In this document: positions 1-64,000 of the stretch, in pieces | Numbering within the stretch: the stretch's first letter is position 1 | How the letters are laid out: each line of letters begins with the position of its first letter | Assembly (NCBI GenBank): GCA_017379075.1 | Contig: JAFNXL010000027.1 | Span: 1-64,000 of the forward strand | Direction: 5' to 3' | DNA length: 64,000 nt | Source: Bacteroidaceae bacterium | Lineage (GTDB): Bacteria; Bacteroidota; Bacteroidia; Bacteroidales; Bacteroidaceae | Position numbers and translations under genes: made by a program | Notes under the pieces: generated by a model | What the model was told of the DNA's origin: nothing | Seen by the model: the letters and a program-made list of their open reading frames with translations, nothing else | Database searches by the model: none

Positions 1-671
1 ATTTCCGGACTGGCAAAAGCCATTCCCATACGGATGCTTGCACTTGCCCATGCCTTGCTCATGGTGTTGAGCACAATCAGGTTGGGATACTTATGCAATT
101 GGGTGCGGAAAGCAGGGAAAGACGAGAAGTCTGAATAAGCCTCATCCACAACCACAATTCCACCGAATTGCTCAAGAACCTGTTGTATGGCACGGGCATC
201 CAGATCATTTCCTGTGGGGTTGTTGGGGGTGCAAATCCAGATTACCTTGGTATGGTGGTCCGTGGCAGCCAACAGATTTTGTGCGTTCAGTTGGAAATCG
301 GCATCAAGGGATACCTTACGGTACTCCACCGCATTGATGTCGGCACAAACCTCATACATGCCATAGGTGGGCGAAATGGCCACCACATTATCCACATGAG
401 GTTCGCAGAAGATGCGGTATACAAGGTCTATGGCCTCATCGCTTCCGTTTCCCAAGAAAATCTGGCTGGGGTGTACGCCCTTATGACGCGAAAGCTTTGC
501 CTTGAGCGACTCTTGCAAGGGATCGGGATAACGGTTGAATCCCTGATTGTAAGGGCTTTCATTGGCATCCAGAAACACATGCGCGTCTCTACCCTTAAAT
601 TCGTCACGGGCACAACTATAGGGCTTCAGTGCCCATATATTCTCTCGTACAAGTTCTTGCAATGCTTTCAT
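1..671 (-). CDS. hisC: histidinol-phosphate aminotransferase, 3' part cut by window edge
   Basis: PLP-dependent aminotransferase of histidine synthesis, converting imidazole-acetol phosphate to histidinol phosphate in the cytoplasm. About 223 N-terminal residues are visible; the rest lies left of base 1. Reading leftwards from 671 gives [13 protein letters not shown], then a PNNPTG segment typical of fold-type I aminotransferases, the VVDEAYSDF block and a [15 protein letters not shown] segment whose SK lysine should carry the PLP. The start overlaps the hisD stop as ATGA (bases 668-671), which fixes the start and implies translational coupling. It is the last visible gene of the Dabb-hisG-hisD-hisC operon. 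Confidence 0.93.
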
Positions 672-1963
672 TTCTTCATCTTATTTACTTCATCCATACG
701 CAAGGTCATGGCATTGCTGTGGGCATCCAGCATTTCGCCCTGTGCCATACAGGCAACAGCCGGACCAATGTGGCTGACACCTTCGGGAGTGATGTGCTGG
801 AAAGTGACCTTTCGCATATAACTGTCCAGATTCACGCCATTATAGGCAACAGCATATCCGTGCGTGGGAAGAGTGTGATTGGTTCCGCTTGCATAATCTC
901 CGGCACTCTCGGGGGTCCAATGTCCCAAGAAGACGCTTCCGGCATTGATTACCTTTGCGGCCATCTGCATATAATCTTTTGTCTCAATAATCAAATGTTC
1001 AGGGGCATAGTCATTAGAGAGTTCCATCATCTCATCTGCAGTATGCATCAAAACGATCTTGCTGTTCTCCAATGCCTTTCTGGCTATTTCGGCACGAGGG
1101 AGCAAATCCAGTTGGCGTGTGAGTTCTTCCTGTACGGCAGGAATCAGTTCCGCACTTGTGGTAATGAGCAACACTTGACTGTCCGCACCATGTTCGGCCT
1201 GACTCAACAAGTCTGCTGCCACAAAAGCCGGACGGCTGGTTTCATCCGCCAGCACACAAACCTCACTGGGACCGGCAGGCATGTCTATGGCCACATCGTG
1301 CAGGCTTACCTGCTGCTTGGCACACATGACATACTGGTTGCCCGGGCCAAATATCTTATACACCTTGGGGACACTTTCCGTTCCGTATGCCATAGCTCCA
1401 ATGGCCTGTACACCACCGACCTTGAACACACGACTCACACCAGCAATGCGGGCAGCCACCAGAATGGCAGGATGTACCTTTCCCTCACGATTGGGAGGTG
1501 TGCAAAGTACAATCTCTTCACAACCGGCAATGCGTGCCGGAGTGGCAAGCATGAGCACGGTACTGAACAAAGGTGCTGTGCCACCGGGTATGTACAGGCC
1601 TACCTTCTGGATGGGAACCGACTTTTGCCAGCATTCCACTCCCTGCACCACTTCCACACGGATTTCCTTAAAGGCTTGGGCAGCATGGAACTTGCGGATA
1701 TTCTCATGGGCCAGTTGCAAAGACTGCTTCAGCTCTTCGCTCACAAGCAGTTCCGCCTCTTGCATTTCCTCCTCGGTCACTGCCAAAGCGTCCAGACAAA
1801 CCTTGTCAAAGCGTTCTTCGTACTCGCGTACAGCCTGATCTCCACGAGCCTTCACATCGGCAAGCACCTCTGCCACCACAGCATTCAGGTGGGAGGCTTC
1901 GTGTGTGGGACGGCTCAGAAGTTGGGGCCAGACATTTCTCTCGGGATATTCGTAAACTTTCAT
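668..1963 (-). CDS. hisD: histidinol dehydrogenase
   Basis: Catalyses the last two steps of histidine synthesis, the NAD-dependent oxidation of histidinol to histidine. The length (431 aa) is normal for the family. Diagnostic blocks are [24 protein letters not shown], the APEHLII block with the catalytic Glu-His pair, and the C-terminal [15 protein letters not shown] block with zinc-site residues. It sits 27 bp after hisG and overlaps hisC by 4 bp in the same operon. No truncation or missing residue was seen. A 736-codon open frame on the opposite strand across hisD and hisG is a shadow. Confidence 0.97.
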
Positions 1964-1990
1964 CGGGACGAAAAAAAAGAATGTCGGTTT

Positions 1991-2842
1991 TTAAAGAATC
2001 ATCTTTTCAACGGGCAGCACCAGAATTCCCTGTGCGCCATACTCCTTCAGTTGGCGGATGATTTCCCAGAAACGCTTCTCGTCAATGACGGTATGCACAC
2101 TGCTCCATCCCGGAGTGGCCAGAGGCATGACGGTGGGACTTTTGGCTCCGGGCAATACAGACACCACATCGTCCACACGTTCCGTAGGCACGTTCATGAG
2201 CACATATTTCTTGTCCTCTGCCGCCTTTACGGCTTCTATTCTGAACAGGAGCTCGTCCAGTATGGCACGCTTGTCCTCATCCATTCCTCTGTTACCGATA
2301 AGAAGGGCTTCGCTCTTCATCACCACTTCCACCTCGGACAGGTTGTTGCTTACCAACGTGCTGCCGCTGCTCACAATGTCAAAGATGGCATCGGCCAGAC
2401 CGATTCCCGGGCTGATCTCTACCGAACCTGTGATGACATGGATATCGGCAGCTATACGGTTCTTCTGCATAAACCGACGAAGGATTCCGGGATAAGAGGT
2501 GGCTATCTTCTTGCCCTCGAACCATTGCAGGCCGGTATATTTCTCTGCCTTGGGGATGGCAAGGCTCAAACGGCACTTGCTGAAACCGAGCGGACGGATA
2601 ACCTCTGCATCCTCCTGACGCTCTTCATACTCGTTCTGTCCCACAATACCAAGGTCTGCCACTCCTGTGGCCACACTTTGGGGAATGTCATCATCGCGGA
2701 GATAAAGTACCTCGATGGGGAAATTACTGCTTTGCACCAGAAGGGTGCGTTTGCTGCTGCTCACCTTGATGCCGGCCTCAGACAGCAAGGCCATTGTGTC
2801 CTCAAACAAACGGCCCTTAGATTGTACTGCTATTCTTAACAT
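1991..2842 (-). CDS. hisG: ATP phosphoribosyltransferase, long form
   Basis: First committed and feedback-inhibited enzyme of histidine synthesis, joining ATP and PRPP. The protein starts MLRIAVQSKGRLFED, which matches the family N-terminus. In-frame ATGs further upstream (2875 and 2890) would add a lysine-rich leader and run into the previous gene, so 2842 is chosen; the protein is then 283 aa. The family E-x6-G-x-A-D region reads EISPGIGLADAIFDIVSSG. The C-terminal third matches the regulatory domain of long-form HisG, so HisZ is not needed and the enzyme is probably inhibited directly by histidine. It lies 22 bp downstream of the Dabb gene. Confidence 0.95.
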   Translation of the reverse strand: MLRIAVQSKGRLFEDTMALLSEAGIKVSSSKRTLLVQSSNFPIEVLYLRDDDIPQSVATGVADLGIVGQNEYEERQEDAEVIRPLGFSKCRLSLAIPKAEKYTGLQWFEGKKIATSYPGILRRFMQKNRIAADIHVITGSVEISPGIGLADAIFDIVSSGSTLVSNNLSEVEVVMKSEALLIGNRGMDEDKRAILDELLFRIEAVKAAEDKKYVLMNVPTERVDDVVSVLPGAKSPTVMPLATPGWSSVHTVIDEKRFWEIIRQLKEYGAQGILVLPVEKMIL

Positions 2843-2864
2843 TTCTTTTTTACCTTTGCTTTTC

Positions 2865-3164
2865 TTAGATTTCATAGTCCGTGCAGGCACGGCTCTTCAC
2901 GTAGGGGATGATAATCTGAGCCACAGCCACATGATTGGGATGTACGGCATAGGCTTGCACATCTGCCAATGAATCGAACTCGCTATAAAGCGCCACATCA
3001 TAGGATTCCTTTGCGTTGGCATTGAATCCCACCTCAATGTGGCGGATACAGGATATCGTTTCGGGCAGAGCCAGAATGCCGGCCTTGAAAGCCTCCATCA
3101 CCCGCTGTTTTTCCGCTGCATCCACATCATCCTTCAACTGGAATAATACTACATGCTTTATCAT
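2865..3164 (-). CDS. Dabb (stress-responsive alpha/beta barrel) family protein
   Basis: A 99-aa protein beginning MIKHVVLFQLKDD, the hallmark N-terminus of the Dabb ferredoxin-like family, followed by the conserved HIEVGFNANAKESYDVALYSEFDS and YAVHPNHVAV stretches (the latter with the family H-P-x-H pattern). These small dimeric barrels are found in many contexts and the role here is unknown. It is the first gene of the his operon, 22 bp before hisG and about 40 bp after a strong promoter at 3203-3234, so its transcription should set his expression. A link to histidine metabolism is only by position. Confidence 0.85.
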   Translation of the reverse strand: MIKHVVLFQLKDDVDAAEKQRVMEAFKAGILALPETISCIRHIEVGFNANAKESYDVALYSEFDSLADVQAYAVHPNHVAVAQIIIPYVKSRACTDYEI

Positions 3165-3202
3165 ATCTTTCTGAACTGTCTAAAATATATGTTTAATGGC
3201 TG

Positions 3203-3234
3203 CAAAGGTACGAATAAGTGAGCGAAATACCAAA
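3203..3234 (-). promoter_or_regulatory. Bacteroidetes-type promoter of the his operon
   Basis: On the minus strand, TTTG (bases 3231-3234) is followed after exactly 20 nt by TACCTTTG (3203-3210), a full match to the Bacteroidetes -33/-7 consensus. It points at the Dabb-hisG-hisD-hisC operon, whose first ATG is 39 bp downstream. The promoter lies inside a 74-bp tandem repeat, so a second copy (3277-3308) sits just upstream. Confidence 0.75.
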
Positions 3235-3360
3235 CTCGTTTGGGAATTTCCGAGCGAGAGTGCCTTCGGCAATAGCCAAAGGTACGAATAAGTGAGCGAA
3301 ATACCAAACTCGTTTGAATTTTTCAGAGCGAGAGTGCCTTCGGCAACAGCCAAAGGTGGT
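3203..3360. repeat. 74-bp tandem repeat carrying promoter elements
   Basis: Two full copies and the first bases of a third begin at 3203, 3277 and 3351, an exact 74-bp spacing. Each full copy reads CAAAGGTACGAATAAGTGAG at its start, then a CCAAACTCGTTTG segment and a GAGCGAGAGTGCCTTCGGCAA segment. Each carries the minus-strand pair TTTG and TACCTTTG separated by 20 nt. Related copies lie at 11048 and 11192. The region fills the gap between the Dabb gene and the CotH gene. Confidence 0.85.
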
Positions 3361-3365
3361 TATTC

Positions 3366-6137
3366 TCAGCGGACAACCACCTTTCTGCCGTTTATCAGAT
3401 ATATGCCCTTCTGCAATCCAGCCGTTCCGTTTGCCGACTTCCGCACCAGACGACCCTTCAGGTCATAGATGCCATAGTGAGCCATTGTGGCTTCTATGAA
3501 CGGCACATCGTCTGGATTGTCATCCGGTTTGTTGTAATATGAACCGTTAGCGGCATCATAATAGACCATGGAATGGGTGCGACGGAGAACCGGATGCGCA
3601 TCACTGCCAAGATTTTGGCGCCATGTTTCTCTGCCGTCATTGAGCAGATAGCACAATTCGCCATCGGCAATCTGGGAGGCATTGATGGATGGAACCTGTC
3701 TTCCGCCGGTCTCGTAACAGTTCATGTGGCTGAAACCGCCTCGGGCAAAGGTTTTGGAGCCTTCTGTTCCGCTCACCTCTCCTATGTTATAACAGTTGTC
3801 CACCACTGCATTGCTACCAAGCCAACCGGATATGGTGGCGCTCTCATTGCCTCCGGTTATCCTTCCCGTGTTATAGCAATTACTCAGGTATATCGTTGCC
3901 GTACTATTCATGTTGCAACCAAAGATGCCGGACACGTTCTGTGCCGCACCCGTTACGTCCGCCTCATTGCCCACCTTATCGATGGTCACAGGACCCGTGT
4001 CATTGCTTCCGCCTACCACTCCCACAAAGGCAACGCCCTCAATGCTGCAACTGCTGTCCAGCGTGAAGTCATGGATATAGGCTCCACCGCTTACCACACC
4101 AAACAAGCCTGTGTAATTGCCACCCTTGATGTGCAGATTGCTGATGACATGCCCCCGGCCGTCAAATTCGCCCACATAGGCCATACCTTCCTTTCCGATG
4201 GGCTGGTAGCCGGTCTTGCCCTCCATGTCAATGTCTGCCGTCAGGATTCCCTTTGATCCCACTCCTCCATGGTTCACATATTTGGCAAAGTTAATCAAAT
4301 CCTCGGCAGATGCTATATGAATGGTGGTGTCCCTTATTTCAACATCCTGATAATCCAGATAGTCCGTTATCCAAGCCACACGTTCCGGAATGTATTCGCG
4401 CAAGACACCCACCTCAGCCTCATAAGAGCCCAGGGCGAAGGCATTCTCGTGCACTCTTGTGTCAAGGATGGGCCAACGGATGAAATTAAGCCGTTGGGAG
4501 GCATCAAGAACCTGTGCCATACTGTCTACAAAATGTACCAGACTTTCTGGATCAAAGTCGCCCGAGGCCGTCTTTTCCTCCCACATTTCCTTCAGCATGG
4601 CGTCTGCATAGGGGTCGGAAAGGATGCGTGTGACAAAATTGTTCATGTTGGGTGCCGAACTGCCGCCACGGGTATACACCCAACTGTTGCGGTTGCAGAC
4701 AGGATAGATGCGTGCATCGTTGTTGAAGGCCAAATCGAAGTCCCAGCTCGGAGCCACCACAAAATAGTCGCTGTTGCGGTTCTTCGACATATAGGTGCTC
4801 CAGTATGTGTCCGTATTGCCCGTAAACTCTCCCACGATAAAATGCTTGATGAAAGAACTCAGGTCCAGATACTTGCGGTATCCTTCAGTGGAATCGCGGA
4901 AGTTGGCAGAGAAGACCGCATCCTCCAACAGGTTGAAATAGTCTGTGATGTACTGTTTCTGCTCCGGAGTGATGTCATCCTCCCCGGGCGACTTGATGGT
5001 GACGGGCATGCCTCTTCTGGTGCTGAACCATGATTTTTCGCCCGAGGCATAGGCATCCACCTCCACCAGATAGCCGCCCGTGATGTTGGGGTGTTCATTG
5101 TCCGAAGGCTCCATTTCCGTGATGGGCACACGGTTGGGGTCGGCGGTAATCTGGTCGCAAAGCTGATAGCAGCCCTTGTACTGGCCGTTCATGATGACGT
5201 CCACCGGCTGGCAATAGGGCGTATAGGGCATGCCCACACGCTTGCTGATTTCAAACGCAAGGATGTTGCGCATCAGGGTCTTGTCGCCATAGTTGTTGAT
5301 GAGCGTCCACTTCTTTGCCTTGGCCGGACTCTCAAGCGGAGAATCCTTCAGCATGTGATGGCTCTTTCCGTCATTGAACTTGATGCGGTAGGGCTTCTTG
5401 GGAAACTGGATGCTGGCATTGCCACGGAGACGGGTGGTTATGGGATATTCCTGAATCCTTGTGCCGTTGTCATAGACCAGCGTCATGTTGGACTCAAGGT
5501 CATGTGTCTTGTCATACGGCTCCTGTCCCGAATAGACATGAATACTTAAGGTAGGCAGGTTGGTCAACTGATAAAAGCGGCTGTCATCACCTGCGCCCTC
5601 ATAACCGTAGAATTCCAGTTCGGCAATGTTGCACCTTGCATTGTCCGGACCCAGGTAACGGACATAGCGGAAGCCGCGGGACACACAGACATCGGCATGG
5701 TCAATGGTGCCAATCTCTCCCGTCTCGGGAATCAGATAAAGGGGAACGGCATCAAGGAAGTCCGCACGATTGGAACCCTCGAACAGTCCGAGCTGCACAC
5801 GGTTGGGACCATTATGGTCGTTTCTCGGGCTCCATCCCACCCGTGTGATGACATGGGGCGTACCCAAGTCCAGCCCCACCCAGGTGAAAGAGCGGTCATA
5901 GGAAGCATAGAATGAACTAAGATCGCCATCGAACGCGCATTGTGGCGTATTGACCGTACTGGATGCCGCTCCAGTGGCGTAATCCACACTGGTGCTGCCG
6001 ATGGGCGTTCCTGTGAGTTTTGACGGATTCTGAGCCTTGATTGGCAGCAAACCGCCCAAAAGCATAACTGCAAGGAACAAGCTCCTGCATAGTATTCTGT
6101 TCACAACTGTATTTCCGTGTTTCCGCATGAATTTCAT
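3366..6137 (-). CDS. CotH-family surface protein with discoidin and GLUG domains, T9SS-type tail
   Basis: A 923-aa exported protein. The first ~35 residues are a signal peptide ending at a KAQ site. Residues ~45-175 look like an F5/8C (discoidin-like) carbohydrate-binding domain. Residues ~195-500 match the CotH kinase-like fold (RLRGNASIQFPKKPYRIKF, the LMRNILAFEIS helix and the SWDFDLAFNND block). Residues ~640-780 hold GLUG-type repeats (GEFDGRGHVISNL, YTGLFG). The C-terminus (GRLVRKSANG, then KGIYLINGRKVVVR) is a type IX sorting domain, so secretion to the cell surface is expected. Eukaryotic and Bacillus CotH proteins phosphorylate protein substrates; activity here is not shown. A start at 6128 is also possible. 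Confidence 0.85.
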   Translation of the reverse strand: MKFMRKHGNTVVNRILCRSLFLAVMLLGGLLPIKAQNPSKLTGTPIGSTSVDYATGAASSTVNTPQCAFDGDLSSFYASYDRSFTWVGLDLGTPHVITRVGWSPRNDHNGPNRVQLGLFEGSNRADFLDAVPLYLIPETGEIGTIDHADVCVSRGFRYVRYLGPDNARCNIAELEFYGYEGAGDDSRFYQLTNLPTLSIHVYSGQEPYDKTHDLESNMTLVYDNGTRIQEYPITTRLRGNASIQFPKKPYRIKFNDGKSHHMLKDSPLESPAKAKKWTLINNYGDKTLMRNILAFEISKRVGMPYTPYCQPVDVIMNGQYKGCYQLCDQITADPNRVPITEMEPSDNEHPNITGGYLVEVDAYASGEKSWFSTRRGMPVTIKSPGEDDITPEQKQYITDYFNLLEDAVFSANFRDSTEGYRKYLDLSSFIKHFIVGEFTGNTDTYWSTYMSKNRNSDYFVVAPSWDFDLAFNNDARIYPVCNRNSWVYTRGGSSAPNMNNFVTRILSDPYADAMLKEMWEEKTASGDFDPESLVHFVDSMAQVLDASQRLNFIRWPILDTRVHENAFALGSYEAEVGVLREYIPERVAWITDYLDYQDVEIRDTTIHIASAEDLINFAKYVNHGGVGSKGILTADIDMEGKTGYQPIGKEGMAYVGEFDGRGHVISNLHIKGGNYTGLFGVVSGGAYIHDFTLDSSCSIEGVAFVGVVGGSNDTGPVTIDKVGNEADVTGAAQNVSGIFGCNMNSTATIYLSNCYNTGRITGGNESATISGWLGSNAVVDNCYNIGEVSGTEGSKTFARGGFSHMNCYETGGRQVPSINASQIADGELCYLLNDGRETWRQNLGSDAHPVLRRTHSMVYYDAANGSYYNKPDDNPDDVPFIEATMAHYGIYDLKGRLVRKSANGTAGLQKGIYLINGRKVVVR

Positions 6138-6160
6138 GTGTTTATTGATGTCTTATTGTG

Positions 6161-6168
6161 CAAAGATA
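6161..6168 (-). promoter_or_regulatory. putative -7 element of the CotH gene
   Basis: CAAAGATA on the plus strand reads TATCTTTG on the minus strand, matching TAnnTTTG, 24 bp before the start codon at 6137. No good TTTG was found at the expected upstream distance, so the call is tentative. Confidence 0.4.
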
Positions 6169-6255
6169 GTGCTTTTTGCCCTATTTCTTGCCACCTTAGA
6201 ATGAAAAAGAAACATTATTCTGCCCAAACGCATGGATTATTCAGGCTTTTTGTTG

Positions 6256-6263
6256 TAATTTTG
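6256..6263 (+). promoter_or_regulatory. putative -7 element for the queuosine transporter operon
   Basis: TAATTTTG matches the Bacteroidetes TAnnTTTG element and lies about 48 bp before the ATG at 6312. No matching -33 TTTG was found at the ideal distance. Confidence 0.4.
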
Positions 6264-6311
6264 CATCACATTGCCCAATTTAACCATTTAACCACTTAAC
6301 TTTTTAACTTT

Positions 6312-7001
6312 ATGGACAAGGTTACGGAAAACCCTTTCAAAACCGCAGAACGGAACACCCGTTCCAACAGCCATACGGCACTGATGACCGTAACGGCTCT
6401 TTTTGTCACGCTCTATCTCGTTTCCAATGTCATGGCGGTCAAGGTAATCAGCCTTTTCGGGCTGTTCTATTTTGATGCCGGAACCATCACCTTTCCCTTT
6501 GCCTACATGCTGGGGGACGTACTTACGGAAATATGGGGGTTCCGCACAGCCAAACGGGTCATCTGGATGACCTTCTTCTGCAACATCCTCATGGTCGTCT
6601 GCACACAGATTGGCGTGTGGCTTCCCTCGCCCGATTATCTGTCAGAAACCGCCAATGCCTATAACCACATCTTCACCTATGTGCCCAGAATTGTAGTGGG
6701 CTCTCTTGTGGGCTTCCTTTTGGGCGAATTGTCAAACGCATGGTTCATGGAGAAGATTAAGCAGAAGACCAAGGGCAAGCGGTTATGGGTGCGCACCATC
6801 GGAAGTTCTGCCATAGCCTATTGGTTTGACAGCCTGCCATTTGTGCTGATTGCCTTTGCCGGTGTGGTCTCCACCCATGACCTGCTCATGATGATTGCCT
6901 TCCAATATGCGGCCAAACTGCTGCTTGAAGCCTTCTTCGGCACACCCATGGCATACGCCACCGTACACGCGCTCCGACGTTTCATTGCAAAAAAGTCCTG
7001 A
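6312..7001 (+). CDS. yhhQ: queuosine precursor transporter (YhhQ/VUT family)
   Basis: A 229-aa inner-membrane protein with about six hydrophobic segments, matching the DUF165/VUT family that imports queuosine precursors such as preQ0, preQ1 or queuine. Family landmarks are FDAGTITFPFAYMLGDVLTEIWGF, the conserved GSLVGFLLGELSNA segment, the DSLPF motif and the late FQYAAKLLLEA helix. The gene is followed after 2 bp by a radical SAM gene on the same strand, so the two probably form an operon for queuosine salvage. The exact substrate cannot be told from sequence. Confidence 0.88.
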   Translation: MDKVTENPFKTAERNTRSNSHTALMTVTALFVTLYLVSNVMAVKVISLFGLFYFDAGTITFPFAYMLGDVLTEIWGFRTAKRVIWMTFFCNILMVVCTQIGVWLPSPDYLSETANAYNHIFTYVPRIVVGSLVGFLLGELSNAWFMEKIKQKTKGKRLWVRTIGSSAIAYWFDSLPFVLIAFAGVVSTHDLLMMIAFQYAAKLLLEAFFGTPMAYATVHALRRFIAKKS

Positions 7002-7003
7002 CC

Positions 7004-7690
7004 ATGGAAAGATATGCGCTCATTCATGACAAGATGCCCAGGGAATTCATCCTGCTCCAGGGCACTGGATGCCGATGGAGGAAATGCACGTTTTGCGACT
7101 ATCATCTGGATGCCGGCACAGACCCTTATACCGTCAATGCTCCCGTCCTTGAAAAGGTGAGCGGAAGATATGGCGTGCTGGACATCATCAACTCCGGTTC
7201 CGCACCCGAACTGGACGAACAGACCATCAGCCACATCAAAAGGGTGGTGAGGGAAAAGCACATCCACACCCTTTGGTTTGAGGCACATTACATGTACCGC
7301 AAGCGTCTGGCCACATTTGCCGCACAGTTCGCACCGGCAAAGGTGAAGTTCCGCTGTGGAGTGGAAACCTTCGACCCCACATTGCGAAGCCTATGGAAAA
7401 AGGGCATACCGGAACATGTAAGCGCCACAGACGTTGCACAATACTTCCAAGGCATCTGCCTGCTTTGCTGCACGCAAGGCGAAAGCAGGGAACACATCCT
7501 GCAAGACATTGAACTGGCGAAAGCGCATTTCGAATACTTTAGCGTGAATGTCTTCTGCAACAACTCCACCTCGGTCAAGCAAGATCCCGAACTTGCCGAA
7601 TGGTTCATAAAAGAAGTCTATCCGCTCATCAAGGATGACAAGCGGATAGAAGTCCTTATTCAGAATACCGACCTTGGAGTAGGTGGCTAA
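7004..7690 (+). CDS. radical SAM protein, probable queuosine salvage enzyme
   Basis: A compact 228-aa protein. The iron-sulfur cluster motif is near residue 23 and reads CRWRKCTFC, i.e. C-x4-C-x2-C, one residue longer than the usual C-x3-C-x2-C. Later parts (TLWFEAHYMYRK, KFRCGVETFDPTLR) resemble the SAM-binding half-barrel of Elp3/MiaB-type proteins. It directly follows a queuosine-precursor transporter. From memory, a radical SAM queuosine lyase (QueL) occurs beside queuine transporters in some gut bacteria, which makes a salvage lyase a reasonable but unproven guess. Its end is 6 bp from the convergent GH95 gene. Confidence 0.75.
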   Translation: MERYALIHDKMPREFILLQGTGCRWRKCTFCDYHLDAGTDPYTVNAPVLEKVSGRYGVLDIINSGSAPELDEQTISHIKRVVREKHIHTLWFEAHYMYRKRLATFAAQFAPAKVKFRCGVETFDPTLRSLWKKGIPEHVSATDVAQYFQGICLLCCTQGESREHILQDIELAKAHFEYFSVNVFCNNSTSVKQDPELAEWFIKEVYPLIKDDKRIEVLIQNTDLGVGG

Positions 7691-7696
7691 GAGGCT

Positions 7697-10147
7697 TTAT
7701 GACGCAAATACGATGGTTACGGTATCGCCAGCCTTGGATTTGATGGAATAGACACCATTGCCCATGGGGGTGACCTTAGCTGCTTTTCCGCCCACCATTA
7801 TCTGAGCCTTGTCCAGTCCGTCACACTTCACCATGCAAGGCTGTCCCTGGTTGTTCTTTATCTCTGCCTTTTCCGCCTTTCCCTGCTTCCATGAGATTGC
7901 CACCTCAAAGTCGCCAATGGCCTTCAGTCCGCTGATGCTTCCCTGTTGCCACACCTCGGGCAATGCAGGCAGAAGGTGAATGGCCCCACTATGGCTTTGC
8001 ATAAGCATTTCGGCAATACCGGCCGTTGCGCCAAAGTTGCCGTCAATCTGGAATGGGGGATGCTGGTCATAGAGATTGTAAGAGACACCACCGCCTCCAT
8101 GATACCTTATGCCATCGCCTCTGTAATGCGCAAGGGCAAGCTCAAGGATGTCATGCGCGTGATTTCCGTCCAGCGCACGTGCCCAAAGGTTTATTTTCCA
8201 GCCCATTGACCAACCTGTGGAGGCATCTCCACGAAGCTTCAGGCTGTTGGCCATGGCTTGGAAAAGTTCCGTTCCCTGCTCAATCTGGCTGAAGGGATAG
8301 AGGCACATGGCATGGGAGATGTGGCGATGGCCGTTCTGTCCCACCTTGTATGGGCTGTACTTCCATTCGCGCAAAATCTTGTCGCCCGTCTTGATGCCGT
8401 TCACGTTCTCGCCCCAAGCACCATCGTAAGTCTCGGTTCTCAGTCCGCGGTCCATCTTGGAGAATCGCTCACGGATAAGTTCAAGCTCCCCTGCATCAAC
8501 GCCACTTCCCTTGACACCCAGAACCTCAATGGCCTTCAGGGTGTTGTCAAAGAGTTCCCATACCAGCTGTTGGGCATGGGGCATGGCATCCTCCACAGGT
8601 CCGTGTTCGGGCGAGAATTCCTTGGGGCAGACATAGAGCCCGTCCTGCTTGTCCTCCACCAGACGGTCCAGCCAGAACTGTGTGGCACTGAGCATAGAGG
8701 GGAAGGCTCTGCTCAGGAACTTCTTGTCAAGCGTATAGCGATAGTGTTGCCACAAATGGGTGCAGTACCATGCGTTGGCAATTACATACTCGTGCATGAA
8801 TCCGCCCACACCACCGAAGATGTTGTTCTCGGTATAGCAGGTCCATCCTCGTTCCTGACCCGCATCCTTGGCATAGCGCTTCCATGACATGTGGGGCGAG
8901 TGAGGCGAAGACATGTTGATGATGTAGTTCAGGAACGGCAGATGCAGTTCGCCAAGTGAGGTGATTTCCGTGGGCCAATAATTCATCTGCACATTGATGT
9001 TGGAGTGGATGTCGCAATTCCAAGCCGGCTTCTGGCTGTTGTTCCAGATTCCCTGCAGATTGGCAGGCAAGTCCACACCACGGCTCGATGAGATGGACAG
9101 ATAGCGGCCATAGGCATAATAGAGTTCTTCAAGCATCAGCACCTCTGGCTCCATGCCCGTTGTGCGTTTGGCATAGTTGCGGATGAGGTCGTCCGTAGGC
9201 ATTGTGTTTGCCGAGGCGAGAGAGAAGGCTGAGCGCTCGAACAGTTGTTTGTAGTCCGCCAGATGGCGCTTGTAGAGCTTCTCCCAACCCTTCTTTGCAG
9301 CCTTTGCGGCACGCTCCTTCATCTGCTTCGGAAGTGTTGCCGTGCCCGATGTGAACGATGCCACAGAAGCGTCAAAGTCCGTTCCGCCAGCCAGCACCAG
9401 CAGACATTCGGTTGCGCCCTTCAGTGTTATGCCGTCCTTGCCGGTTGTGAGCTGTCCGTCCTTTGAAACCACCTTCAGACGGGCGTTGTAGGAAACCGTC
9501 TGCAACTTGCCCCCAAAGACAGCCTCACCATTCTCGTATGTGGTCTTGCCCTTGTCGCCTGCCACACCCGAAACCATGGTGAAGCGCAAGTCCAGGGCAC
9601 CTGTCTGGCTTGCCTTATAATGGGCCACCACCACCTTGTCCGGATAAGAGGCAATGTATTCCCTATTGAATTTCACACCACCATCCGCACTGCTGTATGC
9701 CACACGGGCAGTGGCACAAGACAAGTCCAGCTCACGGTGATAATCCACCACAGCCTTCTCCTTGGAGAATGTTCCGCTCAGGTCTTCCACATATACCGAG
9801 CCGAAGTTCTCATAATGGCCATAGTCGTTATATCCGGCATTGTCTGTGCTTGTTCCGCTCCAGAGCGTCTTTTCGTTGAACTGAATCTCATCCACCCTGA
9901 CCCCACCAAAGATGGAGGCTCCGAACTGGCCGTTGCCCAGAGGCAGGGAATACTCCTCCCATTGGTTGGAGATGTTGTGGGTTGTTGCGGGCAACGTGTA
10001 CCAAAGGGTATGTTTTGCCTTCGGGCGGAAATTCATGTCGGGACGGATGGCATACTCTCCTGTTCCCGTCTTCTGCTGTGCCATGGCAGGCATAGCAAGG
10101 ACAAGCGCGACAAAAGCGCAAAGCAATGTTCTGGCGGTCTTAATCAT
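7697..10147 (-). CDS. GH95 family alpha-L-fucosidase, exported
   Basis: An 816-aa enzyme with an N-terminal signal peptide ending AMPAMAQ. It matches GH95 end to end: the N-terminal beta-domain ([19 protein letters not shown]), the barrel segments [16 protein letters not shown] (the two asparagines of this family's active site), the REW and HRHISH region expected to hold the catalytic Glu, and FQIDGNFG with the conserved Asp. GH95 enzymes usually cut alpha-1,2-L-fucose, some alpha-L-galactose. The product is probably periplasmic or surface-bound. With GH20 and GH18-like genes nearby it suggests growth on host glycans. Confidence 0.92.
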
Positions 10148-10214
10148 ACTTTTACATTAATTATTATATTCGTGTCTTTTTCTTTCCATATCGTTTCGGG
10201 CTGAGGGGGGAGCC

Positions 10215-11042
10215 TCACTTCGTTGTGGCTTGATGCATGAGGGTGGCCACCTCATCCGGATTGGCTCCATGTTTCAGGGCTTGTTTCAGGTCGGCCATGG
10301 CCTCCTTGCGTTCGTTCAGCTTCAGGCGGAAGGTGGCGCGTGCCAGATACACCTCGGCATCCTGTGGAGCCAGCAGAACGGCTTGGTCATAATCATGACG
10401 TGCCGGCTCGTACTGCTTGCGTTCCTCTTCCATTCCAGCCCTCACCAGATAGAGATGGCTGTGCCGTGGATAATGTTCTATCAGCCGGTTGATGCCCTCC
10501 ATGGCCTCTCTGGGCCGGCGTTCCTTGTTGTTGAGCAGCACAAGGCCCAGATGGGCGTTCTCGTGCATGGGGTCGAGCCTCAGTATGCGCTCATAGTCCT
10601 GCCGTGCCAGCGGATTCTTCCGTTGTCCGGCATAGGCGTATGCACGGAAGAAGAGGGCGTCAATGTGCTCTGCATCCTGTTCCAGCACGGAGGTATAGTC
10701 CGCAACGGCCTTTTCCTCGTTTCCCAACATCAGATAAAGCCCTGCCCTGCTCATGAGCAAGGCAGTGTCCCCTGGCATAACGTGCAGTCCCTTGCCATAA
10801 CTGTCCAGCGCAAGCTGATGCTCGCCCTCGCGTTCATAGATGCGTCCCAGATAGCGATGGACAATGGCGTTCGACTTCGATGCCGGACTCAGCCTCAGTG
10901 CCTGCTTGAATTGTGCCTTGGCCTGCTCCACACTGTCCGCAGCCAGACAGTCAATGGCCTTTCGCACACATTGCTGATACGTCTGGCCGTTGGAACAAAG
11001 CGCCACACAACACACGCAAAAGATAAGAATCTGCCTTTTCAT
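10215..11042 (-). CDS. exported TPR-repeat protein
   Basis: A protein of about 275 aa starting MKRQILIFCVCCVALCSNGQ, a signal peptide, followed by about seven tetratricopeptide repeats (for example AIVHRYLGRIYEREGEHQLALDSYGKGL and the next units). TPRs hold protein partners together; no catalytic domain is present and the partner is unknown. An in-frame ATG at 11078 would put the start inside the promoter repeat, so 11042 is chosen. The promoter's -7 element ends only about 5 bp before this ATG, so the mRNA may have almost no leader. Confidence 0.85.
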   Translation of the reverse strand: MKRQILIFCVCCVALCSNGQTYQQCVRKAIDCLAADSVEQAKAQFKQALRLSPASKSNAIVHRYLGRIYEREGEHQLALDSYGKGLHVMPGDTALLMSRAGLYLMLGNEEKAVADYTSVLEQDAEHIDALFFRAYAYAGQRKNPLARQDYERILRLDPMHENAHLGLVLLNNKERRPREAMEGINRLIEHYPRHSHLYLVRAGMEEERKQYEPARHDYDQAVLLAPQDAEVYLARATFRLKLNERKEAMADLKQALKHGANPDEVATLMHQATTK

Positions 11043-11047
11043 GCTGG

Positions 11048-11079
11048 CAAAGGTACGAATAAGCGAGCGAAATACCAAA
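11048..11079 (-). promoter_or_regulatory. Bacteroidetes-type promoter of the TPR gene, in a repeat
   Basis: Minus-strand TTTG (11076-11079), 20 nt, then TACCTTTG (11048-11055). It is part of a copy of the repeat also found at 3203. The start codon at 11042 lies right where transcription should begin, suggesting a leaderless or near-leaderless mRNA. A second copy of the same pair is at 11192-11223. Confidence 0.65.
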
Positions 11080-11262
11080 CTTGTTTGAGGATTTCAGAAC
11101 CGACGAACGAAACAAGAGCAGAGGATGCTTGCATCTTATGCCTTGTAAGGAGGAGGAAGACGAAGTCAACGAGAGTACTTTCGGCGACAGCCAAAGGTAC
11201 GAATAAGTGAGCGAAATACCAAACTCGTTTGGATTTTTCAGAGCGAGAGTGCCAATCATTAT

Positions 11263-11421
11263 GTCATGCTGAACTTGTTTCAGCATCTGTCCGCGGAGAA
11301 TGGATAGTGAAGGCTCGCAGTGAGATCCTGAAATTTGCGATTGAGCGAGAGCAGAGTCAAGCTTGCTTGAACTATGCCGAGCGTAAGCAAATTGAACGAA
11401 GTTAAATAAATTCAGCATGAC
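11263..11421. mobile_element. MITE-like element with 11-bp terminal inverted repeats
   Basis: GTCATGCTGAA at 11263-11273 is matched by its exact reverse complement TTCAGCATGAC at 11411-11421, enclosing about 137 bp with no gene. The ends resemble a widespread intergenic sequence of the 'GTCATGCTGAACTTGTTTCAGCATCT' type. Target-site duplications were not clear. Confidence 0.55.
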
Positions 11422-11714
11422 GGGTGGCATCAGTATGACGGGTGGCATCGGGATGGTGTTTTGCGTCTGCTTTTGTTTAACTTTTAACCATTTAACCTTT
11501 TAACCACCCTCCCCATGACACCATGGAAAAGGATGCAGGCAACCGATAAAGAAGTACATCCCCCATTAGTTTTTCTGCCGAATATTTGCCAGTTCATTTA
11601 AAAAAATGTTTCTTTGCATAGGAAAAAGGCAAACATGCCCCCATACATGACAAAGGCATAGGTGCCATGGCCCCATTCATCAACGGACAAAGATAACAAA
11701 AAAACACAACAATT

Positions 11715-13256
11715 ATGTTCAAAAAAATCAATTTCATGATGGCAGGCGCATGCCTGATGCTATTGCTTGCCTGTGGCACAAAGGGCAATCAGCCCCAGCC
11801 CAAACCCGCAGACTTGATTCCGGCTCCAGTTGAGCTAACCGTAAGCTCCGGAAGCGTTTGTTCCAACAAGTTGGCAAGCCTGCCCCAAAAGGTGAAAATA
11901 TCGAAAAAGGCTCTCCTTGACCGTTTGAACGGACAGAAGTTGACCGACTGGCAGCTCAAGTCGGCCTATTGGATGGAGATTGGCAAGCGCAAGGTGAAGA
12001 TTGAGGCTGCCCATGAGGAAGGTGTGTTCTATGCACAACAGTCGCTCAAGATGATGGCAGCACTGGACAGTGCCGTAACCTGCTGCACCATTCTGGACTG
12101 GCCAAGGTTCCAGTACCGTGGTGTCATGCTGGACGAGAGCCGCCACTATCAGGGAAAGGAATTCCTGCTGAAACAACTGGAGATGATGGCCCTGCTCAAG
12201 CTGAACCGCTTCCACTTCCATCTGGTGGACAATCCGGGATGGCGCATGCAGATTGACGCCTACCCGCGCCTCACACAGCTTACGGCATGGCGTCCTGTGC
12301 CCTATTTCTGGGATTGGGAGGTGAACGAGATTGGCGGAGACTTTGTGGAGGAGGGAACGCCCGATGCCTATGGCGGCTACTATACCAAAAAGGACATTGC
12401 AGAGATTCTGGCGTTTGCCGAAGAAAGACACATTGAGGTGATTCCCGAGATTGAAATGCCCGGGCACAACTATGAGACCCGTGCAGCCTATCCCGAACTG
12501 GCATGCAGCCTTCCCGATGGCGGACCAAGCAAGCGCGAGCTGTGCCCTGGAAAGGAAAGCACATACACGTTCCTGGAGAATGTCCTTCTGGAAGTCTTTG
12601 ACGTGTTCCCCAGCAAATATGTCCACATTGGCGGAGACGAAGCCGGAAAAAAGAGCTGGGAGACCTGTCCCGACTGTCAGGCTCGCATGAAGGCCGAAGG
12701 GCTAAAGAACGTGGAAGAGCTGCAGAGCTACATGATCCGACGCATGGAACGCTTTGCCCACGAGCACGGAAAGCGCATCATCGGTTGGGACGAAATTCTG
12801 GAAGGCGGACTGGCACCCGACGCCACCGTGATGTCATGGCGAGGAACCGAGGGCGGACTGAAGGCCGTCTCACAGGGACACGATGTCATCTTCACCCCCA
12901 CCCACTACTGCTATCTCGACTATCATCAGGACTCCACACAATACCGTCCCGTCGGCCGCCATGTGCCACTGGAGAAGGTCTATTCCTTCGACCCCATGGT
13001 GGAAGGCATCGCCGAGGCAGACGCCCATCATGTGCTGGGCGTACAGGGCAATCTGTGGACCGAATGGGTTATGGAACCATGGCATGCCGAAATGATGCTC
13101 TACCCCCGTGTGTTCGCCATTGCCGAAACGGGATGGACACCGGCAGAGAAGAAGAACTGGCCCGACTTTGAACGACGCTCATCAGCCTTCTCCACAGTTG
13201 CCCGCAACTGGGGCTACAATGTGTTTGTGAAGCCCATGACCAACGTTGGAGAGTGA
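11715..13256 (+). CDS. GH20 beta-N-acetylhexosaminidase lipoprotein
   Basis: A 513-aa exported enzyme releasing terminal beta-GlcNAc or GalNAc. Residues 1-20 are a lipoprotein signal with lipobox LLLAC and lipidated Cys near residue 20. A GH20b N-terminal domain precedes the catalytic barrel, which begins at FQYRGVMLDESRHY and continues through LNRFHFHLVDNPGWR and IPEIEMPGHN to HIGGDEAGKKSWE, whose adjacent Asp-Glu is the catalytic pair using substrate-assisted catalysis. Later substrate-site blocks WDEILEGG and the GNLWTEWV segment are intact. It is followed 48 bp later by a flavodoxin-like lipoprotein gene on the same strand. Confidence 0.94.
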   Translation: MFKKINFMMAGACLMLLLACGTKGNQPQPKPADLIPAPVELTVSSGSVCSNKLASLPQKVKISKKALLDRLNGQKLTDWQLKSAYWMEIGKRKVKIEAAHEEGVFYAQQSLKMMAALDSAVTCCTILDWPRFQYRGVMLDESRHYQGKEFLLKQLEMMALLKLNRFHFHLVDNPGWRMQIDAYPRLTQLTAWRPVPYFWDWEVNEIGGDFVEEGTPDAYGGYYTKKDIAEILAFAEERHIEVIPEIEMPGHNYETRAAYPELACSLPDGGPSKRELCPGKESTYTFLENVLLEVFDVFPSKYVHIGGDEAGKKSWETCPDCQARMKAEGLKNVEELQSYMIRRMERFAHEHGKRIIGWDEILEGGLAPDATVMSWRGTEGGLKAVSQGHDVIFTPTHYCYLDYHQDSTQYRPVGRHVPLEKVYSFDPMVEGIAEADAHHVLGVQGNLWTEWVMEPWHAEMMLYPRVFAIAETGWTPAEKKNWPDFERRSSAFSTVARNWGYNVFVKPMTNVGE

Positions 13257-13304
13257 CAAACAGACAAAAATAAAGAACAAGGAACAAAAAAGAACAAGAA
13301 CAAC

Positions 13305-14135
13305 ATGAAACATCCCTTTATAGCGGCAACACTGCTCGCAATGGCCTTTGCCTCCTGTGGCACAAAAGAAACAAAAGACACAGAGGGCACAGAGATACAA
13401 GAGACCAAGACCCTTGTGCTCTACTATTCGCTCACCGGCACAACGGAATCGGTGGCACAAGAGTTGCAGAAGGCGCTCAATGCCGACATGGAGTCCATTG
13501 AAATGGAGACCCCCTATACGGGTTCTTACGAAGAGGTGGTCAAACAAGTGGGCAAGGAACGTGAGGCTGGCGAACTGCCCAAGCTCCTCCCCCTGAATGC
13601 CGACCTCGCACAATATGACACCATCTTCCTGGGCTACCCCATCTGGTATGGCACATACGCACGCCCCATCTCCGCCCTGGTGGCAGAAAACGATTTCCAG
13701 GACAAGACGGTAGTCACCTTCTGCACCTTTGGCAGCGGAGGACTGGAAGCCGCCATACAAGACCTCCGCAAGGCCCTCCCCAAGGCTCAGGTGGCAGAAA
13801 CAGGATTCGGAATCCGCAACGCCCGCGTATCCTCCACAGCCGGAGAGCTGAACCGCTTCCTCGTGGAGAACGGCTACATTGAAGGCAACGTGGAGGCGCT
13901 GCCCGACTACTCTGAAATGCGTCCCGTAACGGAAGAGGAAAAGCAGATATTCGATGCCGCCTGCGGCAATTACCAGTTCCCCCTGGGCACACCCGTGCTG
14001 GCTGGCAAAAGAGGCACACCGGAAGGGGTGGACTACATCTATCAGGCGGACAACAACGGAACCCCAAGCACCATCTATGTAACCGTGGGCAACGCCCCCG
14101 ACGCCAAGCCCGAGTTCACACGGGTGGTGAGATAG
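13305..14135 (+). CDS. flavodoxin-like lipoprotein
   Basis: A 276-aa protein with a lipoprotein signal (lipobox FASC near residue 18). Residues ~35-190 form a flavodoxin-like domain: VLYYSLTGTTESVA is the FMN phosphate loop, FLGYPIWYGTYARPI the second FMN loop and TFCTFGSGG the third. The C-terminal ~80 residues are not recognised. Flavodoxin domains bind FMN for electron transfer; as an exported lipoprotein its partner is unknown. It probably shares a transcript with the upstream GH20 gene. Confidence 0.85.
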   Translation: MKHPFIAATLLAMAFASCGTKETKDTEGTEIQETKTLVLYYSLTGTTESVAQELQKALNADMESIEMETPYTGSYEEVVKQVGKEREAGELPKLLPLNADLAQYDTIFLGYPIWYGTYARPISALVAENDFQDKTVVTFCTFGSGGLEAAIQDLRKALPKAQVAETGFGIRNARVSSTAGELNRFLVENGYIEGNVEALPDYSEMRPVTEEEKQIFDAACGNYQFPLGTPVLAGKRGTPEGVDYIYQADNNGTPSTIYVTVGNAPDAKPEFTRVVR

Positions 14136-14447
14136 TGAGTGGGACACTCCCCCTGCCCCTCCCTCTATGGAGGGGAGTGATTAGCGATGAACTGAAAATC
14201 CGTCTGAAAGACGGGAAGCCCGAAGGGCGAATAGCCGCGGGTTCTTGAACCCGTGGAAAATGTAGCGAGATAATAAATCCGTCTGAAAGACGGGAACAAG
14301 CAGTAAGGGTTGCCGGTTCGCGTCTTTCAGACGCCCTCTATATGTGGACACAATATAATACCGAGGGCTTAAAAGCCCCCGGCTATTCATATTCCCGTCT
14401 TCCAGACGCCCAAAGCCCATCACTCATCACCCAAAAGCTCTTCTCGC
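14136..14447. repeat. cluster of intergenic palindromes
   Basis: This 312-bp spacer is packed with palindromes. A solo copy of the DUF559-element end lies at about 14145-14179 (CACTCCCCCTGCC ... GGAGGGGAGTG). The palindrome CCGTCTGAAAGACGG occurs at 14200-14215 and 14279-14294, with related forms at 14321-14333 and 14394-14407. Two other inverted repeats are at 14233-14256 (CCGCGGGTTC/GAACCCGTGG) and 14361-14382 (CCGAGGGCTT/AAGCCCCCGG). No gene was found; such repeats can be REP-like sequences or transcript hairpins. Confidence 0.75.
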
Positions 14448-14918
14448 ATGACAGAAAAGGAACGCATTATAAACTGTATGTCGCCCCTGGTGGCAGCCCT
14501 TGACAAGGCAGACCCCGAGTGGGCCATCTTCGGTTCGGCAGCCCTGGCACTCTGCGGAATGGACATGCCGGTGGCCGACATAGACATCATCCTCAGCCCT
14601 GAAGGAGCCGCACGCATGGAACAGGAATGGCTAAGGACAGGAATGGCACTCCCCCTTGACCAAGAGAGTGCCCCACAGAGCCAGTTCCGCTCCCACCTTG
14701 TCCGGAACAACTCCACCTCCATCATGGTAGAACTGAGCGGAGGGCTGGAAATCCGAACGGAAGAGGGCTGGATGCCCGTGCGCCCCAGGGAAGTGCTCAC
14801 CACCCCCACCGGCATCCGCCACTGCTCGCTCCCTGAGTGCAAACGCCTGCTCACCCTCTTCGGCAGACCCAAGGACCTCCACAGGCTCAGGCTTATTGAG
14901 AAATTTAATAAAACATAA
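14448..14918 (+). CDS. nucleotidyltransferase-fold protein
   Basis: A 156-aa protein with the signature of the DNA polymerase-beta-like nucleotidyltransferase fold: WAIFGSAALALCGM (the helical GS motif) followed by VADIDIIL, the D-x-D metal pair, at about residues 44-46. This resembles the small nucleotidyltransferases of toxin-antitoxin and defence systems (AbiEii or MNT-like). No HEPN or AbiEi-like partner is next to it; the downstream gene is a GH18-like enzyme. The function is therefore open. Confidence 0.7.
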   Translation: MTEKERIINCMSPLVAALDKADPEWAIFGSAALALCGMDMPVADIDIILSPEGAARMEQEWLRTGMALPLDQESAPQSQFRSHLVRNNSTSIMVELSGGLEIRTEEGWMPVRPREVLTTPTGIRHCSLPECKRLLTLFGRPKDLHRLRLIEKFNKT

Positions 14919-14942
14919 ACTCACAAAAAAAGTACAGAGAGT

Positions 14943-16313
14943 ATGAAGAAATATCTTACCCCATTGCTCATTTCATTGTTTGTCCTGCTGCCCGCACAGG
15001 AAGCCCACGCACAGGACAAGACCGTATCTGGTGTCTATGTGGGCGGACACATTCGCAGAGAGCGTCCGGGCACCATAACCAAACTGAAAGAATCCGGCTT
15101 CACCTATGCCATTCTGTTCAACGTACACGTTGATCCGGACGGTACGCTCAAGACCGACGGAGAAACCATCTGCAAGGATGGAAAGTACGTTTTCCAACAA
15201 ACACAGCCACACTATGTGGAAGACGTAAGAGCCCTGAAAACCGCCCCAACCGGCATCAGCCGACTGGAAATCTGCATCGGCGGATGGGGGAACGACTCGT
15301 ATGTAAACATAAAGAACCTCGTCAAGAGAGAGGGCACAGGCGAGAACAGCATCCTGTACCGCAACTTCAAGGCACTGATGGAAACCGTACCCGGAATAGA
15401 TGCAGTGAACAACGATGACGAACACAGCTATGACGTAACCACAGCCACCAAGTTCCACGTCATGATGTACGACCTTGGATACAAGACCACCCTTGCACCC
15501 TATACCAACAAAAGTTTCTGGACATCCCTGGCACAGAACATCAACAGACAACGTCCCGGAGCAGTGGACCGAGTGATGATACAATGCTATGACGGAGGTG
15601 CTGGAAACGATCCCAGAAACTGGAGTTTCCCAGGAATCACACGCCATGCCGGCCGCACCAATTACCAGACCAGCATGGAAGGCTCAATAGAACAGATGGA
15701 ACGCTGGCGCGACCAAAAGGCCGCCACCGGAGGCTTCGTTTGGGTGTACAACGACGAGACCTGGAGCCTGAACGCATGGGCATCGGCCATGAACCGCACA
15801 TTCGGAGCGCGCACGGTAGAGGAAAAGGACATAGCTGCCAAGGCATACAGCAAGCAAAAGTTCGACGGCTATTGCGTGAACCTGCCCGTGGGCACCCATA
15901 CCAAGGCCGACCTTGCCCTTTACGGCTTGCAGGCAAACGACCTGGAGTCCATAAAGATAATGGAAGGATACAGAGCCCGACTATACAAAAGTACAGACTG
16001 CACCAAATCATACCGTCAGACCAACAAGAGCGTAACCAACCTGGGCACCTATTGGCTCAATCAGGTAAGTTCCATTGTCATAGAACCCCTGGAGGACGGC
16101 ATCGACCAGACAGAGACCGGACTGAAGGTAACCCAAGGCTGTCTGTACATAGACAATGCCCAGGGCGAAACACTGGAGATATATACCCTCTCCGGACAAA
16201 AGGTACTGAGCTGTGCCATAAGAAGTTCCGCCCAGACCCTCTCCCTCTCTTCCCTTCCCCACGGAACTTATGTGGTCAAGGCAGGTCACCACACCACACG
16301 CATTGTCCGCTGA
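14943..16313 (+). CDS. GH18-like glycosidase with T9SS-type C-terminus
   Basis: A 456-aa exported protein (signal peptide ending EAHAQ). Residues ~25-320 resemble a GH18-type barrel: YAILFNVHVDPDG, LEICIGGWGN (the family S-x-G-G strand) and GIDAVNNDDEHSYD at the end of strand 4, where the family has D-G-x-D-x-D-x-E. Here the motif is altered but keeps Asp and Glu residues, so hydrolase activity or only glycan binding are both possible. The last ~80 residues (LEIYTLSGQKVLS ... TYVVKAGHHTTRIVR) are a type IX secretion sorting domain. Confidence 0.75.
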   Translation: MKKYLTPLLISLFVLLPAQEAHAQDKTVSGVYVGGHIRRERPGTITKLKESGFTYAILFNVHVDPDGTLKTDGETICKDGKYVFQQTQPHYVEDVRALKTAPTGISRLEICIGGWGNDSYVNIKNLVKREGTGENSILYRNFKALMETVPGIDAVNNDDEHSYDVTTATKFHVMMYDLGYKTTLAPYTNKSFWTSLAQNINRQRPGAVDRVMIQCYDGGAGNDPRNWSFPGITRHAGRTNYQTSMEGSIEQMERWRDQKAATGGFVWVYNDETWSLNAWASAMNRTFGARTVEEKDIAAKAYSKQKFDGYCVNLPVGTHTKADLALYGLQANDLESIKIMEGYRARLYKSTDCTKSYRQTNKSVTNLGTYWLNQVSSIVIEPLEDGIDQTETGLKVTQGCLYIDNAQGETLEIYTLSGQKVLSCAIRSSAQTLSLSSLPHGTYVVKAGHHTTRIVR

Positions 16314-16333
16314 TTATGATGCAGAAACGAGTA

Positions 16334-16597
16334 TCAACATACTTTTTCATTCCTGTCCCCCGACGGCAAAAAAACAATGCCAACGACCGCCAGCAGATAG
16401 CCCGACAGGCAGAGAAGGGGCGCCACAAGGGTGCGGCACACAGAGAAGATGCTGGGGCAAAAGCGGTGGGCATTGCTGCCCTCGCCCCCCATCAGCACAT
16501 AGCCGGCAATGATGAGGAGGATGGAGAGGGAGAGCAAAAGCAGTCCTTTGCGGGACATGGGAAAGGAGGGTTCAGAGGGGTTTGTTCTGTTCTGCAT
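16334..16597 (-). CDS. DUF3098 family two-helix membrane protein
   Basis: An 87-aa protein with two transmembrane helices. LLLLSLSILLIIAGYVLMGG, FCPSIFSVCRTLVAPLLCLSGYL and the short C-terminal tail match the Bacteroidetes DUF3098 family, whose function is unknown. In many Bacteroidetes it sits near cell-division or lipid genes. Here its start overlaps the 3' end of the DUF2723 gene by 26 bp, so the two are probably translated from one message. It converges on the GH18-like gene. Confidence 0.75.
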   Translation of the reverse strand: MQNRTNPSEPSFPMSRKGLLLLSLSILLIIAGYVLMGGEGSNAHRFCPSIFSVCRTLVAPLLCLSGYLLAVVGIVFLPSGDRNEKVC

Positions 16598-19500
16598 AAC
16601 GGATGAATTTTGGGGTGAATGATTGCATTAAGGATTGGCGCTGGTATTCTCCGGCAAGGGCAAGGGAGAGCTGCATGAGGCGCAAATGGCGATAGACGTT
16701 ATGGGAGGAGGATGCCTTGCGCTCCGGACTGAAGGTGTCCATCCATGAGAGCCACTGGTCCGACTGGCAGAGCAGGCCCTCCAGTATGGCATCGGCACGC
16801 TCCGTGCTGCCACCTGCATAGAAAGCACGGGCAAGGGACAAGGCCAGCTCGTTGTGCGGCACGCTGGCGTGGGGGAATTCCCTCTGCCACAGGACTGCCA
16901 CATCCATGGCACGCTTGTTGTCGCCCTTCTCCAGAAGTGCGTCAATGAGCCTTGCCATCACCCGTTCATGGGTATAGGCCAGATGGCGGACGTGCTCGTC
17001 GGCATAGACCGTGGGGTCTGAGAGGCCTCCATAGCGGAAAAGGTTCATGAAGCAACGGTACGTCTTGTCCACATCGATCTCCCCTTCGGTGGTCTGGGGC
17101 ACAATGCGATAGGCCAGCCCTTCCAGCACAAGATGGTTGCGCAACCATGAGACTTCGTCCGGACCCACAGAGACGGACAGATAGAGGGGGCGTGTCCACA
17201 TCGCATGGGAAAGCACTTCCAGCACAAAGAGATCGTTCTTGTACAACGCCTCCTTGTCCTTGAAGGAGAGGGTCATCTGCTGTGAGCCGTCGGCCGAGGT
17301 CAGTGTTACCGTGTCCGTGGGGATACATTGCATGTCGGGATTGTCGCTCAGTATCCAGTACCTTATCACGTTCTTCAGCTCAAAGGGGTCGTCGCCCAGC
17401 ATCTTCTTCATTTGCTCCGGATTCTCCCGAAAGAGCTTGCGGACGCTCTCCTTCAGTTCTGGACGGACGGGTATGCGTTCGCGCGTTCCCTCTTGATACT
17501 GACGTTTGTCCCATGTGAAAGGGAGGGCTGGCGACTGCCATGCCGGCTGCTTCATCTGGTCAATGTACCAGTCGGTCTGCGCATAAGAGAGATTGCAGAC
17601 GCGCGTGTCTGTGCGGAAGCCCTCCACATCATGATTGTACCACAGGGGGAAGGTGTCGTTGTCGCCATTGGTTAGGATGATGGGGCTGCCTTCCTGGGGC
17701 AGGCTTTGCAGATAGTTCTGTCCGTAGTCCCTACAGGTGTAGCGTCCGGAACGGTCATGGTCGTCCCAAGTCTGGCTTATCATCTGAAGAGGGACAAGCA
17801 GACAAAGCATCGAAGACAGCATCGCGCGCAAGCGGCCCTTCATGCGCAAGCGGGCAAAGAGCGAGTGCACAGCTGCCACTCCAAGCCCAATCCAGAGGGA
17901 GAAGGCATAGAAGGAACCGGCATAGGCATAATCGCGTTCGCGAACCTGATGGGGTGTCTGGTTCAGGTAAAGCACAATGGCAAGTCCGGTCATGAAGAAG
18001 AGGACAGAGACAATGCAGAACTGGTTGCGCCCAATTGTTCCCCTGCCCAACTGCCAATAAAGCCCCAGAAGGCCGAGCAGCAGGGGAAGGGCATAATAGA
18101 CATTGCGGCCGGGATTGTGTCTGAGCACATCGGGCATCTTTGAGGTGTCGCATCCCAGGAGCAGGTTGTCAATGAAGGAGATTCCCGTTATCCAGTTGCC
18201 ATGTTCTGCCTCTCCATGTCCCTGGATGTCGTTCTGCCTGCCCACAAAATTCCAGAGAAAATAGCGCCAATACATGAAGTTGACCTGATAGGAAAGGAAG
18301 AAGCGGATGTTCTCCACCATGGTGGGCATACCATCTTTCTTCTCCACTCCTCCCATCCAGTCCTCATATTGGTTCTGGAAGCGCTTGTCGTGCATTCGAG
18401 GGAACCACATGTTGTCGGCATAGCGATACTTGAGGTCGTGTCTGACCACATCGTAACGGCAGACGGTGGTGTCGGCCGACGGACGGTAGACGGGTCCTTC
18501 GTCATCCGACTTTGCCACCAGATAATCGCCCTTCTGCTCAAAGTCCAGCTTGCTGGTATATGCCGGTCCGTAAAGAAGAGGTTTGTCGCCATACTGCTCG
18601 CGCGCAAGATAGCTGCGGAGGGAGAACACGTTATCGGGAGCATTCTCGTTCATGGGAGGACGGGCACTGGCTCGGATAAGGATGACGCCATAGGTGCTGT
18701 ACCCCAGCAACAGCATGGAAAGGGATAGCAGGCACACGCGTGCCGCCCTATTGCGGCTATGCCAGATGCAGAGAGGAAGGCCAACAAGCAAAAGCAAGAC
18801 CAGACAAAGCAGACCGCTTTGGTAAGGGAGGGAGCAGACATTGACAAAGAACAACTCGAAAAGGCCTGCCAGCCAGACGACACCGGGAATGATGCCATAG
18901 AGCACCAAAGCCACAATGGCGGCACTGACGGCCAAAGCCAGCAGGATTCCGGCACGACTGACATTATGCCAACGCCTGAAATAAAAGACCAGCACCATGG
19001 CCGGAATGCACAGAAGATTGAGCAGATGCACGCCAATGGAAAGTCCGATCAGATAGGCAATGAGTATGAGCCAACGGCAGGAACGTGCGCAATCGGCCTC
19101 TTCCTCCCACTTCAGCATGAACCAGAAGACCACAGCCGTGAGAAAACTGGAATAGGCATAGACCTCGGCTTCGGTGGCGGAGAACCAGAAGGTGTCACTG
19201 AAGGCATAGGCCAACGCGCCCACCAGACCGCAGGATTCTATCAGAAGAACACGCTCACGAGTGTAGGTTCCGTCCGTCACAATCAGCTTGCGGGCAAAGT
19301 GTGTAATGGTCCAGAAGAGGAAAAGGATGCAGCCGGCACTGAGGAGGGCTGACATGAGATTGACCATAAGCGCCACTTGCGAGGGTGTGGCGGCAAGATG
19401 GGAGAACAGGTTGGCGGTAAGCATAAAGAAAGGCGCACCGGGGGGATGGCCAATCTCCAGCCTGTAGCCGGAAGCAATGAATTCGGGACAATCCCACAGG

Positions 19501-19601
19501 CTGGCTGTGGGTTCAACTGATGTGCCATACACCACCAAGGCTATGGCAAACGCAAGCCATCCCATGCAGATGTCAATGCGGTTGAATGTGTGTTGCTGCA
19601 T
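16572..19601 (-). CDS. DUF2723 large polytopic membrane protein
   Basis: A 1009-aa inner-membrane protein with about a dozen N-terminal transmembrane helices. The first loop (SLWDCPEFIASGYRLEIGHPPGAPFF) is the signature of DUF2723, a Bacteroidetes family related to GT-C glycosyltransferases (protein O-mannosyltransferase-like); the Asp/Glu in WDCPEF is the likely catalytic acidic residue. The C-terminal ~300 residues look soluble and probably periplasmic. It likely transfers a lipid-linked sugar to protein or lipid acceptors, which are unknown. A -7 element TACCTTTG lies at 19625-19632, about 24 bp before the ATG. Confidence 0.85.
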   Translation of the reverse strand: MQQHTFNRIDICMGWLAFAIALVVYGTSVEPTASLWDCPEFIASGYRLEIGHPPGAPFFMLTANLFSHLAATPSQVALMVNLMSALLSAGCILFLFWTITHFARKLIVTDGTYTRERVLLIESCGLVGALAYAFSDTFWFSATEAEVYAYSSFLTAVVFWFMLKWEEEADCARSCRWLILIAYLIGLSIGVHLLNLLCIPAMVLVFYFRRWHNVSRAGILLALAVSAAIVALVLYGIIPGVVWLAGLFELFFVNVCSLPYQSGLLCLVLLLLVGLPLCIWHSRNRAARVCLLSLSMLLLGYSTYGVILIRASARPPMNENAPDNVFSLRSYLAREQYGDKPLLYGPAYTSKLDFEQKGDYLVAKSDDEGPVYRPSADTTVCRYDVVRHDLKYRYADNMWFPRMHDKRFQNQYEDWMGGVEKKDGMPTMVENIRFFLSYQVNFMYWRYFLWNFVGRQNDIQGHGEAEHGNWITGISFIDNLLLGCDTSKMPDVLRHNPGRNVYYALPLLLGLLGLYWQLGRGTIGRNQFCIVSVLFFMTGLAIVLYLNQTPHQVRERDYAYAGSFYAFSLWIGLGVAAVHSLFARLRMKGRLRAMLSSMLCLLVPLQMISQTWDDHDRSGRYTCRDYGQNYLQSLPQEGSPIILTNGDNDTFPLWYNHDVEGFRTDTRVCNLSYAQTDWYIDQMKQPAWQSPALPFTWDKRQYQEGTRERIPVRPELKESVRKLFRENPEQMKKMLGDDPFELKNVIRYWILSDNPDMQCIPTDTVTLTSADGSQQMTLSFKDKEALYKNDLFVLEVLSHAMWTRPLYLSVSVGPDEVSWLRNHLVLEGLAYRIVPQTTEGEIDVDKTYRCFMNLFRYGGLSDPTVYADEHVRHLAYTHERVMARLIDALLEKGDNKRAMDVAVLWQREFPHASVPHNELALSLARAFYAGGSTERADAILEGLLCQSDQWLSWMDTFSPERKASSSHNVYRHLRLMQLSLALAGEYQRQSLMQSFTPKFIRYAEQNKPL

Positions 19602-19624
19602 ATGATACCGATTAGAATTTTCGG

Positions 19625-19632
19625 CAAAGGTA
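19625..19632 (-). promoter_or_regulatory. putative -7 element of the DUF2723 gene
   Basis: CAAAGGTA on the plus strand is TACCTTTG on the minus strand. The -33 position has only a TTCG-like match, so it is a moderate call. It lies in the 102-bp gap between the winged-helix gene and DUF2723. Confidence 0.5.
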
Positions 19633-19703
19633 GCAACTGGTGGGGAGAAAAGCGAAAATTATTTCCTTACATTTACCTTACATCTTACTGACAATGCAGA
19701 TTA

Positions 19704-20489
19704 TCAAGCGGTTGCATCTTCGTCCAAAAGCACGTATTCACGTCCTCTACGGTTCACAATCTGCAAGGTGGACTGGTTCTTGAGGCTGCTTTTCAGGCGA
19801 GACATGAAGGTGTATAAGGTGTCCTCGGGATTCTCTTTCTTGGGCCAAAGGGCTGTACAGATCTCTTCCTTGGTGAGCGTCTGTCCGGGGGCAGAGCGGA
19901 ACATTTCCATCAGCTTTTCCTGCATGGGGGTGAGGCTGAGACGGGCAGGCGGAACAGCAACGGGTTTCAGCTGCACGGGAGCGGTTCGGCACCAGAAGAG
20001 GATGAGGGCCAGCATGCACAGGCCGGAGAAGAAAGTGGCCAAAGGCATTGCTGGACGGGAATGGGTGAAGATGGAGGCAAAGGAGGGATTGGCAAAGGCT
20101 TTCAGCACCAGAGTGGTGTGGCCAGCCCCAGCTCTGTCAACCGACCACATCAACGTGTCGCTACAGACCATGGCCCGCTCTGCAAAGGACTGTTCATTGC
20201 CCGCCAGACAGACGGAAAAATGGGCAGAATCCCTGAGCGGATTCATGGACAGATGGTGATGGAAGGGATTTTTCCGTCCCGAGGGCGTAAGTATTCCCTC
20301 GGGAGGAAGTGCGGAAAGCGAGTCTATGAGCCACTGTTGTTCTGGTTCTTGCAAGACCATTTGCTGCAAGGCCCGATTGAGGTCCTGTCTCATCTGGTTC
20401 TTGGTCTGCCAATAGCGGTAACCACCCATCCAGACAGATGCCAGAATCATCAGCAAGGGCAAGACTGCCATGTATCGGAAACTCTTCAT
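19704..20489 (-). CDS. membrane-anchored winged-helix regulator (ToxR-like layout)
   Basis: A 261-aa protein with a hydrophobic segment at residues ~5-22, a probable periplasmic region, a second membrane segment at ~150-170 (FFSGLCMLALILFWC) and a C-terminal cytoplasmic OmpR/PhoB-type winged helix (RLSLTPMQEKLMEMFRSAPG ... EICTALWP ... LYTFMSRLKSSL ... RRGREYVLL). The layout suggests a one-component membrane sensor that binds DNA directly. It is 17 bp downstream of a porin gene on the same strand, so it may regulate outer-membrane uptake. Its ligand is unknown. Confidence 0.8.
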   Translation of the reverse strand: MKSFRYMAVLPLLMILASVWMGGYRYWQTKNQMRQDLNRALQQMVLQEPEQQWLIDSLSALPPEGILTPSGRKNPFHHHLSMNPLRDSAHFSVCLAGNEQSFAERAMVCSDTLMWSVDRAGAGHTTLVLKAFANPSFASIFTHSRPAMPLATFFSGLCMLALILFWCRTAPVQLKPVAVPPARLSLTPMQEKLMEMFRSAPGQTLTKEEICTALWPKKENPEDTLYTFMSRLKSSLKNQSTLQIVNRRGREYVLLDEDATA

Positions 20490-20506
20490 CTTTTTTGCCT
20501 GATTGG

Positions 20507-21613
20507 TCAGAAACGGATATAGAACAAAGCCTTCAGCTCGTTGTACTTGCGGTCGCGCACATAGGGTTTGTCATGGACAAAGTTGTACTGCAACTGGAAC
20601 ATGAGGTTCTTGTGGAGCGTGAAGTTTGAGACCACAGAATAGATGGATTTGGCTGATTCCCATGTGGCCTGTTCGCGATAAGCGTCATAACGGAGGAATG
20701 GCTGGAGCCAGGGTGTCAGCTGATAACCCAAGGTGGCATACCATGCATCCGCACGTCCGGTTCCGCTCCATGTCTTGCTGTCGGCATCATAGTCCTGAAT
20801 GCGATGGCCTGTGTTGTGGGCATATTCGGCATAGGCGGTCCACTTGTCGTTGGTGTACTTTGCTCCAAGACCCCATCGGTTGCGTCCAACCGTTACACCA
20901 TCCTGTGTATAGTTACCCTTCCAGCCGAACAAGGCGACATAGAGATTGGGGATGGGCTGCACCTGAAGGTTACCAATCCAGTCCTTCTGACCGTTGTTGT
21001 CGGCACGGTTCTGTCCGTTTCCGTTGTAGACGGCAGCCTCATAACGGATGAGACGATGGCCGGTTCTGCCAACAGGGAAAAGGTCGCCACTGAACTGCAA
21101 GCCGATGTCGCGTCCGTTTACGGAAGGTTCGCCACAATAGTCGCCAAATCCAGCCAATTTGTTGACAATCTGGGGATAGACACCATTGCCAATGAGCATG
21201 GGATGTGTGGGGTTGCTGTAGGTGAAACAACGCTTGAACTGACCCGCCTTGACAGAGAACTCCTTCCAACGCGCCCACTCGATGGTGGCATCCCGAAGCG
21301 CCACACTGCCGTTCATTTCCACCTGTACACGATACTTGAAATCGTTGAGCAGGCTTCCGGACACATACATTCTGAGCAGACGGATGCCAAAGCCGTTTCC
21401 GCCATGGTTTCCTGTCTTGTCGTCATAACAATACTGTCCGTTGATATAGCCTCCAAACTGAGGGGCAGAAGCCCATGAATTAGAGGGGGTTACCTTCTCA
21501 ACCGCCCGATTGAGATGGGACGTGAGAAACCCCTCCTGATATTCCTCGGCCTGCACACAAAGAGGCAAGCCAAGGAACAAGAGGGTTAAAAGTCTGAATT
21601 TGCTGAATTTCAT
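20507..21613 (-). CDS. OprO/OprP-like outer-membrane porin
   Basis: A protein of about 368 aa with a signal peptide (LPLCVQAEE) and alternating beta-strand segments throughout, ending in a C-terminal aromatic residue (LFYIRF), typical of 16-stranded trimeric porins of the phosphate-selective porin O/P family. The chosen start at 21613 overlaps the leuB stop as ATGA, while an in-frame upstream ATG at 21640 lies inside leuB. The gene is therefore tied to the leucine operon by translation, which is unusual for a porin. Substrate specificity cannot be judged from sequence. Confidence 0.85.
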
Positions 21614-22671
21614 TTCTGACGGATATAATCTACAATCCAAGCGCCCACTTCACGGGTTCCGTATTGGGGTGCGCCTTCTACCTGAATTTCGGGTGTGCGT
21701 ACATTGGCAGCCAGACTGGCATTGACAGCCTCACGAATGAGCGCGCCCTCGGCCTTGAGGTCAAAATATTCATACAGCATGGCCACAGAAAGAATCTGTG
21801 CCAAGGGGTTGGCGATGTTGAGGCCCTTGCCCTGGGGCCAGCTTCCATGAATGGGTTCGAAGACAGGAGTGCTTTCGCCCGTTGATGCGGAAGGAAGCAG
21901 ACCCATAGAACCGGTGATGACAGAACCTTCGTCTGTAAGGATGTCGCCAAAGGTGTTTTCCGTAACCATCACATCAAAGAAACGAGGGTCTTGAATCATG
22001 CGCATGGCAGCATTGTCCACATACATGAAGTCGGTCTCCACATCGGGATACTCCACCATCATCTCCTGTGCCACCTTGCGCCACAAACGGCTGCTTGCCA
22101 ACACATTGGCCTTGTCTACTACGGTAAGATGGTGACGACGCTGGCGGGCATACTGGTAGGCCACACGAAGGATGCGTTCCACCTCGGGACGGGTGTAGGC
22201 ACAAGTGTCATAAGCCTCATCTGTTCCTTCCTTCTTCTCTCCGAAATACATACCGCCAGTGAGTTCACGGATGCAGATGAAGTCGGCTCCACGGACAATC
22301 TCGTCCTTCAGGGGAGATTTGTGAATGAGGCATTCAAAGGTTTCCACAGGACGGATGTTGGCAAAAAGTCCCAGTTTCTTGCGCATGGCCAGCAAGCCTT
22401 GCTCGGGACGCACCTTGGCGGTGGGGTCGTTGTCAAACTTGGGGTCGCCCACACTGGCAAAGAGAACGGCATCGGCCTCCTTGCAGGCCTGAAAGGTCTC
22501 TTCGGGGAAGGGATCGCCCACCTCATCTATGGCATGCGCGCCACAAAGTGCCTCACGATAAGAAACCTGATGGCCGAACTTCTCTGCCACGGCACTCATC
22601 ACGGCCACACCCTGTTCCATAATCTCGGGGCCGATTCCGTCACCGGCCAACACAGCAATTTTCAAGTTCAT
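21610..22671 (-). CDS. leuB: 3-isopropylmalate dehydrogenase
   Basis: NAD-dependent oxidative decarboxylase of leucine synthesis. The 353-aa length is standard. Family blocks present are the N-terminal [28 protein letters not shown] with substrate-binding Arg, the [11 protein letters not shown] region, [27 protein letters not shown] and [12 protein letters not shown]. It ends in the ATGA overlap with the porin gene and lies about 48 bp after the second LeuA-like gene. Confidence 0.97.
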
Positions 22672-22719
22672 ATTTATTTTCCTTTCCTTATATTATATAT
22701 ATAATGTATAGTCTCGGTA

Positions 22720-24249
22720 TCAAAAGTCCTGTTCAATGAGGTTCAGCATCTTGATGGTTGCCTTGATGGCCGCTTCGGTCTGGTCGGCATCAAGTCCGCG
22801 GGTACGCAGGACACGTCCCTCCCACTGCCAAGTGATTACGGTCTGCACAAAGGCATCGGTTCGTCCGCCAGGGGGAATGCTTACGGTATAATTGGACAGC
22901 CAGGGGAACTTGCGTCCCAGCCTGTTCTTGTAGACATGACGTACGGCACGCACAAAGGCATCGAACTGACCGTCGCCCTGTGCGCTCTCCTCATACATCT
23001 CTCCATTAACCTCGAGACGAAGGCTTGCCAGAGGCTTCAAGCCATAAGCTGTGGTCACCACATAAGACAGCAGACGCACGTTCTCATCGGGAGTTATATG
23101 CTTGAGCACGTCACTCACGATGAAAGGCAGGTCTTCCTGGGTGACGATTTCCTTTTTGTCTCCCAACTCAATGATGCGTTCGGTAACCTTTCGGGTCTGC
23201 TCTGCTGTAAGCTCAAGTCCCAGTTCCTCCAGATTCTTCAGGATGTTTGCCTTTCCGCTGTTCTTGCCAAGGGCGTATTCGCGCTTGCGTCCGAAGCGTT
23301 CGGGCAACAGGTCGTTCTGGTAAAGTCCGGCCTTGTTGTCACCATCGGCATGCACGCCTGCCACCTGTGTAAAGACACTGTCGCCCGTGATGGGCTGGTT
23401 GGGCGGAATGGCAATTCCGCTATAGCTCTCCACCAGACGGGACACTTCGTTCAGACGGCTCTCGTCCAGATTGGTTGTGGCATGGAACTGGTCCTTCAAG
23501 ATGGCCTGCACACTGGCCAGAGGTGCGTTTCCTGCACGCTCGCCAAGGCCGTTCACACTGGTGTGTATGCCCTTGCATCCGGCCCAAACGGCAGCCAGCA
23601 CATTGCTGATGGCAAGGTCATAATCGTTATGGGCATGAAAGTCGAAGTGCAGTTCGGGGAACCGCTTTACCATCTGACGGACATATCGGATAAGATGCTT
23701 GGGGTTCAGCACACCAAGGGTATCGGGCAACATGAAACGTCGGATGCCGGAATGGCGAAGACCTTCCACCAACGCATAAACGTATTCGGGAGAGTCCTTC
23801 ATGCCGTTGCTCCAGTCCTCAAGATACACGTTCACGGACACGCCCTTGCTTTCGGCATAGGAAATAACTTGGAGTATTTCCTGCAAGTGTTGCTCGGGTG
23901 TCTTTCCAAGCTGTCCCTCACAATGCTTAAGGCTTCCCTTGCACAGGAGGTTCAGGTTGCGGCATCCGGCTTCCACAATCCAGTCTACGGAAGAATGGCC
24001 GTCCACAAAGCCCAAGACCTCCACCTTGTCCAAGCAGTTGTTGCGCTTTGCCCAACGGGTGATGTTGGAAACAGCTTCCTTCTCACCCTCGGAAACACGA
24101 GCGGAAGCCACCTCAATGCGGTCTACCCTGAGCTGTTGCAGCAAGGCACGGGCAATCATGAGCTTCTCATGAGGCATGAAGCTTACGCCACTGGTCTGCT
24201 CACCATCGCGCAAGGTGGTGTCCATTATTTCTATTCTGCTATTCTTCAT
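22720..24249 (-). CDS. second LeuA-like enzyme: 2-isopropylmalate or citramalate synthase
   Basis: A 509-aa HMGL-like condensing enzyme beginning [21 protein letters not shown]. It carries the catalytic barrel with the HAHNDYD metal motif and the NGLGERAGNAPL block, and a C-terminal LeuA regulatory domain. Compared with the LeuA of this operon (HCHND) it is more divergent, with [12 protein letters not shown] instead of [12 protein letters not shown]. This suggests (R)-citramalate synthase (isoleucine from pyruvate) or another 2-acyl malate synthase. The start at 24249 overlaps the end of the GxxExxY gene by 11 bp; an upstream in-frame ATG at 24324 is inside that gene and was not used. Confidence 0.85.
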   Translation of the reverse strand: MKNSRIEIMDTTLRDGEQTSGVSFMPHEKLMIARALLQQLRVDRIEVASARVSEGEKEAVSNITRWAKRNNCLDKVEVLGFVDGHSSVDWIVEAGCRNLNLLCKGSLKHCEGQLGKTPEQHLQEILQVISYAESKGVSVNVYLEDWSNGMKDSPEYVYALVEGLRHSGIRRFMLPDTLGVLNPKHLIRYVRQMVKRFPELHFDFHAHNDYDLAISNVLAAVWAGCKGIHTSVNGLGERAGNAPLASVQAILKDQFHATTNLDESRLNEVSRLVESYSGIAIPPNQPITGDSVFTQVAGVHADGDNKAGLYQNDLLPERFGRKREYALGKNSGKANILKNLEELGLELTAEQTRKVTERIIELGDKKEIVTQEDLPFIVSDVLKHITPDENVRLLSYVVTTAYGLKPLASLRLEVNGEMYEESAQGDGQFDAFVRAVRHVYKNRLGRKFPWLSNYTVSIPPGGRTDAFVQTVITWQWEGRVLRTRGLDADQTEAAIKATIKMLNLIEQDF

Positions 24250-24691
24250 CGTCGTTTTCGTTATGGCACACAGATGACACAGATACTGCAGATAACCGCA
24301 GATTTTCTTTTCTTTTATTCTCAAAAATCTTACGTTTCACCTGTGGCTTTTCTCCGAAATTTAATAATAATCCCAATTCTATATTTGTAGCTTTCAGATA
24401 ATTGATTAGCTGCAGTTCATGTTCATGACAGATGTGAGCACAAGCCTTCAATTCAAGAATGATACTATCGTTTACTAATATATCAGCAAAATATTCTCCA
24501 ACTTCTTGTCCCTTGAAATATACTTTTATTTGCTTCTGGGCTTCACAATGGAATCCTCGACGTTTCAATTCCAGGAAAAGCGCATTCTGATAGACACGCT
24601 CAAGAAATCCGTATCCTAACGAATTATAAACCTCATAAAAGGTCGAGATAATCTTATCCGTATCTTTCTTGAATAAAAAATCTTCTTCCAT
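24239..24691 (-). CDS. GxxExxY nuclease-like gene inside a small repeat-bounded element
   Basis: A 150-aa protein of the GxxExxY family (GFLERVY, ~residues 28-34), a PD-(D/E)XK nuclease-fold family. The likely active-site residues are in ADILVNDSIILELKA (Asp, then Glu-x-Lys). It sits inside the leucine operon between leuD and the LeuA-like gene. A 42-bp imperfect inverted repeat bounds it (24264-24305 and 24709-24750), and its last ~15 codons are encoded by the left repeat. Its stop overlaps the next gene's start by 11 bp, which keeps the operon readable. The family's cellular role is not known to me. Confidence 0.85.
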   Translation of the reverse strand: MEEDFLFKKDTDKIISTFYEVYNSLGYGFLERVYQNALFLELKRRGFHCEAQKQIKVYFKGQEVGEYFADILVNDSIILELKACAHICHEHELQLINYLKATNIELGLLLNFGEKPQVKRKIFENKRKENLRLSAVSVSSVCHNENDDEE

Positions 24692-24750
24692 CTACTAATT
24701 TATAATATAAATCTGCGGTCATCTGTCACGTCTGCGTCATCAGTGTGCCA
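24264..24750. mobile_element. small nuclease-bearing element (GxxExxY) with inverted-repeat ends
   Basis: The sequence TGGCACACAGATGACACAGA... at 24264-24305 is matched, inverted, at 24709-24750 (about 33 of 42 positions by eye). It encloses only the GxxExxY gene. A partial further copy (GATGGCACGCTGATGCCGCATC on the minus strand) covers the very end of leuD at about 24781-24810. The layout parallels the DUF559 element of the same operon. No transposase was seen. Confidence 0.6.
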
Positions 24751-24795
24751 TCTCATCTAATCTGTCTTTTTCATATAACTGTCACAGATGCGGCA

Positions 24796-25410
24796 TCAGC
24801 GTGCCATCTCAAAAGTTGAAATCTTCTCCTTGTTCTCCAACAGGAAGTCAATGTCGTCAAGGGCATTCATCAGACAGTATTTCTTGTATCCGTTGATGTC
24901 GAATGTCTCGCTATGTCCTGTGGCAAGGTTCGTAACCGTCTGGTTGGGCACGTCCACCTTAACTTCGGCTTCGGGATTGGCCTCAATGGTGTCGAAAAGT
25001 TCCTGCTGGAACTCTCGGCTCACAATGACGGGCAGCACAAAGCAGTTGAGCAGATTGTTGCGATGGATGTCTGCAAACGAACTGCTGATGACCACACGCA
25101 CACCATAACCAGCAATGGCCCATGCGGCATGCTCGCGACTGGAACCCGAGCCCCAGTTCTGTCCGCCAATGATGATTTCATGCACACCCTGTCGAGGAGA
25201 CTCGCTGTACTCGGGACGATTCATCACAAAATCGGCCACAGGCTGTCCCTCAGCATCAAAGCGGAGGTCGTGCATGAAGGCGTCACCAAAGAATTGCGGA
25301 TCGCGAGTGGTACTGGCCAGATAGCGGGCAGGAATGATTAGGTCTGTGTTGCAGTTGTCTATCCTGATGGGAATACAGGTGGACTGTATGATGTCAAATT
25401 TCTGTTTCAT
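24796..25410 (-). CDS. leuD: isopropylmalate isomerase small subunit
   Basis: Small subunit of the LeuCD isomerase that interconverts 2- and 3-isopropylmalate. The 204-aa protein begins MKQKFDIIQSTCIPIRIDN and has the family DLIIPARYL and GSGSSREHAAWA (substrate-binding) blocks. Upstream in-frame ATGs would put the start inside the palindrome array (25467-25688), so 25410 is chosen. The last few codons (EMAR) fall within a repeat shared with the neighbouring GxxExxY element. Confidence 0.95.
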   Translation of the reverse strand: MKQKFDIIQSTCIPIRIDNCNTDLIIPARYLASTTRDPQFFGDAFMHDLRFDAEGQPVADFVMNRPEYSESPRQGVHEIIIGGQNWGSGSSREHAAWAIAGYGVRVVISSSFADIHRNNLLNCFVLPVIVSREFQQELFDTIEANPEAEVKVDVPNQTVTNLATGHSETFDINGYKKYCLMNALDDIDFLLENKEKISTFEMAR

Positions 25411-25730
25411 TGTCTTGTTCCTTATTTTTTCGAATTTTCTTTGCTTTTTGCAGTTGTGGAAACGCTCGGCAGAGTCTGCCGGACACTTTTTTCTCCCAGG
25501 AAATGCTCGGCAGAGTCTGCCGACCACTTTTTTCACCTCAAAAAACGCTCGGCAGGGTCTGCCGGACACTTTTTTCACCCAGGAAATGCTCGGCAGGGTC
25601 TGCCGACCACTTTTTTACCCCCCAAAAAGGCTCGGCTGAGTCTGCCGGGCATTTTTTTCTCACAGGAAACGCGCGGCAGAGTCTGCCGAACGTATTTTCA
25701 CGTTCCCAAAAGAGGCAAAAGCGGGCTTCC
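25411..25730. other. 320-bp leuC-leuD spacer filled by a palindrome array
   Basis: The spacer between leuC and leuD is unusually long for this operon. It is almost entirely the six-copy palindrome array at 25467-25688, plus an AT-rich stretch of about 50 bp before leuD. No gene was found; open frames across it are translations of the repeat. The short AT-rich segment may help translation initiation of leuD. Confidence 0.8.
25467..25688. repeat. six-copy tandem palindrome array with T-runs
   Basis: The 15-nt palindrome CGGCAGAGTCTGCCG (or one- to two-base variants) starts at 25467, 25508, 25550, 25591, 25633 and 25674. The spacing alternates 41, 42, 41, 42, 41, so two slightly different units form an 83-bp higher-order repeat. 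After each palindrome the plus strand has about six T residues (ACACTTTTTT or ACCACTTTTTT), so on that strand every unit looks like an intrinsic terminator. On the operon (minus) strand the hairpins lie in the leuC-leuD message. Confidence 0.9.
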
Positions 25731-27170
25731 TTACTTTCTGGGGTCTGTAACCACACCGGTAATGGCACTGGCCGCCACTACAAGAGGTGAGGCAAGAATG
25801 GTGCGGGCACCGGGTCCCTGACGGCCTACAAAGTTGCGGTTGCTGGTTGAAATGGACAGTTTGCCGGCAGGCACCTTGTCCGGATTCATGGCCAGACAGG
25901 CAGAGCATGAAGGAAGGCGAAGTTCAAAACCAGCCTCTTCAAGAATCTTGTCAATGCCTTCGTCAATGATCTGCTGACGGACAGCCCAGGAACCGGGAAC
26001 AAGCCAAGCCACCACATTGTCGGCCTTCTTCTTGCCCTTCACCACAGAAGCAAAGGCACGGAAGTCTTCAATGCGGCCATTGGTGCAGGCACCCAGGAAA
26101 CAGTAGTCCACAGGCGTTCCCTCAAGTTTCTGTCCGGGATGGAACTGCATATAGTCAAGCATGGCAAGGAACTGTGCACGGTCTGCCTCGGGAATGCTTT
26201 CCAGTTCGGGAATGCACTCGTCAATGGCAATTCCGGCACCGGGATTGGTTCCGTAAGTGATTCGGGGAGCAATGTCCTCGGCACGATAGGTCACTTCCTT
26301 GTCGAACACGGCATCAGGGTCGCTATAAAGCTTCTTCCATTCCTCAACAGCCTTGTCCCATGCCTCTCCCTTGGGGGCATACTCACGTCCCTTCAGGTAT
26401 TCAAAGGTGATTTCATCGGGTGCAATGAGTCCGGCCCTACTGCCCATCTCAATGGAGAGATTGGACAATGTGAGACGGCCTTCCATGCTCATGTTGCGAA
26501 TGGTGGAGCCGGCATATTCTACTGCATATCCTGTGGCTCCGGAAGTGGTCAGCTGTGCCATGATATAGAGCGCCACATCCTTGGCTGTTGTACCTTGGGG
26601 CAAGGTTCCCTCCACATTGATGCGCATGGTCTTGGGCTTGCTCTGGAGAATGGTCTGAGAGGCCAGCACCTGAGCCACCTCACTGGTACCGATGCCCATG
26701 GCAATGGCGCCCACTGCACCATGAGTAGAGGTGTGAGAGTCGCCACACACAATGGTCATTCCGGGCAATGAGAGAGCCTTCTCGGGTCCCACCACATGGA
26801 TGATACCGTTGTCCTTGGTTCCCATGTCAAAATGGCGGATGCCGAATTCTGTACAGTTGGCCTTCAATGTCTCCACCTGCTTGCGTCCCACGGGATCGTC
26901 AATGCGTTCCTGCTGGTCGCTGGGAGTGTTATGGTCTGGCATGGCCATCACCTGCTGGGGACGGAACACCCCAATCTTCTTGTCGCGCAATGTGTCAAAC
27001 GCCTGTGGCGATGTCACCTCATGACAATAAAGGCGGTCAATATAGAGTTGCGTTGGGCCGTCAGGCACATTCTGCACCACATGGGCATCCCAGATTTTGT
27101 CGAAGAGGGTTGCGGACCCTCCCCCCTGCCCCTCCCTGGGGAGGGGAGTAGATACCTTGTTACTGCTCAT
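25731..27170 (-). CDS. leuC: isopropylmalate isomerase large subunit with element-derived N-terminus
   Basis: Aconitase-family large subunit of LeuCD. The 4Fe-4S cysteines are in [10 protein letters not shown] and CSACLAMNP, and [13 protein letters not shown] and DHNTP are intact. The expected start, near [12 protein letters not shown], is replaced: the reading frame starts 19 codons earlier with [20 protein letters not shown], and residues 7-19 are encoded by the left inverted repeat of the DUF559 element. The ATG at 27170 overlaps the DUF559 stop (ATGAGCAGTAA). The enzyme itself looks intact; only the N-terminus is odd. Confidence 0.94.
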
Positions 27171-27590
27171 AACTTTCTATTTCTTTTATAATTGTTTCTA
27201 ATACATTGTCTGTGTCGTACAACACTTCTTCGTTCGTGAAACGAATAACCCGATACCCCATTCTGTTTAATGTTTCTTCTCTTTGCTCATCTTCCTGCAT
27301 TTGCCGGCATTTTGCATGATATGGACCATCAACTTCAATGATAAGACAGACATCTGGAATCAGAAAATCCACGATATAATCACCAATGATATGTTGGCGA
27401 AGAACCTTAACGTCCAACTGCTCAGCTCGGATATGATTCCAAAGCACCTGTTCCGCCAATGTCTGGTTCTTCCGGTTTTCCAATGCAAATCCTTTTAGCA
27501 GCCTGTAACGGTCTGGCGATGCTGTCTTGTAGTCTTTCATCAGAGAACATTCTACTCCCCTCCTTTGGGAGGGGTAAGGGGGAGGGTCCG
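27113..27590. mobile_element. DUF559 element with 40-bp terminal inverted repeats, inserted between leuA and leuC
   Basis: The 40-nt ends at 27113-27152 and 27551-27590 are inverted copies with about 35 of 40 positions identical (CGGACCCTCCCCC ... GGAGGGGAGTAGA). They enclose only one gene, a DUF559 nuclease. The right end stops 4 bp from the leuA stop and the left end lies inside the leuC reading frame. A solo copy of the end sequence is at 14145-14179. No transposase was seen. The element supplies the overlapping stop/start that leuC now uses. Confidence 0.75.
27160..27540 (-). CDS. DUF559 (Vsr-like) endonuclease-domain protein
   Basis: A 126-aa protein matching DUF559: [47 protein letters not shown] (acidic residues plus His) and [11 protein letters not shown]. 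The family is related to the very-short-patch-repair endonuclease fold, so DNA nicking is possible. It is the only gene between two inverted repeats in the leuA-leuC gap. Its last codons overlap the leuC start by 11 bp. Confidence 0.9.
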
Positions 27591-27593
27591 GTC

Positions 27594-29093
27594 TTACTTA
27601 AACTTATTTATACAGTCAATATAAGCTTCTACGCTGGCGGTTACGATATCTGTATTGGCACCGAAGCCATAGTAGACACGTCCTTCATATTCCACCTGCA
27701 TGTGAACCTTACCCATGTCATCGCTACCCTTGCTGATGGCTTGGATGGTGAATTCCTTCAAGGTCATCTCTCTACGGATAATGGTCTTCAACGCACGGAT
27801 GGCCGCATCCACAGGACCGTTTCCGCTGGCAGCTGCCTCAAAGTGTTCGTTGGCGATGAGCAGGCCCACACTGGCCACACTCTTCACACCCTTACCGGTG
27901 GTTACCTGCAGATAGTCGAGCTTGATGTTGTGAGCGGCAGTACGGTCTGCACCGGCCAATACCATGATGTCATCATCTGTCACCTCCTTCTTCTTGTCAG
28001 CCAGTTTCAGGAAGTCTTCGTAAACCTTGTCCAGTTTCTCGCCATCCAGCTCCACTCCGTTCACGCTCAAGCGATGGCGAAGGGCAGCACGTCCGCTACG
28101 GGCAGTCAGTACGATGGCATTGTCATCGATACCCACTTCCTTGGGGTCCATAATCTCATAGGTGGAAACGTTCTTCAGCACTCCATCCTGATGGATACCG
28201 CTACTGTGGGCAAACGCATTCTTACCCACAACGGCCTTGTTGGGCTGAACGGGCATGTTCATCAATGAGCTTACCATACGACTGGTGGGATAAATCTTGG
28301 TGGTGTTGATGTTGGTTTCAATACCCAAGTCGGGATGGGTTTTGAAAATCATGGCCACCTCTTCCAGACTGGTGTTTCCGGCACGTTCGCCAATACCGTT
28401 GATGGTAACCTCTACCTGACGGGCACCATTGAGCACACCGGCAACGGTATTTGCGGTTGCCATACCCAAGTCGTTGTGGCAATGGGTAGACAGGATGCTT
28501 GTTCCGGCAGCAAAAGCATCTACATGCTCATAGAGATACTTGATTTTCTCGCCATATTCATAGGGAGTGCGGAAACCTGTTGTGTCAGGAATGTTGCAGA
28601 CGGTTGCTCCAGCCTTGCAGACTGCATCAATCACGCGTGCCAGATACTCATTATCAGTACGGCCTGCATCCTCGGCATAGAATTCCACATCCTCCACATA
28701 TCGCTTAGCATATTTTACGGCAGCAACGGCACGTTCGATAATCTCCTCGGGATTGCTGTTGAACTTATATCTGATGTGCGAAGGGCTTGTACCGATTCCG
28801 GTATGAATACGCTTGCGTTTGGCATACTTCAAAGCATCAGCCGCCACATCAATATCCTTCTGTACGGCACGGGTAAGCGCACAAATGGTGGGCCATGTTA
28901 CCGCTTTGGAAATTTCAATTACAGAGTTGAAGTCGCCCGGACTACTTACAGGGAATCCGGCTTCAATCACATCCACACCCAAGGCTTCAAGCTGCTTGGC
29001 TACCTGAATCTTCTCTACAGTATTGAGCTGGCATCCCGGCACCTGTTCACCATCGCGCAAGGTGGTGTCAAAAATAAACAATCTGTCACTCAT
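27594..29093 (-). CDS. leuA: 2-isopropylmalate synthase
   Basis: First committed enzyme of leucine synthesis, condensing acetyl-CoA with 2-ketoisovalerate. The 499-aa protein starts [21 protein letters not shown]; in-frame upstream ATGs extend past the promoter and were rejected. HCHNDLGMA is the metal motif and NGIGERAGN is conserved; the C-terminal ~120 residues are the LeuA allosteric domain for leucine feedback. It is the first gene of the leu operon and follows a good promoter at 29141-29172. Confidence 0.97.
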
Positions 29094-29140
29094 ATTTCTT
29101 AATAATTTTAATTTTACCTTACTGATATATAAATTGCGTG

Positions 29141-29172
29141 CAAATTTACAAAATAAAAATCGCGCATACAAA
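29141..29172 (-). promoter_or_regulatory. promoter of the leucine operon
   Basis: Minus-strand TTTG at 29169-29172, then 20 nt, then TAAATTTG at 29141-29148, an exact fit to the Bacteroidetes consensus. The predicted leader to the leuA ATG at 29093 is about 40 nt. I saw no clear leucine leader peptide or T-box. Confidence 0.75.
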
Positions 29173-29232
29173 CATAATAATATAAATGTCAATTTTTTTC
29201 ACCAAAATCCGTTATGTTAGGAAAAACTTTTG

Positions 29233-29240
29233 TAACTTTG
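29233..29240 (+). promoter_or_regulatory. putative -7 element of the SQR-like gene
   Basis: TAACTTTG matches TAnnTTTG about 60 bp before the ATG at 29301. No clear TTTG is at the ideal upstream distance. It faces away from the leu promoter in the same intergenic region. Confidence 0.5.
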
Positions 29241-29300
29241 TCGGGATAAGACTGGGTATCAGTATCAGTCAAAGCAAAAACATAACACTTTAGATATAAC

Positions 29301-30683
29301 ATGGACAAGACATTTATGACTCGCCGAACCTTTCTGAAAGGCGGATTAGGAGCTGCCGCTGTATTGGGCATCGGAGGCGGAACCATGCATTACCTTAATA
29401 TGGTTGATGTAAAGGGGCGCATCCTCATCATCGGTGGTGGTGCGGCCGGATGCAGTTTTGCCGCACGACTTATGAGAAGAATCAGCAATCCTGACATCAC
29501 GCTCATTGACCCTGCGGACAGACAATATTACCAACCGGGATTCACCTTCATTGCCTCGGGCATCTTCAAACCCGACGAAGTGTGGAAACCCATGTCAAAA
29601 TGCATCCCAAGTGGTGTGAAATGGATAAAGGATTCGGTTGTGGAACTGGATCCCATCAAGCAGACAGCCCGTACAGCAGGTGGACAAGTTGTTGAATATG
29701 ACTTCCTTGTACTTACCCCCGGATTGCAAATCAACTGGAACAAGGTGGAAGGTATCAGCCGTGAGACATTGGGACAGGGCAACGCCCATTGCATCTACGA
29801 TTTTGAAGGAGCACAACGCATCTGGCCGGCCATTCAGGAACTGGTGGCCAAGGGCGGACGAGGCGTATTCACCGACACTTATACCAAACTCAAATGTGGC
29901 GGAGCGCCCAAGAAAATCTGTATGCTGACCGAACATCTGGCACGCAAGGAAGGCAAGCGAGATGGGGTGCAGATTGATTATTTCTGCTGTTCGGACGCCC
30001 TCTACAATGTTCCCCTGTACACCCCTCGCCTACTTCAAATCTACGAGGAAAGAAACATTGGTCTGGAGGTGAACCACAGAGTGAAAGGCATTGACACACA
30101 GGCCAAGAAAGTCTATCTGGAACATCATGAAAAGAAAAAGGTCAAAGAAATAAACGAACTTGGAAAAGAAGTGGAGGTGGAGCGCACCATCATCACTCCT
30201 CGGGTGGAAGACTATGACCTGCTCAGTTTCGTCCCCCCCCAGTCCGCTCCCGATTTTGTGCGTGAAGCCGGACTCTCATGGACCGAAGGAAAACTGGCTA
30301 AGGACGGATGGGCCATGGTGGACAAGAAGACACTCACCCACATCCGTTACTCTAATATCGTCTGCCTGGGCGATGTGGCTGGAATCCCCACCAGCAAGAC
30401 ATCCTCAGCCATCCGCATCCAGCTGCCCATAGCAGTGGACAACCTGATTAGTATCATGCAAGGCAAGGATCCCGAAAAAATCTACAACGGGTATGCCTGC
30501 TGCCCCATCGTGACGGATTACGGTCATGTGCTTTTGTGCGAATTCGACTATAACAAGGACCCAGACCCATCCTTCCCCTTCACACTACAAGACATGTCAA
30601 AGGAACAGGCTTCCGCATGGATGCTCAAGCGCCATTTCCTCAAGCCGATGTTCTTCCATGGCATGCTCACCGGACTGATGTAG
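29301..30683 (+). CDS. sulfide:quinone oxidoreductase-like flavoprotein with Tat signal
   Basis: A 460-aa FAD protein. The N-terminus TRRTFLKGGLGAAAVLGIGGG looks like a twin-arginine signal or anchor. ILIIGGGAAGCSFAARL is the FAD-binding Rossmann motif, and NIVCLGDVAGIP is the second flavin loop. Cysteines in LKCGGAPKKICMLTE match the SQR redox region, where family members have a disulfide near the flavin. SQR oxidises sulfide and reduces quinone at the membrane. Start and length are typical; substrate is inferred from family only. Confidence 0.8.
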   Translation: MDKTFMTRRTFLKGGLGAAAVLGIGGGTMHYLNMVDVKGRILIIGGGAAGCSFAARLMRRISNPDITLIDPADRQYYQPGFTFIASGIFKPDEVWKPMSKCIPSGVKWIKDSVVELDPIKQTARTAGGQVVEYDFLVLTPGLQINWNKVEGISRETLGQGNAHCIYDFEGAQRIWPAIQELVAKGGRGVFTDTYTKLKCGGAPKKICMLTEHLARKEGKRDGVQIDYFCCSDALYNVPLYTPRLLQIYEERNIGLEVNHRVKGIDTQAKKVYLEHHEKKKVKEINELGKEVEVERTIITPRVEDYDLLSFVPPQSAPDFVREAGLSWTEGKLAKDGWAMVDKKTLTHIRYSNIVCLGDVAGIPTSKTSSAIRIQLPIAVDNLISIMQGKDPEKIYNGYACCPIVTDYGHVLLCEFDYNKDPDPSFPFTLQDMSKEQASAWMLKRHFLKPMFFHGMLTGLM

Positions 30684-30685
30684 GA

Positions 30686-31288
30686 ATGCTCTATCTGAAC
30701 ACAAAGATAAACGAAATCACAGAGCAGCAGCTGGACGAACTGATCCGGCTGCTGCCCTTGCAACGAAGACAAAAAGCAGAAAGGTTCACCCATCTCCAGG
30801 GGCGTCTGGAGTGTGTGCTCTCCTATCTGGAACTCAGCCGTGGACTGAAAGAAGAATTCGGCATAACTGAACAGCCCGATTTTGATTTCACCCCCAAAGG
30901 AAAACCATTCCTTAGCGCCCATCCACATATCCACTTCAGCATCAGCCACTGCCGCAATGCAGTGGGATGCCTCATAAGCACAACCCCATGCGGACTGGAC
31001 ATTGAGCGCATCCGGCCTCTAAATCCACAACTGGTACGCCACACCATGAACGAAGAAGAATGTGAGCAAATTTTTTCTTCCTCCCGACCCGATGTAACTT
31101 TCATCCGGATGTGGACCCAAAAGGAAGCCGTACTGAAGCTAAACGGAACCGGCATAACAGACCATCTGCATCAGGTTCTCTTACCACAAAATCTGGAAGG
31201 CATCCACCTTTCCACCACCGACTATCTTGAACAAGGCTTTGTCCTCACCTCAGCAATAAGTTATCATAAAAATAAGGAAAGCTTATGA
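30686..31288 (+). CDS. 4'-phosphopantetheinyl transferase
   Basis: A 200-aa Sfp-type transferase that moves phosphopantetheine from CoA onto carrier proteins. Residues include FSISHCRNAVGCLIS, CGLDIERI (metal-binding Asp and Glu) and FIRMWTQKEAVLKLNG (the W-x-x-K-E-A motif). An in-frame ATG at 30617 lies inside the preceding gene, so the start MLYLNTKINEITE at 30686, 2 bp after the SQR-like stop, was chosen. Its carrier protein is not in the window. Confidence 0.88.
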   Translation: MLYLNTKINEITEQQLDELIRLLPLQRRQKAERFTHLQGRLECVLSYLELSRGLKEEFGITEQPDFDFTPKGKPFLSAHPHIHFSISHCRNAVGCLISTTPCGLDIERIRPLNPQLVRHTMNEEECEQIFSSSRPDVTFIRMWTQKEAVLKLNGTGITDHLHQVLLPQNLEGIHLSTTDYLEQGFVLTSAISYHKNKESL

Positions 31289-32250
31289 CGAACATGAAGA
31301 TAACCTTTCGCAAAACAATCTATGCCAGTACAGTCCTGCTGGCAATCATACTGTTCTCGCTTGGTGCGGGCAGTTGCTATATGCTCTCATACTCACTTGG
31401 AGAAGACCCCAACCGCAAAGATGTGGATAGTGCATACAACGTCCTTTACAAGAGAGTGCCCGACATGAGGTGTTGGGTGGACAGCCTGAAGCAGAACGGT
31501 TTGTTGCGGGACACCTTCGTAACAATGCCTTCCGGAGAACGCCACCATGCCATCTATCTGCGGGCCGATTCGGCACAAGGACGCACAGCCATCGTTGTAC
31601 ACGGCTACAGAGACACTGCCCCCAAATACCTCTATCTGGGACGGATGTACCATCGCGACCTAGGATTCAACATCCTCATGCCCGACCTTCATGCGCATGG
31701 CCTTAGCGATGGCGAAGGCATTGGCATGGGATGGAACGAAAGACACGATGTAATCCGATGGGCAGAAGTGGCCGAAGAGATATTCCGCAGCCCATCGCAC
31801 GAATCAAAGATAGTCATCCATGGCGTTTCCATGGGAGCGGCCACCACCATGAACCTTTCTGGCGAGCCACACCCCTCATACATCAAATGCTTTGTGGCAG
31901 ATTGCGGATTCACCTCCGTCTGGGACGAATTCCGCGGGCAGTTAAGGGAACAATTCTCCCTACCCCCCTTCCCGCTCATGCACATCGCCTCCCGCCTCTG
32001 CCGCATGAAATACGGATGGACATTCCGTGAGGCATCCCCACTGAAGCAAGTCGCCAAATGCCAAAAGCCCATCCTCTTCATCCATGGCGAAAAAGACACA
32101 TACGTCCCTACAGAAATGGTCTATCGCCTTTATGACGCCAAACCCACCCCAAAACAACTCTGGACCGTCCCCAACACCGGACATGCAGACTCCTATATCA
32201 ATTTCCCGGAAGAGTATACGAAGAGAGTAAAGGAGTTTGTTTCGGAGTAA
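31285..32250 (+). CDS. alpha/beta hydrolase, membrane-anchored or exported
   Basis: A 321-aa serine hydrolase with a hydrophobic N-terminus (residues ~12-32). The nucleophile elbow is GVSMGAAT (G-x-S-x-G), the acid is probably in HGEKDTYVP and the His in NTGHADSY. It overlaps the PPTase by 4 bp. Its final ~174 bp are repeated at 33532-33705, beyond the Abi gene, showing that the 3' end was duplicated there. It is the last gene of the GC-rich region. Substrate unknown. Confidence 0.85.
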   Translation: MTNMKITFRKTIYASTVLLAIILFSLGAGSCYMLSYSLGEDPNRKDVDSAYNVLYKRVPDMRCWVDSLKQNGLLRDTFVTMPSGERHHAIYLRADSAQGRTAIVVHGYRDTAPKYLYLGRMYHRDLGFNILMPDLHAHGLSDGEGIGMGWNERHDVIRWAEVAEEIFRSPSHESKIVIHGVSMGAATTMNLSGEPHPSYIKCFVADCGFTSVWDEFRGQLREQFSLPPFPLMHIASRLCRMKYGWTFREASPLKQVAKCQKPILFIHGEKDTYVPTEMVYRLYDAKPTPKQLWTVPNTGHADSYINFPEEYTKRVKEFVSE

Positions 32251-32291
32251 GGAAATTCCACAACATTCTTATCCCATACACAAACAAAAAA

Positions 32292-32321
32292 CGAGCTCTT
32301 ACTGCAAGCAGAGAGAACTCG
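32292..32321 (+). terminator. possible terminator after the hydrolase gene
   Basis: CGAGCTCT at 32292-32299 can pair with AGAGAACTCG at 32312-32321 (two-base bulge). A T-rich stretch (GATTTAATCTTGTTT) follows. It is a plausible intrinsic terminator for the plus-strand operon; pairing is imperfect. Confidence 0.4.
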
Positions 32322-32418
32322 ATTTAATCTTGTTTATAGTGCAGATGGGTGCGACAGGGCTTCCCAGATACACTTTCAACTATGCAAATTTACATCATTT
32401 TTCTCAAAATACAATTAA

Positions 32419-33393
32419 TTAAAAGAATTTTTTTATCGAATTAACAATTTTTTGGAAAAAAGAAACTTCTTGGGCAGTATTAACCGGCAAAATTATGCCT
32501 GTTTGAGATTCTATAAGCGGCTGTAGCATCGGTGATTTAGAGTATAATAATCGCATTGCCTCGTAAATTTCCTTCCACATATCATTTGCTCTATTAACTG
32601 AAACCATTTTCATAAGATAATCTATGACTCGCATAGCTCCGTGAAAGGTCTGCTGAGTGTGATCAGGAAACGAAGGACACGCCACACCAGTTCTGATACC
32701 AGAAGCCAGAGTCATACCCAACAAGACGTTACCATGAGCACAGGCATTGCGAACTTCACGTATGGCAGACAAGTAGGTTTTGAATGTAGCTGTTGCAGGT
32801 TCACCAAAATGAGTACTGATAATTCGTTTGTCTATATCGAGGACAAGGCTGTCGTATAATACTTCAAGGTTACCAAGCGTCATGTATTCCAATGTTTTCC
32901 ATGCTGGAGCATATTGACCAAGGTATTTCAAATGATGACGTTTAATTGTAGGCTTCTTCTTGATTGACTGATAGGCTTTTACTGGAAAATCATTTATAAA
33001 CTGTGAAGAAACGACAGAAGGGTTAACAAACCAAGTAGGATCTGCCACGTACTTATTGGATAGCTCATAGATGATAGTTGTACGTATTGCAACCTCAATT
33101 CTTGACAAATAGCGATTAAGAATATTTCTCAAATCCAAATCAAAGTAATAAAGCCAAACTACATCTTCAATCTTTGTTCCGGGACAAACAATATGGTTAC
33201 GACGGAAATCAAGCAGAGGATATGTTTTCTCAAACGGATATATATAGAATCCAAGACGATAATATCCTATGTCAGCCAGATACTCCTTAGCCTTTGCTTC
33301 ATCAGAAATTACCACATTACGATTACGGAGAATACGAATCTGCTCATCATATGTGGTTGCTTGTTTGGTATATGCTACTTTTGCTCTCTCCAT
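32419..33393 (-). CDS. Abi_2 (AbiD/AbiF-type) HEPN abortive-infection protein
   Basis: A 324-aa protein matching Abi_2: the TTYDEQIRILRNRN opening, AKEYLADIGYYRLGFYIYPF, the YYFDLDLRNILNRYLSRIEVAIRT helix, and the C-terminal REVRNACAHGN, an R-N-x3-H HEPN ribonuclease motif. Such proteins block phage by RNA cleavage, and AbiF-type members have been linked to a controlling small RNA. It stands alone, against its left neighbours, between a complete hydrolase gene and a duplicated hydrolase 3' end. Its AT-rich sequence differs from the left region, which suggests recent acquisition. Confidence 0.88.
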   Translation of the reverse strand: MERAKVAYTKQATTYDEQIRILRNRNVVISDEAKAKEYLADIGYYRLGFYIYPFEKTYPLLDFRRNHIVCPGTKIEDVVWLYYFDLDLRNILNRYLSRIEVAIRTTIIYELSNKYVADPTWFVNPSVVSSQFINDFPVKAYQSIKKKPTIKRHHLKYLGQYAPAWKTLEYMTLGNLEVLYDSLVLDIDKRIISTHFGEPATATFKTYLSAIREVRNACAHGNVLLGMTLASGIRTGVACPSFPDHTQQTFHGAMRVIDYLMKMVSVNRANDMWKEIYEAMRLLYSKSPMLQPLIESQTGIILPVNTAQEVSFFQKIVNSIKKFF

Positions 33394-33756
33394 TGGGATT
33401 ATGAACCAATTGCAAAGTTATAAAATCTTTCCCTATTATCATCCCAAACAAACGCAAAACAATGCTGAACTCGGTGGAAATCGCATCATTTTGGATAGAT
33501 TTCCACCGGGTTCAAGCATATTTTACCACTATTCTTCTTCATCCATGGCGAAAAAGACACATACGTCCCCACAGAAATGGTCTATCGCCTTTATGACGCT
33601 AAACCCACCCCCAAACAACTCTGGATCGTCCCCAACACCGGACATGCCGACTCGTATATCAATTTCCCGGAAAAGTATACGAAGAGAGTCAAGGAGTTTG
33701 TTTCTGGTTTTTAATTTGTATTAACGAAACAACTCCAATGACTTTCTTAAAGATTT
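33394..33756. other. 363-bp spacer holding a duplicated hydrolase end
   Basis: Upstream of the Abi gene. The right half (33532-33714) is a remnant of the hydrolase 3' end. The left part is AT-rich, would contain the Abi promoter, and could hold a small regulatory RNA as in other AbiF-type systems, but I see no certain structure. Open frames in other phases are shadows. Confidence 0.6.
33532..33714 (+). pseudogene. duplicated 3' end of the alpha/beta hydrolase gene
   Basis: Bases 33532-33705 match 32071-32244 of the intact hydrolase with a few substitutions (constant offset 1461). The reading frame is still open (IHGEKDTYVPTEMVY ... KEFVSGF, stop at 33712) but has no start or N-terminal part, so it is a gene fragment. 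It marks the right side of the segment carrying the Abi gene. Confidence 0.85.
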
Positions 33757-35862
33757 CTATTCTGGCTTATAATGTGTAACGGATGACAACACAGGGGAGC
33801 ATTTGGTGGCTAGCGTGCTATTTGTCATAAAGCCGCGAGGAACTTCTATCTTTTCCAAAGAAAAACAATATGAAAATGGAGTCTTCCCGACCTCTTTAAC
33901 TTTTTCCGGTATTCGTATACTTTTTAAAGAAACACACCCAAGAAATGCAAAATCATCAATTTTTATTAATGAAGATGGCAATATAATAGAATAAAGAGAG
34001 CTACAATCTTTAAACATATATTTTCCGATTGTGTTTTTTTCACTTGTATAATTAGCTAAAATCTCTTCATCTTCTGTCTTAGTATAATATAAGCCCTCAT
34101 GATTTAATCCGACTCTGCTCTTAAAGCTTTTCCATTGCTTCTCATTCATTGTATCAAAATCATAAGTTTTGTTATCTATGTCATACTTAAATCCGGAGCG
34201 TTCTAAATAAGACACACTAGTCCATCCACCTTTAGCCACCTCAACAAGATACGGTTCATTATCTTTAAGAATCTTGGCATTTTCAAGATCAAGGATCCGC
34301 AATGAACCTCCTTGCCAACTTTGCAATGGGTTATCTTGAAAAGCACCCGCCATTTTTCGCAAAAACTTAATATCTTCACTATTTATCGGACCAGAAATAA
34401 CTAGTTTTGTTACATATTCCTTCTCATCATTTGTAAAATGTGTTTCTAATGTTCCCGCTTCTTTAAGCACAACATTTTTAACTCTTTCATCAGTTTGTGG
34501 TTCAATACCACATAATATTCCATTTACAGCCAATAAACTTTTATTCTGAGAGGGATAGTTTCCTAATTTCAGTCTATAGAATCCATTATGGGAACCTTTC
34601 CACCCCAGATTGACGTGGAAAAACTCATTATTGTAACCATCACATACAAAAGCATGACTTTCATCAGACAAAAAACAAGGTCGTTTCATATCAAGCTCAC
34701 GATATATCAATGAAATCATATCATCATCTGTTAAGTGTCTTTGATAATAATTCATTTTGCCAGAATAACCGAGATTATTGCACAACATTGGTTTGATATA
34801 TAAATATTTTGCAGAAGTTATCTCCTCAGTATAATTTGCACCTAAAGACAAACCTAAACAAGTAAATAATTTAGACAAATCTTTGGGAAACATTGCGGAG
34901 TCTTTCTCTGAATAATCTCCTTTATATGAATCCCAATTAAAAGACAATTTACTCCAATCAACTACAAACAACTCATCATTTGGAGTTGCAAACACATGAT
35001 TATTCCCTTGTTTGGGCCATTTATGATAATTCATTATCATCGCAATAGATAATGAGACACATCCAATGAATGTTTTTTTCCCATTAAGCATAGGTGCATT
35101 TATATTATAAGGGGCACTTTGTCCCCATTTCACACCATCTAATAATGGAGTTATAGATTTATCGGGAATCGTATTTGTTTCATTATCATTAAGATGATCG
35201 ATTGTATCTTTCATCATTGCAGAGATTTGTTCTTTATAAGAAGCCACAATCGGTTTATAATACATTGAAGACTCTGTACTATATGCAATAATAGGTTGTT
35301 CAAGCAAATCCCAGATGTTATGTTTGGCAACTATACAGAAACAATCATTCGATCTATCTTCAAAAATCCAAAAATTATCATCTTCTTTAGAGATTTTTAA
35401 AATTAATGAATCTGGGTGTTTGACATGTCTGCTTAACCAATCAGACGCCAAAGACATTTCTTTCCCATATTTCGGATTAGCCTTTACATATACACGCTTT
35501 ACGTCTGAATACACTAAACTATCACCTACAATTGCGCTCATCCTCGGCAATTCAACATTCCCTGTTTTGGATGTTGAATATACAACTTTTGCCATTAATT
35601 GGGAATACGGTTTACCATCTGATTTAGAATATTTTAAATCAATAAGATTATAACCATTTCTACCAGTAAACCTTCCAGCATCTTTCCATCCATTTGAAGA
35701 TAGTATATATTCTACAGTGAAAGGTTCTCCTTGTACAACAGAGTCTGTAGATTCTACTACAAATCGTTCCAAGTAGGGAAGTTTAGATTTACGCAACATC
35801 TTATTTTGTGCACTAATAGGAAGCAGAAATATAAAAGCAAAGATAAAAATAAATGTTCTCAT
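33757..35862 (-). CDS. C10 (streptopain-like) cysteine protease with BatD-like and LRR regions
   Basis: A 701-aa exported protein (signal ends ISAQ). Residues ~35-130 resemble a BatD/oxygen-tolerance type beta-domain (VVQGEPFTVEYILSSNG). Residues ~140-210 resemble the SpeB/PrtT propeptide. The C10 peptidase has catalytic Cys268 in FIGCVSLSIAMIMNYHKWP and His403 in SHAFVCDGY, followed by HVNLGWKG. The tail holds BspA-type leucine-rich repeats (FKDCSSLYSIILPSSL, FLGCVSLKSIRIPEKV). It is the last gene of the minus-strand cluster. It may be a secreted substrate or maturation protease; that link is inferred from position. Confidence 0.85.
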   Translation of the reverse strand: MRTFIFIFAFIFLLPISAQNKMLRKSKLPYLERFVVESTDSVVQGEPFTVEYILSSNGWKDAGRFTGRNGYNLIDLKYSKSDGKPYSQLMAKVVYSTSKTGNVELPRMSAIVGDSLVYSDVKRVYVKANPKYGKEMSLASDWLSRHVKHPDSLILKISKEDDNFWIFEDRSNDCFCIVAKHNIWDLLEQPIIAYSTESSMYYKPIVASYKEQISAMMKDTIDHLNDNETNTIPDKSITPLLDGVKWGQSAPYNINAPMLNGKKTFIGCVSLSIAMIMNYHKWPKQGNNHVFATPNDELFVVDWSKLSFNWDSYKGDYSEKDSAMFPKDLSKLFTCLGLSLGANYTEEITSAKYLYIKPMLCNNLGYSGKMNYYQRHLTDDDMISLIYRELDMKRPCFLSDESHAFVCDGYNNEFFHVNLGWKGSHNGFYRLKLGNYPSQNKSLLAVNGILCGIEPQTDERVKNVVLKEAGTLETHFTNDEKEYVTKLVISGPINSEDIKFLRKMAGAFQDNPLQSWQGGSLRILDLENAKILKDNEPYLVEVAKGGWTSVSYLERSGFKYDIDNKTYDFDTMNEKQWKSFKSRVGLNHEGLYYTKTEDEEILANYTSEKNTIGKYMFKDCSSLYSIILPSSLIKIDDFAFLGCVSLKSIRIPEKVKEVGKTPFSYCFSLEKIEVPRGFMTNSTLATKCSPVLSSVTHYKPE

Positions 35863-35882
35863 AAGAAACTCACATAAATTGA

Positions 35883-36770
35883 TTATTTTTTTGTTCTCGT
35901 TATCACAGTACGTACCCGATTAGTCTTACGATTATCCAACCATTTTTTATCCGCAGTTTCCTCATGCATCTTCATTGCCTTTTCAGCATTCCATTCGCAA
36001 CGTTGAACTTTATGACTTTTGTTCCCATAATATGAAAAAGCAAATCCTTTTTTTGTTTTGGCGCAAATGCTTAACATATTATCCAAAATACTTCCCATAC
36101 GTCCTACCTTGTCTGTAAAATGCAACGCCACCCTGGTCGTATCCAAAAATGAATGACCTAATTGTGCTTTAGAATCATCATGAGACAAATGAAGAGTTAC
36201 AAACTTTTCATCTATAGACAAGCTGTCTACATCAAAATATTTATCCCTTGCAAAATGGAAACGGGCATACTCCAATGTTTCCATTTTCTTACGTATGAGA
36301 AAAATCTCTTCACCTATTTCATGAAGTTGCTTATCTGAAAGAATTTCCTTGAATTGTTGAGACGTTATATTTATAGTTCTTTCAATACTACTTGAAAACG
36401 TAAAAGAAACATTTGCATTAGCTTTTAATAAGTACTCTGACGCAGCCTTCCACTTATCAGGGCGCAAATTAATAATTGACATCAATTCTGCGTACTTAAA
36501 CTTATCATCATCTTCATTTTTGTATTTATCTTCAAAAGAAGATAATGGTTCATATAAAAAATTTATTCTCAACTGATTGCTTTCGCAACTAAGATCATGC
36601 ATACTAAGATACTGTACAGTTCGATCATTACATAATGGTTCCAGTTCTATCCTTGCCTTCCAAATCAAATGTTCAATTTCTTCACGCTTTTGTTTGTACA
36701 TGATAAAACAATAGAAGGCAAGGCATGGCAGTATAATAATTATAAATATTAAAAGTAATGTTTTTTTCAT
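35883..36770 (-). CDS. single-pass membrane protein, unrecognised
   Basis: A 295-aa protein with one N-terminal hydrophobic segment (residues ~4-24, LLLIFIIIILPCLAFYCFIMY) and then a soluble, charged region rich in Lys, Glu and Asp. It includes helical stretches (residues 25-45 and 140-160) and a basic C-terminus (KTNRVRTVITRTKK). No family was recognised. It lies between the PP2C and C10 protease genes, 20 bp from the latter, all on the minus strand, so it probably belongs to the same system. Confidence 0.7.
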   Translation of the reverse strand: MKKTLLLIFIIIILPCLAFYCFIMYKQKREEIEHLIWKARIELEPLCNDRTVQYLSMHDLSCESNQLRINFLYEPLSSFEDKYKNEDDDKFKYAELMSIINLRPDKWKAASEYLLKANANVSFTFSSSIERTINITSQQFKEILSDKQLHEIGEEIFLIRKKMETLEYARFHFARDKYFDVDSLSIDEKFVTLHLSHDDSKAQLGHSFLDTTRVALHFTDKVGRMGSILDNMLSICAKTKKGFAFSYYGNKSHKVQRCEWNAEKAMKMHEETADKKWLDNRKTNRVRTVITRTKK

Positions 36771-36811
36771 AATCTAATTCATCATTTAAAAGATACCAAC
36801 ATGTAAAATTT

Positions 36812-37717
36812 TTAAACCTCTAAATTCCACACATTTAGAAGTTTAAACCATAACATTTTTATCTGTCTTGTAATTTCATTCCATAAATTAAATGGTATTT
36901 TCACCTCATCATCATCAATTGTTGAAATGCATAATACTGTAATATTGTCTCTTCCCCCTGATTTGATTGCCAGGTCAACTAATGCATTACAACAATCAGT
37001 TACATTTAAATATTTATTATAGTACACATGTTCAATTGCATTATCCTTACAATATGCAGACAATCCATCGCTACATAATAGAAATTGATCATGCCTTTGT
37101 ATATTGTAAACTACTATTTCTGGTTCTGCTGAGACGTCACGATCCCCAATGCAACGAGTTATAATACAATTATCTGGACTTTTATATGACTCTTTTACAG
37201 ACATTTCCCCCCTATCTATCAATTCTTGAACATAAGAATGGTCTTTTGTAAGACATTTTAATCCATATTTAGGATTAAACACATAACATCTGCTATCACC
37301 ACACCATGCAATAAAAGCCTTATTGTGTAAAATCCACAATATTACAATAGTTGTCCCCATTCCTATTGTTTCCGGATCTGTTTCAATATGTTTTAATATG
37401 GCTTTATTTGCTTTTTTTATAAATTCCAACAAACAACTCCTTACTTTATCTTCGGTATCAATGCTACTTAACAAAATCGATCGGGATAGTTCCCCTTTTA
37501 TGGTTTCGACAGCAATAGTTGAAGCAATTTCACCGGCATTAGCCCCTCCCATTCCATCTGCAACAATAGAAATTGCACCCAAACGACCTATTTTAACAAA
37601 TTCATTAGATGAATTATTCCATTTCCGCTTTGTCAAATCCGGACAAAATGAAAAATAATCCTCGTTGTTAGCACGTTCTAATCCAATGTCAGTCTTTCCT
37701 GAAACACGAATTTTCAT
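36812..37717 (-). CDS. PP2C-family Ser/Thr protein phosphatase
   Basis: A 301-aa cytosolic phosphatase. Family motifs are RANNEDYF (first metal Asp), SIVADGMGGANAGEIAS, FLLCSDGLSAY and GGRDNITVLCIS (last metal Asp). It could reverse phosphorylation by the kinase encoded at 41133-42458; together with the FHA domain of the RING protein this resembles the PpkA-PppA-Fha control of some T6SSs. A hairpin (37752-37783) separates it from the upstream lipoprotein gene, so it may have its own promoter. Confidence 0.9.
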   Translation of the reverse strand: MKIRVSGKTDIGLERANNEDYFSFCPDLTKRKWNNSSNEFVKIGRLGAISIVADGMGGANAGEIASTIAVETIKGELSRSILLSSIDTEDKVRSCLLEFIKKANKAILKHIETDPETIGMGTTIVILWILHNKAFIAWCGDSRCYVFNPKYGLKCLTKDHSYVQELIDRGEMSVKESYKSPDNCIITRCIGDRDVSAEPEIVVYNIQRHDQFLLCSDGLSAYCKDNAIEHVYYNKYLNVTDCCNALVDLAIKSGGRDNITVLCISTIDDDEVKIPFNLWNEITRQIKMLWFKLLNVWNLEV

Positions 37718-37751
37718 GATACCCGTAAATAATTATATGGCGTAAAGTAAA

Positions 37752-37783
37752 GGTGGGCATGTCAAACATTAGACAAACCCACC
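37752..37783 (-). terminator. intrinsic terminator after the Ig-like lipoprotein gene
   Basis: On the minus strand, GGTGGG at the left arm pairs with CCCACC, and inner TGTC with GACA, followed by a T-rich TTTACTTT. It lies in the 86-bp gap between the lipoprotein stop (37804) and the PP2C start (37717), dividing the cluster into two possible units. Confidence 0.6.
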
Positions 37784-37803
37784 AAATAGTGTCCTTTTAT
37801 AAA

Positions 37804-39195
37804 TTAATTAAAAGCATGAACACGGAATTTCCTAAAAGATTCAATAGATCTTGAGCCAGAAACATTTGAATAATAAGAGACTTGTCCGTAATCTATATTA
37901 TAAAAGACTGCAATTAATCCATCTTTTGTCAGATAAACTTTTTCCGAAATTGTACTCTCATTTTCTAAAAAGATGTATTTCTTTGCCAAATATGATTGAA
38001 CATCGTTAGAATTGAGATTGCTATTTAGTTGTGTTATTACAGCCTTAGCGTTATTGTAGGTATGAACAAAATCAAAAGTATAATAACAACACACTAAATC
38101 CACTTTTCCATCACTTATACCATAAACCAGTTGATTTTTATCTTCTTTAAACGGTTGAGAATCTTTCATCATTGATTTTACTTCTTTTTGAGTTTTTCCA
38201 AGGAATGGACTATAATCAGTAAAAAGGTCATGATTTAAGGCTACATATGTTATTTCCAAATTGGGAATATCCCAAGTTATTCCAACAGACGCATCATCGA
38301 AATTTTCATTATTAATGTATGCCTTATAAGTATCCGTTGTACCTTTTTCATAAACCGTGTATAAACTACTTAAATATTTCGTTATACTTTTTACATCATC
38401 GGATTCCACATTAGAAAGATGCAATCTAATATCAGAGACTTTACCAGTCCATGAATTAAAACCGATTCTTATCTCACCAGAAACGTTTTGATAGACCATT
38501 ACATTCTCATCCTCTACGGCTGGTTGAGCACCAAAGGTTTTATAAATCACTGATTTCTCCGCTCCAATAAATTCATCAAAATTGTATAGCAGCAGTCCTT
38601 TCACAATGATTTCTACAACAGCCGTACCTTCTGAAGTAATCACATCTATATAAGTTCTACCAGAAGAAAGTCCGGTTACCCGACCTGATGCCGCATCAAC
38701 CTTGGCAATATTAGGATTATGTGAAGAATAAGCAATTATATCCGCACCCCTAAGAAGGTTGTCATAATTCGGCAGTATAGTTCCATTATATTCAATCGTT
38801 TCGGAATCCAGCAAGCGAGCATATGTAAAGGTCAGACCAGTATCATTAAATTTCGCAGTAAATTCAAGGTCATTGATTGCAGTTATCTGCATGTCTAAGT
38901 TCATCTGAGTAACCTCGTTTAATTTATATGTGCCGGTGACTTTGTTTCCATCCACAAAATATCTACCATTTACGTTTTCATTTTCAAACTCATAAAGAAT
39001 CTCATTTGAATTTGAGTAATAAAACATACCGGATGATGTGAATTTTATCGTTTCCCATACTCCCTCTTCTGGATGGTCATAGACCCATTGCCCAACTAGT
39101 AAATTAGCATAATCAATAATGGGTTCGGGATCAGGGTCAGGGTCACATGCGCACAAAGCTGTAGCGCAAAGCATAAAAGCAAATAATTTCTTCAT
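37804..39195 (-). CDS. lipoprotein with bacterial Ig-like (BIG2-type) domain
   Basis: A 463-aa exported protein. MKKLFAFMLCATALCACDPDPDPEP is a lipoprotein signal with lipidated Cys at residue 17 and an Asp/Pro-rich linker. Residues ~20-130 form a beta-rich domain. Residues ~145-205 (HNPNIAKVDAASGRVTGLSSGRTYIDVI) match a BIG2-type Ig fold. The remainder is unrecognised. It follows the BACON protein by 33 bp and is likely surface- or outer-membrane-attached. Confidence 0.75.
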   Translation of the reverse strand: MKKLFAFMLCATALCACDPDPDPEPIIDYANLLVGQWVYDHPEEGVWETIKFTSSGMFYYSNSNEILYEFENENVNGRYFVDGNKVTGTYKLNEVTQMNLDMQITAINDLEFTAKFNDTGLTFTYARLLDSETIEYNGTILPNYDNLLRGADIIAYSSHNPNIAKVDAASGRVTGLSSGRTYIDVITSEGTAVVEIIVKGLLLYNFDEFIGAEKSVIYKTFGAQPAVEDENVMVYQNVSGEIRIGFNSWTGKVSDIRLHLSNVESDDVKSITKYLSSLYTVYEKGTTDTYKAYINNENFDDASVGITWDIPNLEITYVALNHDLFTDYSPFLGKTQKEVKSMMKDSQPFKEDKNQLVYGISDGKVDLVCCYYTFDFVHTYNNAKAVITQLNSNLNSNDVQSYLAKKYIFLENESTISEKVYLTKDGLIAVFYNIDYGQVSYYSNVSGSRSIESFRKFRVHAFN

Positions 39196-39228
39196 TGTAT
39201 TTAAGTATTTAAATTAAAAATGTTATTG

Positions 39229-41136
39229 TTAATATCTGAATGTGTAGCCTAATTTTACAGACAAATAATTATTTCTTTGTTTATAACCGGACATTATTGT
39301 ATTAGCAGTTTGGTCAAATACAGTCCATCTGTCACCCTCCCAGAATTTTTTGTTTGCGAGATTAGTTAACATATAATTGTATTCAAGGCCCAAACTAATA
39401 CCAGAATATTCATATGTAACGCCTATACGAGCACCAAATTGAAGGCGTTTATAGGGTGATGCTTCAAATGTATTGTCTTTCTTAATATCTGCATTGTTTC
39501 CTTCTGAATATGTTTCATAGAAGGACACATTCTTACCATATAAATCAAGTTCACCATTACCTGTATAATGCATGGAGTAATTATAACCATCATATCGTTC
39601 ATTTGTTACTTGATGGCCATCAACTTTATATCTATGCATCGTTTCACTATCTGTGTTACCAGACAGTTTCATTTTAGCGGATAAGCCATAATTAATAACA
39701 GGACCTAAGTTAAATTGCATATGGCTTTTCTTATTTATTGGTAATCGATATGATGCCAGTACAGGTATCTCCAAGGTATTAATTGTATATTCCTCTAAAT
39801 ATTTATTTTGAGTATTTCCGACTAATGCGTACTTACTTGTCTGAGGCATTACACGGTTCACGTCTGACTGATATTCATTCTCATAACTATAGTGTAAATA
39901 GTTTATACCAGCAATTAGATAAAAATTCTTATAAAGCCTGATATCAGCGTGAGCACCAATAACAAATCCACTACCAGAAGAATAAGATACTTCTTCTTTA
40001 TTATTACCCAATGCATAATTTACAGGACTCCCTGTAAAGTTACCTCCAGAAGATGCGCTTATCATAGGGAACAGATAACCTGCAGTTATTCCGAATGACA
40101 ATGGTCTTCCTCCTATTCCTAAATCCGGCATCTGTACAATCATCGGCCTGGGTTCTTGTGATACGTTAATCCCCAACGTCTGCAACCCAGTTGTGACATT
40201 TATACTGGCTTCACGCATCTCATTAATAGGAGCATTAGGAGCACAATGTATTTTAATAGAATCATTGCTGATTCTTGTCAACTGGCACCAGTGAGGGAAA
40301 TCGCCGAATTTCCAATCTTCTGCATCTGTATAAACTTTTATATACTCATCTCCACCATTAGGTCCAAACTTCAACTCATTTTTTGAAAACAAAAGTTTCT
40401 CTTCTCCTGCACCTTGGAAAATATTGATGATAATAACTGAATTTGATGGGCTTTCTATTCTTACGTTAGCTTTACGTGCAACATTTTGATTATTTGCCAA
40501 AGCGGTCAATTCAACCTTTCCTGTTTCTTTATTTACGGAAATCCATTCTGGAATATCCTTTATCTCCCAATTTGTATTTGCAAAAATATCTACTGTATTT
40601 GTTTCACCCTCTGAAGGGAACATTATATTTTCAACAGAACTTCTTAATATCTCTGGAGCACCTTCATTCGTTACAACAATTGTTCTAAATTGCATACCAC
40701 TCGTAACTTGAATTTTTGTTGTTCTATCATTAAGTTCTGTATTCTCTTTACTTGAAATAATAATTTGACTTCCTGATTTTCTTATTGTACACCAGTCGCT
40801 GTTTATGGAAACCTTCCATGAACTACCTCCATTAACTGTTACAACAGCATCACCACCTTGATAAGGAATTATGACTTCATTTTTTGATAGGCCGAAAGGT
40901 GCAGTTTTATTAGCCTTGTAGGTAATCTCATTAATAGTATTAATTCTGGCCTCAGCATCAAGTAGATACATTTTATCTCCACATGCTACAACTTTTTGAT
41001 AGTATTTTTTTGCTTCATTATAATTTCCAGATTTAAAATACGAATTTGCTTGCAAATAAAGTTCTCTACATGTTTGGGCTGTCATCTGTGACGAAAATAT
41101 AATCATCAACAAATAAAGTAATTGTTTTTTATTCAT
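39229..41136 (-). CDS. outer-membrane protein: TPR, three BACON domains, beta-barrel
   Basis: A 635-aa protein. The signal peptide ends QMTAQT. Residues ~22-70 are a TPR-type helix pair (YLQANSYFKSGNYNEAKKYYQKV). Residues ~75-330 contain three BACON-like Ig-fold domains, each with a WKVSINSDWCTI-type core. Residues ~345-635 are a beta-barrel of alternating strands ending LSVKLGYTFRY, typical of outer-membrane proteins. The start overlaps the kinase stop by 4 bp. With the LysM hydrolase two genes upstream it suggests an outer-membrane anchor for an envelope-spanning machine (inference). Confidence 0.8.
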   Translation of the reverse strand: MNKKQLLYLLMIIFSSQMTAQTCRELYLQANSYFKSGNYNEAKKYYQKVVACGDKMYLLDAEARINTINEITYKANKTAPFGLSKNEVIIPYQGGDAVVTVNGGSSWKVSINSDWCTIRKSGSQIIISSKENTELNDRTTKIQVTSGMQFRTIVVTNEGAPEILRSSVENIMFPSEGETNTVDIFANTNWEIKDIPEWISVNKETGKVELTALANNQNVARKANVRIESPSNSVIIINIFQGAGEEKLLFSKNELKFGPNGGDEYIKVYTDAEDWKFGDFPHWCQLTRISNDSIKIHCAPNAPINEMREASINVTTGLQTLGINVSQEPRPMIVQMPDLGIGGRPLSFGITAGYLFPMISASSGGNFTGSPVNYALGNNKEEVSYSSGSGFVIGAHADIRLYKNFYLIAGINYLHYSYENEYQSDVNRVMPQTSKYALVGNTQNKYLEEYTINTLEIPVLASYRLPINKKSHMQFNLGPVINYGLSAKMKLSGNTDSETMHRYKVDGHQVTNERYDGYNYSMHYTGNGELDLYGKNVSFYETYSEGNNADIKKDNTFEASPYKRLQFGARIGVTYEYSGISLGLEYNYMLTNLANKKFWEGDRWTVFDQTANTIMSGYKQRNNYLSVKLGYTFRY

Positions 41137-42458
41137 AAATCGTTTATTAGTATTATTATTTCATTTTCTATTGAGTCTTTCTTTTCACATTGAATAGCAT
41201 TCTGTATTGGCAAATCATCAAGTTCTGTCTGTTTTATAAGGGAACATGTCTCATTATGTTCTTTATATAATTCATCAACGCTTGTCAACATCTCTGTCTT
41301 CTTTATGATTGATTGTTTTTTTCTTACATCTTCAGATTCAAGGGCTAACGCTTTTCTATAAAAAGCATTTGCTTGTATAATCTTTGCTCGGGTGCTGTCA
41401 TTTACTTCAAATCCATTGTTGTTTATATCTTTCTTTATTGAAAATATTATAGAATCAGCAGAATAACATAATTCATTAGATGGAGACTCTTTTGTATCAT
41501 TAGTATAAAAAAGTGCTAAACCGGTTATTAATACAGCAAACAAACATATAACTAAATATTTTATTCTGTTTCTCTTTAAGCGCCGCCCAATAACGATATC
41601 AACAATTTGTTGGGCAGTTGGGCGTTTTGACGGTTCTTTTTCCAAACAAGCATAAATAAGCTTCTTTACTTCTTTTGGTACTTTTTGTTTAATCTCTGGT
41701 TTTTTCGCACCTTGTTCCTGTGCTAAACCACCATCATCTCCAAATGGGACGTCTCCAGTAACAAATTCAAATAATGTTGCCCCCAAAGCCCATATATCAC
41801 TTTCCGGCCGTGGTTCAGGATTGTCACAGAATCTCTCTGGAGCCATATAAACAAGTGTTCCATTATTAGCATCTTCATGAAAACAACTTGTATCGTTACT
41901 TTTTTTTGAACTTATGCCAAAATCTGTTATAGAAAAGTTCCCATTTGAATCAATTAAGACATTGGCTGGCTTTATATCTTGATGTATAATTGGAGGATTG
42001 CAAGCATGCAAATAACTTAAACCCGATGCTACATCATGAATATATTTCCATAATAATTCCGTATCTTCTACTTTTCCAATGAGTTTTTCTGAAGAACCAT
42101 TTTCACAATACGGCATCACTAGATATGGAGTATCTTCAAAAACAGAGAAGTGAGAAGGAGGTAAAAGATTGGCATGGTGACAATTGTATACAATTTTAAA
42201 TTCGTCTTTAAATCTTTGTTCACCTTCTATATCTAAAATACTCTGAAGACGGTATATTTTGATTGCAACTTTCATGCCAGTATTTTCATCAGGAGAATAT
42301 TCGTCATCTTCAGAATAATTTCCTAATGTGTCTATCGTTTTGACTGCTAAAGCGAGCCATACGTCTGCAGTGCCTCCCGCATCGCTTAAGCAACGTAACA
42401 ATTTATACTGGCCATCAAATAACGCTGTGCCATCAGCGTATTTTTCAATATCAACCAT
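41133..42458 (-). CDS. transmembrane Ser/Thr protein kinase
   Basis: A 441-aa protein with an N-terminal Hanks-type kinase domain: a glycine loop (LSDAGGTADVWLA), Lys67 in VAIKIYR, catalytic HQDIKPANVL (Asp161) and DFG at 179-181, then an APE-like MAPERF. A transmembrane helix is at ~300-320 (YLVICLFAVLITGLALFY), followed by a ~120-aa periplasmic helical tail. It probably phosphorylates Thr/Ser of cluster proteins; the FHA domain at the end of the RING protein and the PP2C gene support a phospho-switch. It overlaps the BACON gene and sits 3 bp after the LysM hydrolase. Confidence 0.92.
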   Translation of the reverse strand: MVDIEKYADGTALFDGQYKLLRCLSDAGGTADVWLALAVKTIDTLGNYSEDDEYSPDENTGMKVAIKIYRLQSILDIEGEQRFKDEFKIVYNCHHANLLPPSHFSVFEDTPYLVMPYCENGSSEKLIGKVEDTELLWKYIHDVASGLSYLHACNPPIIHQDIKPANVLIDSNGNFSITDFGISSKKSNDTSCFHEDANNGTLVYMAPERFCDNPEPRPESDIWALGATLFEFVTGDVPFGDDGGLAQEQGAKKPEIKQKVPKEVKKLIYACLEKEPSKRPTAQQIVDIVIGRRLKRNRIKYLVICLFAVLITGLALFYTNDTKESPSNELCYSADSIIFSIKKDINNNGFEVNDSTRAKIIQANAFYRKALALESEDVRKKQSIIKKTEMLTSVDELYKEHNETCSLIKQTELDDLPIQNAIQCEKKDSIENEIIILINDL

Positions 42459-42461
42459 TCT

Positions 42462-43442
42462 TTACTTCAGTTTTAATCTTCTTCCCGCTTTTAATTTTGT
42501 AAATAAATCTATGTTATTCATCTTGGCAAGATTGGCCATCTTGATTCCAAATTGTTGGGAAATTCCATATAATGTATCGTCTTCTTTTACACTATAATAA
42601 TCACGCGGACCATAATATTTTTTCTTTTTCTTCTCTAAAAAAACGATATCACCTTCTTTAATGTTTTTTTCTGAGTCTATTTCATTATATTCTAATATTT
42701 TTTCTTTTGAGATATCGTATTTCATAGATATCGATGAGATTGATTCGCCAGGCTTCAATACTGAACATCTAATATCATTTATTTCAACAACATATCTTTT
42801 TATAGAACGCTTGATGGTATTTTCTTCTTCCGTTTGTACATCATCCGCAACTTGGCAATCTGCATCAAATACGGGCTGTTCTTTAGTAATATATTTGGTA
42901 ATGGTTATTGTTTTTCCTGGTTTTAATTTCACTCCGCCATTGATGGAATATAATTTATAAGCATCAATATAACCAATCAAGGCTTTTGCGTAATTCGGAG
43001 CAGTAGCATATCCTGCTTTTTGTAGTCCAAATGCCCATGCACGATAGTCATAAACACTTTTACTAAACAAAGTACGATATCTGTTGCCTTTAAGTACCGA
43101 GGCATGGTCATCAAAAGACTCTTCTGCTGTTGAGTATTTTCTAAATCTACTTTTAACAACTTCATCATCCCACGCATAGTATATTCCACCAGTCCAACTA
43201 TTTCCCGCCTTTATACCAAAATGATTATTGGCATTAATCGACAACAAACTTTTACCAGCTCCAGACTCGAGAATCCCTTGTGCTAAGGTTATGGATGCTG
43301 GGATACCATGTTTTTTTTCATGCTTTAATGCAATTTCCTTATATTTTGAGATGTATGCCTGTATATCAAATGAGGATTGAGCCTTTAATAGAAAGACAAG
43401 CGACACAAACTGTAATATAAATAAAACTCTTTTTCCTACCAT
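42462..43442 (-). CDS. LysM-containing N-acetylglucosaminidase (GH73-like)
   Basis: A 326-aa exported protein (signal ends LLKAQS). Residues ~25-165 match a glucosaminidase: IPASITLAQGILESGAGKS has the catalytic Glu, and NNHFGIKAG and RKYSTAEESFDDHASVL follow the family. Residues ~210-326 contain two LysM-type peptidoglycan-binding units (SVLKPGESISSISMKYDI, YSVKEDDTLYGISQQFGI). A wall hydrolase would be needed to let an envelope-spanning apparatus through peptidoglycan. It overlaps the upstream gene by 7 bp. Confidence 0.9.
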   Translation of the reverse strand: MVGKRVLFILQFVSLVFLLKAQSSFDIQAYISKYKEIALKHEKKHGIPASITLAQGILESGAGKSLLSINANNHFGIKAGNSWTGGIYYAWDDEVVKSRFRKYSTAEESFDDHASVLKGNRYRTLFSKSVYDYRAWAFGLQKAGYATAPNYAKALIGYIDAYKLYSINGGVKLKPGKTITITKYITKEQPVFDADCQVADDVQTEEENTIKRSIKRYVVEINDIRCSVLKPGESISSISMKYDISKEKILEYNEIDSEKNIKEGDIVFLEKKKKKYYGPRDYYSVKEDDTLYGISQQFGIKMANLAKMNNIDLFTKLKAGRRLKLK

Positions 43443-44251
43443 GGTTTAATAATCGTTTGAGGAGATAGTCCATAGCCAATCCCATTTATCGAGATTCCAC
43501 GATTTTGGATTTGCTTCCCATTTTTCATGAACTGACCGACTCCTGCGTCTCCTATTCCTTTATTTTTGATTGATAAATGTTCAAAATTCATTTTTTTATA
43601 TGTTTGTCCTGTATCAAATTGTCTTATAGGTTTTTGGATATTTTTTTCTATATCAGTAATTTCTTTTTGTATTTTATTCGTTAGTTCTTTAATTTTACTA
43701 AAGTTTAAATCTTTTGTGAATACTTTTGCACTTTCTTTTATTTTTTCCCAGTTTTTTAATGCTTTTGCCAGTTCTGGATTTTTCTCTATTAAAATTATAA
43801 CTTTATCTCCAATCTTTGTAAATAATTTACTTCCACCTTTAACACCTAATTTTGCCCCAGGTATACACCCTAATAATTCCAACAAACCACCAACAATATT
43901 TCCAGATGCAAAACAAACTATCGCATTTATTATTGAACAAATAATTCCGATTGGTCCAGGAATAAAGCTCAAAACTTGTGAAGCCATCAACGTCAGACTT
44001 CCAACGCTCTTCTTTAATGCGTTTGCTGCTGGAAGCAAACTACTTATATCTCCCCCTTTAGCCAATTGAGGGATGAGATCAAATTCTAATATTCTGATAA
44101 TATTATTCCATTCTGTCATTATTGTATAATTGATGCCGAATGGATTGGCTCCAGGTGTTTTTACAGTGGACGACAATTCTTCACCGCCCTCTTTCTTTAG
44201 AATTTTAATAACTTCTGATAAATCTATAGGAGGTATTTTCATCTTTAACAA
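43436..44251 (-). CDS. hydrophobic Gly-rich protein, possible effector or membrane component
   Basis: A 271-aa protein. Residues ~70-145 are strongly hydrophobic and Gly/Pro-rich (IPGPIGIICSIINAIVCF ... GGLLELLGCIPGAKLG), similar in style to pre-toxin segments of secreted effectors. Residues ~150-200 form a Lys-rich helical stretch, and the C-terminus (GIGDAGVGQFMKNGKQIQNRG) is Gly/Asn-rich. No family was recognised. It overlaps TssF by 7 bp and the glucosaminidase by 7 bp, so it is firmly part of the run. A T6SS effector or an inner-membrane component are both possible. Confidence 0.55.
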   Translation of the reverse strand: MLKMKIPPIDLSEVIKILKKEGGEELSSTVKTPGANPFGINYTIMTEWNNIIRILEFDLIPQLAKGGDISSLLPAANALKKSVGSLTLMASQVLSFIPGPIGIICSIINAIVCFASGNIVGGLLELLGCIPGAKLGVKGGSKLFTKIGDKVIILIEKNPELAKALKNWEKIKESAKVFTKDLNFSKIKELTNKIQKEITDIEKNIQKPIRQFDTGQTYKKMNFEHLSIKNKGIGDAGVGQFMKNGKQIQNRGISINGIGYGLSPQTIIKPW

Positions 44252-46038
44252 TCATCAAGATTTAAAAGAGTTACTATTACTGGCATAGATATACAAGAAC
44301 GATTAATAATCTTTTGGTATAGTCGATTCTTCAAAGAGGTATTTATAGCCTTCTCAAAATTCTTTTTATCCTTAAATTTGATGGTAATATATAATCCTCG
44401 CTGGAGTCTTGTTTCACCGGCCGCTCCCTCTATCTTTAGTTCTATAAAGATACGTTTAAACTCTTCTTTACCAAATTCTGTAATTATTTCTTTACGCAAA
44501 AATGCTTCAATATCTTTTTTGGTATAAAGACGATCATTTGTTAGAGTGTAGTATCTCAAATTTTCATATCTCTCATCTACATTTGCTTTATCTGCCCCCC
44601 CCATACTTGAAACAAATATTGGAAGTTCTTTCTCTATAGATGGCAATTTCTTGTTTTCCATAGTTTCTCCCAATTTAGGAGTATTTCCCAATTTTCCTAA
44701 TGTTGATGTGAAAGATACTTTGATAGAAGAAGATTGTGGATATTGGTTCATGTTTTTCATTACATAGGCGCCACTATCAAAACTATATTTTGAATTGTGT
44801 GTACCAACACTCTTTCCAATTCTATTTATTAAATCACGTAGTTGCTTTATGGTTTCTCCATCTTTTATCCCATTATATTCAATGAAAGCATAATAATCAT
44901 CGATAAAATGATTATATATAGTTCTTACATCTCTATATAAGTTGCCTTCGTGATAGCATGACGCATCGAAGTCTCTTACAATTATATCTTCTTTAGACAT
45001 ATTGAAACCTTGTTTGTTTGCACTGTTTGAGGTTTCAATTATCTGCAAAAAGAAAGAATTGTCTTGCTTTTGTAGTTTTGCGATAGGAGTAATCTGTGTT
45101 AAAGTAACATTGTTAATATCTATATTTGTGACAGGCAACACATTAATTGTTATTGAGGTATTTTCTGGAATGACATAATCATTTTGAAATTCCAGTCTTA
45201 ACCATATAGTTGATTCATCAAAAGAATTCAGTCCTTCTTCTTCTACCCATTTTTCAAATATTTTAGGATATGCCCGTTGTTTAAATACATCTCTATCTTT
45301 AGTTTCATCAGTTATATATAGAAGAGACTTATTTCCCATGTTTGTCAAGTTATCTTTCCAATTCTCAATAATTGAAAAGAATTGACCCGATGATTGTTGA
45401 GAATCAAATGGTTCAACCATTTCAATATCCTCCATCTTTGTCATATCAGAAAATTCTAATTCATTGTCCTCAGGGCCAACAAAGATGTGTTCTGGTAAGA
45501 CTCCATTAGTTCCTTCAATAATCAGAGAAAGCCCTTTAAGAGTCTCTATTTCTGCTTTAGTATTGATTCCTATCCAAATGCAATTTGGTTTATCCATGAC
45601 AATGTCATAAATTTTATTACCAACGCATAGCTTGTGGGGGTTAAGTATATATAAATTTTGATATGGAATACATAAAGTGTTGAAAATAGGAATATAATTA
45701 ATCTGAATTTTACTATCTCCTATTTTATAAACGAAAGATGCGTTATTTCCAACTATTATTGTTTCTAAATCTTTCTTTAGCTTAAATTTTGCTTCAATAA
45801 CAGATAGCGCTGGCATAGCCTCAATTTCGCGCCTTGGTATAAAATCCTCACAGAATCTTTCAATGATTTTATCCTCAATACCATCAATGTAGTCAATTAT
45901 CTTTTGACTTTCATGTAATAATGAAACGAGCATCATTTTTGCAATTGGATCCATTAATTTAAAATCCAATTTGTCATTAGATATATTTTTAAGATATTCA
46001 ACGGCTGCGTTGATATTCTTTTCTAATTGTATGTCCAT
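44245..46038 (-). CDS. tssF: TssF-like T6SS baseplate protein
   Basis: A 597-aa protein. The N-terminus has the TssF layout: a helical opening, DPIAKMMLVSLLHESQKIIDYIDGIE, then IERFCEDFIPRREIEAMPALSVIEAKFK, where classical TssF has a ...Y-P-H-Y-L-R-P-I-P-A-M-S... block. Length matches TssF of the family. TssF and TssG form the wedge around the T6SS baseplate. It is 3 bp from the gp25-like TssE gene and overlaps the upstream-unrecognised gene by 7 bp. The assignment rests on N-terminal similarity plus company with TssE, TssG and TssK. Confidence 0.75.
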   Translation of the reverse strand: MDIQLEKNINAAVEYLKNISNDKLDFKLMDPIAKMMLVSLLHESQKIIDYIDGIEDKIIERFCEDFIPRREIEAMPALSVIEAKFKLKKDLETIIVGNNASFVYKIGDSKIQINYIPIFNTLCIPYQNLYILNPHKLCVGNKIYDIVMDKPNCIWIGINTKAEIETLKGLSLIIEGTNGVLPEHIFVGPEDNELEFSDMTKMEDIEMVEPFDSQQSSGQFFSIIENWKDNLTNMGNKSLLYITDETKDRDVFKQRAYPKIFEKWVEEEGLNSFDESTIWLRLEFQNDYVIPENTSITINVLPVTNIDINNVTLTQITPIAKLQKQDNSFFLQIIETSNSANKQGFNMSKEDIIVRDFDASCYHEGNLYRDVRTIYNHFIDDYYAFIEYNGIKDGETIKQLRDLINRIGKSVGTHNSKYSFDSGAYVMKNMNQYPQSSSIKVSFTSTLGKLGNTPKLGETMENKKLPSIEKELPIFVSSMGGADKANVDERYENLRYYTLTNDRLYTKKDIEAFLRKEIITEFGKEEFKRIFIELKIEGAAGETRLQRGLYITIKFKDKKNFEKAINTSLKNRLYQKIINRSCISMPVIVTLLNLDDC

Positions 46039-46041
46039 ATA

Positions 46042-46548
46042 TTAAATGGTTATTTTTTTTACTGTTGGTTCCATAAAGAACGTGACTCTTTTCTCATATT
46101 CTTTAACCATTCCTAAACCATCATCAATAACCCCCATAACTCTTACTGAAACTTCATATTTTGAAAATACTTTTTTCGAACTATTTTGTTTGTTTTCATC
46201 AATCGAATTTAATTCGATAAACACATCTATGTGCTTTAGTTGAGGTTCATATGTTTCCAAACTTTTTTTTATACTTTCCTGACATTCTTTTCGTGTTACA
46301 TCATTGTATAAACCATATCCTCCCATACCGGTATAGTTGTTATTGAAATCCCTATAATGAATATTTGAATACTCATGGTTCCAATACTCAAAACCAAAAT
46401 CCGGGTCTGCAGAAAAACTGCCTTTTGGTGTGAAAACAATCAACTCAACTAAATTATCCAGCATTAAAGTCACATCATCTATTTCTCTTTTAAAAGAAAC
46501 GGATAATTCGTTATTAATGAATTGGATAGGAGTATTTACAAAAGTCAT
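46042..46548 (-). CDS. tssE: TssE-like (gp25) baseplate wedge protein
   Basis: A 168-aa protein of the gp25 lysozyme-like family. The TPKGSFSADPDFGFEYWNHEY block and later IKKSLETYEPQLKHIDVFIEL match the gp25/TssE core, in which an E-P-R-L-like motif sits near the C-terminal strand. These proteins connect tail sheath to baseplate in T6SS and phages. It is flanked by TssK (2 bp) and TssF (3 bp). Both are characteristic of T6SS rather than of extracellular contractile injection systems. Confidence 0.82.
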   Translation of the reverse strand: MTFVNTPIQFINNELSVSFKREIDDVTLMLDNLVELIVFTPKGSFSADPDFGFEYWNHEYSNIHYRDFNNNYTGMGGYGLYNDVTRKECQESIKKSLETYEPQLKHIDVFIELNSIDENKQNSSKKVFSKYEVSVRVMGVIDDGLGMVKEYEKRVTFFMEPTVKKITI

Positions 46549-46550
46549 TG

Positions 46551-47765
46551 TTAGATTTCAATCCAATGTTTTACATCTTTTTGAAGCCTTACCTTATATG
46601 TATTTGTTACACTGCTAACACCATTTAAGATGGCCTTAACTTTGACAACCACATATTTGTCGTCCTCCTCTTTATCACGCCCACCAACAAAACCACTAGC
46701 AAAAATGATTGTGTTTCCTGTATTTGAAGAATTTGTGGGTTCACTGCCGTCTATTGTATAGTATATTGTTGCTCCAGGTGTATTGTTCTCTACAGGTATA
46801 CGTACCTTGCTGTTTGTACATTTTTTTAACAAGTTGGCATTTGATATTGTAGGAGCTTCAATTTGTTCTTCTGTATGCGCAAAATCCTTAAATTTTCCAA
46901 TTTTTTCACAAATAGCATTACAAAGTTCCAATCCCTCTGTTATACGATTATTAATTTCTTTGTAATTAAATGGGGCATCAATAAAATTCCTATATGTATC
47001 AGCATCCATTAAATTTAAACCTGTATCTAACGTACAGGCGCAAAAGAAACCACTAATATATTTTTGAATATTACCAAGCAACATCATTGGGGTCATTAAT
47101 TCAATATCTTTGTTTATGACAATTTTTAGTTGCTCAACTATAGGCCAAAATACACTAATAGCTGTTTTACAATCCGAATTAGTACTATCTAATAATTGCT
47201 TGTTTGAAACTTTTAATATGTTTTCAAAAGAGGTAAGATGTTTTTTATATACGGGATGTGAAGAAACATATAAGCATGGTGGTATGAAATTAATCTCATC
47301 CAATCTCCAGCCATATTCATTTATTAAACGAGCAACAGGAAACATGTCTGCCCCCAGCATAGAATTCTCTTGAAGAAGTGCAAAATTATATTCTGGTTCA
47401 CAAAATCCGTTATAAGTTTCTTTCCAAGAATCTTTAGTTTCTACACATAATATATAACAATCATCTTCATTTGATGGAATTGTTAATCTTGTGTCGTAAT
47501 TATTTGTGAATGATGTGTCGTAATTAATATCTATTATACTTCCAGATTTGGTTATAGCAAGACAATTAAGAGCCTCCACATCTATAATATTCTTATTGAC
47601 ACTTAATGAAATATTGAACTCTCTATTTGATGGCAATAAGCCAAATCTACCGTTTGACGCTAATACAAAGGCTTGATTTAATGACTCTAAATGGCATTTG
47701 TCAGAGGATTTTAAAATCTCATCTGTCAATCTCATGCCTTTTTTCCAGCATATTCTTTTTGTCAT
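46551..47765 (-). CDS. tssK: TssK-like baseplate protein with chitobiase-type C-terminal domain
   Basis: A 404-aa protein. The start ICWKKGMRLTDEILKSSDKCHL mirrors TssK's W-x-x-G-M-x-L opening, and FPVARLINEYGWRLDEINFIPPCLYV matches TssK's conserved P-V/L-A-R ... D-x-x-F-I-P-P segment. TssK links the baseplate to the membrane complex. Residues ~305-400 (IPVENNTPGATIYYTIDGSEPTNSS) look like a CHB_HEX_C Ig-type domain usually found in glycosidases, an unusual addition whose role is unknown. It lies 3 bp after TssG. Confidence 0.75.
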   Translation of the reverse strand: MTKRICWKKGMRLTDEILKSSDKCHLESLNQAFVLASNGRFGLLPSNREFNISLSVNKNIIDVEALNCLAITKSGSIIDINYDTSFTNNYDTRLTIPSNEDDCYILCVETKDSWKETYNGFCEPEYNFALLQENSMLGADMFPVARLINEYGWRLDEINFIPPCLYVSSHPVYKKHLTSFENILKVSNKQLLDSTNSDCKTAISVFWPIVEQLKIVINKDIELMTPMMLLGNIQKYISGFFCACTLDTGLNLMDADTYRNFIDAPFNYKEINNRITEGLELCNAICEKIGKFKDFAHTEEQIEAPTISNANLLKKCTNSKVRIPVENNTPGATIYYTIDGSEPTNSSNTGNTIIFASGFVGGRDKEEDDKYVVVKVKAILNGVSSVTNTYKVRLQKDVKHWIEI

Positions 47766-47768
47766 AAC

Positions 47769-48656
47769 CTATAAATTCGTATTATAATTCAGATAATTAT
47801 ATATAATGTCATCAGATACCCTAAGGGTTGGATAGTCTGAACAGAGATGAAAACATAAGTCATCTTCTACAGAAAAGAAATAATCCTTAATAAACAATCT
47901 GTACGTTTCCAACTCTTCTAAAAACAGATTGAAATGTTCTGAGCATTCCTCATCTGACCAATAATTAATCGTATATGTCGTTATATTTTCGCTAAACTGA
48001 TTTCCCAGATATATGGAATCTATTTGATAATCCGTAACTTTGTAATTATATTGTGGTTCGTTATCAAGTACTTCACTTTCTATATTTTCTTTTTTCAAAA
48101 ACAGTCCTTCTTCAAATAATACTTTCCTCAACATTAATGTTATTAAGGTGGTATTTCCCCTAATACGTTTACAGTTTGGAAGAAATGGGATTGTTCGTTT
48201 AATGAAACGATTAGATTTCTCTTTTTCAGGCAATGTATCCCCTATAATATTTTGAATGATAATATTATCAGATGCCAGTTGATTAATCTTATCTTTAACC
48301 TTTGTCTTTAAATCTAACAATAAAACATCAATTGGAGAAAAGAATTTATGAGCATTTTCTTTTTCTAATTCTTGTTTTGCATATTCTTCTGCAAATCTTT
48401 CTTTTTTTTCACGTTCTGGAATATTGTCAAATCGATTTATCGGATGAAACATATATTCCGGCAATGAATTGTACAAACCATTTCTTCCAACATGAAATTC
48501 CGTTATTCCGTCAGAGGTTTCTTCACAACTGATAATATCCTTATAAGAATTTCTTTTATGCAATCCATTAATAAAAATTCTATATGATCCTTTAGGAAGA
48601 TATGATAATATATCTTCTATATTTATATCATTAGGAAGATACTTTATCATTGTCAA
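47769..48656 (-). CDS. tssG: TssG-like baseplate protein
   Basis: A 295-aa protein. The N-terminal segment GLYNSLPEYMFHPI resembles TssG, and its length and position beside TssE, TssF and TssK fit. TssG pairs with TssF to build the baseplate wedge. It overlaps the E1 gene by 4 bp (ATGA), so the ubiquitin-activating-type enzyme and the baseplate are encoded on the same message with coupled translation. Divergence is high; confidence comes mostly from the local block and context. Confidence 0.65.
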   Translation of the reverse strand: MTMIKYLPNDINIEDILSYLPKGSYRIFINGLHKRNSYKDIISCEETSDGITEFHVGRNGLYNSLPEYMFHPINRFDNIPEREKKERFAEEYAKQELEKENAHKFFSPIDVLLLDLKTKVKDKINQLASDNIIIQNIIGDTLPEKEKSNRFIKRTIPFLPNCKRIRGNTTLITLMLRKVLFEEGLFLKKENIESEVLDNEPQYNYKVTDYQIDSIYLGNQFSENITTYTINYWSDEECSEHFNLFLEELETYRLFIKDYFFSVEDDLCFHLCSDYPTLRVSDDIIYNYLNYNTNL

Positions 48657-49864
48657 GCCAAATTAAAAATTGAGGCATCTTTAGTCAGTTCTACGAAGAA
48701 CAGCCCTTTGTCTGTAGATACTTGAATGACATCATAAAGAGGAATACCGACATCTTTTAGTGACATTTCCGGATATGGGAAATACTCGTCAATATTTTCA
48801 ATAAAACACTTATGGAACAACGTCTTGTAACTAAGTTTTCGAAGTTCTTCGTTATCCGTAATATAATCATCAAGTTTTGACTCCGGCAAGCGGATAAGAA
48901 ATTCCTTCTCTGGTTTATCAGATATTATCTTATCTATAAATTTGTTGTTTCTCATGTTGATTTCAATAGCATTAACATTAAGGAAATCCTTTAAAATTGA
49001 AAGGACTTCTTTAACTGAGTTTTCTGCTGAAAGAGAATCAATCTTAATTATATTATCCCATCTTTCATGAGCCGGACATGTAGCTTTCCATGATGCATAT
49101 TTATATGTGTTCACCGAATTGGTCAATCCTTCATATCTTAACATTTTCCCCTGAAGAGTCTTAAATGGAACCGGTTCGTCTTCTGACAGATGGATAATCT
49201 TCATCGCTTCTTGTACTTGCATAGCGCCTATAATTGAAGCACTGATTGGAGTTGTGGCTACACGGCCAGCATTGCCTTGCATCCTAAAAACATCTGCACA
49301 TCCAGTTCTAAGCATAATATTATTGAATTCTTCTCTGGAAAGTCCACATTCATAACAACTTATACCTGGAGTATAAACTCTGACCACTCCTGTCATATTT
49401 TCAATGCTTCCGTCTATCCATGTTTTTCCTGCTCTCATAGCCATTCTATTTAACAAATACCTTGCGATAATGCTATCCAGACATCCAATTATCACATCAA
49501 CGGAATTATACAATCCAAACCCTACTTCAGAAAATAGATTCCCCACAATTGGAGTCACCTTTATCTGGGGATTTATTTCCATGGCACGCTTGGCTACGAT
49601 CTCTGATTTGAAGGAATGGTTATAAGCATCTTCTTCTCTGAATAAGACAGAACGCGTAAGATTTGATATTTCTATTTTATCAAAATCCACAACATATATT
49701 TGACCAACACCGAACAATGCAAGATTCTTTACCACCTCGTTGCCCAATGCACCTGCACCAGCCACTAAAACCCGTGCGTTCCTGACCTTATCTTTTTTGA
49801 ACCAGGAGAGGAGTGTAAACACTCCATCTCCCCATTCATAAGTTTCTTTCTTTTGCATTATCAA
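48653..49864 (-). CDS. E1-like (ThiF/MoeB/UBA-type) ubiquitin-activating enzyme
   Basis: A 403-aa protein with a full E1 adenylation domain: VLVAGAGALGNEVVKNLALFG (GAGALG at 36-41), Asp60 in VDFDKIEISNLTR (ATP ribose and Arg finger), and CLDSIIARYLLNR. Zinc-type cysteines are C170 and C173 (SCYEC), with TCPAHE as a second half-site. A conserved Cys189 (TGCADVF) lies just before the ATTPISASIIGAMQVQEAMK helix, the position of the catalytic Cys in E1 enzymes. About 140 C-terminal residues are unrecognised. It should adenylate the Ubl C-terminus and pass it to the E2. It is not beside thiamine or molybdopterin genes. Confidence 0.9.
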   Translation of the reverse strand: MIMQKKETYEWGDGVFTLLSWFKKDKVRNARVLVAGAGALGNEVVKNLALFGVGQIYVVDFDKIEISNLTRSVLFREEDAYNHSFKSEIVAKRAMEINPQIKVTPIVGNLFSEVGFGLYNSVDVIIGCLDSIIARYLLNRMAMRAGKTWIDGSIENMTGVVRVYTPGISCYECGLSREEFNNIMLRTGCADVFRMQGNAGRVATTPISASIIGAMQVQEAMKIIHLSEDEPVPFKTLQGKMLRYEGLTNSVNTYKYASWKATCPAHERWDNIIKIDSLSAENSVKEVLSILKDFLNVNAIEINMRNNKFIDKIISDKPEKEFLIRLPESKLDDYITDNEELRKLSYKTLFHKCFIENIDEYFPYPEMSLKDVGIPLYDVIQVSTDKGLFFVELTKDASIFNLA

Positions 49865-49872
49865 TATTTACA

Positions 49873-50622
49873 TTAGAATACAAATCCGACATTAGCACCG
49901 ACAAATGCCCTACTGATACGATCTTTGTATACATCTTCATCCCCAGAACAATTAATCTTATATTCTCCATATATACCCACACGGAAAATTTGATTTTTTA
50001 ATGGAATATAACCTCCGAAATCTATTCTTGGAGAAATCAGGAAACCAGAAGCTTTCTCTCCTTTACGCTCACCTGTAAACACGATTTCATCAGCTTTTAA
50101 TGTTCCATATATTGTAGGGACAAGTCCTAAGCCGGCATACACAGAAGCTTTTTTATAATCCAACTTTGTAAATTCAATTGAAACAGGAATACCAGTTTCA
50201 ATCATTACGTCTTTTCTGTAACAAATCTTGTTACCTGTGTCACGATTATATTTGCCAAAAGAAAAAGCAAAGGACAGACCAGCATTCAGATATGCAACTT
50301 TTCCAATTTGTTGTTTCCAGTTTCCATTTATACCATAGATATTGGATACTCCTCTTATTGCAAATCTCGGCAGACTCATAAAGACATCTAACTCAAACCC
50401 CTGTTTGAAGGGTACAGTTTCAATTAGAGGGTTCATCATTATCGTGTCTTTTTTCAGACCAAAGTACTTATAAAGATCCACGCCATGACGAAGACGGTAT
50501 TTATATTCTCCATCTTCGTTATAATCCACTACATAAGGTCCAACTTCAAAGTTGTCAACATTTTGTGCGTATCCTGTAACAATTGTTGCCAACAGGACAG
50601 TAATCATAAATAATTTTCTCAT
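49873..50622 (-). CDS. small outer-membrane beta-barrel protein
   Basis: A 249-aa exported protein (signal ends TGYAQN) with alternating strands across its length and a terminal Phe (VGANVGFVF), consistent with an 8- to 10-stranded barrel of the OmpA-like or PorT-like type. No motif identifies a substrate. It lies between the RING protein and E1 genes with gaps of 21 and 8 bp, so it is probably an envelope part of the same system. Confidence 0.7.
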   Translation of the reverse strand: MRKLFMITVLLATIVTGYAQNVDNFEVGPYVVDYNEDGEYKYRLRHGVDLYKYFGLKKDTIMMNPLIETVPFKQGFELDVFMSLPRFAIRGVSNIYGINGNWKQQIGKVAYLNAGLSFAFSFGKYNRDTGNKICYRKDVMIETGIPVSIEFTKLDYKKASVYAGLGLVPTIYGTLKADEIVFTGERKGEKASGFLISPRIDFGGYIPLKNQIFRVGIYGEYKINCSGDEDVYKDRISRAFVGANVGFVF

Positions 50623-50643
50623 TTTATCTAATTTTATATGTTA

Positions 50644-53043
50644 TTATTCTGTTTCTTGATATAGGAAAATTGTGTCACCAATCTTAAAATTATCTCCATT
50701 TGAGAGAACCGAGGGTTTTCCAACTGGCAACTCTGCACGGGTATTATAAATTACTCCTGCAGCCAATGGTTTTAACATCGGCAACTGTTTGTCATAATCA
50801 ATATACAATTGTACATGCTCTTTGGCCACTTTATTGCTTTTCTCCCAATTCATTTGTATTTCACACTCACCAGTCATACCAATAGAAACCTTGTTTCCGC
50901 CTCCGGTTGCATTCATCCATTTGTGTATTGGAATTCTTTGTCCAGCCCTGACACCATTCTGTATGACAAGAAAATATTTTTCAGCAAGCATACGGACTGT
51001 CACAAGAGATGCTCCTAAACCACCACCATATATAATGAAATCAAGTAACATATTCATCCAACCGCTTGCGCTACTTGTTCGGCTTGAATAATACAGAACA
51101 ATAAAACCAATCAATGCAGAACATAATCCTCCAAGCAACGCACTCTTCACTGGAATTGTTGACTTGACAGTTAAAGAAAGTGATATACTTATGGAGAACA
51201 ACAAATAGGCAGGTAATGAAGAATACCACGGGATGTAAGTTGTTTCAATGACATTTAAAATATAGCACAATACCACCGCTCCGATTGCAAATGCCAACAC
51301 ACCTACTATTCCTGTCAATAAAGATAGTCCCAGAATTTTTATCCATACCTTTAAATCCTTTCTTTTATACTCATCATTATATCTGAAAATCAATGAGAGG
51401 AAAAATCCCAACAAAAGGCCTATAGTCAAAAAAGCAGAAGTCTTGTTTACACAATCCATGTGCAAAGTGGCAGTCTCTGCGTGTTCTGTATAGAACATAT
51501 TCACTAAACGCTCAGATATTACGTTAAAGAAGCCTCCGCCAAAGAACTCATAAAATATCCAACTTATAAAACCTGCTATTATACCGGAGATTGTCTGATA
51601 ACAATCTTTTAAGGCATTTAATGTTAACATTGCTTTCCATTCAATATGACTTTGGATACCAGTTTTACAGTTCTGTCCATATTCTGCGCATTTATAACCA
51701 TTTTGTTTCCAACAAAAAACATGCATTATGTGTTTACATTTTGTTACTACAAGCTGACCGGGCTGAATATCTTGTTTGCAATAATGGCATATACGTCTTG
51801 ACACATTTGCTTCAGGTACATATTTCTTATAGTATTTTACAGCAAAAGACTTGGAGCGTATGTATGGCACTAATATTTTGGCAACGGCATAAAAGAATGC
51901 AATTGTGCCTAATGTTACCAATAAAGCATATAAGTATTTCAGGGTCGCGTCCGAAGTTCTCTCCTCCCTGACTGGCCACGGTCTTTCTGCCGTACCAATG
52001 GAGAATTCTGCATTTCCTAAAATATCTTCTTTCCATTCTCCGCTGTATTTTACAATCCTTGAATAAGATTTTGATTCATCAACCTTATACCTGAAAGCAA
52101 AATCGTATTTTTCATCATTAACTTCTTCCCTTAGCGAATCAATGATGCTACTCATATCATCAGAACGCATGTATTTACCACGTGGAGCTGAATTTACCCC
52201 ATTTGAATTGCTTATACCCATCAAAGTCCTTTCCAATTCTAACCCATCTCCTTCTTCTGTATAGTAAAAAATTGTTATTTTGGGCTTTACCTGAGATAAC
52301 GAGTCCCGGAAATCGGTTACAGATGCAAAATTCAACACCTTTACAGAAGGTCGTTTGCTACCTTCCATAAAAATGAACAAATTGTTTTTGTCTTTATATT
52401 CTTTTGCTCTTTTTGATATGTTTGCATTCTTTTTATAACCTACTTCAACTTTGGCATCCGCATCTTTTTCTGTAGAAATATCAGAAAACTCAGCAAGTTT
52501 TGCATACACGGCGTCATAGAAATATTTATTCGTAACTTGATTGTAGAAATTTTCTTCATATTCTTTATAATTGTCTCTCGTTACGACATCACTTGACGTT
52601 ACACTATCTCCAAAGAAAGACAAATAGACACAACTGTCAGGTGCGCTTTCTATCAAGTTGCCAACTGCACCGTAAATCATTTCTTTTGCCTTTTGGGGAA
52701 TACTTAAATCCACCAATACAGAGAACGTACAATATTCTGGGATTCGCATCCCAGTTGTAACTATTGATACATCCGAACTTGTTTTAGCAATATAACTACT
52801 ATCCTCTATAATTCTTATATTATTCTTCAATTGTTCGGGAGTGAATGTTTTGGCATCCACACGTTCATCATACTCATCTAGCAGATTAAAAAACAATGTT
52901 ATGCTGTCTTTACCAATTTCATACTCATATTTCCTGTCACAAAATTGTATTTTAGAAACAGTCTGTGCATGAAGCAGTCCGGTAAAAGACAAAAGGCCTA
53001 ATACCGCTAACAATCTAAAATTCATCTTTTTCTTCTTGTCCAT
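50644..53043 (-). CDS. membrane vWA-RING-FHA protein, putative E3-like ligase
   Basis: A 799-aa protein. Residues 1-27 are a signal peptide; 105-260 resemble a vWA domain (FSVLVDLSIP, an incomplete MIDAS), probably periplasmic. A transmembrane helix is at ~366-392. Then Cys419, Cys422, Cys436, His438, His441, Cys444, Cys452 and Cys459 form a RING-H2-like series (C-x2-C-x13-C-x-H-x2-H-x2-C-x7-C-x6-C; the last pair is wider than usual). About six more membrane helices follow, then residues ~715-799 match an FHA domain (KEHVQLYIDYD, LSNGDNFKIGDTIFLY). RING and FHA would be cytoplasmic. Its ATG overlaps the JAB stop; 53025 is an alternative start. Confidence 0.8.
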   Translation of the reverse strand: MDKKKKMNFRLLAVLGLLSFTGLLHAQTVSKIQFCDRKYEYEIGKDSITLFFNLLDEYDERVDAKTFTPEQLKNNIRIIEDSSYIAKTSSDVSIVTTGMRIPEYCTFSVLVDLSIPQKAKEMIYGAVGNLIESAPDSCVYLSFFGDSVTSSDVVTRDNYKEYEENFYNQVTNKYFYDAVYAKLAEFSDISTEKDADAKVEVGYKKNANISKRAKEYKDKNNLFIFMEGSKRPSVKVLNFASVTDFRDSLSQVKPKITIFYYTEEGDGLELERTLMGISNSNGVNSAPRGKYMRSDDMSSIIDSLREEVNDEKYDFAFRYKVDESKSYSRIVKYSGEWKEDILGNAEFSIGTAERPWPVREERTSDATLKYLYALLVTLGTIAFFYAVAKILVPYIRSKSFAVKYYKKYVPEANVSRRICHYCKQDIQPGQLVVTKCKHIMHVFCWKQNGYKCAEYGQNCKTGIQSHIEWKAMLTLNALKDCYQTISGIIAGFISWIFYEFFGGGFFNVISERLVNMFYTEHAETATLHMDCVNKTSAFLTIGLLLGFFLSLIFRYNDEYKRKDLKVWIKILGLSLLTGIVGVLAFAIGAVVLCYILNVIETTYIPWYSSLPAYLLFSISISLSLTVKSTIPVKSALLGGLCSALIGFIVLYYSSRTSSASGWMNMLLDFIIYGGGLGASLVTVRMLAEKYFLVIQNGVRAGQRIPIHKWMNATGGGNKVSIGMTGECEIQMNWEKSNKVAKEHVQLYIDYDKQLPMLKPLAAGVIYNTRAELPVGKPSVLSNGDNFKIGDTIFLYQETE

Positions 53044-55160
53044 ATTTTTAATTCTTCTAATCTTTCTTCAGTACAATATTTATCAGACATACTCAGTTCC
53101 ATGTTGATCACAGGGATTGTGGTTATGGTTTCATCCTTAACAGAATAGAACATTACAAATTTTATCTTTGGCAAATAATCTGAAATTGCTTTTTTTATTG
53201 ATGGAATACTGCACAATGTTCCAATTACCATGCAGCCTAACAAGTCGTCATCATGCGATTTGTCTTCTTTCGACACTGAATTGACTACTAATATGTTCTT
53301 TCCGTTATATTGATTTATATACCCATGAGCCCATCCAGCCAATCCTATTTTTGTGTCTGTTGAGATAGATGATATATCTATTATTGCTCCATTACTTAAC
53401 TGTATACTTTGAATACTTCCATATACACTTTCAGCTTTTGACAAAATATTGAAATAATCATCTGATTTGTATGTGTTCCTGTCACTTTCTACAGCCCACT
53501 TATGCAACTCTTCCAAAGAATACATCTTTCTCAAATCATTAGCAGAATTGATTGAAGAATCATGTTTGAAAGTAAAGATACCAAACTCTTGTTGTGGTGT
53601 TAGTATATCCACAACAATTGCCGTCAAAAACTTAGGATGAGAAGGGTGTTTCAACTGCATTTGAACACTATTGTCAGAATTGCTGAAGAACACACCTAAT
53701 CCGGGATGTGAGTGAACCCAACAAGTTAAATCATATTGTAGATTGGTTTCTCTACGCAATTTACGCAGTTTTTCTGCTACTTTTAGTTTAATCTTTCCGC
53801 CAAAATTCAGTTCATATTCTTGGAACACGGCATCATCCCCTGGTCTGACAATTTCTTCTAACGATACATCATATTCGTTTCTGTCTTTATCAAACACCCA
53901 TCTTCCCAAGACCATACAACCGTCTTCCTTTGGGTTATCAGGGTTTCTTAAGTCATCCGCATACATGTTGTAAATGTCTTTTATACATGTATTTTTAATG
54001 TATATTCTTCTGACCGCTGAGTCGCCACAAAAATCAGTGCATTCAACTTTAAGGTATGCTTGATTACCTATCACGTCATCCAGACTTTGCTTTTTCAATA
54101 TTGATGTAGTCTTTCTTCTAACTACGATAGATGGTGACGCATTATTAGCAGACACTTGCTGGATATTAACCTGTTTGTTCTTTTGTTTTTTCTTTTTAGA
54201 TAATATTTTAAGAGCTGCTAACAATATTATTATAATTAAGCCTATAACACCTATTTGTATAAAAGCACTTTTGTCTAATTCAGTAACATCAAAAGATTCC
54301 GTTTCTTTATTAGAATCAATCACATCTTTTAGATTTAATGTAGCCTCTTCGCGTCTTGATAATTTCTCTTCTAAAATGTGCCTGATACTATCCTTGTAGT
54401 CAAAATTACTTTCTATTTTATAATCATTATATATCTTTAGGAAGTCTTCTGTTTTTTTGTCTATATTCTTTTTGTACTCTTTGATTTCTCCTCCTTTTTC
54501 CTTAATAAGCTTATTCAGTTTTTTTGCTGTTATATATTGTTCTCTATCTGTCGTTATTCCCAAAAAATCTATATGATCTTTAATTTCTTTAATATAGGCA
54601 TTTATTGAAGCATCAGACCAATACAGATCCCGCTCAAGACGCTGAATAAAAGCGTTTATTATGGACGTTCCATCCGTTTTCTTAACTTCTTGTACAATTT
54701 TGGGTATTTCTTTTCTGTCTTCTTTTACTTCTGATTTAGTTTTTGTCTTAGAAGACTTTTGTGTATCTTGCTTTTTAGAATCTGATGTTTGAGTTACAGA
54801 ATGAAATTCTTTCCATTCTTTTTTTGTATCTTCTTCATTCCATATACTCTTTCTCTGGCCTTGTGATGAACCCCCACCTATTGGGGATGCAAAAACTCTT
54901 TTACAATCTATACCGACTTCCTTCGAGCCTCCTCTTGTAATCTCAAAATCTTCATTATGCCCAGAAGGAAGTTGGTATTTTATTCGCACATCATATCCAC
55001 TTTTATTGGTGACTTTTTTCAAACGTATTACAGAATCAGAAATCAATTCTTTCTCAATCTGTATATTTTCTCTACTCACTTCCTGGGCAATGGCTAAAAA
55101 TGGCAAATGTATCATTAGCACCCCCACCAGATATCTCATTATTGTTTTTCTCATTTTCAT
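53022..55160 (-). CDS. membrane-anchored JAB/JAMM isopeptidase
   Basis: A protein of about 712 aa. It has a signal peptide, a periplasmic region, long charged coiled-coil stretches, a transmembrane helix at ~298-320 (IQIGVIGLIIIILLAALKIL) and a cytoplasmic JAB domain. The JAMM zinc site is complete: Glu412 (PKEDGCMVLG) and His483, His485 and Asp496 in HSHPGLGVFFSNSD, exactly H-x-H-x10-D. Such enzymes remove or mature ubiquitin-like proteins. The start at 55160 is one base past the previous stop; an in-frame ATG at 55193 is inside that gene. It probably deconjugates the Ubls at the membrane. Confidence 0.88.
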   Translation of the reverse strand: MKMRKTIMRYLVGVLMIHLPFLAIAQEVSRENIQIEKELISDSVIRLKKVTNKSGYDVRIKYQLPSGHNEDFEITRGGSKEVGIDCKRVFASPIGGGSSQGQRKSIWNEEDTKKEWKEFHSVTQTSDSKKQDTQKSSKTKTKSEVKEDRKEIPKIVQEVKKTDGTSIINAFIQRLERDLYWSDASINAYIKEIKDHIDFLGITTDREQYITAKKLNKLIKEKGGEIKEYKKNIDKKTEDFLKIYNDYKIESNFDYKDSIRHILEEKLSRREEATLNLKDVIDSNKETESFDVTELDKSAFIQIGVIGLIIIILLAALKILSKKKKQKNKQVNIQQVSANNASPSIVVRRKTTSILKKQSLDDVIGNQAYLKVECTDFCGDSAVRRIYIKNTCIKDIYNMYADDLRNPDNPKEDGCMVLGRWVFDKDRNEYDVSLEEIVRPGDDAVFQEYELNFGGKIKLKVAEKLRKLRRETNLQYDLTCWVHSHPGLGVFFSNSDNSVQMQLKHPSHPKFLTAIVVDILTPQQEFGIFTFKHDSSINSANDLRKMYSLEELHKWAVESDRNTYKSDDYFNILSKAESVYGSIQSIQLSNGAIIDISSISTDTKIGLAGWAHGYINQYNGKNILVVNSVSKEDKSHDDDLLGCMVIGTLCSIPSIKKAISDYLPKIKFVMFYSVKDETITTIPVINMELSMSDKYCTEERLEELKIWTRRKR

Positions 55161-55161
55161 A

Positions 55162-56358
55162 TTATATTGAAAAATTTTTAGATTTATTGCCACCAGATTG
55201 TCTGGTCTTATTATTGACTATTTTTTGCGTATTCCTCCGTGCTTTATTAACCATCTCATTCGTCTTATTTCTCGTATAATTATACGCATGTCTTTTTGCT
55301 TCATATTCTGCACGCCTTGCTATATCCTGTTGCATTTCGAACATGCTTCTTTGATTTCTGATATTCCGGAAATGTTGAAACACCTGATTTCCCACAAAAC
55401 AGACCGCAGCAAAAATCACACCACCAACAATCATCCAAATGTTTCGTTTCTTTTCTTCCTCTGCTTTTTGTTGCTGGACAAAAGCTAAAGAATCTTGGCG
55501 GGCTCGTTCTCGTTCTTTTTCCAAACGGACTAATTCTTCAGCCCTTTCACGTTCCTTTTGGGCATCTAAAGAGTTTTTTTCTTTTATTTCCTTCTCTTTA
55601 TCATCATACTGTTCTAAACAATTTTCTATTTTATTTTTTAGTTCTTTATCGTCACAACATTTTTTATATTCTTTTAGTTCTTCTCTCAATTCTTCTAATG
55701 TACGGGAAAAAGGAAGTTCGTATTCCTCTTGTAATTGTTCCTCAAATCTGTCTATTAGTTCTTGTACTTCTATGGCATATTCATTATTTGCCTCAATCTC
55801 ATAAGTGGAGGTTACTGGTTCTAATGCAATTTCATTTTTGACAACAGGTTGTGAAGTTTTAATCTTTCTTGAAAAAGAAACTTGAAAATGCTCAAATTTA
55901 CTAATCAGTTTGTACTCACTTTTTTTCTCGTAATGTGCAAAATATAGCGGAATTGATAAGGTCACTGTATCATTCCCTGTTATTAAAAAAGATAATGGGG
56001 GTGAGTCTTTTAAGAAAAAATATCCAGACTTCGATTTGGAATACGTTAAATTTGATGGAACGCTAAAAGCCTCCGGTTCAAGTCCTGTAAACATTATACC
56101 TTCATCATATCCACCAACTTTGTCAAAAAACACCACATCTACATCTTTAATTGGGTATCTTTTTCTTTTGTTTCCTCCAATTTGTTTTTTTATAACATTA
56201 TGGAATTCTATAACACCTTTATTGTCGATTACATCTATAGTATAAGTCAGGATAAAGGAATCATAACCATCTATAGATATTAAAGTATCCTTGTATTCTC
56301 TTGCGCTACAGATGGCTGTGATTCCTAAAAATAATATAATCAACTCTGATTTTTTCAT
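55162..56358 (-). CDS. exported coiled-coil membrane protein, unrecognised
   Basis: A 398-aa protein with a signal peptide, a beta-rich domain (~20-190), a long charged coiled coil (~205-305, QKERERAEELVRLEKERERAR), one transmembrane helix at ~310-330 and a basic, Asn-rich cytoplasmic tail. No family is recognised. The layout (periplasmic head, coiled coil, single membrane pass, short cytosolic tail) parallels the JAB protein encoded next and may form one envelope complex with it. Confidence 0.7.
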   Translation of the reverse strand: MKKSELIILFLGITAICSAREYKDTLISIDGYDSFILTYTIDVIDNKGVIEFHNVIKKQIGGNKRKRYPIKDVDVVFFDKVGGYDEGIMFTGLEPEAFSVPSNLTYSKSKSGYFFLKDSPPLSFLITGNDTVTLSIPLYFAHYEKKSEYKLISKFEHFQVSFSRKIKTSQPVVKNEIALEPVTSTYEIEANNEYAIEVQELIDRFEEQLQEEYELPFSRTLEELREELKEYKKCCDDKELKNKIENCLEQYDDKEKEIKEKNSLDAQKERERAEELVRLEKERERARQDSLAFVQQQKAEEEKKRNIWMIVGGVIFAAVCFVGNQVFQHFRNIRNQRSMFEMQQDIARRAEYEAKRHAYNYTRNKTNEMVNKARRNTQKIVNNKTRQSGGNKSKNFSI

Positions 56359-56359
56359 T

Positions 56360-57433
56360 TTAGAATTGACTGATTTTATTATAAAACTCTTCTATTTGAG
56401 ACTTGTATTCACTTCTTTTCCAATCTTTTCTGCGTTTGGCACAATTGTACATGGCATTTACCTTTGCCTTGTATTTTTCTTTCTCTGCTCTTTTATTGCT
56501 GCTGTTATAAATCGTCTGATAAATATCATCCAGATTGTAAGAGATTTGTGTTAAATTTGTGTTACAATACTGACAACTATGCATTTTGGGTTTAATTACA
56601 TGCTTACCGCAATCATGTTCTTTTTTTGATAAATCAATTGAGCCTAGTTTATTTTTCAGTTTATTATATGCGGTGTTTCTATTGTCATCAGACCAGCTAT
56701 ATTTCTTCAGATTTTTGTCAATTATATCCTTCAAAGAGTCTAATCTCTTTTGAAAACCACTTTTTTGTTCATCTAAAGTCGGAACGTGCTTGGCATTAGT
56801 ACAAAACATTGTATCTTTTAAGTCATTCAACAGATTATCACACTCCTTAACAATCTGATAATATTCCTCACCAACCTTTAGTTCAACATCTATCTCCAAC
56901 TCAATCGTTTCTTTCTGCTTCAACACCAATTGCTCGATGTCTTTGATTGGACCTCCTTTAAAACCTCTTATTTTTAAATCTTCTTTAGTGATATAAATCG
57001 GCAATTCAAATTTAGTTACTTCTTGATGGCGTCCAGACAAAGTCATTATCAAATCCTTTTCAGATGGCTTTAAATAGAACGGTCTTTTAATTCCATCACA
57101 AGCTTCTATCTTTCTGTTTTCTTTAGAACCAGGATAATATTTTTCATAGATTATAGAAGTTTGCATTTTTTTTAATTGCTTCTCATCATATGCTTTATCA
57201 AAGATCGATAATATTTTTGATTCATCCAGATTTTCAAGTTCAACATCTATCTTGACATCGTACTCATTATTTTCTAGTTTCTTCAATTCCAGAATAATAT
57301 TGAAATTTTCTGTTTCTATGATTTCCTTCTTATGGTCTTTATCATCTAATTTTATCGTTTTCTTTTCATCTGCATAGGCAGCCAAGACAAAGGATAAAAA
57401 TAAAATATTTATAATTGATATTCTCTTAATCAT
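56360..57433 (-). CDS. exported coiled-coil protein with zinc-ribbon-like motif
   Basis: A 357-aa protein with a signal peptide (LAAYADEK) and a largely helical, charged body. Residues ~280-305 contain DCGKHVIKPKMHSCQYCNT, whose Cys residues could form a zinc ribbon. A segment around KKYSWSDDNRNTAYNKLKNKLG resembles RDLYWSDASINAYIKEIKDHID of the JAB protein, suggesting a shared module. It overlaps the E2 gene by 4 bp, so it is part of the same message. Function unknown. Confidence 0.7.
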   Translation of the reverse strand: MIKRISIINILFLSFVLAAYADEKKTIKLDDKDHKKEIIETENFNIILELKKLENNEYDVKIDVELENLDESKILSIFDKAYDEKQLKKMQTSIIYEKYYPGSKENRKIEACDGIKRPFYLKPSEKDLIMTLSGRHQEVTKFELPIYITKEDLKIRGFKGGPIKDIEQLVLKQKETIELEIDVELKVGEEYYQIVKECDNLLNDLKDTMFCTNAKHVPTLDEQKSGFQKRLDSLKDIIDKNLKKYSWSDDNRNTAYNKLKNKLGSIDLSKKEHDCGKHVIKPKMHSCQYCNTNLTQISYNLDDIYQTIYNSSNKRAEKEKYKAKVNAMYNCAKRRKDWKRSEYKSQIEEFYNKISQF

Positions 57434-58080
57434 ATTGTTCTTGTCTTAATTACAGGTTTTACAACAATTTTTTCTTCACTCGTTTTAGTTGCTTGAGGTT
57501 CTGGACTGTCTTGGCCAAAACGTACCCAACCATTTGGTTCACCTTCTTCACGTACCCATTCGGCTACGTTTTGGTCTTCCGGATAGGGATAAGTGTTTTG
57601 AGCATGATAAAGCTGGTACTTGAGATATTGTTCTACTCGTAGAACCAGGTCTTTCAACGATGCCAGCACGCCCATTTCTTTAATCGTAAGGCATACATGC
57701 CCCTTAAAGTTTCCCGAATAACGGATATTGGGATGCCAAATGTCCGTGAGGAATGTAAATATAGGATTTCCGTCGGCCGAAGGATAGTTGTTAGGCAAGA
57801 CAATCCTCATCTTATGCAGATAGCCAAATTGGGGTTCTCTTGGTATGGTATTTCCTTTCACACCAACTATTGATTTTACACGATACCAAATATCATATTC
57901 AGTAGGCAATCCCATTACATTTTTCTTGCGGATAATATATGATAAAGAGGGTCTACGAGGATTTGCACTGGTTGCCTTACGTTTGGCACAAAGTGTATCC
58001 AGTTCCTTCCATTCTTTCCACAAACGCGCATCACGGCCGGAAAGGTCTTTCTGGTTATAATTGTTTATTGTTTCGTTCAT
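57430..58080 (-). CDS. E2-like ubiquitin-conjugating enzyme
   Basis: A 216-aa protein with a UBC fold. Diagnostic sequence is LPNNYPSADGNPIFTF, then WHPNIRY with the HPN triad at 116-118, and GHVCLTIKE with the likely catalytic Cys130, 12 residues after the HPN triad as in classical E2 enzymes. This distinguishes it from inactive UEV-type proteins. It accepts activated Ubl from E1 and would hand it to a target with or without an E3. It lies 18 bp after Ubl1 and overlaps the next gene by 4 bp. Confidence 0.9.
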   Translation of the reverse strand: MNETINNYNQKDLSGRDARLWKEWKELDTLCAKRKATSANPRRPSLSYIIRKKNVMGLPTEYDIWYRVKSIVGVKGNTIPREPQFGYLHKMRIVLPNNYPSADGNPIFTFLTDIWHPNIRYSGNFKGHVCLTIKEMGVLASLKDLVLRVEQYLKYQLYHAQNTYPYPEDQNVAEWVREEGEPNGWVRFGQDSPEPQATKTSEEKIVVKPVIKTRTI

Positions 58081-58098
58081 CTCTTCCTACTACTTTTA

Positions 58099-58425
58099 TT
58101 ATCCTGCAATAGGTACAGAAATAAGATGCAAGTGGTCACCAGGCTGAATGTTGTAATCAATCAAAGCCTGTTCACGGCCATCTGCATCTTCAAATTCAAG
58201 AATTTCAGGTTCGTCACCATCTTCCATGATTTGGCCAAGCAAGTATTGAATGGGATTTCCACCATTATCAATCTTTGGAAGTTCAAATACCGACACAATA
58301 CTACTGATTTGATCGCGTATTGTCTTGTTCGGATCTGTCACCTTTACTTCAACTTCTTCATAAGAAGTTCCATCAATAGTCAAAATAATGATAAATTCAT
58401 CATCGTAAAATTCTTCAGTTGCCAT
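58099..58425 (-). CDS. ubiquitin-like protein 1, ends in glycine
   Basis: A 108-aa acidic protein with a beta-grasp layout: two N-terminal strands (FIIILTIDGTSYEEVEVKVT), the helix DPNKTIRDQISSIVSVFEL, then further strands ending LIDYNIQPGDHLHLISVPIAG. The protein ends exactly with a single Gly, which is the form needed for adenylation by E1. It is followed by E2 in the operon. About two-thirds of its residues match Ubl2 by eye. It is not beside thiS- or moaD-type genes, so a ubiquitin role is more likely than sulfur transfer. Confidence 0.85.
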   Translation of the reverse strand: MATEEFYDDEFIIILTIDGTSYEEVEVKVTDPNKTIRDQISSIVSVFELPKIDNGGNPIQYLLGQIMEDGDEPEILEFEDADGREQALIDYNIQPGDHLHLISVPIAG

Positions 58426-58497
58426 AATTGTGCTATTTTTTAATATTTAGTCGTTATTACATATATCTATATCAAGAATTTGCAAGTATTATCTATA

Positions 58498-59565
58498 CTA
58501 ATAATACAAATGTTTATAATTGCAATAAGTCAGATGCCCATCATCATCACGAAGGTGCATTCCATTTCCCTCACACCAACGCCATGCTTCACAATCGGCA
58601 CATAATCCCTTCTTCTTCCACCCCAAATCGCGATATTGGATAAACCGATTATTCCAAACATCCACAAAGGAGTCATTATATATATTACCTTGCTTGTGGT
58701 TATATCTTATACTCAGACAGCCAGATATAGACCCATCATTTAAGATAGAAGCGACATTTACACCTGCTGCGCAGAAGTATTGATTATCTCTAACTTCATA
58801 TTCATAAGGTCCTAAAAAACCTTCACAGCCATAACTCACTTGAATCAAACTCTCATTACGAGTATCCCTAATGAAATCCAACAATTCTCGGTATTGCTCC
58901 TTACTCAACATCATATCTTCATCTTCTCGGGCTCTACCCATCGGAAATACCGTAAATATTTTCCACTTCTTCACTTTGTGGTCTATCAATGTTTGCTTAA
59001 CTTCTGCCAACTGAGAGATATTCCTTTTGTTCACACAAGTTATAACGTCCCACGTTAGATGAGAAGATGCATTAACAATCAAATCAATGGCTTCAATAGC
59101 ATCATCGTAAGACTTCCTGTTTTGGCGCATCCAATTATGTGTATCACACAATCCATCAAGACTTACTGATATTGTATTCAATCCAGATAACAGCAGATTC
59201 TTAAGTACATCTTCCTTCAAATAAGTTCCATTTGTCACTATTCCCCAGTAGAATCCACGTTTCGTGATTTCTTTACCACATTCGCATAAATCTTTCCGTA
59301 GTAGAGGCTCCCCACCTGTAGTAATCACTAAAATAGGATTATCAAAATGTGCCATTATCTCATCCAATACAGGGATGAAATCTTTTAGAGGCATATCCAC
59401 TCTATCATCATTTAGACTACAATCGCTCCCACAATGCCTACATTTGAGATTACATTTCAATGTACATTCCCAAAACAATTATTGGAGATAGCTCTTTTGT
59501 ATTCTTAGAGCATTTATTTTTCTTCCTTCCTCGAGTTTTATAATCTTACTTATATCAGTTGCCAT
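58498..59565 (-). pseudogene. SPASM radical SAM protein interrupted by one in-frame stop
   Basis: From an ATG at 59565 the frame reads MATDISKIIKLEEG ... KSYLQ, then TAA (59479-59481), then continues LFWECTLKCNLKCRHCGSDC to the normal stop at 58498. The part after the stop has a TTG that could restart (326 aa). It carries the 4Fe-4S motif CNLKCRHC (C-x3-C-x2-C) and a C-terminal SPASM-like cysteine series (CADCEAWRWCEGNG ... YCNY). Such enzymes modify peptides or mature proteins. It lies between the two Ubl genes, so a Ubl or partner may be its substrate. A single base change or sequencing error could explain the stop. Confidence 0.8.
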
Positions 59566-59603
59566 TGTAAGCAATAAAGGAGTATGCTCTCACAAATATA
59601 ACC

Positions 59604-59987
59604 TTACATTTTATTGATACAATATAGTTTCCACTCACTTTCCATCTCCATTGGGATAGGACATGCATAAGCTGGTACAGAAATAAGATATAAGTTATCT
59701 CCAAACTGTATGTTGTAATCAATCAAAGTATGTTCGCAGCCATCAGCGTCTTCAAATTCAAGAATTTCTGGTTCATCACCATCTTCCAAAATCTGTCCGA
59801 GCATATACGATATAGGACAATTCTGATTATCCGCATCGGGTAGATGAAATATAGATACAATTTTTTTGATTTGTTCACGTATTGTCTTATTGGGATCTGT
59901 AATCTTGAATTCAACACCTTCAAAAGATGTCCCATCAATAGTCAATTTGATGATGAATTCATTATTGTATAATTCTGTTTTATCCAT
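59604..59987 (-). CDS. ubiquitin-like protein 2, extended C-terminus without terminal Gly
   Basis: A 127-aa paralogue of Ubl1 (same FIIKLTIDGTSFEGVEFKITD start and EDGDEPEILEFEDADG core). After LYLISVP the sequence continues AYACPIPMEMESEWKLYCINKM to the stop instead of ending in IAG, so it has no exposed Gly. It may need cleavage by the JAB protease (no Gly-Gly is obvious), or be a decoy or decayed copy. It is the first of the Ubl/E2 run. Confidence 0.8.
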   Translation of the reverse strand: MDKTELYNNEFIIKLTIDGTSFEGVEFKITDPNKTIREQIKKIVSIFHLPDADNQNCPISYMLGQILEDGDEPEILEFEDADGCEHTLIDYNIQFGDNLYLISVPAYACPIPMEMESEWKLYCINKM

Positions 59988-60025
59988 AATTTTTATTAAT
60001 CTTGCACAACAACCTGTTGCAGTTA

Positions 60026-60940
60026 TTACATTCTTGCTCTATATTCACTCTTCACTTGTTCATAAAAATTTGCCATTGTTGCATAAAAAGATGGAATAAG
60101 CCAATTATCAAGAATTACAATTGTAAAAAAGCAAAAAATGTAACATATTATATATATGAGATAGATAGTGAGTAATTTCATTTTGTGACCTTGCATCATT
60201 GCCATGCTAAGTTCTATTGCCTTGTTACCTGACAGTTCTGGAAAATCTCTCAAAATGTATGGAGTAAGGGCATACGATAATGTCTTGATAATCCCTGGTA
60301 CAATCAAAACGAGTGTCCACAAATAGACATACAGACCTTGTAGAAGTAAAGTTGTCAAAATGCGGTTCAAAAAGTCTTTGGAAATATATCCTATATATCC
60401 TGTAAAGAGCATTTTCACAGATAATGAATTTCTATTACAGCGGTGATGTTCCAAAAATAATATTTGGTATTTATAACCTATACCTATCAGATGAATTATA
60501 ATTATAATTGAGCACAATAGCCCAAAGATAAAATGTAATTTATATGTGAATATTAAAACTATCAACCAGAAACAAGCATATAAGCCCATTATAAATGTCA
60601 ACCATGCAGCTCTGCCCCAATAACCACGCAATTCATTTCTTGCGATTTTCCAACATTCGTTTACATTTACTTTTGAACTTTTCTCATTATTCTCTTCTTG
60701 TAGGGGGATAATTGAATTATCAGATTGGACAATATCTTCTTCGCATCTATTTTCTTTTGTCTTTAGGGTAAGTTCTTTCCAAAAAGTAAAAAATGGAATA
60801 GAATTATCTATACAAAATGACTCAACTGAACTATTTTTGTCAAATTCTTGTCCACCAGAATACTTATTGAAAACGTCTTCTGTCTGTGGATATAATTCAA
60901 TTATATCTAATATCTTCATTTTAGGATCAAGATCTACCAT
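60026..60940 (-). CDS. DUF975-like integral membrane protein
   Basis: A 304-aa protein. Residues ~8-35 (KILDIIELYPQTEDVFNKY) resemble a DUF1858-type small domain. Residues ~100-300 hold about five membrane helices with the segment SYALTPYILRDFPELSGNKAIELSMAMMQGHKMKLL, which matches DUF975. The function of this family is unknown. It lies 38 bp upstream of Ubl2 on the same strand. Membership in the Ubl system is uncertain. Confidence 0.7.
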   Translation of the reverse strand: MVDLDPKMKILDIIELYPQTEDVFNKYSGGQEFDKNSSVESFCIDNSIPFFTFWKELTLKTKENRCEEDIVQSDNSIIPLQEENNEKSSKVNVNECWKIARNELRGYWGRAAWLTFIMGLYACFWLIVLIFTYKLHFIFGLLCSIIIIIHLIGIGYKYQILFLEHHRCNRNSLSVKMLFTGYIGYISKDFLNRILTTLLLQGLYVYLWTLVLIVPGIIKTLSYALTPYILRDFPELSGNKAIELSMAMMQGHKMKLLTIYLIYIICYIFCFFTIVILDNWLIPSFYATMANFYEQVKSEYRARM

Positions 60941-61022
60941 AATATTACTAGAAAATAAAAGTTAAACAATTAAAATTATATATCTAAAAGTTTTTCCGAC
61001 TTATAAAGAAACTCCCCGATAT

Positions 61023-62048
61023 TCACCATATCCAAGCACCACGTTCTTGATTGTAATTATCGGAGCGATAATCCTCAAATTTATTTTTGAATACTAAGAG
61101 TTGGTAGGCATCTTCAGGTATGATTTGTGGTTCTTTTAATCCTTGACGGTATAGTGCCAATTCATATTTCTTCTGTTCTGCATCAATGCGAATGATAAAG
61201 TCGGTCTTAGTATCGGGATGGGCACCATAGAAGCGTTCGAAGATGGCAGAAAGTACATCAAACTCAAACCAGAAATAAACGATAAACTCAGTCTTTCCGA
61301 TATTACAATAGAGTGCAATTTTTTGTGGAATAGCACTCACATGAATATTCAGCAATCTATTATTACGCAACTTATCAAAAGTGCCATCAAAAAGCGTTTC
61401 TTCTATGTATTTAAACTTAGGATTCAAAAGAGGATCCCTCGACACTAATCCTTCATTGGCAAATTCCTTCATTACAGGAACATATCGATACGAATATTTT
61501 TTCATTAATTCGTCAATATCAATATAGTCAAATGAATCTATTCTATATTCTTCATATAAGAGTTTATGGAATAAATCACATAATTCAACCATATTACATG
61601 ATTCATTTTCCACTAATTCAATCTTATAATCTTCCTTGTTAAAAAATGAATCAAACTCGTCATCTATGCAATTGCCTTGATCATATAATATTACTTCTGA
61701 GGAACTATAATTATTTGACCAAATACAGATTTTTCCAAATAGTGCACATCCTATTAATAAATGTGATGTGTTTGAAATTACATTTTCTTCAAGGCGACAA
61801 GAATATCTGTACAATTTATTTTCAATTATAGACATCCATGCGACATCTATTTCAATATTACTATCTTTTATATCAATAAAAGAATTGTCATCAATAGGTT
61901 GTCCCCAATTTGTGTATATGATTGTTGTATTAGGTATAACATATGTGTTGTTATTACTTTGAGCTATAGCAAAGATACAATGTATCGGTGAATAAGGTGA
62001 TGATGATACTCCAATACTAATCATATATATTATTCTTATTATTGACAA
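61023..62048 (-). CDS. unrecognised protein, possible immunity-type
   Basis: A 341-aa acidic protein with no signal peptide or membrane segment beyond a mildly hydrophobic start. WGQPIDDNSFIDIKDSNIEIDVAWMSIIENKLYRYS loosely recalls DUF2931-type proteins seen near Bacteroidales secretion loci, but I cannot confirm it. It follows a small basic protein gene and precedes the DUF975 gene. A role as T6SS immunity protein for a neighbour is possible. Confidence 0.5.
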   Translation of the reverse strand: MSIIRIIYMISIGVSSSPYSPIHCIFAIAQSNNNTYVIPNTTIIYTNWGQPIDDNSFIDIKDSNIEIDVAWMSIIENKLYRYSCRLEENVISNTSHLLIGCALFGKICIWSNNYSSSEVILYDQGNCIDDEFDSFFNKEDYKIELVENESCNMVELCDLFHKLLYEEYRIDSFDYIDIDELMKKYSYRYVPVMKEFANEGLVSRDPLLNPKFKYIEETLFDGTFDKLRNNRLLNIHVSAIPQKIALYCNIGKTEFIVYFWFEFDVLSAIFERFYGAHPDTKTDFIIRIDAEQKKYELALYRQGLKEPQIIPEDAYQLLVFKNKFEDYRSDNYNQERGAWIW

Positions 62049-62076
62049 AAAACAATTATAACGACCCTATTACAAT

Positions 62077-62460
62077 CTATTTCCTAAATAAATGTCCATA
62101 TGGATTATTTTTTGGCATTTGATTCATGCTAGACATTATTTGGGAATTTCGCACTTGTTTGTTCGCTTCATGTATAATTTTTGATCCTCTATTTTGACTT
62201 TCCTTTGCAACTTCAAAAATACTATTGACCTTTTCTTTAGCAAAGTTTTCAGCACCTGTGATATTATTTTGCTTCTGTCCAATCGGATTCTTATATGTAT
62301 TTCGTACCATACTTTTAAGGCCTTTTGAAGTTTGTAACACACCTCTTCTTACAGCTTGTTTCACACCTTTTTTAACGGCATGTTTTATAATTTGTCTTCC
62401 TGCACAAACTACGATGGTACGTACAACATGTACTGCTATGGGAGCCAAGAATACAGGCAT
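62077..62460 (-). CDS. small basic protein, unrecognised
   Basis: A 127-aa protein with an amphipathic N-terminus (MPVFLAPIAVHVVRTIVVCAG) followed by a very basic stretch (KKGVKQAVRRGVLQTSKGLK) and a Lys/Asn-rich C-terminus. No family was recognised. Its location between a nuclease effector/immunity pair and another unknown gene makes an effector remnant or toxin fragment plausible. Confidence 0.45.
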   Translation of the reverse strand: MPVFLAPIAVHVVRTIVVCAGRQIIKHAVKKGVKQAVRRGVLQTSKGLKSMVRNTYKNPIGQKQNNITGAENFAKEKVNSIFEVAKESQNRGSKIIHEANKQVRNSQIMSSMNQMPKNNPYGHLFRK

Positions 62461-62632
62461 ACTACAATGAATTAATACGTTGTTTTTAACTTCGATTCAA
62501 CCTTTTCTGTATTTGGAATCCAAAATATTTAAGAGCATGTCTTTACTATTCTATTTCTCACAATAACATTCCAGAACTTACTTCAAGATCATGATCAATA
62601 CACACCTTCCTCTTTGAGTATTTTATTTTCAC

Positions 62633-62953
62633 TCATAGCACCTCTAGTTCTGAGTCCCAATTCAAGTCTATAGAAAACTCACCATTAGGTTTCAGTGTAA
62701 ATTCAGCACAATTCCAAATATTTTCACCACCTTCAGTAGTAATCTTATGAAAATCCATTAAAGCAAATTCCACATCATCCTGAAATTTACTTACATCTAA
62801 TGGAAATGTAGTTCCATTAACGACATAACAGCCATCAATACCCATAGCATCATTATCACCTTGAATGTTAAGAACAGCCTTCTCCCAATTATCTACAGCT
62901 ATATTATTATAAATATTAACAGCTATTAATTCATATATTTCATCAACCGTCAT
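62633..62953 (-). CDS. YezG/DUF600-type immunity protein
   Basis: A 106-aa acidic protein. The IYELIAVNIYNNIAVDNWEKAVLNI start and the WNCAEFTLKPNGEFSIDLNWD end match the YezG-like immunity family, known to neutralise secreted nuclease toxins. It lies 17 bp downstream of the nuclease effector gene on the same strand, the usual effector-immunity order. Confidence 0.78.
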   Translation of the reverse strand: MTVDEIYELIAVNIYNNIAVDNWEKAVLNIQGDNDAMGIDGCYVVNGTTFPLDVSKFQDDVEFALMDFHKITTEGGENIWNCAEFTLKPNGEFSIDLNWDSELEVL

Positions 62954-62970
62954 ATAAATTTTTACAACTA

Positions 62971-64000
62971 TTATTTACTAAAAGTGAAATTTCTAAACTT
63001 CTGACGATAAGGGATTCCGTCAATTGTATAGTTGACGACAAAACCTAAAGGACGCTTAGAAGCAGCCTTATACAAAATATTGATGTCAACTGTCACCTCT
63101 CCTGGCGGTGTTCTTTTTAAAGCCTTCTGCCATTCGCCCTCCATTCTTTTCCATTGTCCTCGATTTAATTCTCCACCTAACATTGGAACATAATTAATTT
63201 GTTCACCAGCGCCCTTAAATTGGTGTGCAATTAGGTGCCCACCATCATCAATTCCTTTTCTTCCGTCTTTAATCTCTATGGATCTTCTTTGTTGATACTC
63301 ATTACGTCCATACTTACCTAGTGATAAATTTCCAGAAACATTTCTCACTTTTCCTGTTTCATCTGTTCTATATAATTTATCGCCAACTTTATAGTCTGTA
63401 TTAGGTTGAGGAGATTCATTTAACTTTTTATTCCAACTTCCATTGCTCCCTGGTTGTAATTCAACACTATATCTTTTTGCAGTTTTCCTTGCTTCATTCG
63501 CAATAATAGGCTTGTTCTGTTTTTTAGTTTTGCTTAATTGTTTTACTGTAACCTTTGCTTTTCTTGCTTTTCTTGCAAATTTCACTCCCTTTTGTGCAAA
63601 CTTTGTAGCAGTAGCGGCATCACCAATAACAGGAACTGCAGCAAGAACAGAAAGACCAGCTGCTGTCCAATCGCCTCTAAGTGCAGAGATACTTGCATTT
63701 AACAAATCGGGGATTGCTCCAAAACCAGGAACTAATCCTGCAGCATCTAATGCTAATTGAATACCATCAAGAACGGATTCAGGTTCGACTTTAAGTTTCT
63801 TCTCAGACTCAACCTTCATTTCATCTTCAGTCTTGGCACTTTCTCTACTGAGATCGGCTGAACCTGTATCTACTTGACCGTCATCTGTAAATTTGATAAT
63901 ACCTCCCCATTTACATCTGCAATAGGATGATTTCAGGAGTGCAGGCTCTCCCTTTATTAGATAATCGTCTTTTCCGTTTATCCAATCAGAAACAGTTCCT
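62971..64000 (-). CDS. PAAR-like (DUF4280) nuclease effector, cut by window edge
   Basis: The frame stays open to base 64,000. At least 343 codons are visible and the N-terminus is missing. The first visible residues (WINGKDDYLIKGEPALLKSS, CRCKWGGIIKFTDDGQ) match the end of a DUF4280 PAAR-like spike domain, which caps T6SS tips. A Gly-rich pre-toxin segment (AAGLVPGFGAIPDLL, VPVIGDAATATKFA) follows. The C-terminus is a DNA/RNA non-specific endonuclease: DDGGHLIAHQFKG and INYVPM with the catalytic His, then MEGEWQKAL. It is probably delivered by the T6SS into neighbours. The in-window ATG at 63819 is internal. Confidence 0.85.
   Translation of the reverse strand, partial: GTVSDWINGKDDYLIKGEPALLKSSYCRCKWGGIIKFTDDGQVDTGSADLSRESAKTEDEMKVESEKKLKVEPESVLDGIQLALDAAGLVPGFGAIPDLLNASISALRGDWTAAGLSVLAAVPVIGDAATATKFAQKGVKFARKARKAKVTVKQLSKTKKQNKPIIANEARKTAKRYSVELQPGSNGSWNKKLNESPQPNTDYKVGDKLYRTDETGKVRNVSGNLSLGKYGRNEYQQRRSIEIKDGRKGIDDGGHLIAHQFKGAGEQINYVPMLGGELNRGQWKRMEGEWQKALKRTPPGEVTVDINILYKAASKRPLGFVVNYTIDGIPYRQKFRNFTFSK

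What the first reader, a model, noticed from the sequence alone, without database searches (positions are those of the whole stretch)
46042..59987. Ubiquitin-like conjugation pathway built into a T6SS-type baseplate operon
One minus-strand run, with many 4-bp overlaps and gaps of a few bases, encodes two Ubls (58099-58425, 59604-59987), an E2 with HPN and Cys130 (57430-58080), a ThiF-type E1 (48653-49864), a JAB isopeptidase (53022-55160) and a RING protein (50644-53043), plus TssE-, TssF-, TssG- and TssK-like baseplate proteins. The E1 gene overlaps tssG by ATGA. Bacterial Ubl conjugation systems are known in phage defence, and I know of none fused by operon to T6SS genes, though I cannot exclude one. 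The likely idea is that Ubl attachment to a tail or envelope component controls assembly or firing.
Basis: partly seen in the sequence, partly recalled or inferred. Interest (0 to 1): 0.95.

Follow-up and report, generated by a model that had tools for sequence, protein, structure and literature searches.

The report
Ubiquitin-equipped type VI secretion system
A gut bacterium's molecular harpoon (type VI secretion system) lacks its usual membrane anchor genes and instead carries, woven into the same operon, a full set of ubiquitin-tagging enzymes like those of our own cells, which suggests that protein tagging helps to build or fire the weapon.

Summary
The same-strand run continues right of the window into VgrG, two Hcp, TssC, TssB and ClpV: a whole T6SS core. 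TssE, F, G and K match canonical Bacteroidota families by profile. E1, E2, a Ubl ending in Gly, a membrane RING protein and a membrane JAMM protein keep their catalytic or metal-binding residues in alignments of 75-86 sequences.

The link is general: 77 of the 80 best E2 relatives have a tss/hcp/vgrG gene within 10 kb; 10 of 10 E2-bearing genomes among 301 carry TssC. TssN and TssR, parts of the known membrane complex, occur in 9 of 9 genomes with canonical TssC and, above cut-off, in 0 of 14 others. E1, RING and JAB distances track TssG/TssC (r 0.77-0.89) but not VgrG (0.00-0.06).

Best reading: a TssN-less T6SS whose envelope docking or assembly is controlled by Ubl conjugation. Conjugation and substrate are not shown. 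Exceptions: one Ub module beside SrfB/SrfC, one stand-alone, one TssN-less T6SS clade without Ub.

The parts
36812..37717 (-). PP2C-type Ser/Thr phosphatase
   Evidence: PF00481 4.4e-17; relatives downstream of TssF in G113 and G122
39229..41136 (-). outer-membrane beta-barrel-like protein with N-terminal repeats (my reading of the sequence; no family search run on it)
   Evidence: ORF; relative in G033 54.6% identical
41133..42458 (-). membrane Ser/Thr protein kinase
   Evidence: Pkinase 1.8e-45; one TM at 299-317
42462..43442 (-). LysM glucosaminidase, possible wall-opening enzyme
   Evidence: PF01832 4.3e-34, LysM 2.1e-21
44245..46038 (-). TssF, baseplate
   Evidence: hhalign 99.2% to canonical TssF; canonical TssF profile 8.2e-24
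46042..46548 (-). TssE, gp25-like baseplate
   Evidence: GPW_gp25 0.0011; hhalign 98.2%; profile 1.5e-11
46551..47765 (-). TssK, baseplate, with C-terminal CHB_HEX_C-like extension
   Evidence: VasE 2e-4, CHB_HEX_C_1 2.2e-8; hhalign 97.7%; profile 2.6e-8
47769..48656 (-). TssG, baseplate (TTG start as listed, or ATG 6 bp inside)
   Evidence: hhalign 98.3% to canonical TssG; profile 1.3e-9; start region
48653..49864 (-). E1, ThiF-type activating enzyme with ~130-aa C-terminal domain
   Evidence: ThiF 1.2e-49; best PDB relatives UBA6/UBA7/UBA1; C170, C173, C189, C263, H266 in 78/78
49873..50622 (-). exported, outer-membrane-like protein (by reading) of the Ub module
   Evidence: no Pfam hit; present beside E1 also in L077, which has no T6SS
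50644..53043 (-). RING protein: signal, vWA-like domain, TM, RING, several TM, C-terminal FHA-like domain
   Evidence: itself hits only zf-RING_16 (0.0018); of 42 family members 19 hit zf-RING_2, 4 VWA, 7 FHA; 8 Zn ligands in 81/81; TM
53022..55160 (-). JAMM/JAB protein: signal, TM at 299-317, C-terminal JAMM domain
   Evidence: H483, H485, S493, D496 in 75/75; best PDB match an Rpn11-like protein, 0.0015
55162..56358 (-). membrane protein, one TM near residue 309; candidate envelope part
   Evidence: relative in 63/80 loci; TM
56360..57433 (-). exported protein; candidate envelope part
   Evidence: relative in 65/80 loci; signal-like segment
57430..58080 (-). E2, ubiquitin-conjugating-type enzyme, H116-P117-N118, C130
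   Evidence: UQ_con 4.9e-6; invariant in 86/86; PDB profile best E2-25K/UBE2K 2.6e-7
58099..58425 (-). Ubl1, modifier ending ...IAG
   Evidence: 75 of 78 relatives end in Gly; profile best PDB hits are ubiquitin
58498..59478 (-). radical SAM/SPASM enzyme, between the two Ubl genes
   Evidence: TIGR04133 8.1e-147
59604..59987 (-). Ubl2, diverged copy without C-terminal Gly
   Evidence: 77% identity over 306 bp to Ubl1
62971..64000 (-). PAAR-like (DUF4280) nuclease effector; its start lies right of the window
   Evidence: DUF4280 3.9e-10, Endonuclea_NS_2 4.9e-28

Best explanation
The region encodes a contractile type VI secretion system of the Bacteroidota lineage in which no TssN, TssP or TssR was found and which has instead a built-in ubiquitin-like cascade. 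E1 (48653-49864) activates Ubl1 at its C-terminal Gly and passes it to E2 C130. The RING protein holds the charged E2 at the cytosolic face of the inner membrane, where its vWA-like part faces the periplasm and its FHA-like tail could read phosphorylation by the operon's kinase/PP2C pair. Ubl1 is attached to an envelope or baseplate component next to it (TssK/TssG or the co-encoded membrane proteins). This promotes docking of the baseplate or licenses firing; the membrane-anchored JAMM protein removes Ubl1 and resets the site. Shown by sequence: the sets of genes, conserved catalytic residues, membrane segments by hydropathy, co-location, co-divergence with the structural core, and no detectable TssN/R/P. 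Inferred: conjugation, substrate, and control of assembly or firing.
For: Whole T6SS core on the same strand. Baseplate families confirmed. 77/80 E2 relatives have a T6SS gene within 10 kb; E1 is followed directly by TssG in 63 of 66 loci with room; clade B has another gene order yet the same interleaving. Catalytic residues invariant; Ubl ends in Gly in 75/78, the other 3 have 1-4 residues after it. TssN/TssR: 9/9 canonical against 0/14 above cut-off; TssN, TssP and TssR profiles find nothing in the window or L003, where TssK/F/E/G profiles find their genes, and nothing in the fetched Ub-type relatives. Distances E1-TssG r 0.88, RING-TssC 0.86, TssC-TssG 0.81, E2-TssG 0.78; with VgrG all of E1, RING, JAB, E2, TssC, TssG lie at -0.08 to 0.10.
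Against: No biochemistry. Clade C, sister of clade A in the TssC tree, has the same core without E1, E2, Ubl, RING or JAB in the stretches fetched and without TssN, so a TssN-less T6SS can do without Ub. G098 has a clade A TssC but gave no E2; its T6SS contig ends before that place. The Ub module exists without T6SS beside SrfB/SrfC in G316 and in L077. Clade B loci have no JAMM protein in reach (0 of 5), so removal is not universal. A UFD-like E1 tail was not confirmed (0 hits). Most loci are MAGs by title.
Confidence: 0.55

Rival explanations
1. The Ub module is a self-standing envelope signalling module (kinase, phosphatase, FHA, RING, Ubl) recruited by several machines, T6SS being the commonest. 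Its targets are general envelope proteins rather than T6SS parts.
For: G316 carries it beside SrfB/SrfC with no TssC found in the genome. L077 carries a close copy (E1 84%, E2 89%) with kinases, PP2C and FHA proteins but no TssC in 2.0 Mb.
Against: 77/80 loci sit at T6SS genes, E1 is directly followed by TssG in 63/66, and distances track TssG/TssC. The two exceptions may be loss or transfer.
Confidence: 0.2
2. Ubl1 is attached to exported parts (Hcp, VgrG, effectors) for loading, quality control or delivery into the target cell.
For: In the gene order Ubl1/E2 come after the VgrG and effector genes wherever those are in reach (VgrG in 55, effector-like match in 58 of 80; order as listed there).
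Against: No Ub enzyme's distances track VgrG (r 0.00-0.10); RING and JAMM are predicted membrane proteins; E1 lies at the baseplate genes.
Confidence: 0.1
3. An anti-phage or stress conjugation system (Bil/Bub/CBASS-like) that lies next to T6SS by chance or in a defence island.
For: E1 gives partial hits to PADLOC E1-E2 models and to BubCD.
Against: No PADLOC hit at 0.05 for E2, JAB, RING or Ubl. Interleaving kept over very diverged clades. E1 and E2 are nearer to eukaryotic enzymes among solved structures.
Confidence: 0.08
4. The Ubl system is non-catalytic scaffolding: Ubl1, RING and JAMM proteins form a membrane complex and conjugation has become dispensable.
For: Known TssN itself bears a ubiquitin-like domain that its authors propose docks the baseplate (PMC10781749, passage read).
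Against: Catalytic Cys, HPN, JAMM residues and Gly are invariant; no sequence similarity of Ubl to TssN (1.1% probability).
Confidence: 0.07

Closest known systems
Bacteroidota T6SSiii with TssNQOPR membrane complex (PMC10781749; section 11 and passages read)
   Same: TssB, TssC, Hcp/TssD, VgrG, ClpV and TssE/F/G/K homologous
   Different: no TssN, TssP or TssR detected; carries E1, E2, Ubl, RING, JAMM. That paper reports the complex or part of it in all 443 systems it found
Prokaryotic E1-E2-RING-JAB-Ubl operons of Burroughs, Iyer, Aravind 2011 (not held; content recalled)
   Same: same five kinds of component; clade B RING hits Pfam Prok-RING_1 below cut-off
   Different: I recall no T6SS link there; could not be read
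Caldiarchaeum subterraneum ubiquitylation operon (PMC5654768; passages read)
   Same: separate E1, E2, small RING, Ub and Rpn11-like JAMM
   Different: archaeal, small RING protein, pro-Ub with a tail after di-Gly; no secretion system in the passages seen
Bub / Bil / CBASS conjugation systems (PMC13373217 passages; PMC10097602 listing only)
   Same: bacterial Ubl activation and conjugation
   Different: here E1 and E2 are separate genes and a RING protein and a T6SS accompany them; no PADLOC hit for E2, RING, JAB, Ubl
Thr-phosphorylation control of T6SS (PpkA/PppA/Fha; recalled)
   Same: kinase, PP2C and FHA-like domain in one operon
   Different: the FHA-like domain sits on a RING protein

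Membership tests
Type VI secretion system (core) | TssB/TssC sheath, Hcp, VgrG, ClpV | tested here: met
   TssC PF17541 5.2e-136, TssD 9.2e-33 and 5.9e-32, VgrG domains, ClpV AAA_2/ClpB_D2; TssB has no TssB Pfam hit and rests on homology chained to the gene beside canonical TssC
Type VI secretion system (core) | baseplate TssE, TssF, TssG, TssK | tested here: met
   hhalign 97.7-99.2%, TssG 98.3%; profiles 1.3e-9 to 8.2e-24 except TssK 2.6e-8 on the window's own ORFs
Canonical T6SSiii | TssN membrane-complex subunit | tested here: not met
   0 in own genome; found in 9/9 genomes with canonical TssC as positive control
Canonical T6SSiii | TssR and TssP subunits | tested here: not met
   TssR 0 of 14 against 9 of 9 genomes; TssP only at locus level: no hit in window or L003 or in Ub-type relatives
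Canonical T6SSiii | TssO, TssQ subunits | not tested
   no model run
Ubiquitin-like conjugation cascade | E1 adenylation site and catalytic Cys | tested here: met
   ThiF 1.2e-49; nucleotide-site residues and C189 in 78/78; C189 as catalytic is inferred from its place after the CxxC
Ubiquitin-like conjugation cascade | E2 with HPN and catalytic Cys | tested here: met
   86/86
Ubiquitin-like conjugation cascade | beta-grasp modifier with free C-terminal Gly | tested here: inconclusive
   Gly 83/83, free end in 75/78; fold only from weak profile hits to ubiquitin; structure prediction switched off
Ubiquitin-like conjugation cascade | RING E3 and JAMM isopeptidase motifs | tested here: met
   no JAMM ORF found in 5 of 5 clade B loci
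Ubiquitin-like conjugation cascade | covalent transfer to a substrate | not testable with these tools
   needs biochemistry
Bub/Bil/CBASS defence conjugation | E2, JAB and Ubl of these systems | tested here: not met
   no PADLOC hit at 0.05 for E2, JAB, RING, Ubl; E1 partial hits only

The most novel reading that the evidence does not exclude
Ubiquitin-like conjugation is the older way in which Bacteroidota T6SSs attach to the envelope. The TssC tree places Ub-type systems on all three deep branches, with the TssN-bearing canonical systems next to a Ub-type one (G346). The canonical membrane complex, whose TssN carries a fused ubiquitin-like domain proposed to dock the baseplate, would then be a derived replacement for a covalently attached modifier.
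Probability: 0.25. Interest if true: 0.97.

Novelty: new variant of a known kind. Interest (0 to 1): 0.9.

Why it matters
It would be the first case known to me where a eukaryote-like E1-E2-RING-JAMM cascade serves a secretion nanomachine rather than defence or cofactor chemistry. It also names a group of Bacteroidota T6SSs in which the TssN-type membrane complex was not found, and gives a cultivable setting in which the native role of a complete bacterial ubiquitin-like system can be tested: three of the 80 loci are from named isolates by record title (Xylanibacter muris PMUR, Palleniella intestinalis PINT, Barnesiella sp. An22).

Tried and rejected
Ruled out or left open: extracellular CIS (ClpV, TssK and VgrG point to T6SS). 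RING, JAB, u55162 or u56360 as diverged TssN/P/R: hhalign probabilities of the pairs run were under 5%. Ubl as TssN's ubiquitin-like domain: 1.1%. E1 tail as UFD: no PDB hit. PF05943 (TssC model of another lineage) found nothing in the genome, whereas PF17541 did. My first positive controls for membrane-complex genes (three ORFs) were badly chosen and gave no TssN; searches replaced them. Clade A u56360 and clade B u69 are not clearly homologous (15.7%).

Mistakes and dropped rows: the clade B TssG set held one wrong row (TssK of G034); redone (99.6%). In one search a wrong ORF stood for canonical TssG; redone. In one search two canonical TssC rows were wrong ORFs; tree redone with the right ones and without L145. 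In the tree G098 was labelled Ub by its clade although no E2 was found in that genome. In one search the G570 match (33.6 bits, fragment at a contig end) is among the 18 but was not classed.


Full report
WHAT IS THERE. The window is contig 31 (127,777 bp) of a 3.0-Mb genome in 106 contigs. Past the right edge the same strand carries the first part of a PAAR-like nuclease effector, a 305-aa protein, VgrG, two Hcp, TssC (PF17541, 5.2e-136), a TssB, ClpV and, beyond a 289-aa and a Sel1-like gene, a NusG/UpxY-like gene (the last two by my reading); on the left it runs through TssF, a 271-aa gene, a LysM glucosaminidase, a Ser/Thr kinase, an outer-membrane-like protein and a 463-aa gene to a PP2C phosphatase. 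This is a co-directional run of about 38 kb, the largest gap being 172 bp. It holds a T6SS core.

ARE THE BASEPLATE NAMES RIGHT? Pfam alone was weak or silent. I took canonical Bacteroidota T6SS loci from nine relatives and compared profiles: TssF 99.2%, TssE 98.2%, TssK 97.7%, and TssG 98.3% with six canonical sequences. Searched over all ORFs of the window and L003, these profiles pick the four genes (8.2e-24, 1.5e-11, 2.6e-8, 1.3e-9); the TssK profile also gives one weak extra ORF at 17328-17675 (4.8e-4).

ARE THE UB NAMES RIGHT? E1: ThiF 1.2e-49; best solved relatives are UBA6, UBA7 and UBA1 (from 4.7e-20), then MccB (5.7e-18), with MoeB (1e-16), ThiF (2.6e-15) and BubCD (5.8e-8) behind. 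E2: profile hits eukaryotic E2-25K/UBE2K at 2.6e-7. Ubl: a profile of 36 sequences has ubiquitin chains as its best solved hits (best 60 of 249 shown); single-domain ubiquitin is only 0.008 to 0.1, lower values come from repeats; clade B Ubl hits Rad60-SLD at 0.0011, under cut-off. JAMM domain: an Rpn11-like protein at 0.0015, then Rpn11 and CSN5 at 0.065 and above. RING: RNF165 0.0018, RCHY1 0.0025; of 42 family members scanned singly, 19 hit zf-RING_2, 4 VWA, 7 FHA at 0.01, while the window's own protein hits zf-RING_16 only. Invariant in the alignments: E2 H116, P117, N118, C130 in 86/86; E1 C170, C173, C189, C263, H266 in 78/78; JAMM H483, H485, S493, D496 in 75/75; eight RING ligands in 81/81; Ubl G108 in 83/83 (rows under a length limit were left out). 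The Ubl ends in Gly in 75 of 78 loci where it was found; 3 have 1-4 residues after it; in the other 2 of 80 the contig starts at or just before E2.

HOW GENERAL IS THE LINK? Among 301 genomes of the family, E2 is in 10 and TssC in 23; all 10 E2 genomes have TssC, 9 on the same contig, and G006 on another one, where E2 still sits with TssE/F/K matches. Of the 13 TssC genomes without E2, 8 have only canonical TssC, 4 are clade C and one is G098 (clade A TssC, contig of 11 kb that ends before the Ub place). Among 393 genomes of the order, E2 is in 6 and TssC in 18; 5 of 6 have TssC about 5-10 kb away, G316 has none. A scan of named genome contigs found 187 relatives, of which the best 80 were kept: 77 of 80 have at least one tss/hcp/vgrG gene within 10 kb. 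Of the three others, L140's genome has TssC on another contig (9.9 kb), L107 is a 6.7-kb contig whose genome gave no TssC, and L077 is a true exception. These surveys overlap (see Tried and rejected). The usual order is ClpV, TssB, TssC, Hcp, VgrG, effector, Ubl, E2, u56360, u55162, JAB, RING, E1, TssG, TssK, TssE; E1 is followed directly (-60 to 300 bp) by TssG in 63 of 66 loci with room. Clade B (five of the 301 genomes) has E1, TssG, TssK, TssE, TssF, Ubl, E2, two unassigned proteins, RING, and no JAMM ORF.

WHAT IS MISSING? The known Bacteroidota membrane complex is TssNQOPR; its authors report it, or part of it, in all 443 T6SSiii that they found, with tssN between tssK and tssG (PMC10781749, section 11 read). 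Of 23 TssC-bearing family genomes, TssN and TssR are above cut-off in 9 of 9 with canonical TssC (737-759 bits; one of these, G224, also has a Ub-type system) and in 0 of 14 with only the other types; G246 has one sub-cut-off TssN match of 24.6 bits. In the order-level set TssN is absent from the 4 newly met E2 genomes (one of them, G316, has no TssC) and from G545 and G627, and present in 7 of 9 canonical ones. TssN, TssP and TssR profiles find nothing in the window or L003 or in the fetched Ub-type relatives, where TssK, TssF and TssE profiles find most of their genes; TssP hits G545 once, 9.8e-5. TssO and TssQ were not tested. The Ub-type loci hold several membrane or exported proteins (RING, JAB, u55162, u56360), which are candidates for an alternative membrane complex; this is inference.

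CO-DIVERGENCE. In clade A, pairwise distances of E1-TssG (55 loci), RING-TssG (55), JAB-TssG (55), RING-TssC (24), E1-TssC (24) correlate at 0.88, 0.89, 0.88, 0.86 and 0.84, like TssC-TssG (0.81; 23 loci); E2-TssC is 0.61, E2-TssG 0.78 and JAB-TssC 0.77; 0 of 300 label shuffles are as high in each. With VgrG, which lies in the same operon, E1 gives 0.02, RING 0.00, JAB 0.06, E2 0.10, TssC -0.08 and TssG 0.06, with 39 to 212 of 300 shuffles as high. Mere neighbourhood thus does not force a correlation, and the Ub enzymes behave like the structural core. The E1 and RING trees share the split of clade B plus G476 from clade A plus G346 with the TssC tree.

EVOLUTION. In the TssC tree (29 rows) Ub-type systems lie on all three deep branches: B with G476 and G540; A, whose sister C has no Ub; and G346, sister to canonical plus G545/G627. 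Two changes of the label suffice, which would be two losses if Ub was ancestral. The root is unknown, long branches are flagged by the program, and G098 was labelled by clade only, so this is a possibility, not a result.

RESULTS AGAINST. Clade C (G196, G013, G168, and short contig G041) has the same core but no E1, E2, Ubl, RING or JAB in the stretches fetched, no E2 in the genomes and no TssN; it has M23 peptidase, peptidoglycan-binding, zinc-ribbon-FHA and kinase-FHA proteins. G316 has the module next to SrfB (1e-213) and Virul_Fac (1.8e-139) and no TssC. L077 has a close copy of the module with kinases, PP2C and FHA proteins (the FHA names by reading) and no TssC in its 2.0-Mb genome. These say that the module is separable from T6SS and that TssN-less T6SSs can exist without it.

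MECHANISM. JAB and RING have a TM before the JAMM or RING domain and, in the window, a signal-like start, which by the usual topology puts both catalytic domains at the cytosolic face of the inner membrane, where a baseplate must dock. With a kinase and phosphatase in the operon and an FHA-like tail in the RING family, I propose phosphorylation-gated Ubl attachment to a docking component, reversed by the JAMM protein. Only the anatomy is shown.

NOVELTY. No paper joining the two showed up in the listings and 101 of an open-access library. Of the listed papers I opened passages of eight: PMC10781749, PMC4714493, PMC1779556, PMC11354881, PMC7159879, PMC3482391, PMC5654768 and PMC13373217; the rest I saw as titles and abstract starts. 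In the main text of PMC4714493 (three architectures of gut Bacteroidales T6SS) the words ThiF, ubiquitin and JAB do not occur. Burroughs et al. 2011, the likeliest earlier sighting of the Ub genes, is not held, so a mention there cannot be excluded. PMC7159879 describes another Ubl-E2, E1, RING and JAB set in vWA-MoxR conflict systems. Subscription papers and preprints are mostly outside this library.

Noticed in passing
window 58498-59987: A radical SAM/SPASM gene (TIGR04133) lies between Ubl1 and a diverged Ubl copy without C-terminal Gly. Of the 80 loci, L085, L087 and L136 also have a second Ubl-like match, inside longer ORFs (239-307 aa).
   Followed up: partly
L164/L174 (G316 contig 685): Ub module (E1, Ubl, E2, JAB, RING) in line with SrfB and SrfC-type (Virul_Fac) genes, plus a second JAB and further Ubl-like proteins; a different partner for the same cascade.
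   Followed up: partly
L077, L178, L179 (Muribaculaceae MAG): Stand-alone copy of the clade A Ub module with two kinases, PP2C and FHA-like proteins and no T6SS.
   Followed up: yes
L055-L060 (G196, G013, G168): T6SS clade with neither TssN nor Ub genes but with kinase-FHA, zinc-ribbon-FHA, M23 peptidase and peptidoglycan-binding proteins: its membrane complex is unknown.
   Followed up: partly
L170-L173 (G545, G627): T6SSs with canonical-like TssK/TssF but no TssN or E2 found; kinases and PP2C nearby; a TssP-like hit in G545 only.
   Followed up: no
L003:10518-11093: NusG/UpxY-like gene (by reading) upstream of ClpV, with weak relatives beside ClpV in G033, G122 and G246; may permit transcription of the long operon.
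   Followed up: no
L017, L018, L021: Hcp with long C-terminal extensions (632, 760 and 1192 aa) in G113, G122 and G246, possibly Hcp-fused effectors.
   Followed up: no
window 22720-29192: Ordinary leucine biosynthesis genes (leuA/leuC/leuD-like by reading), outside the system.
   Followed up: no
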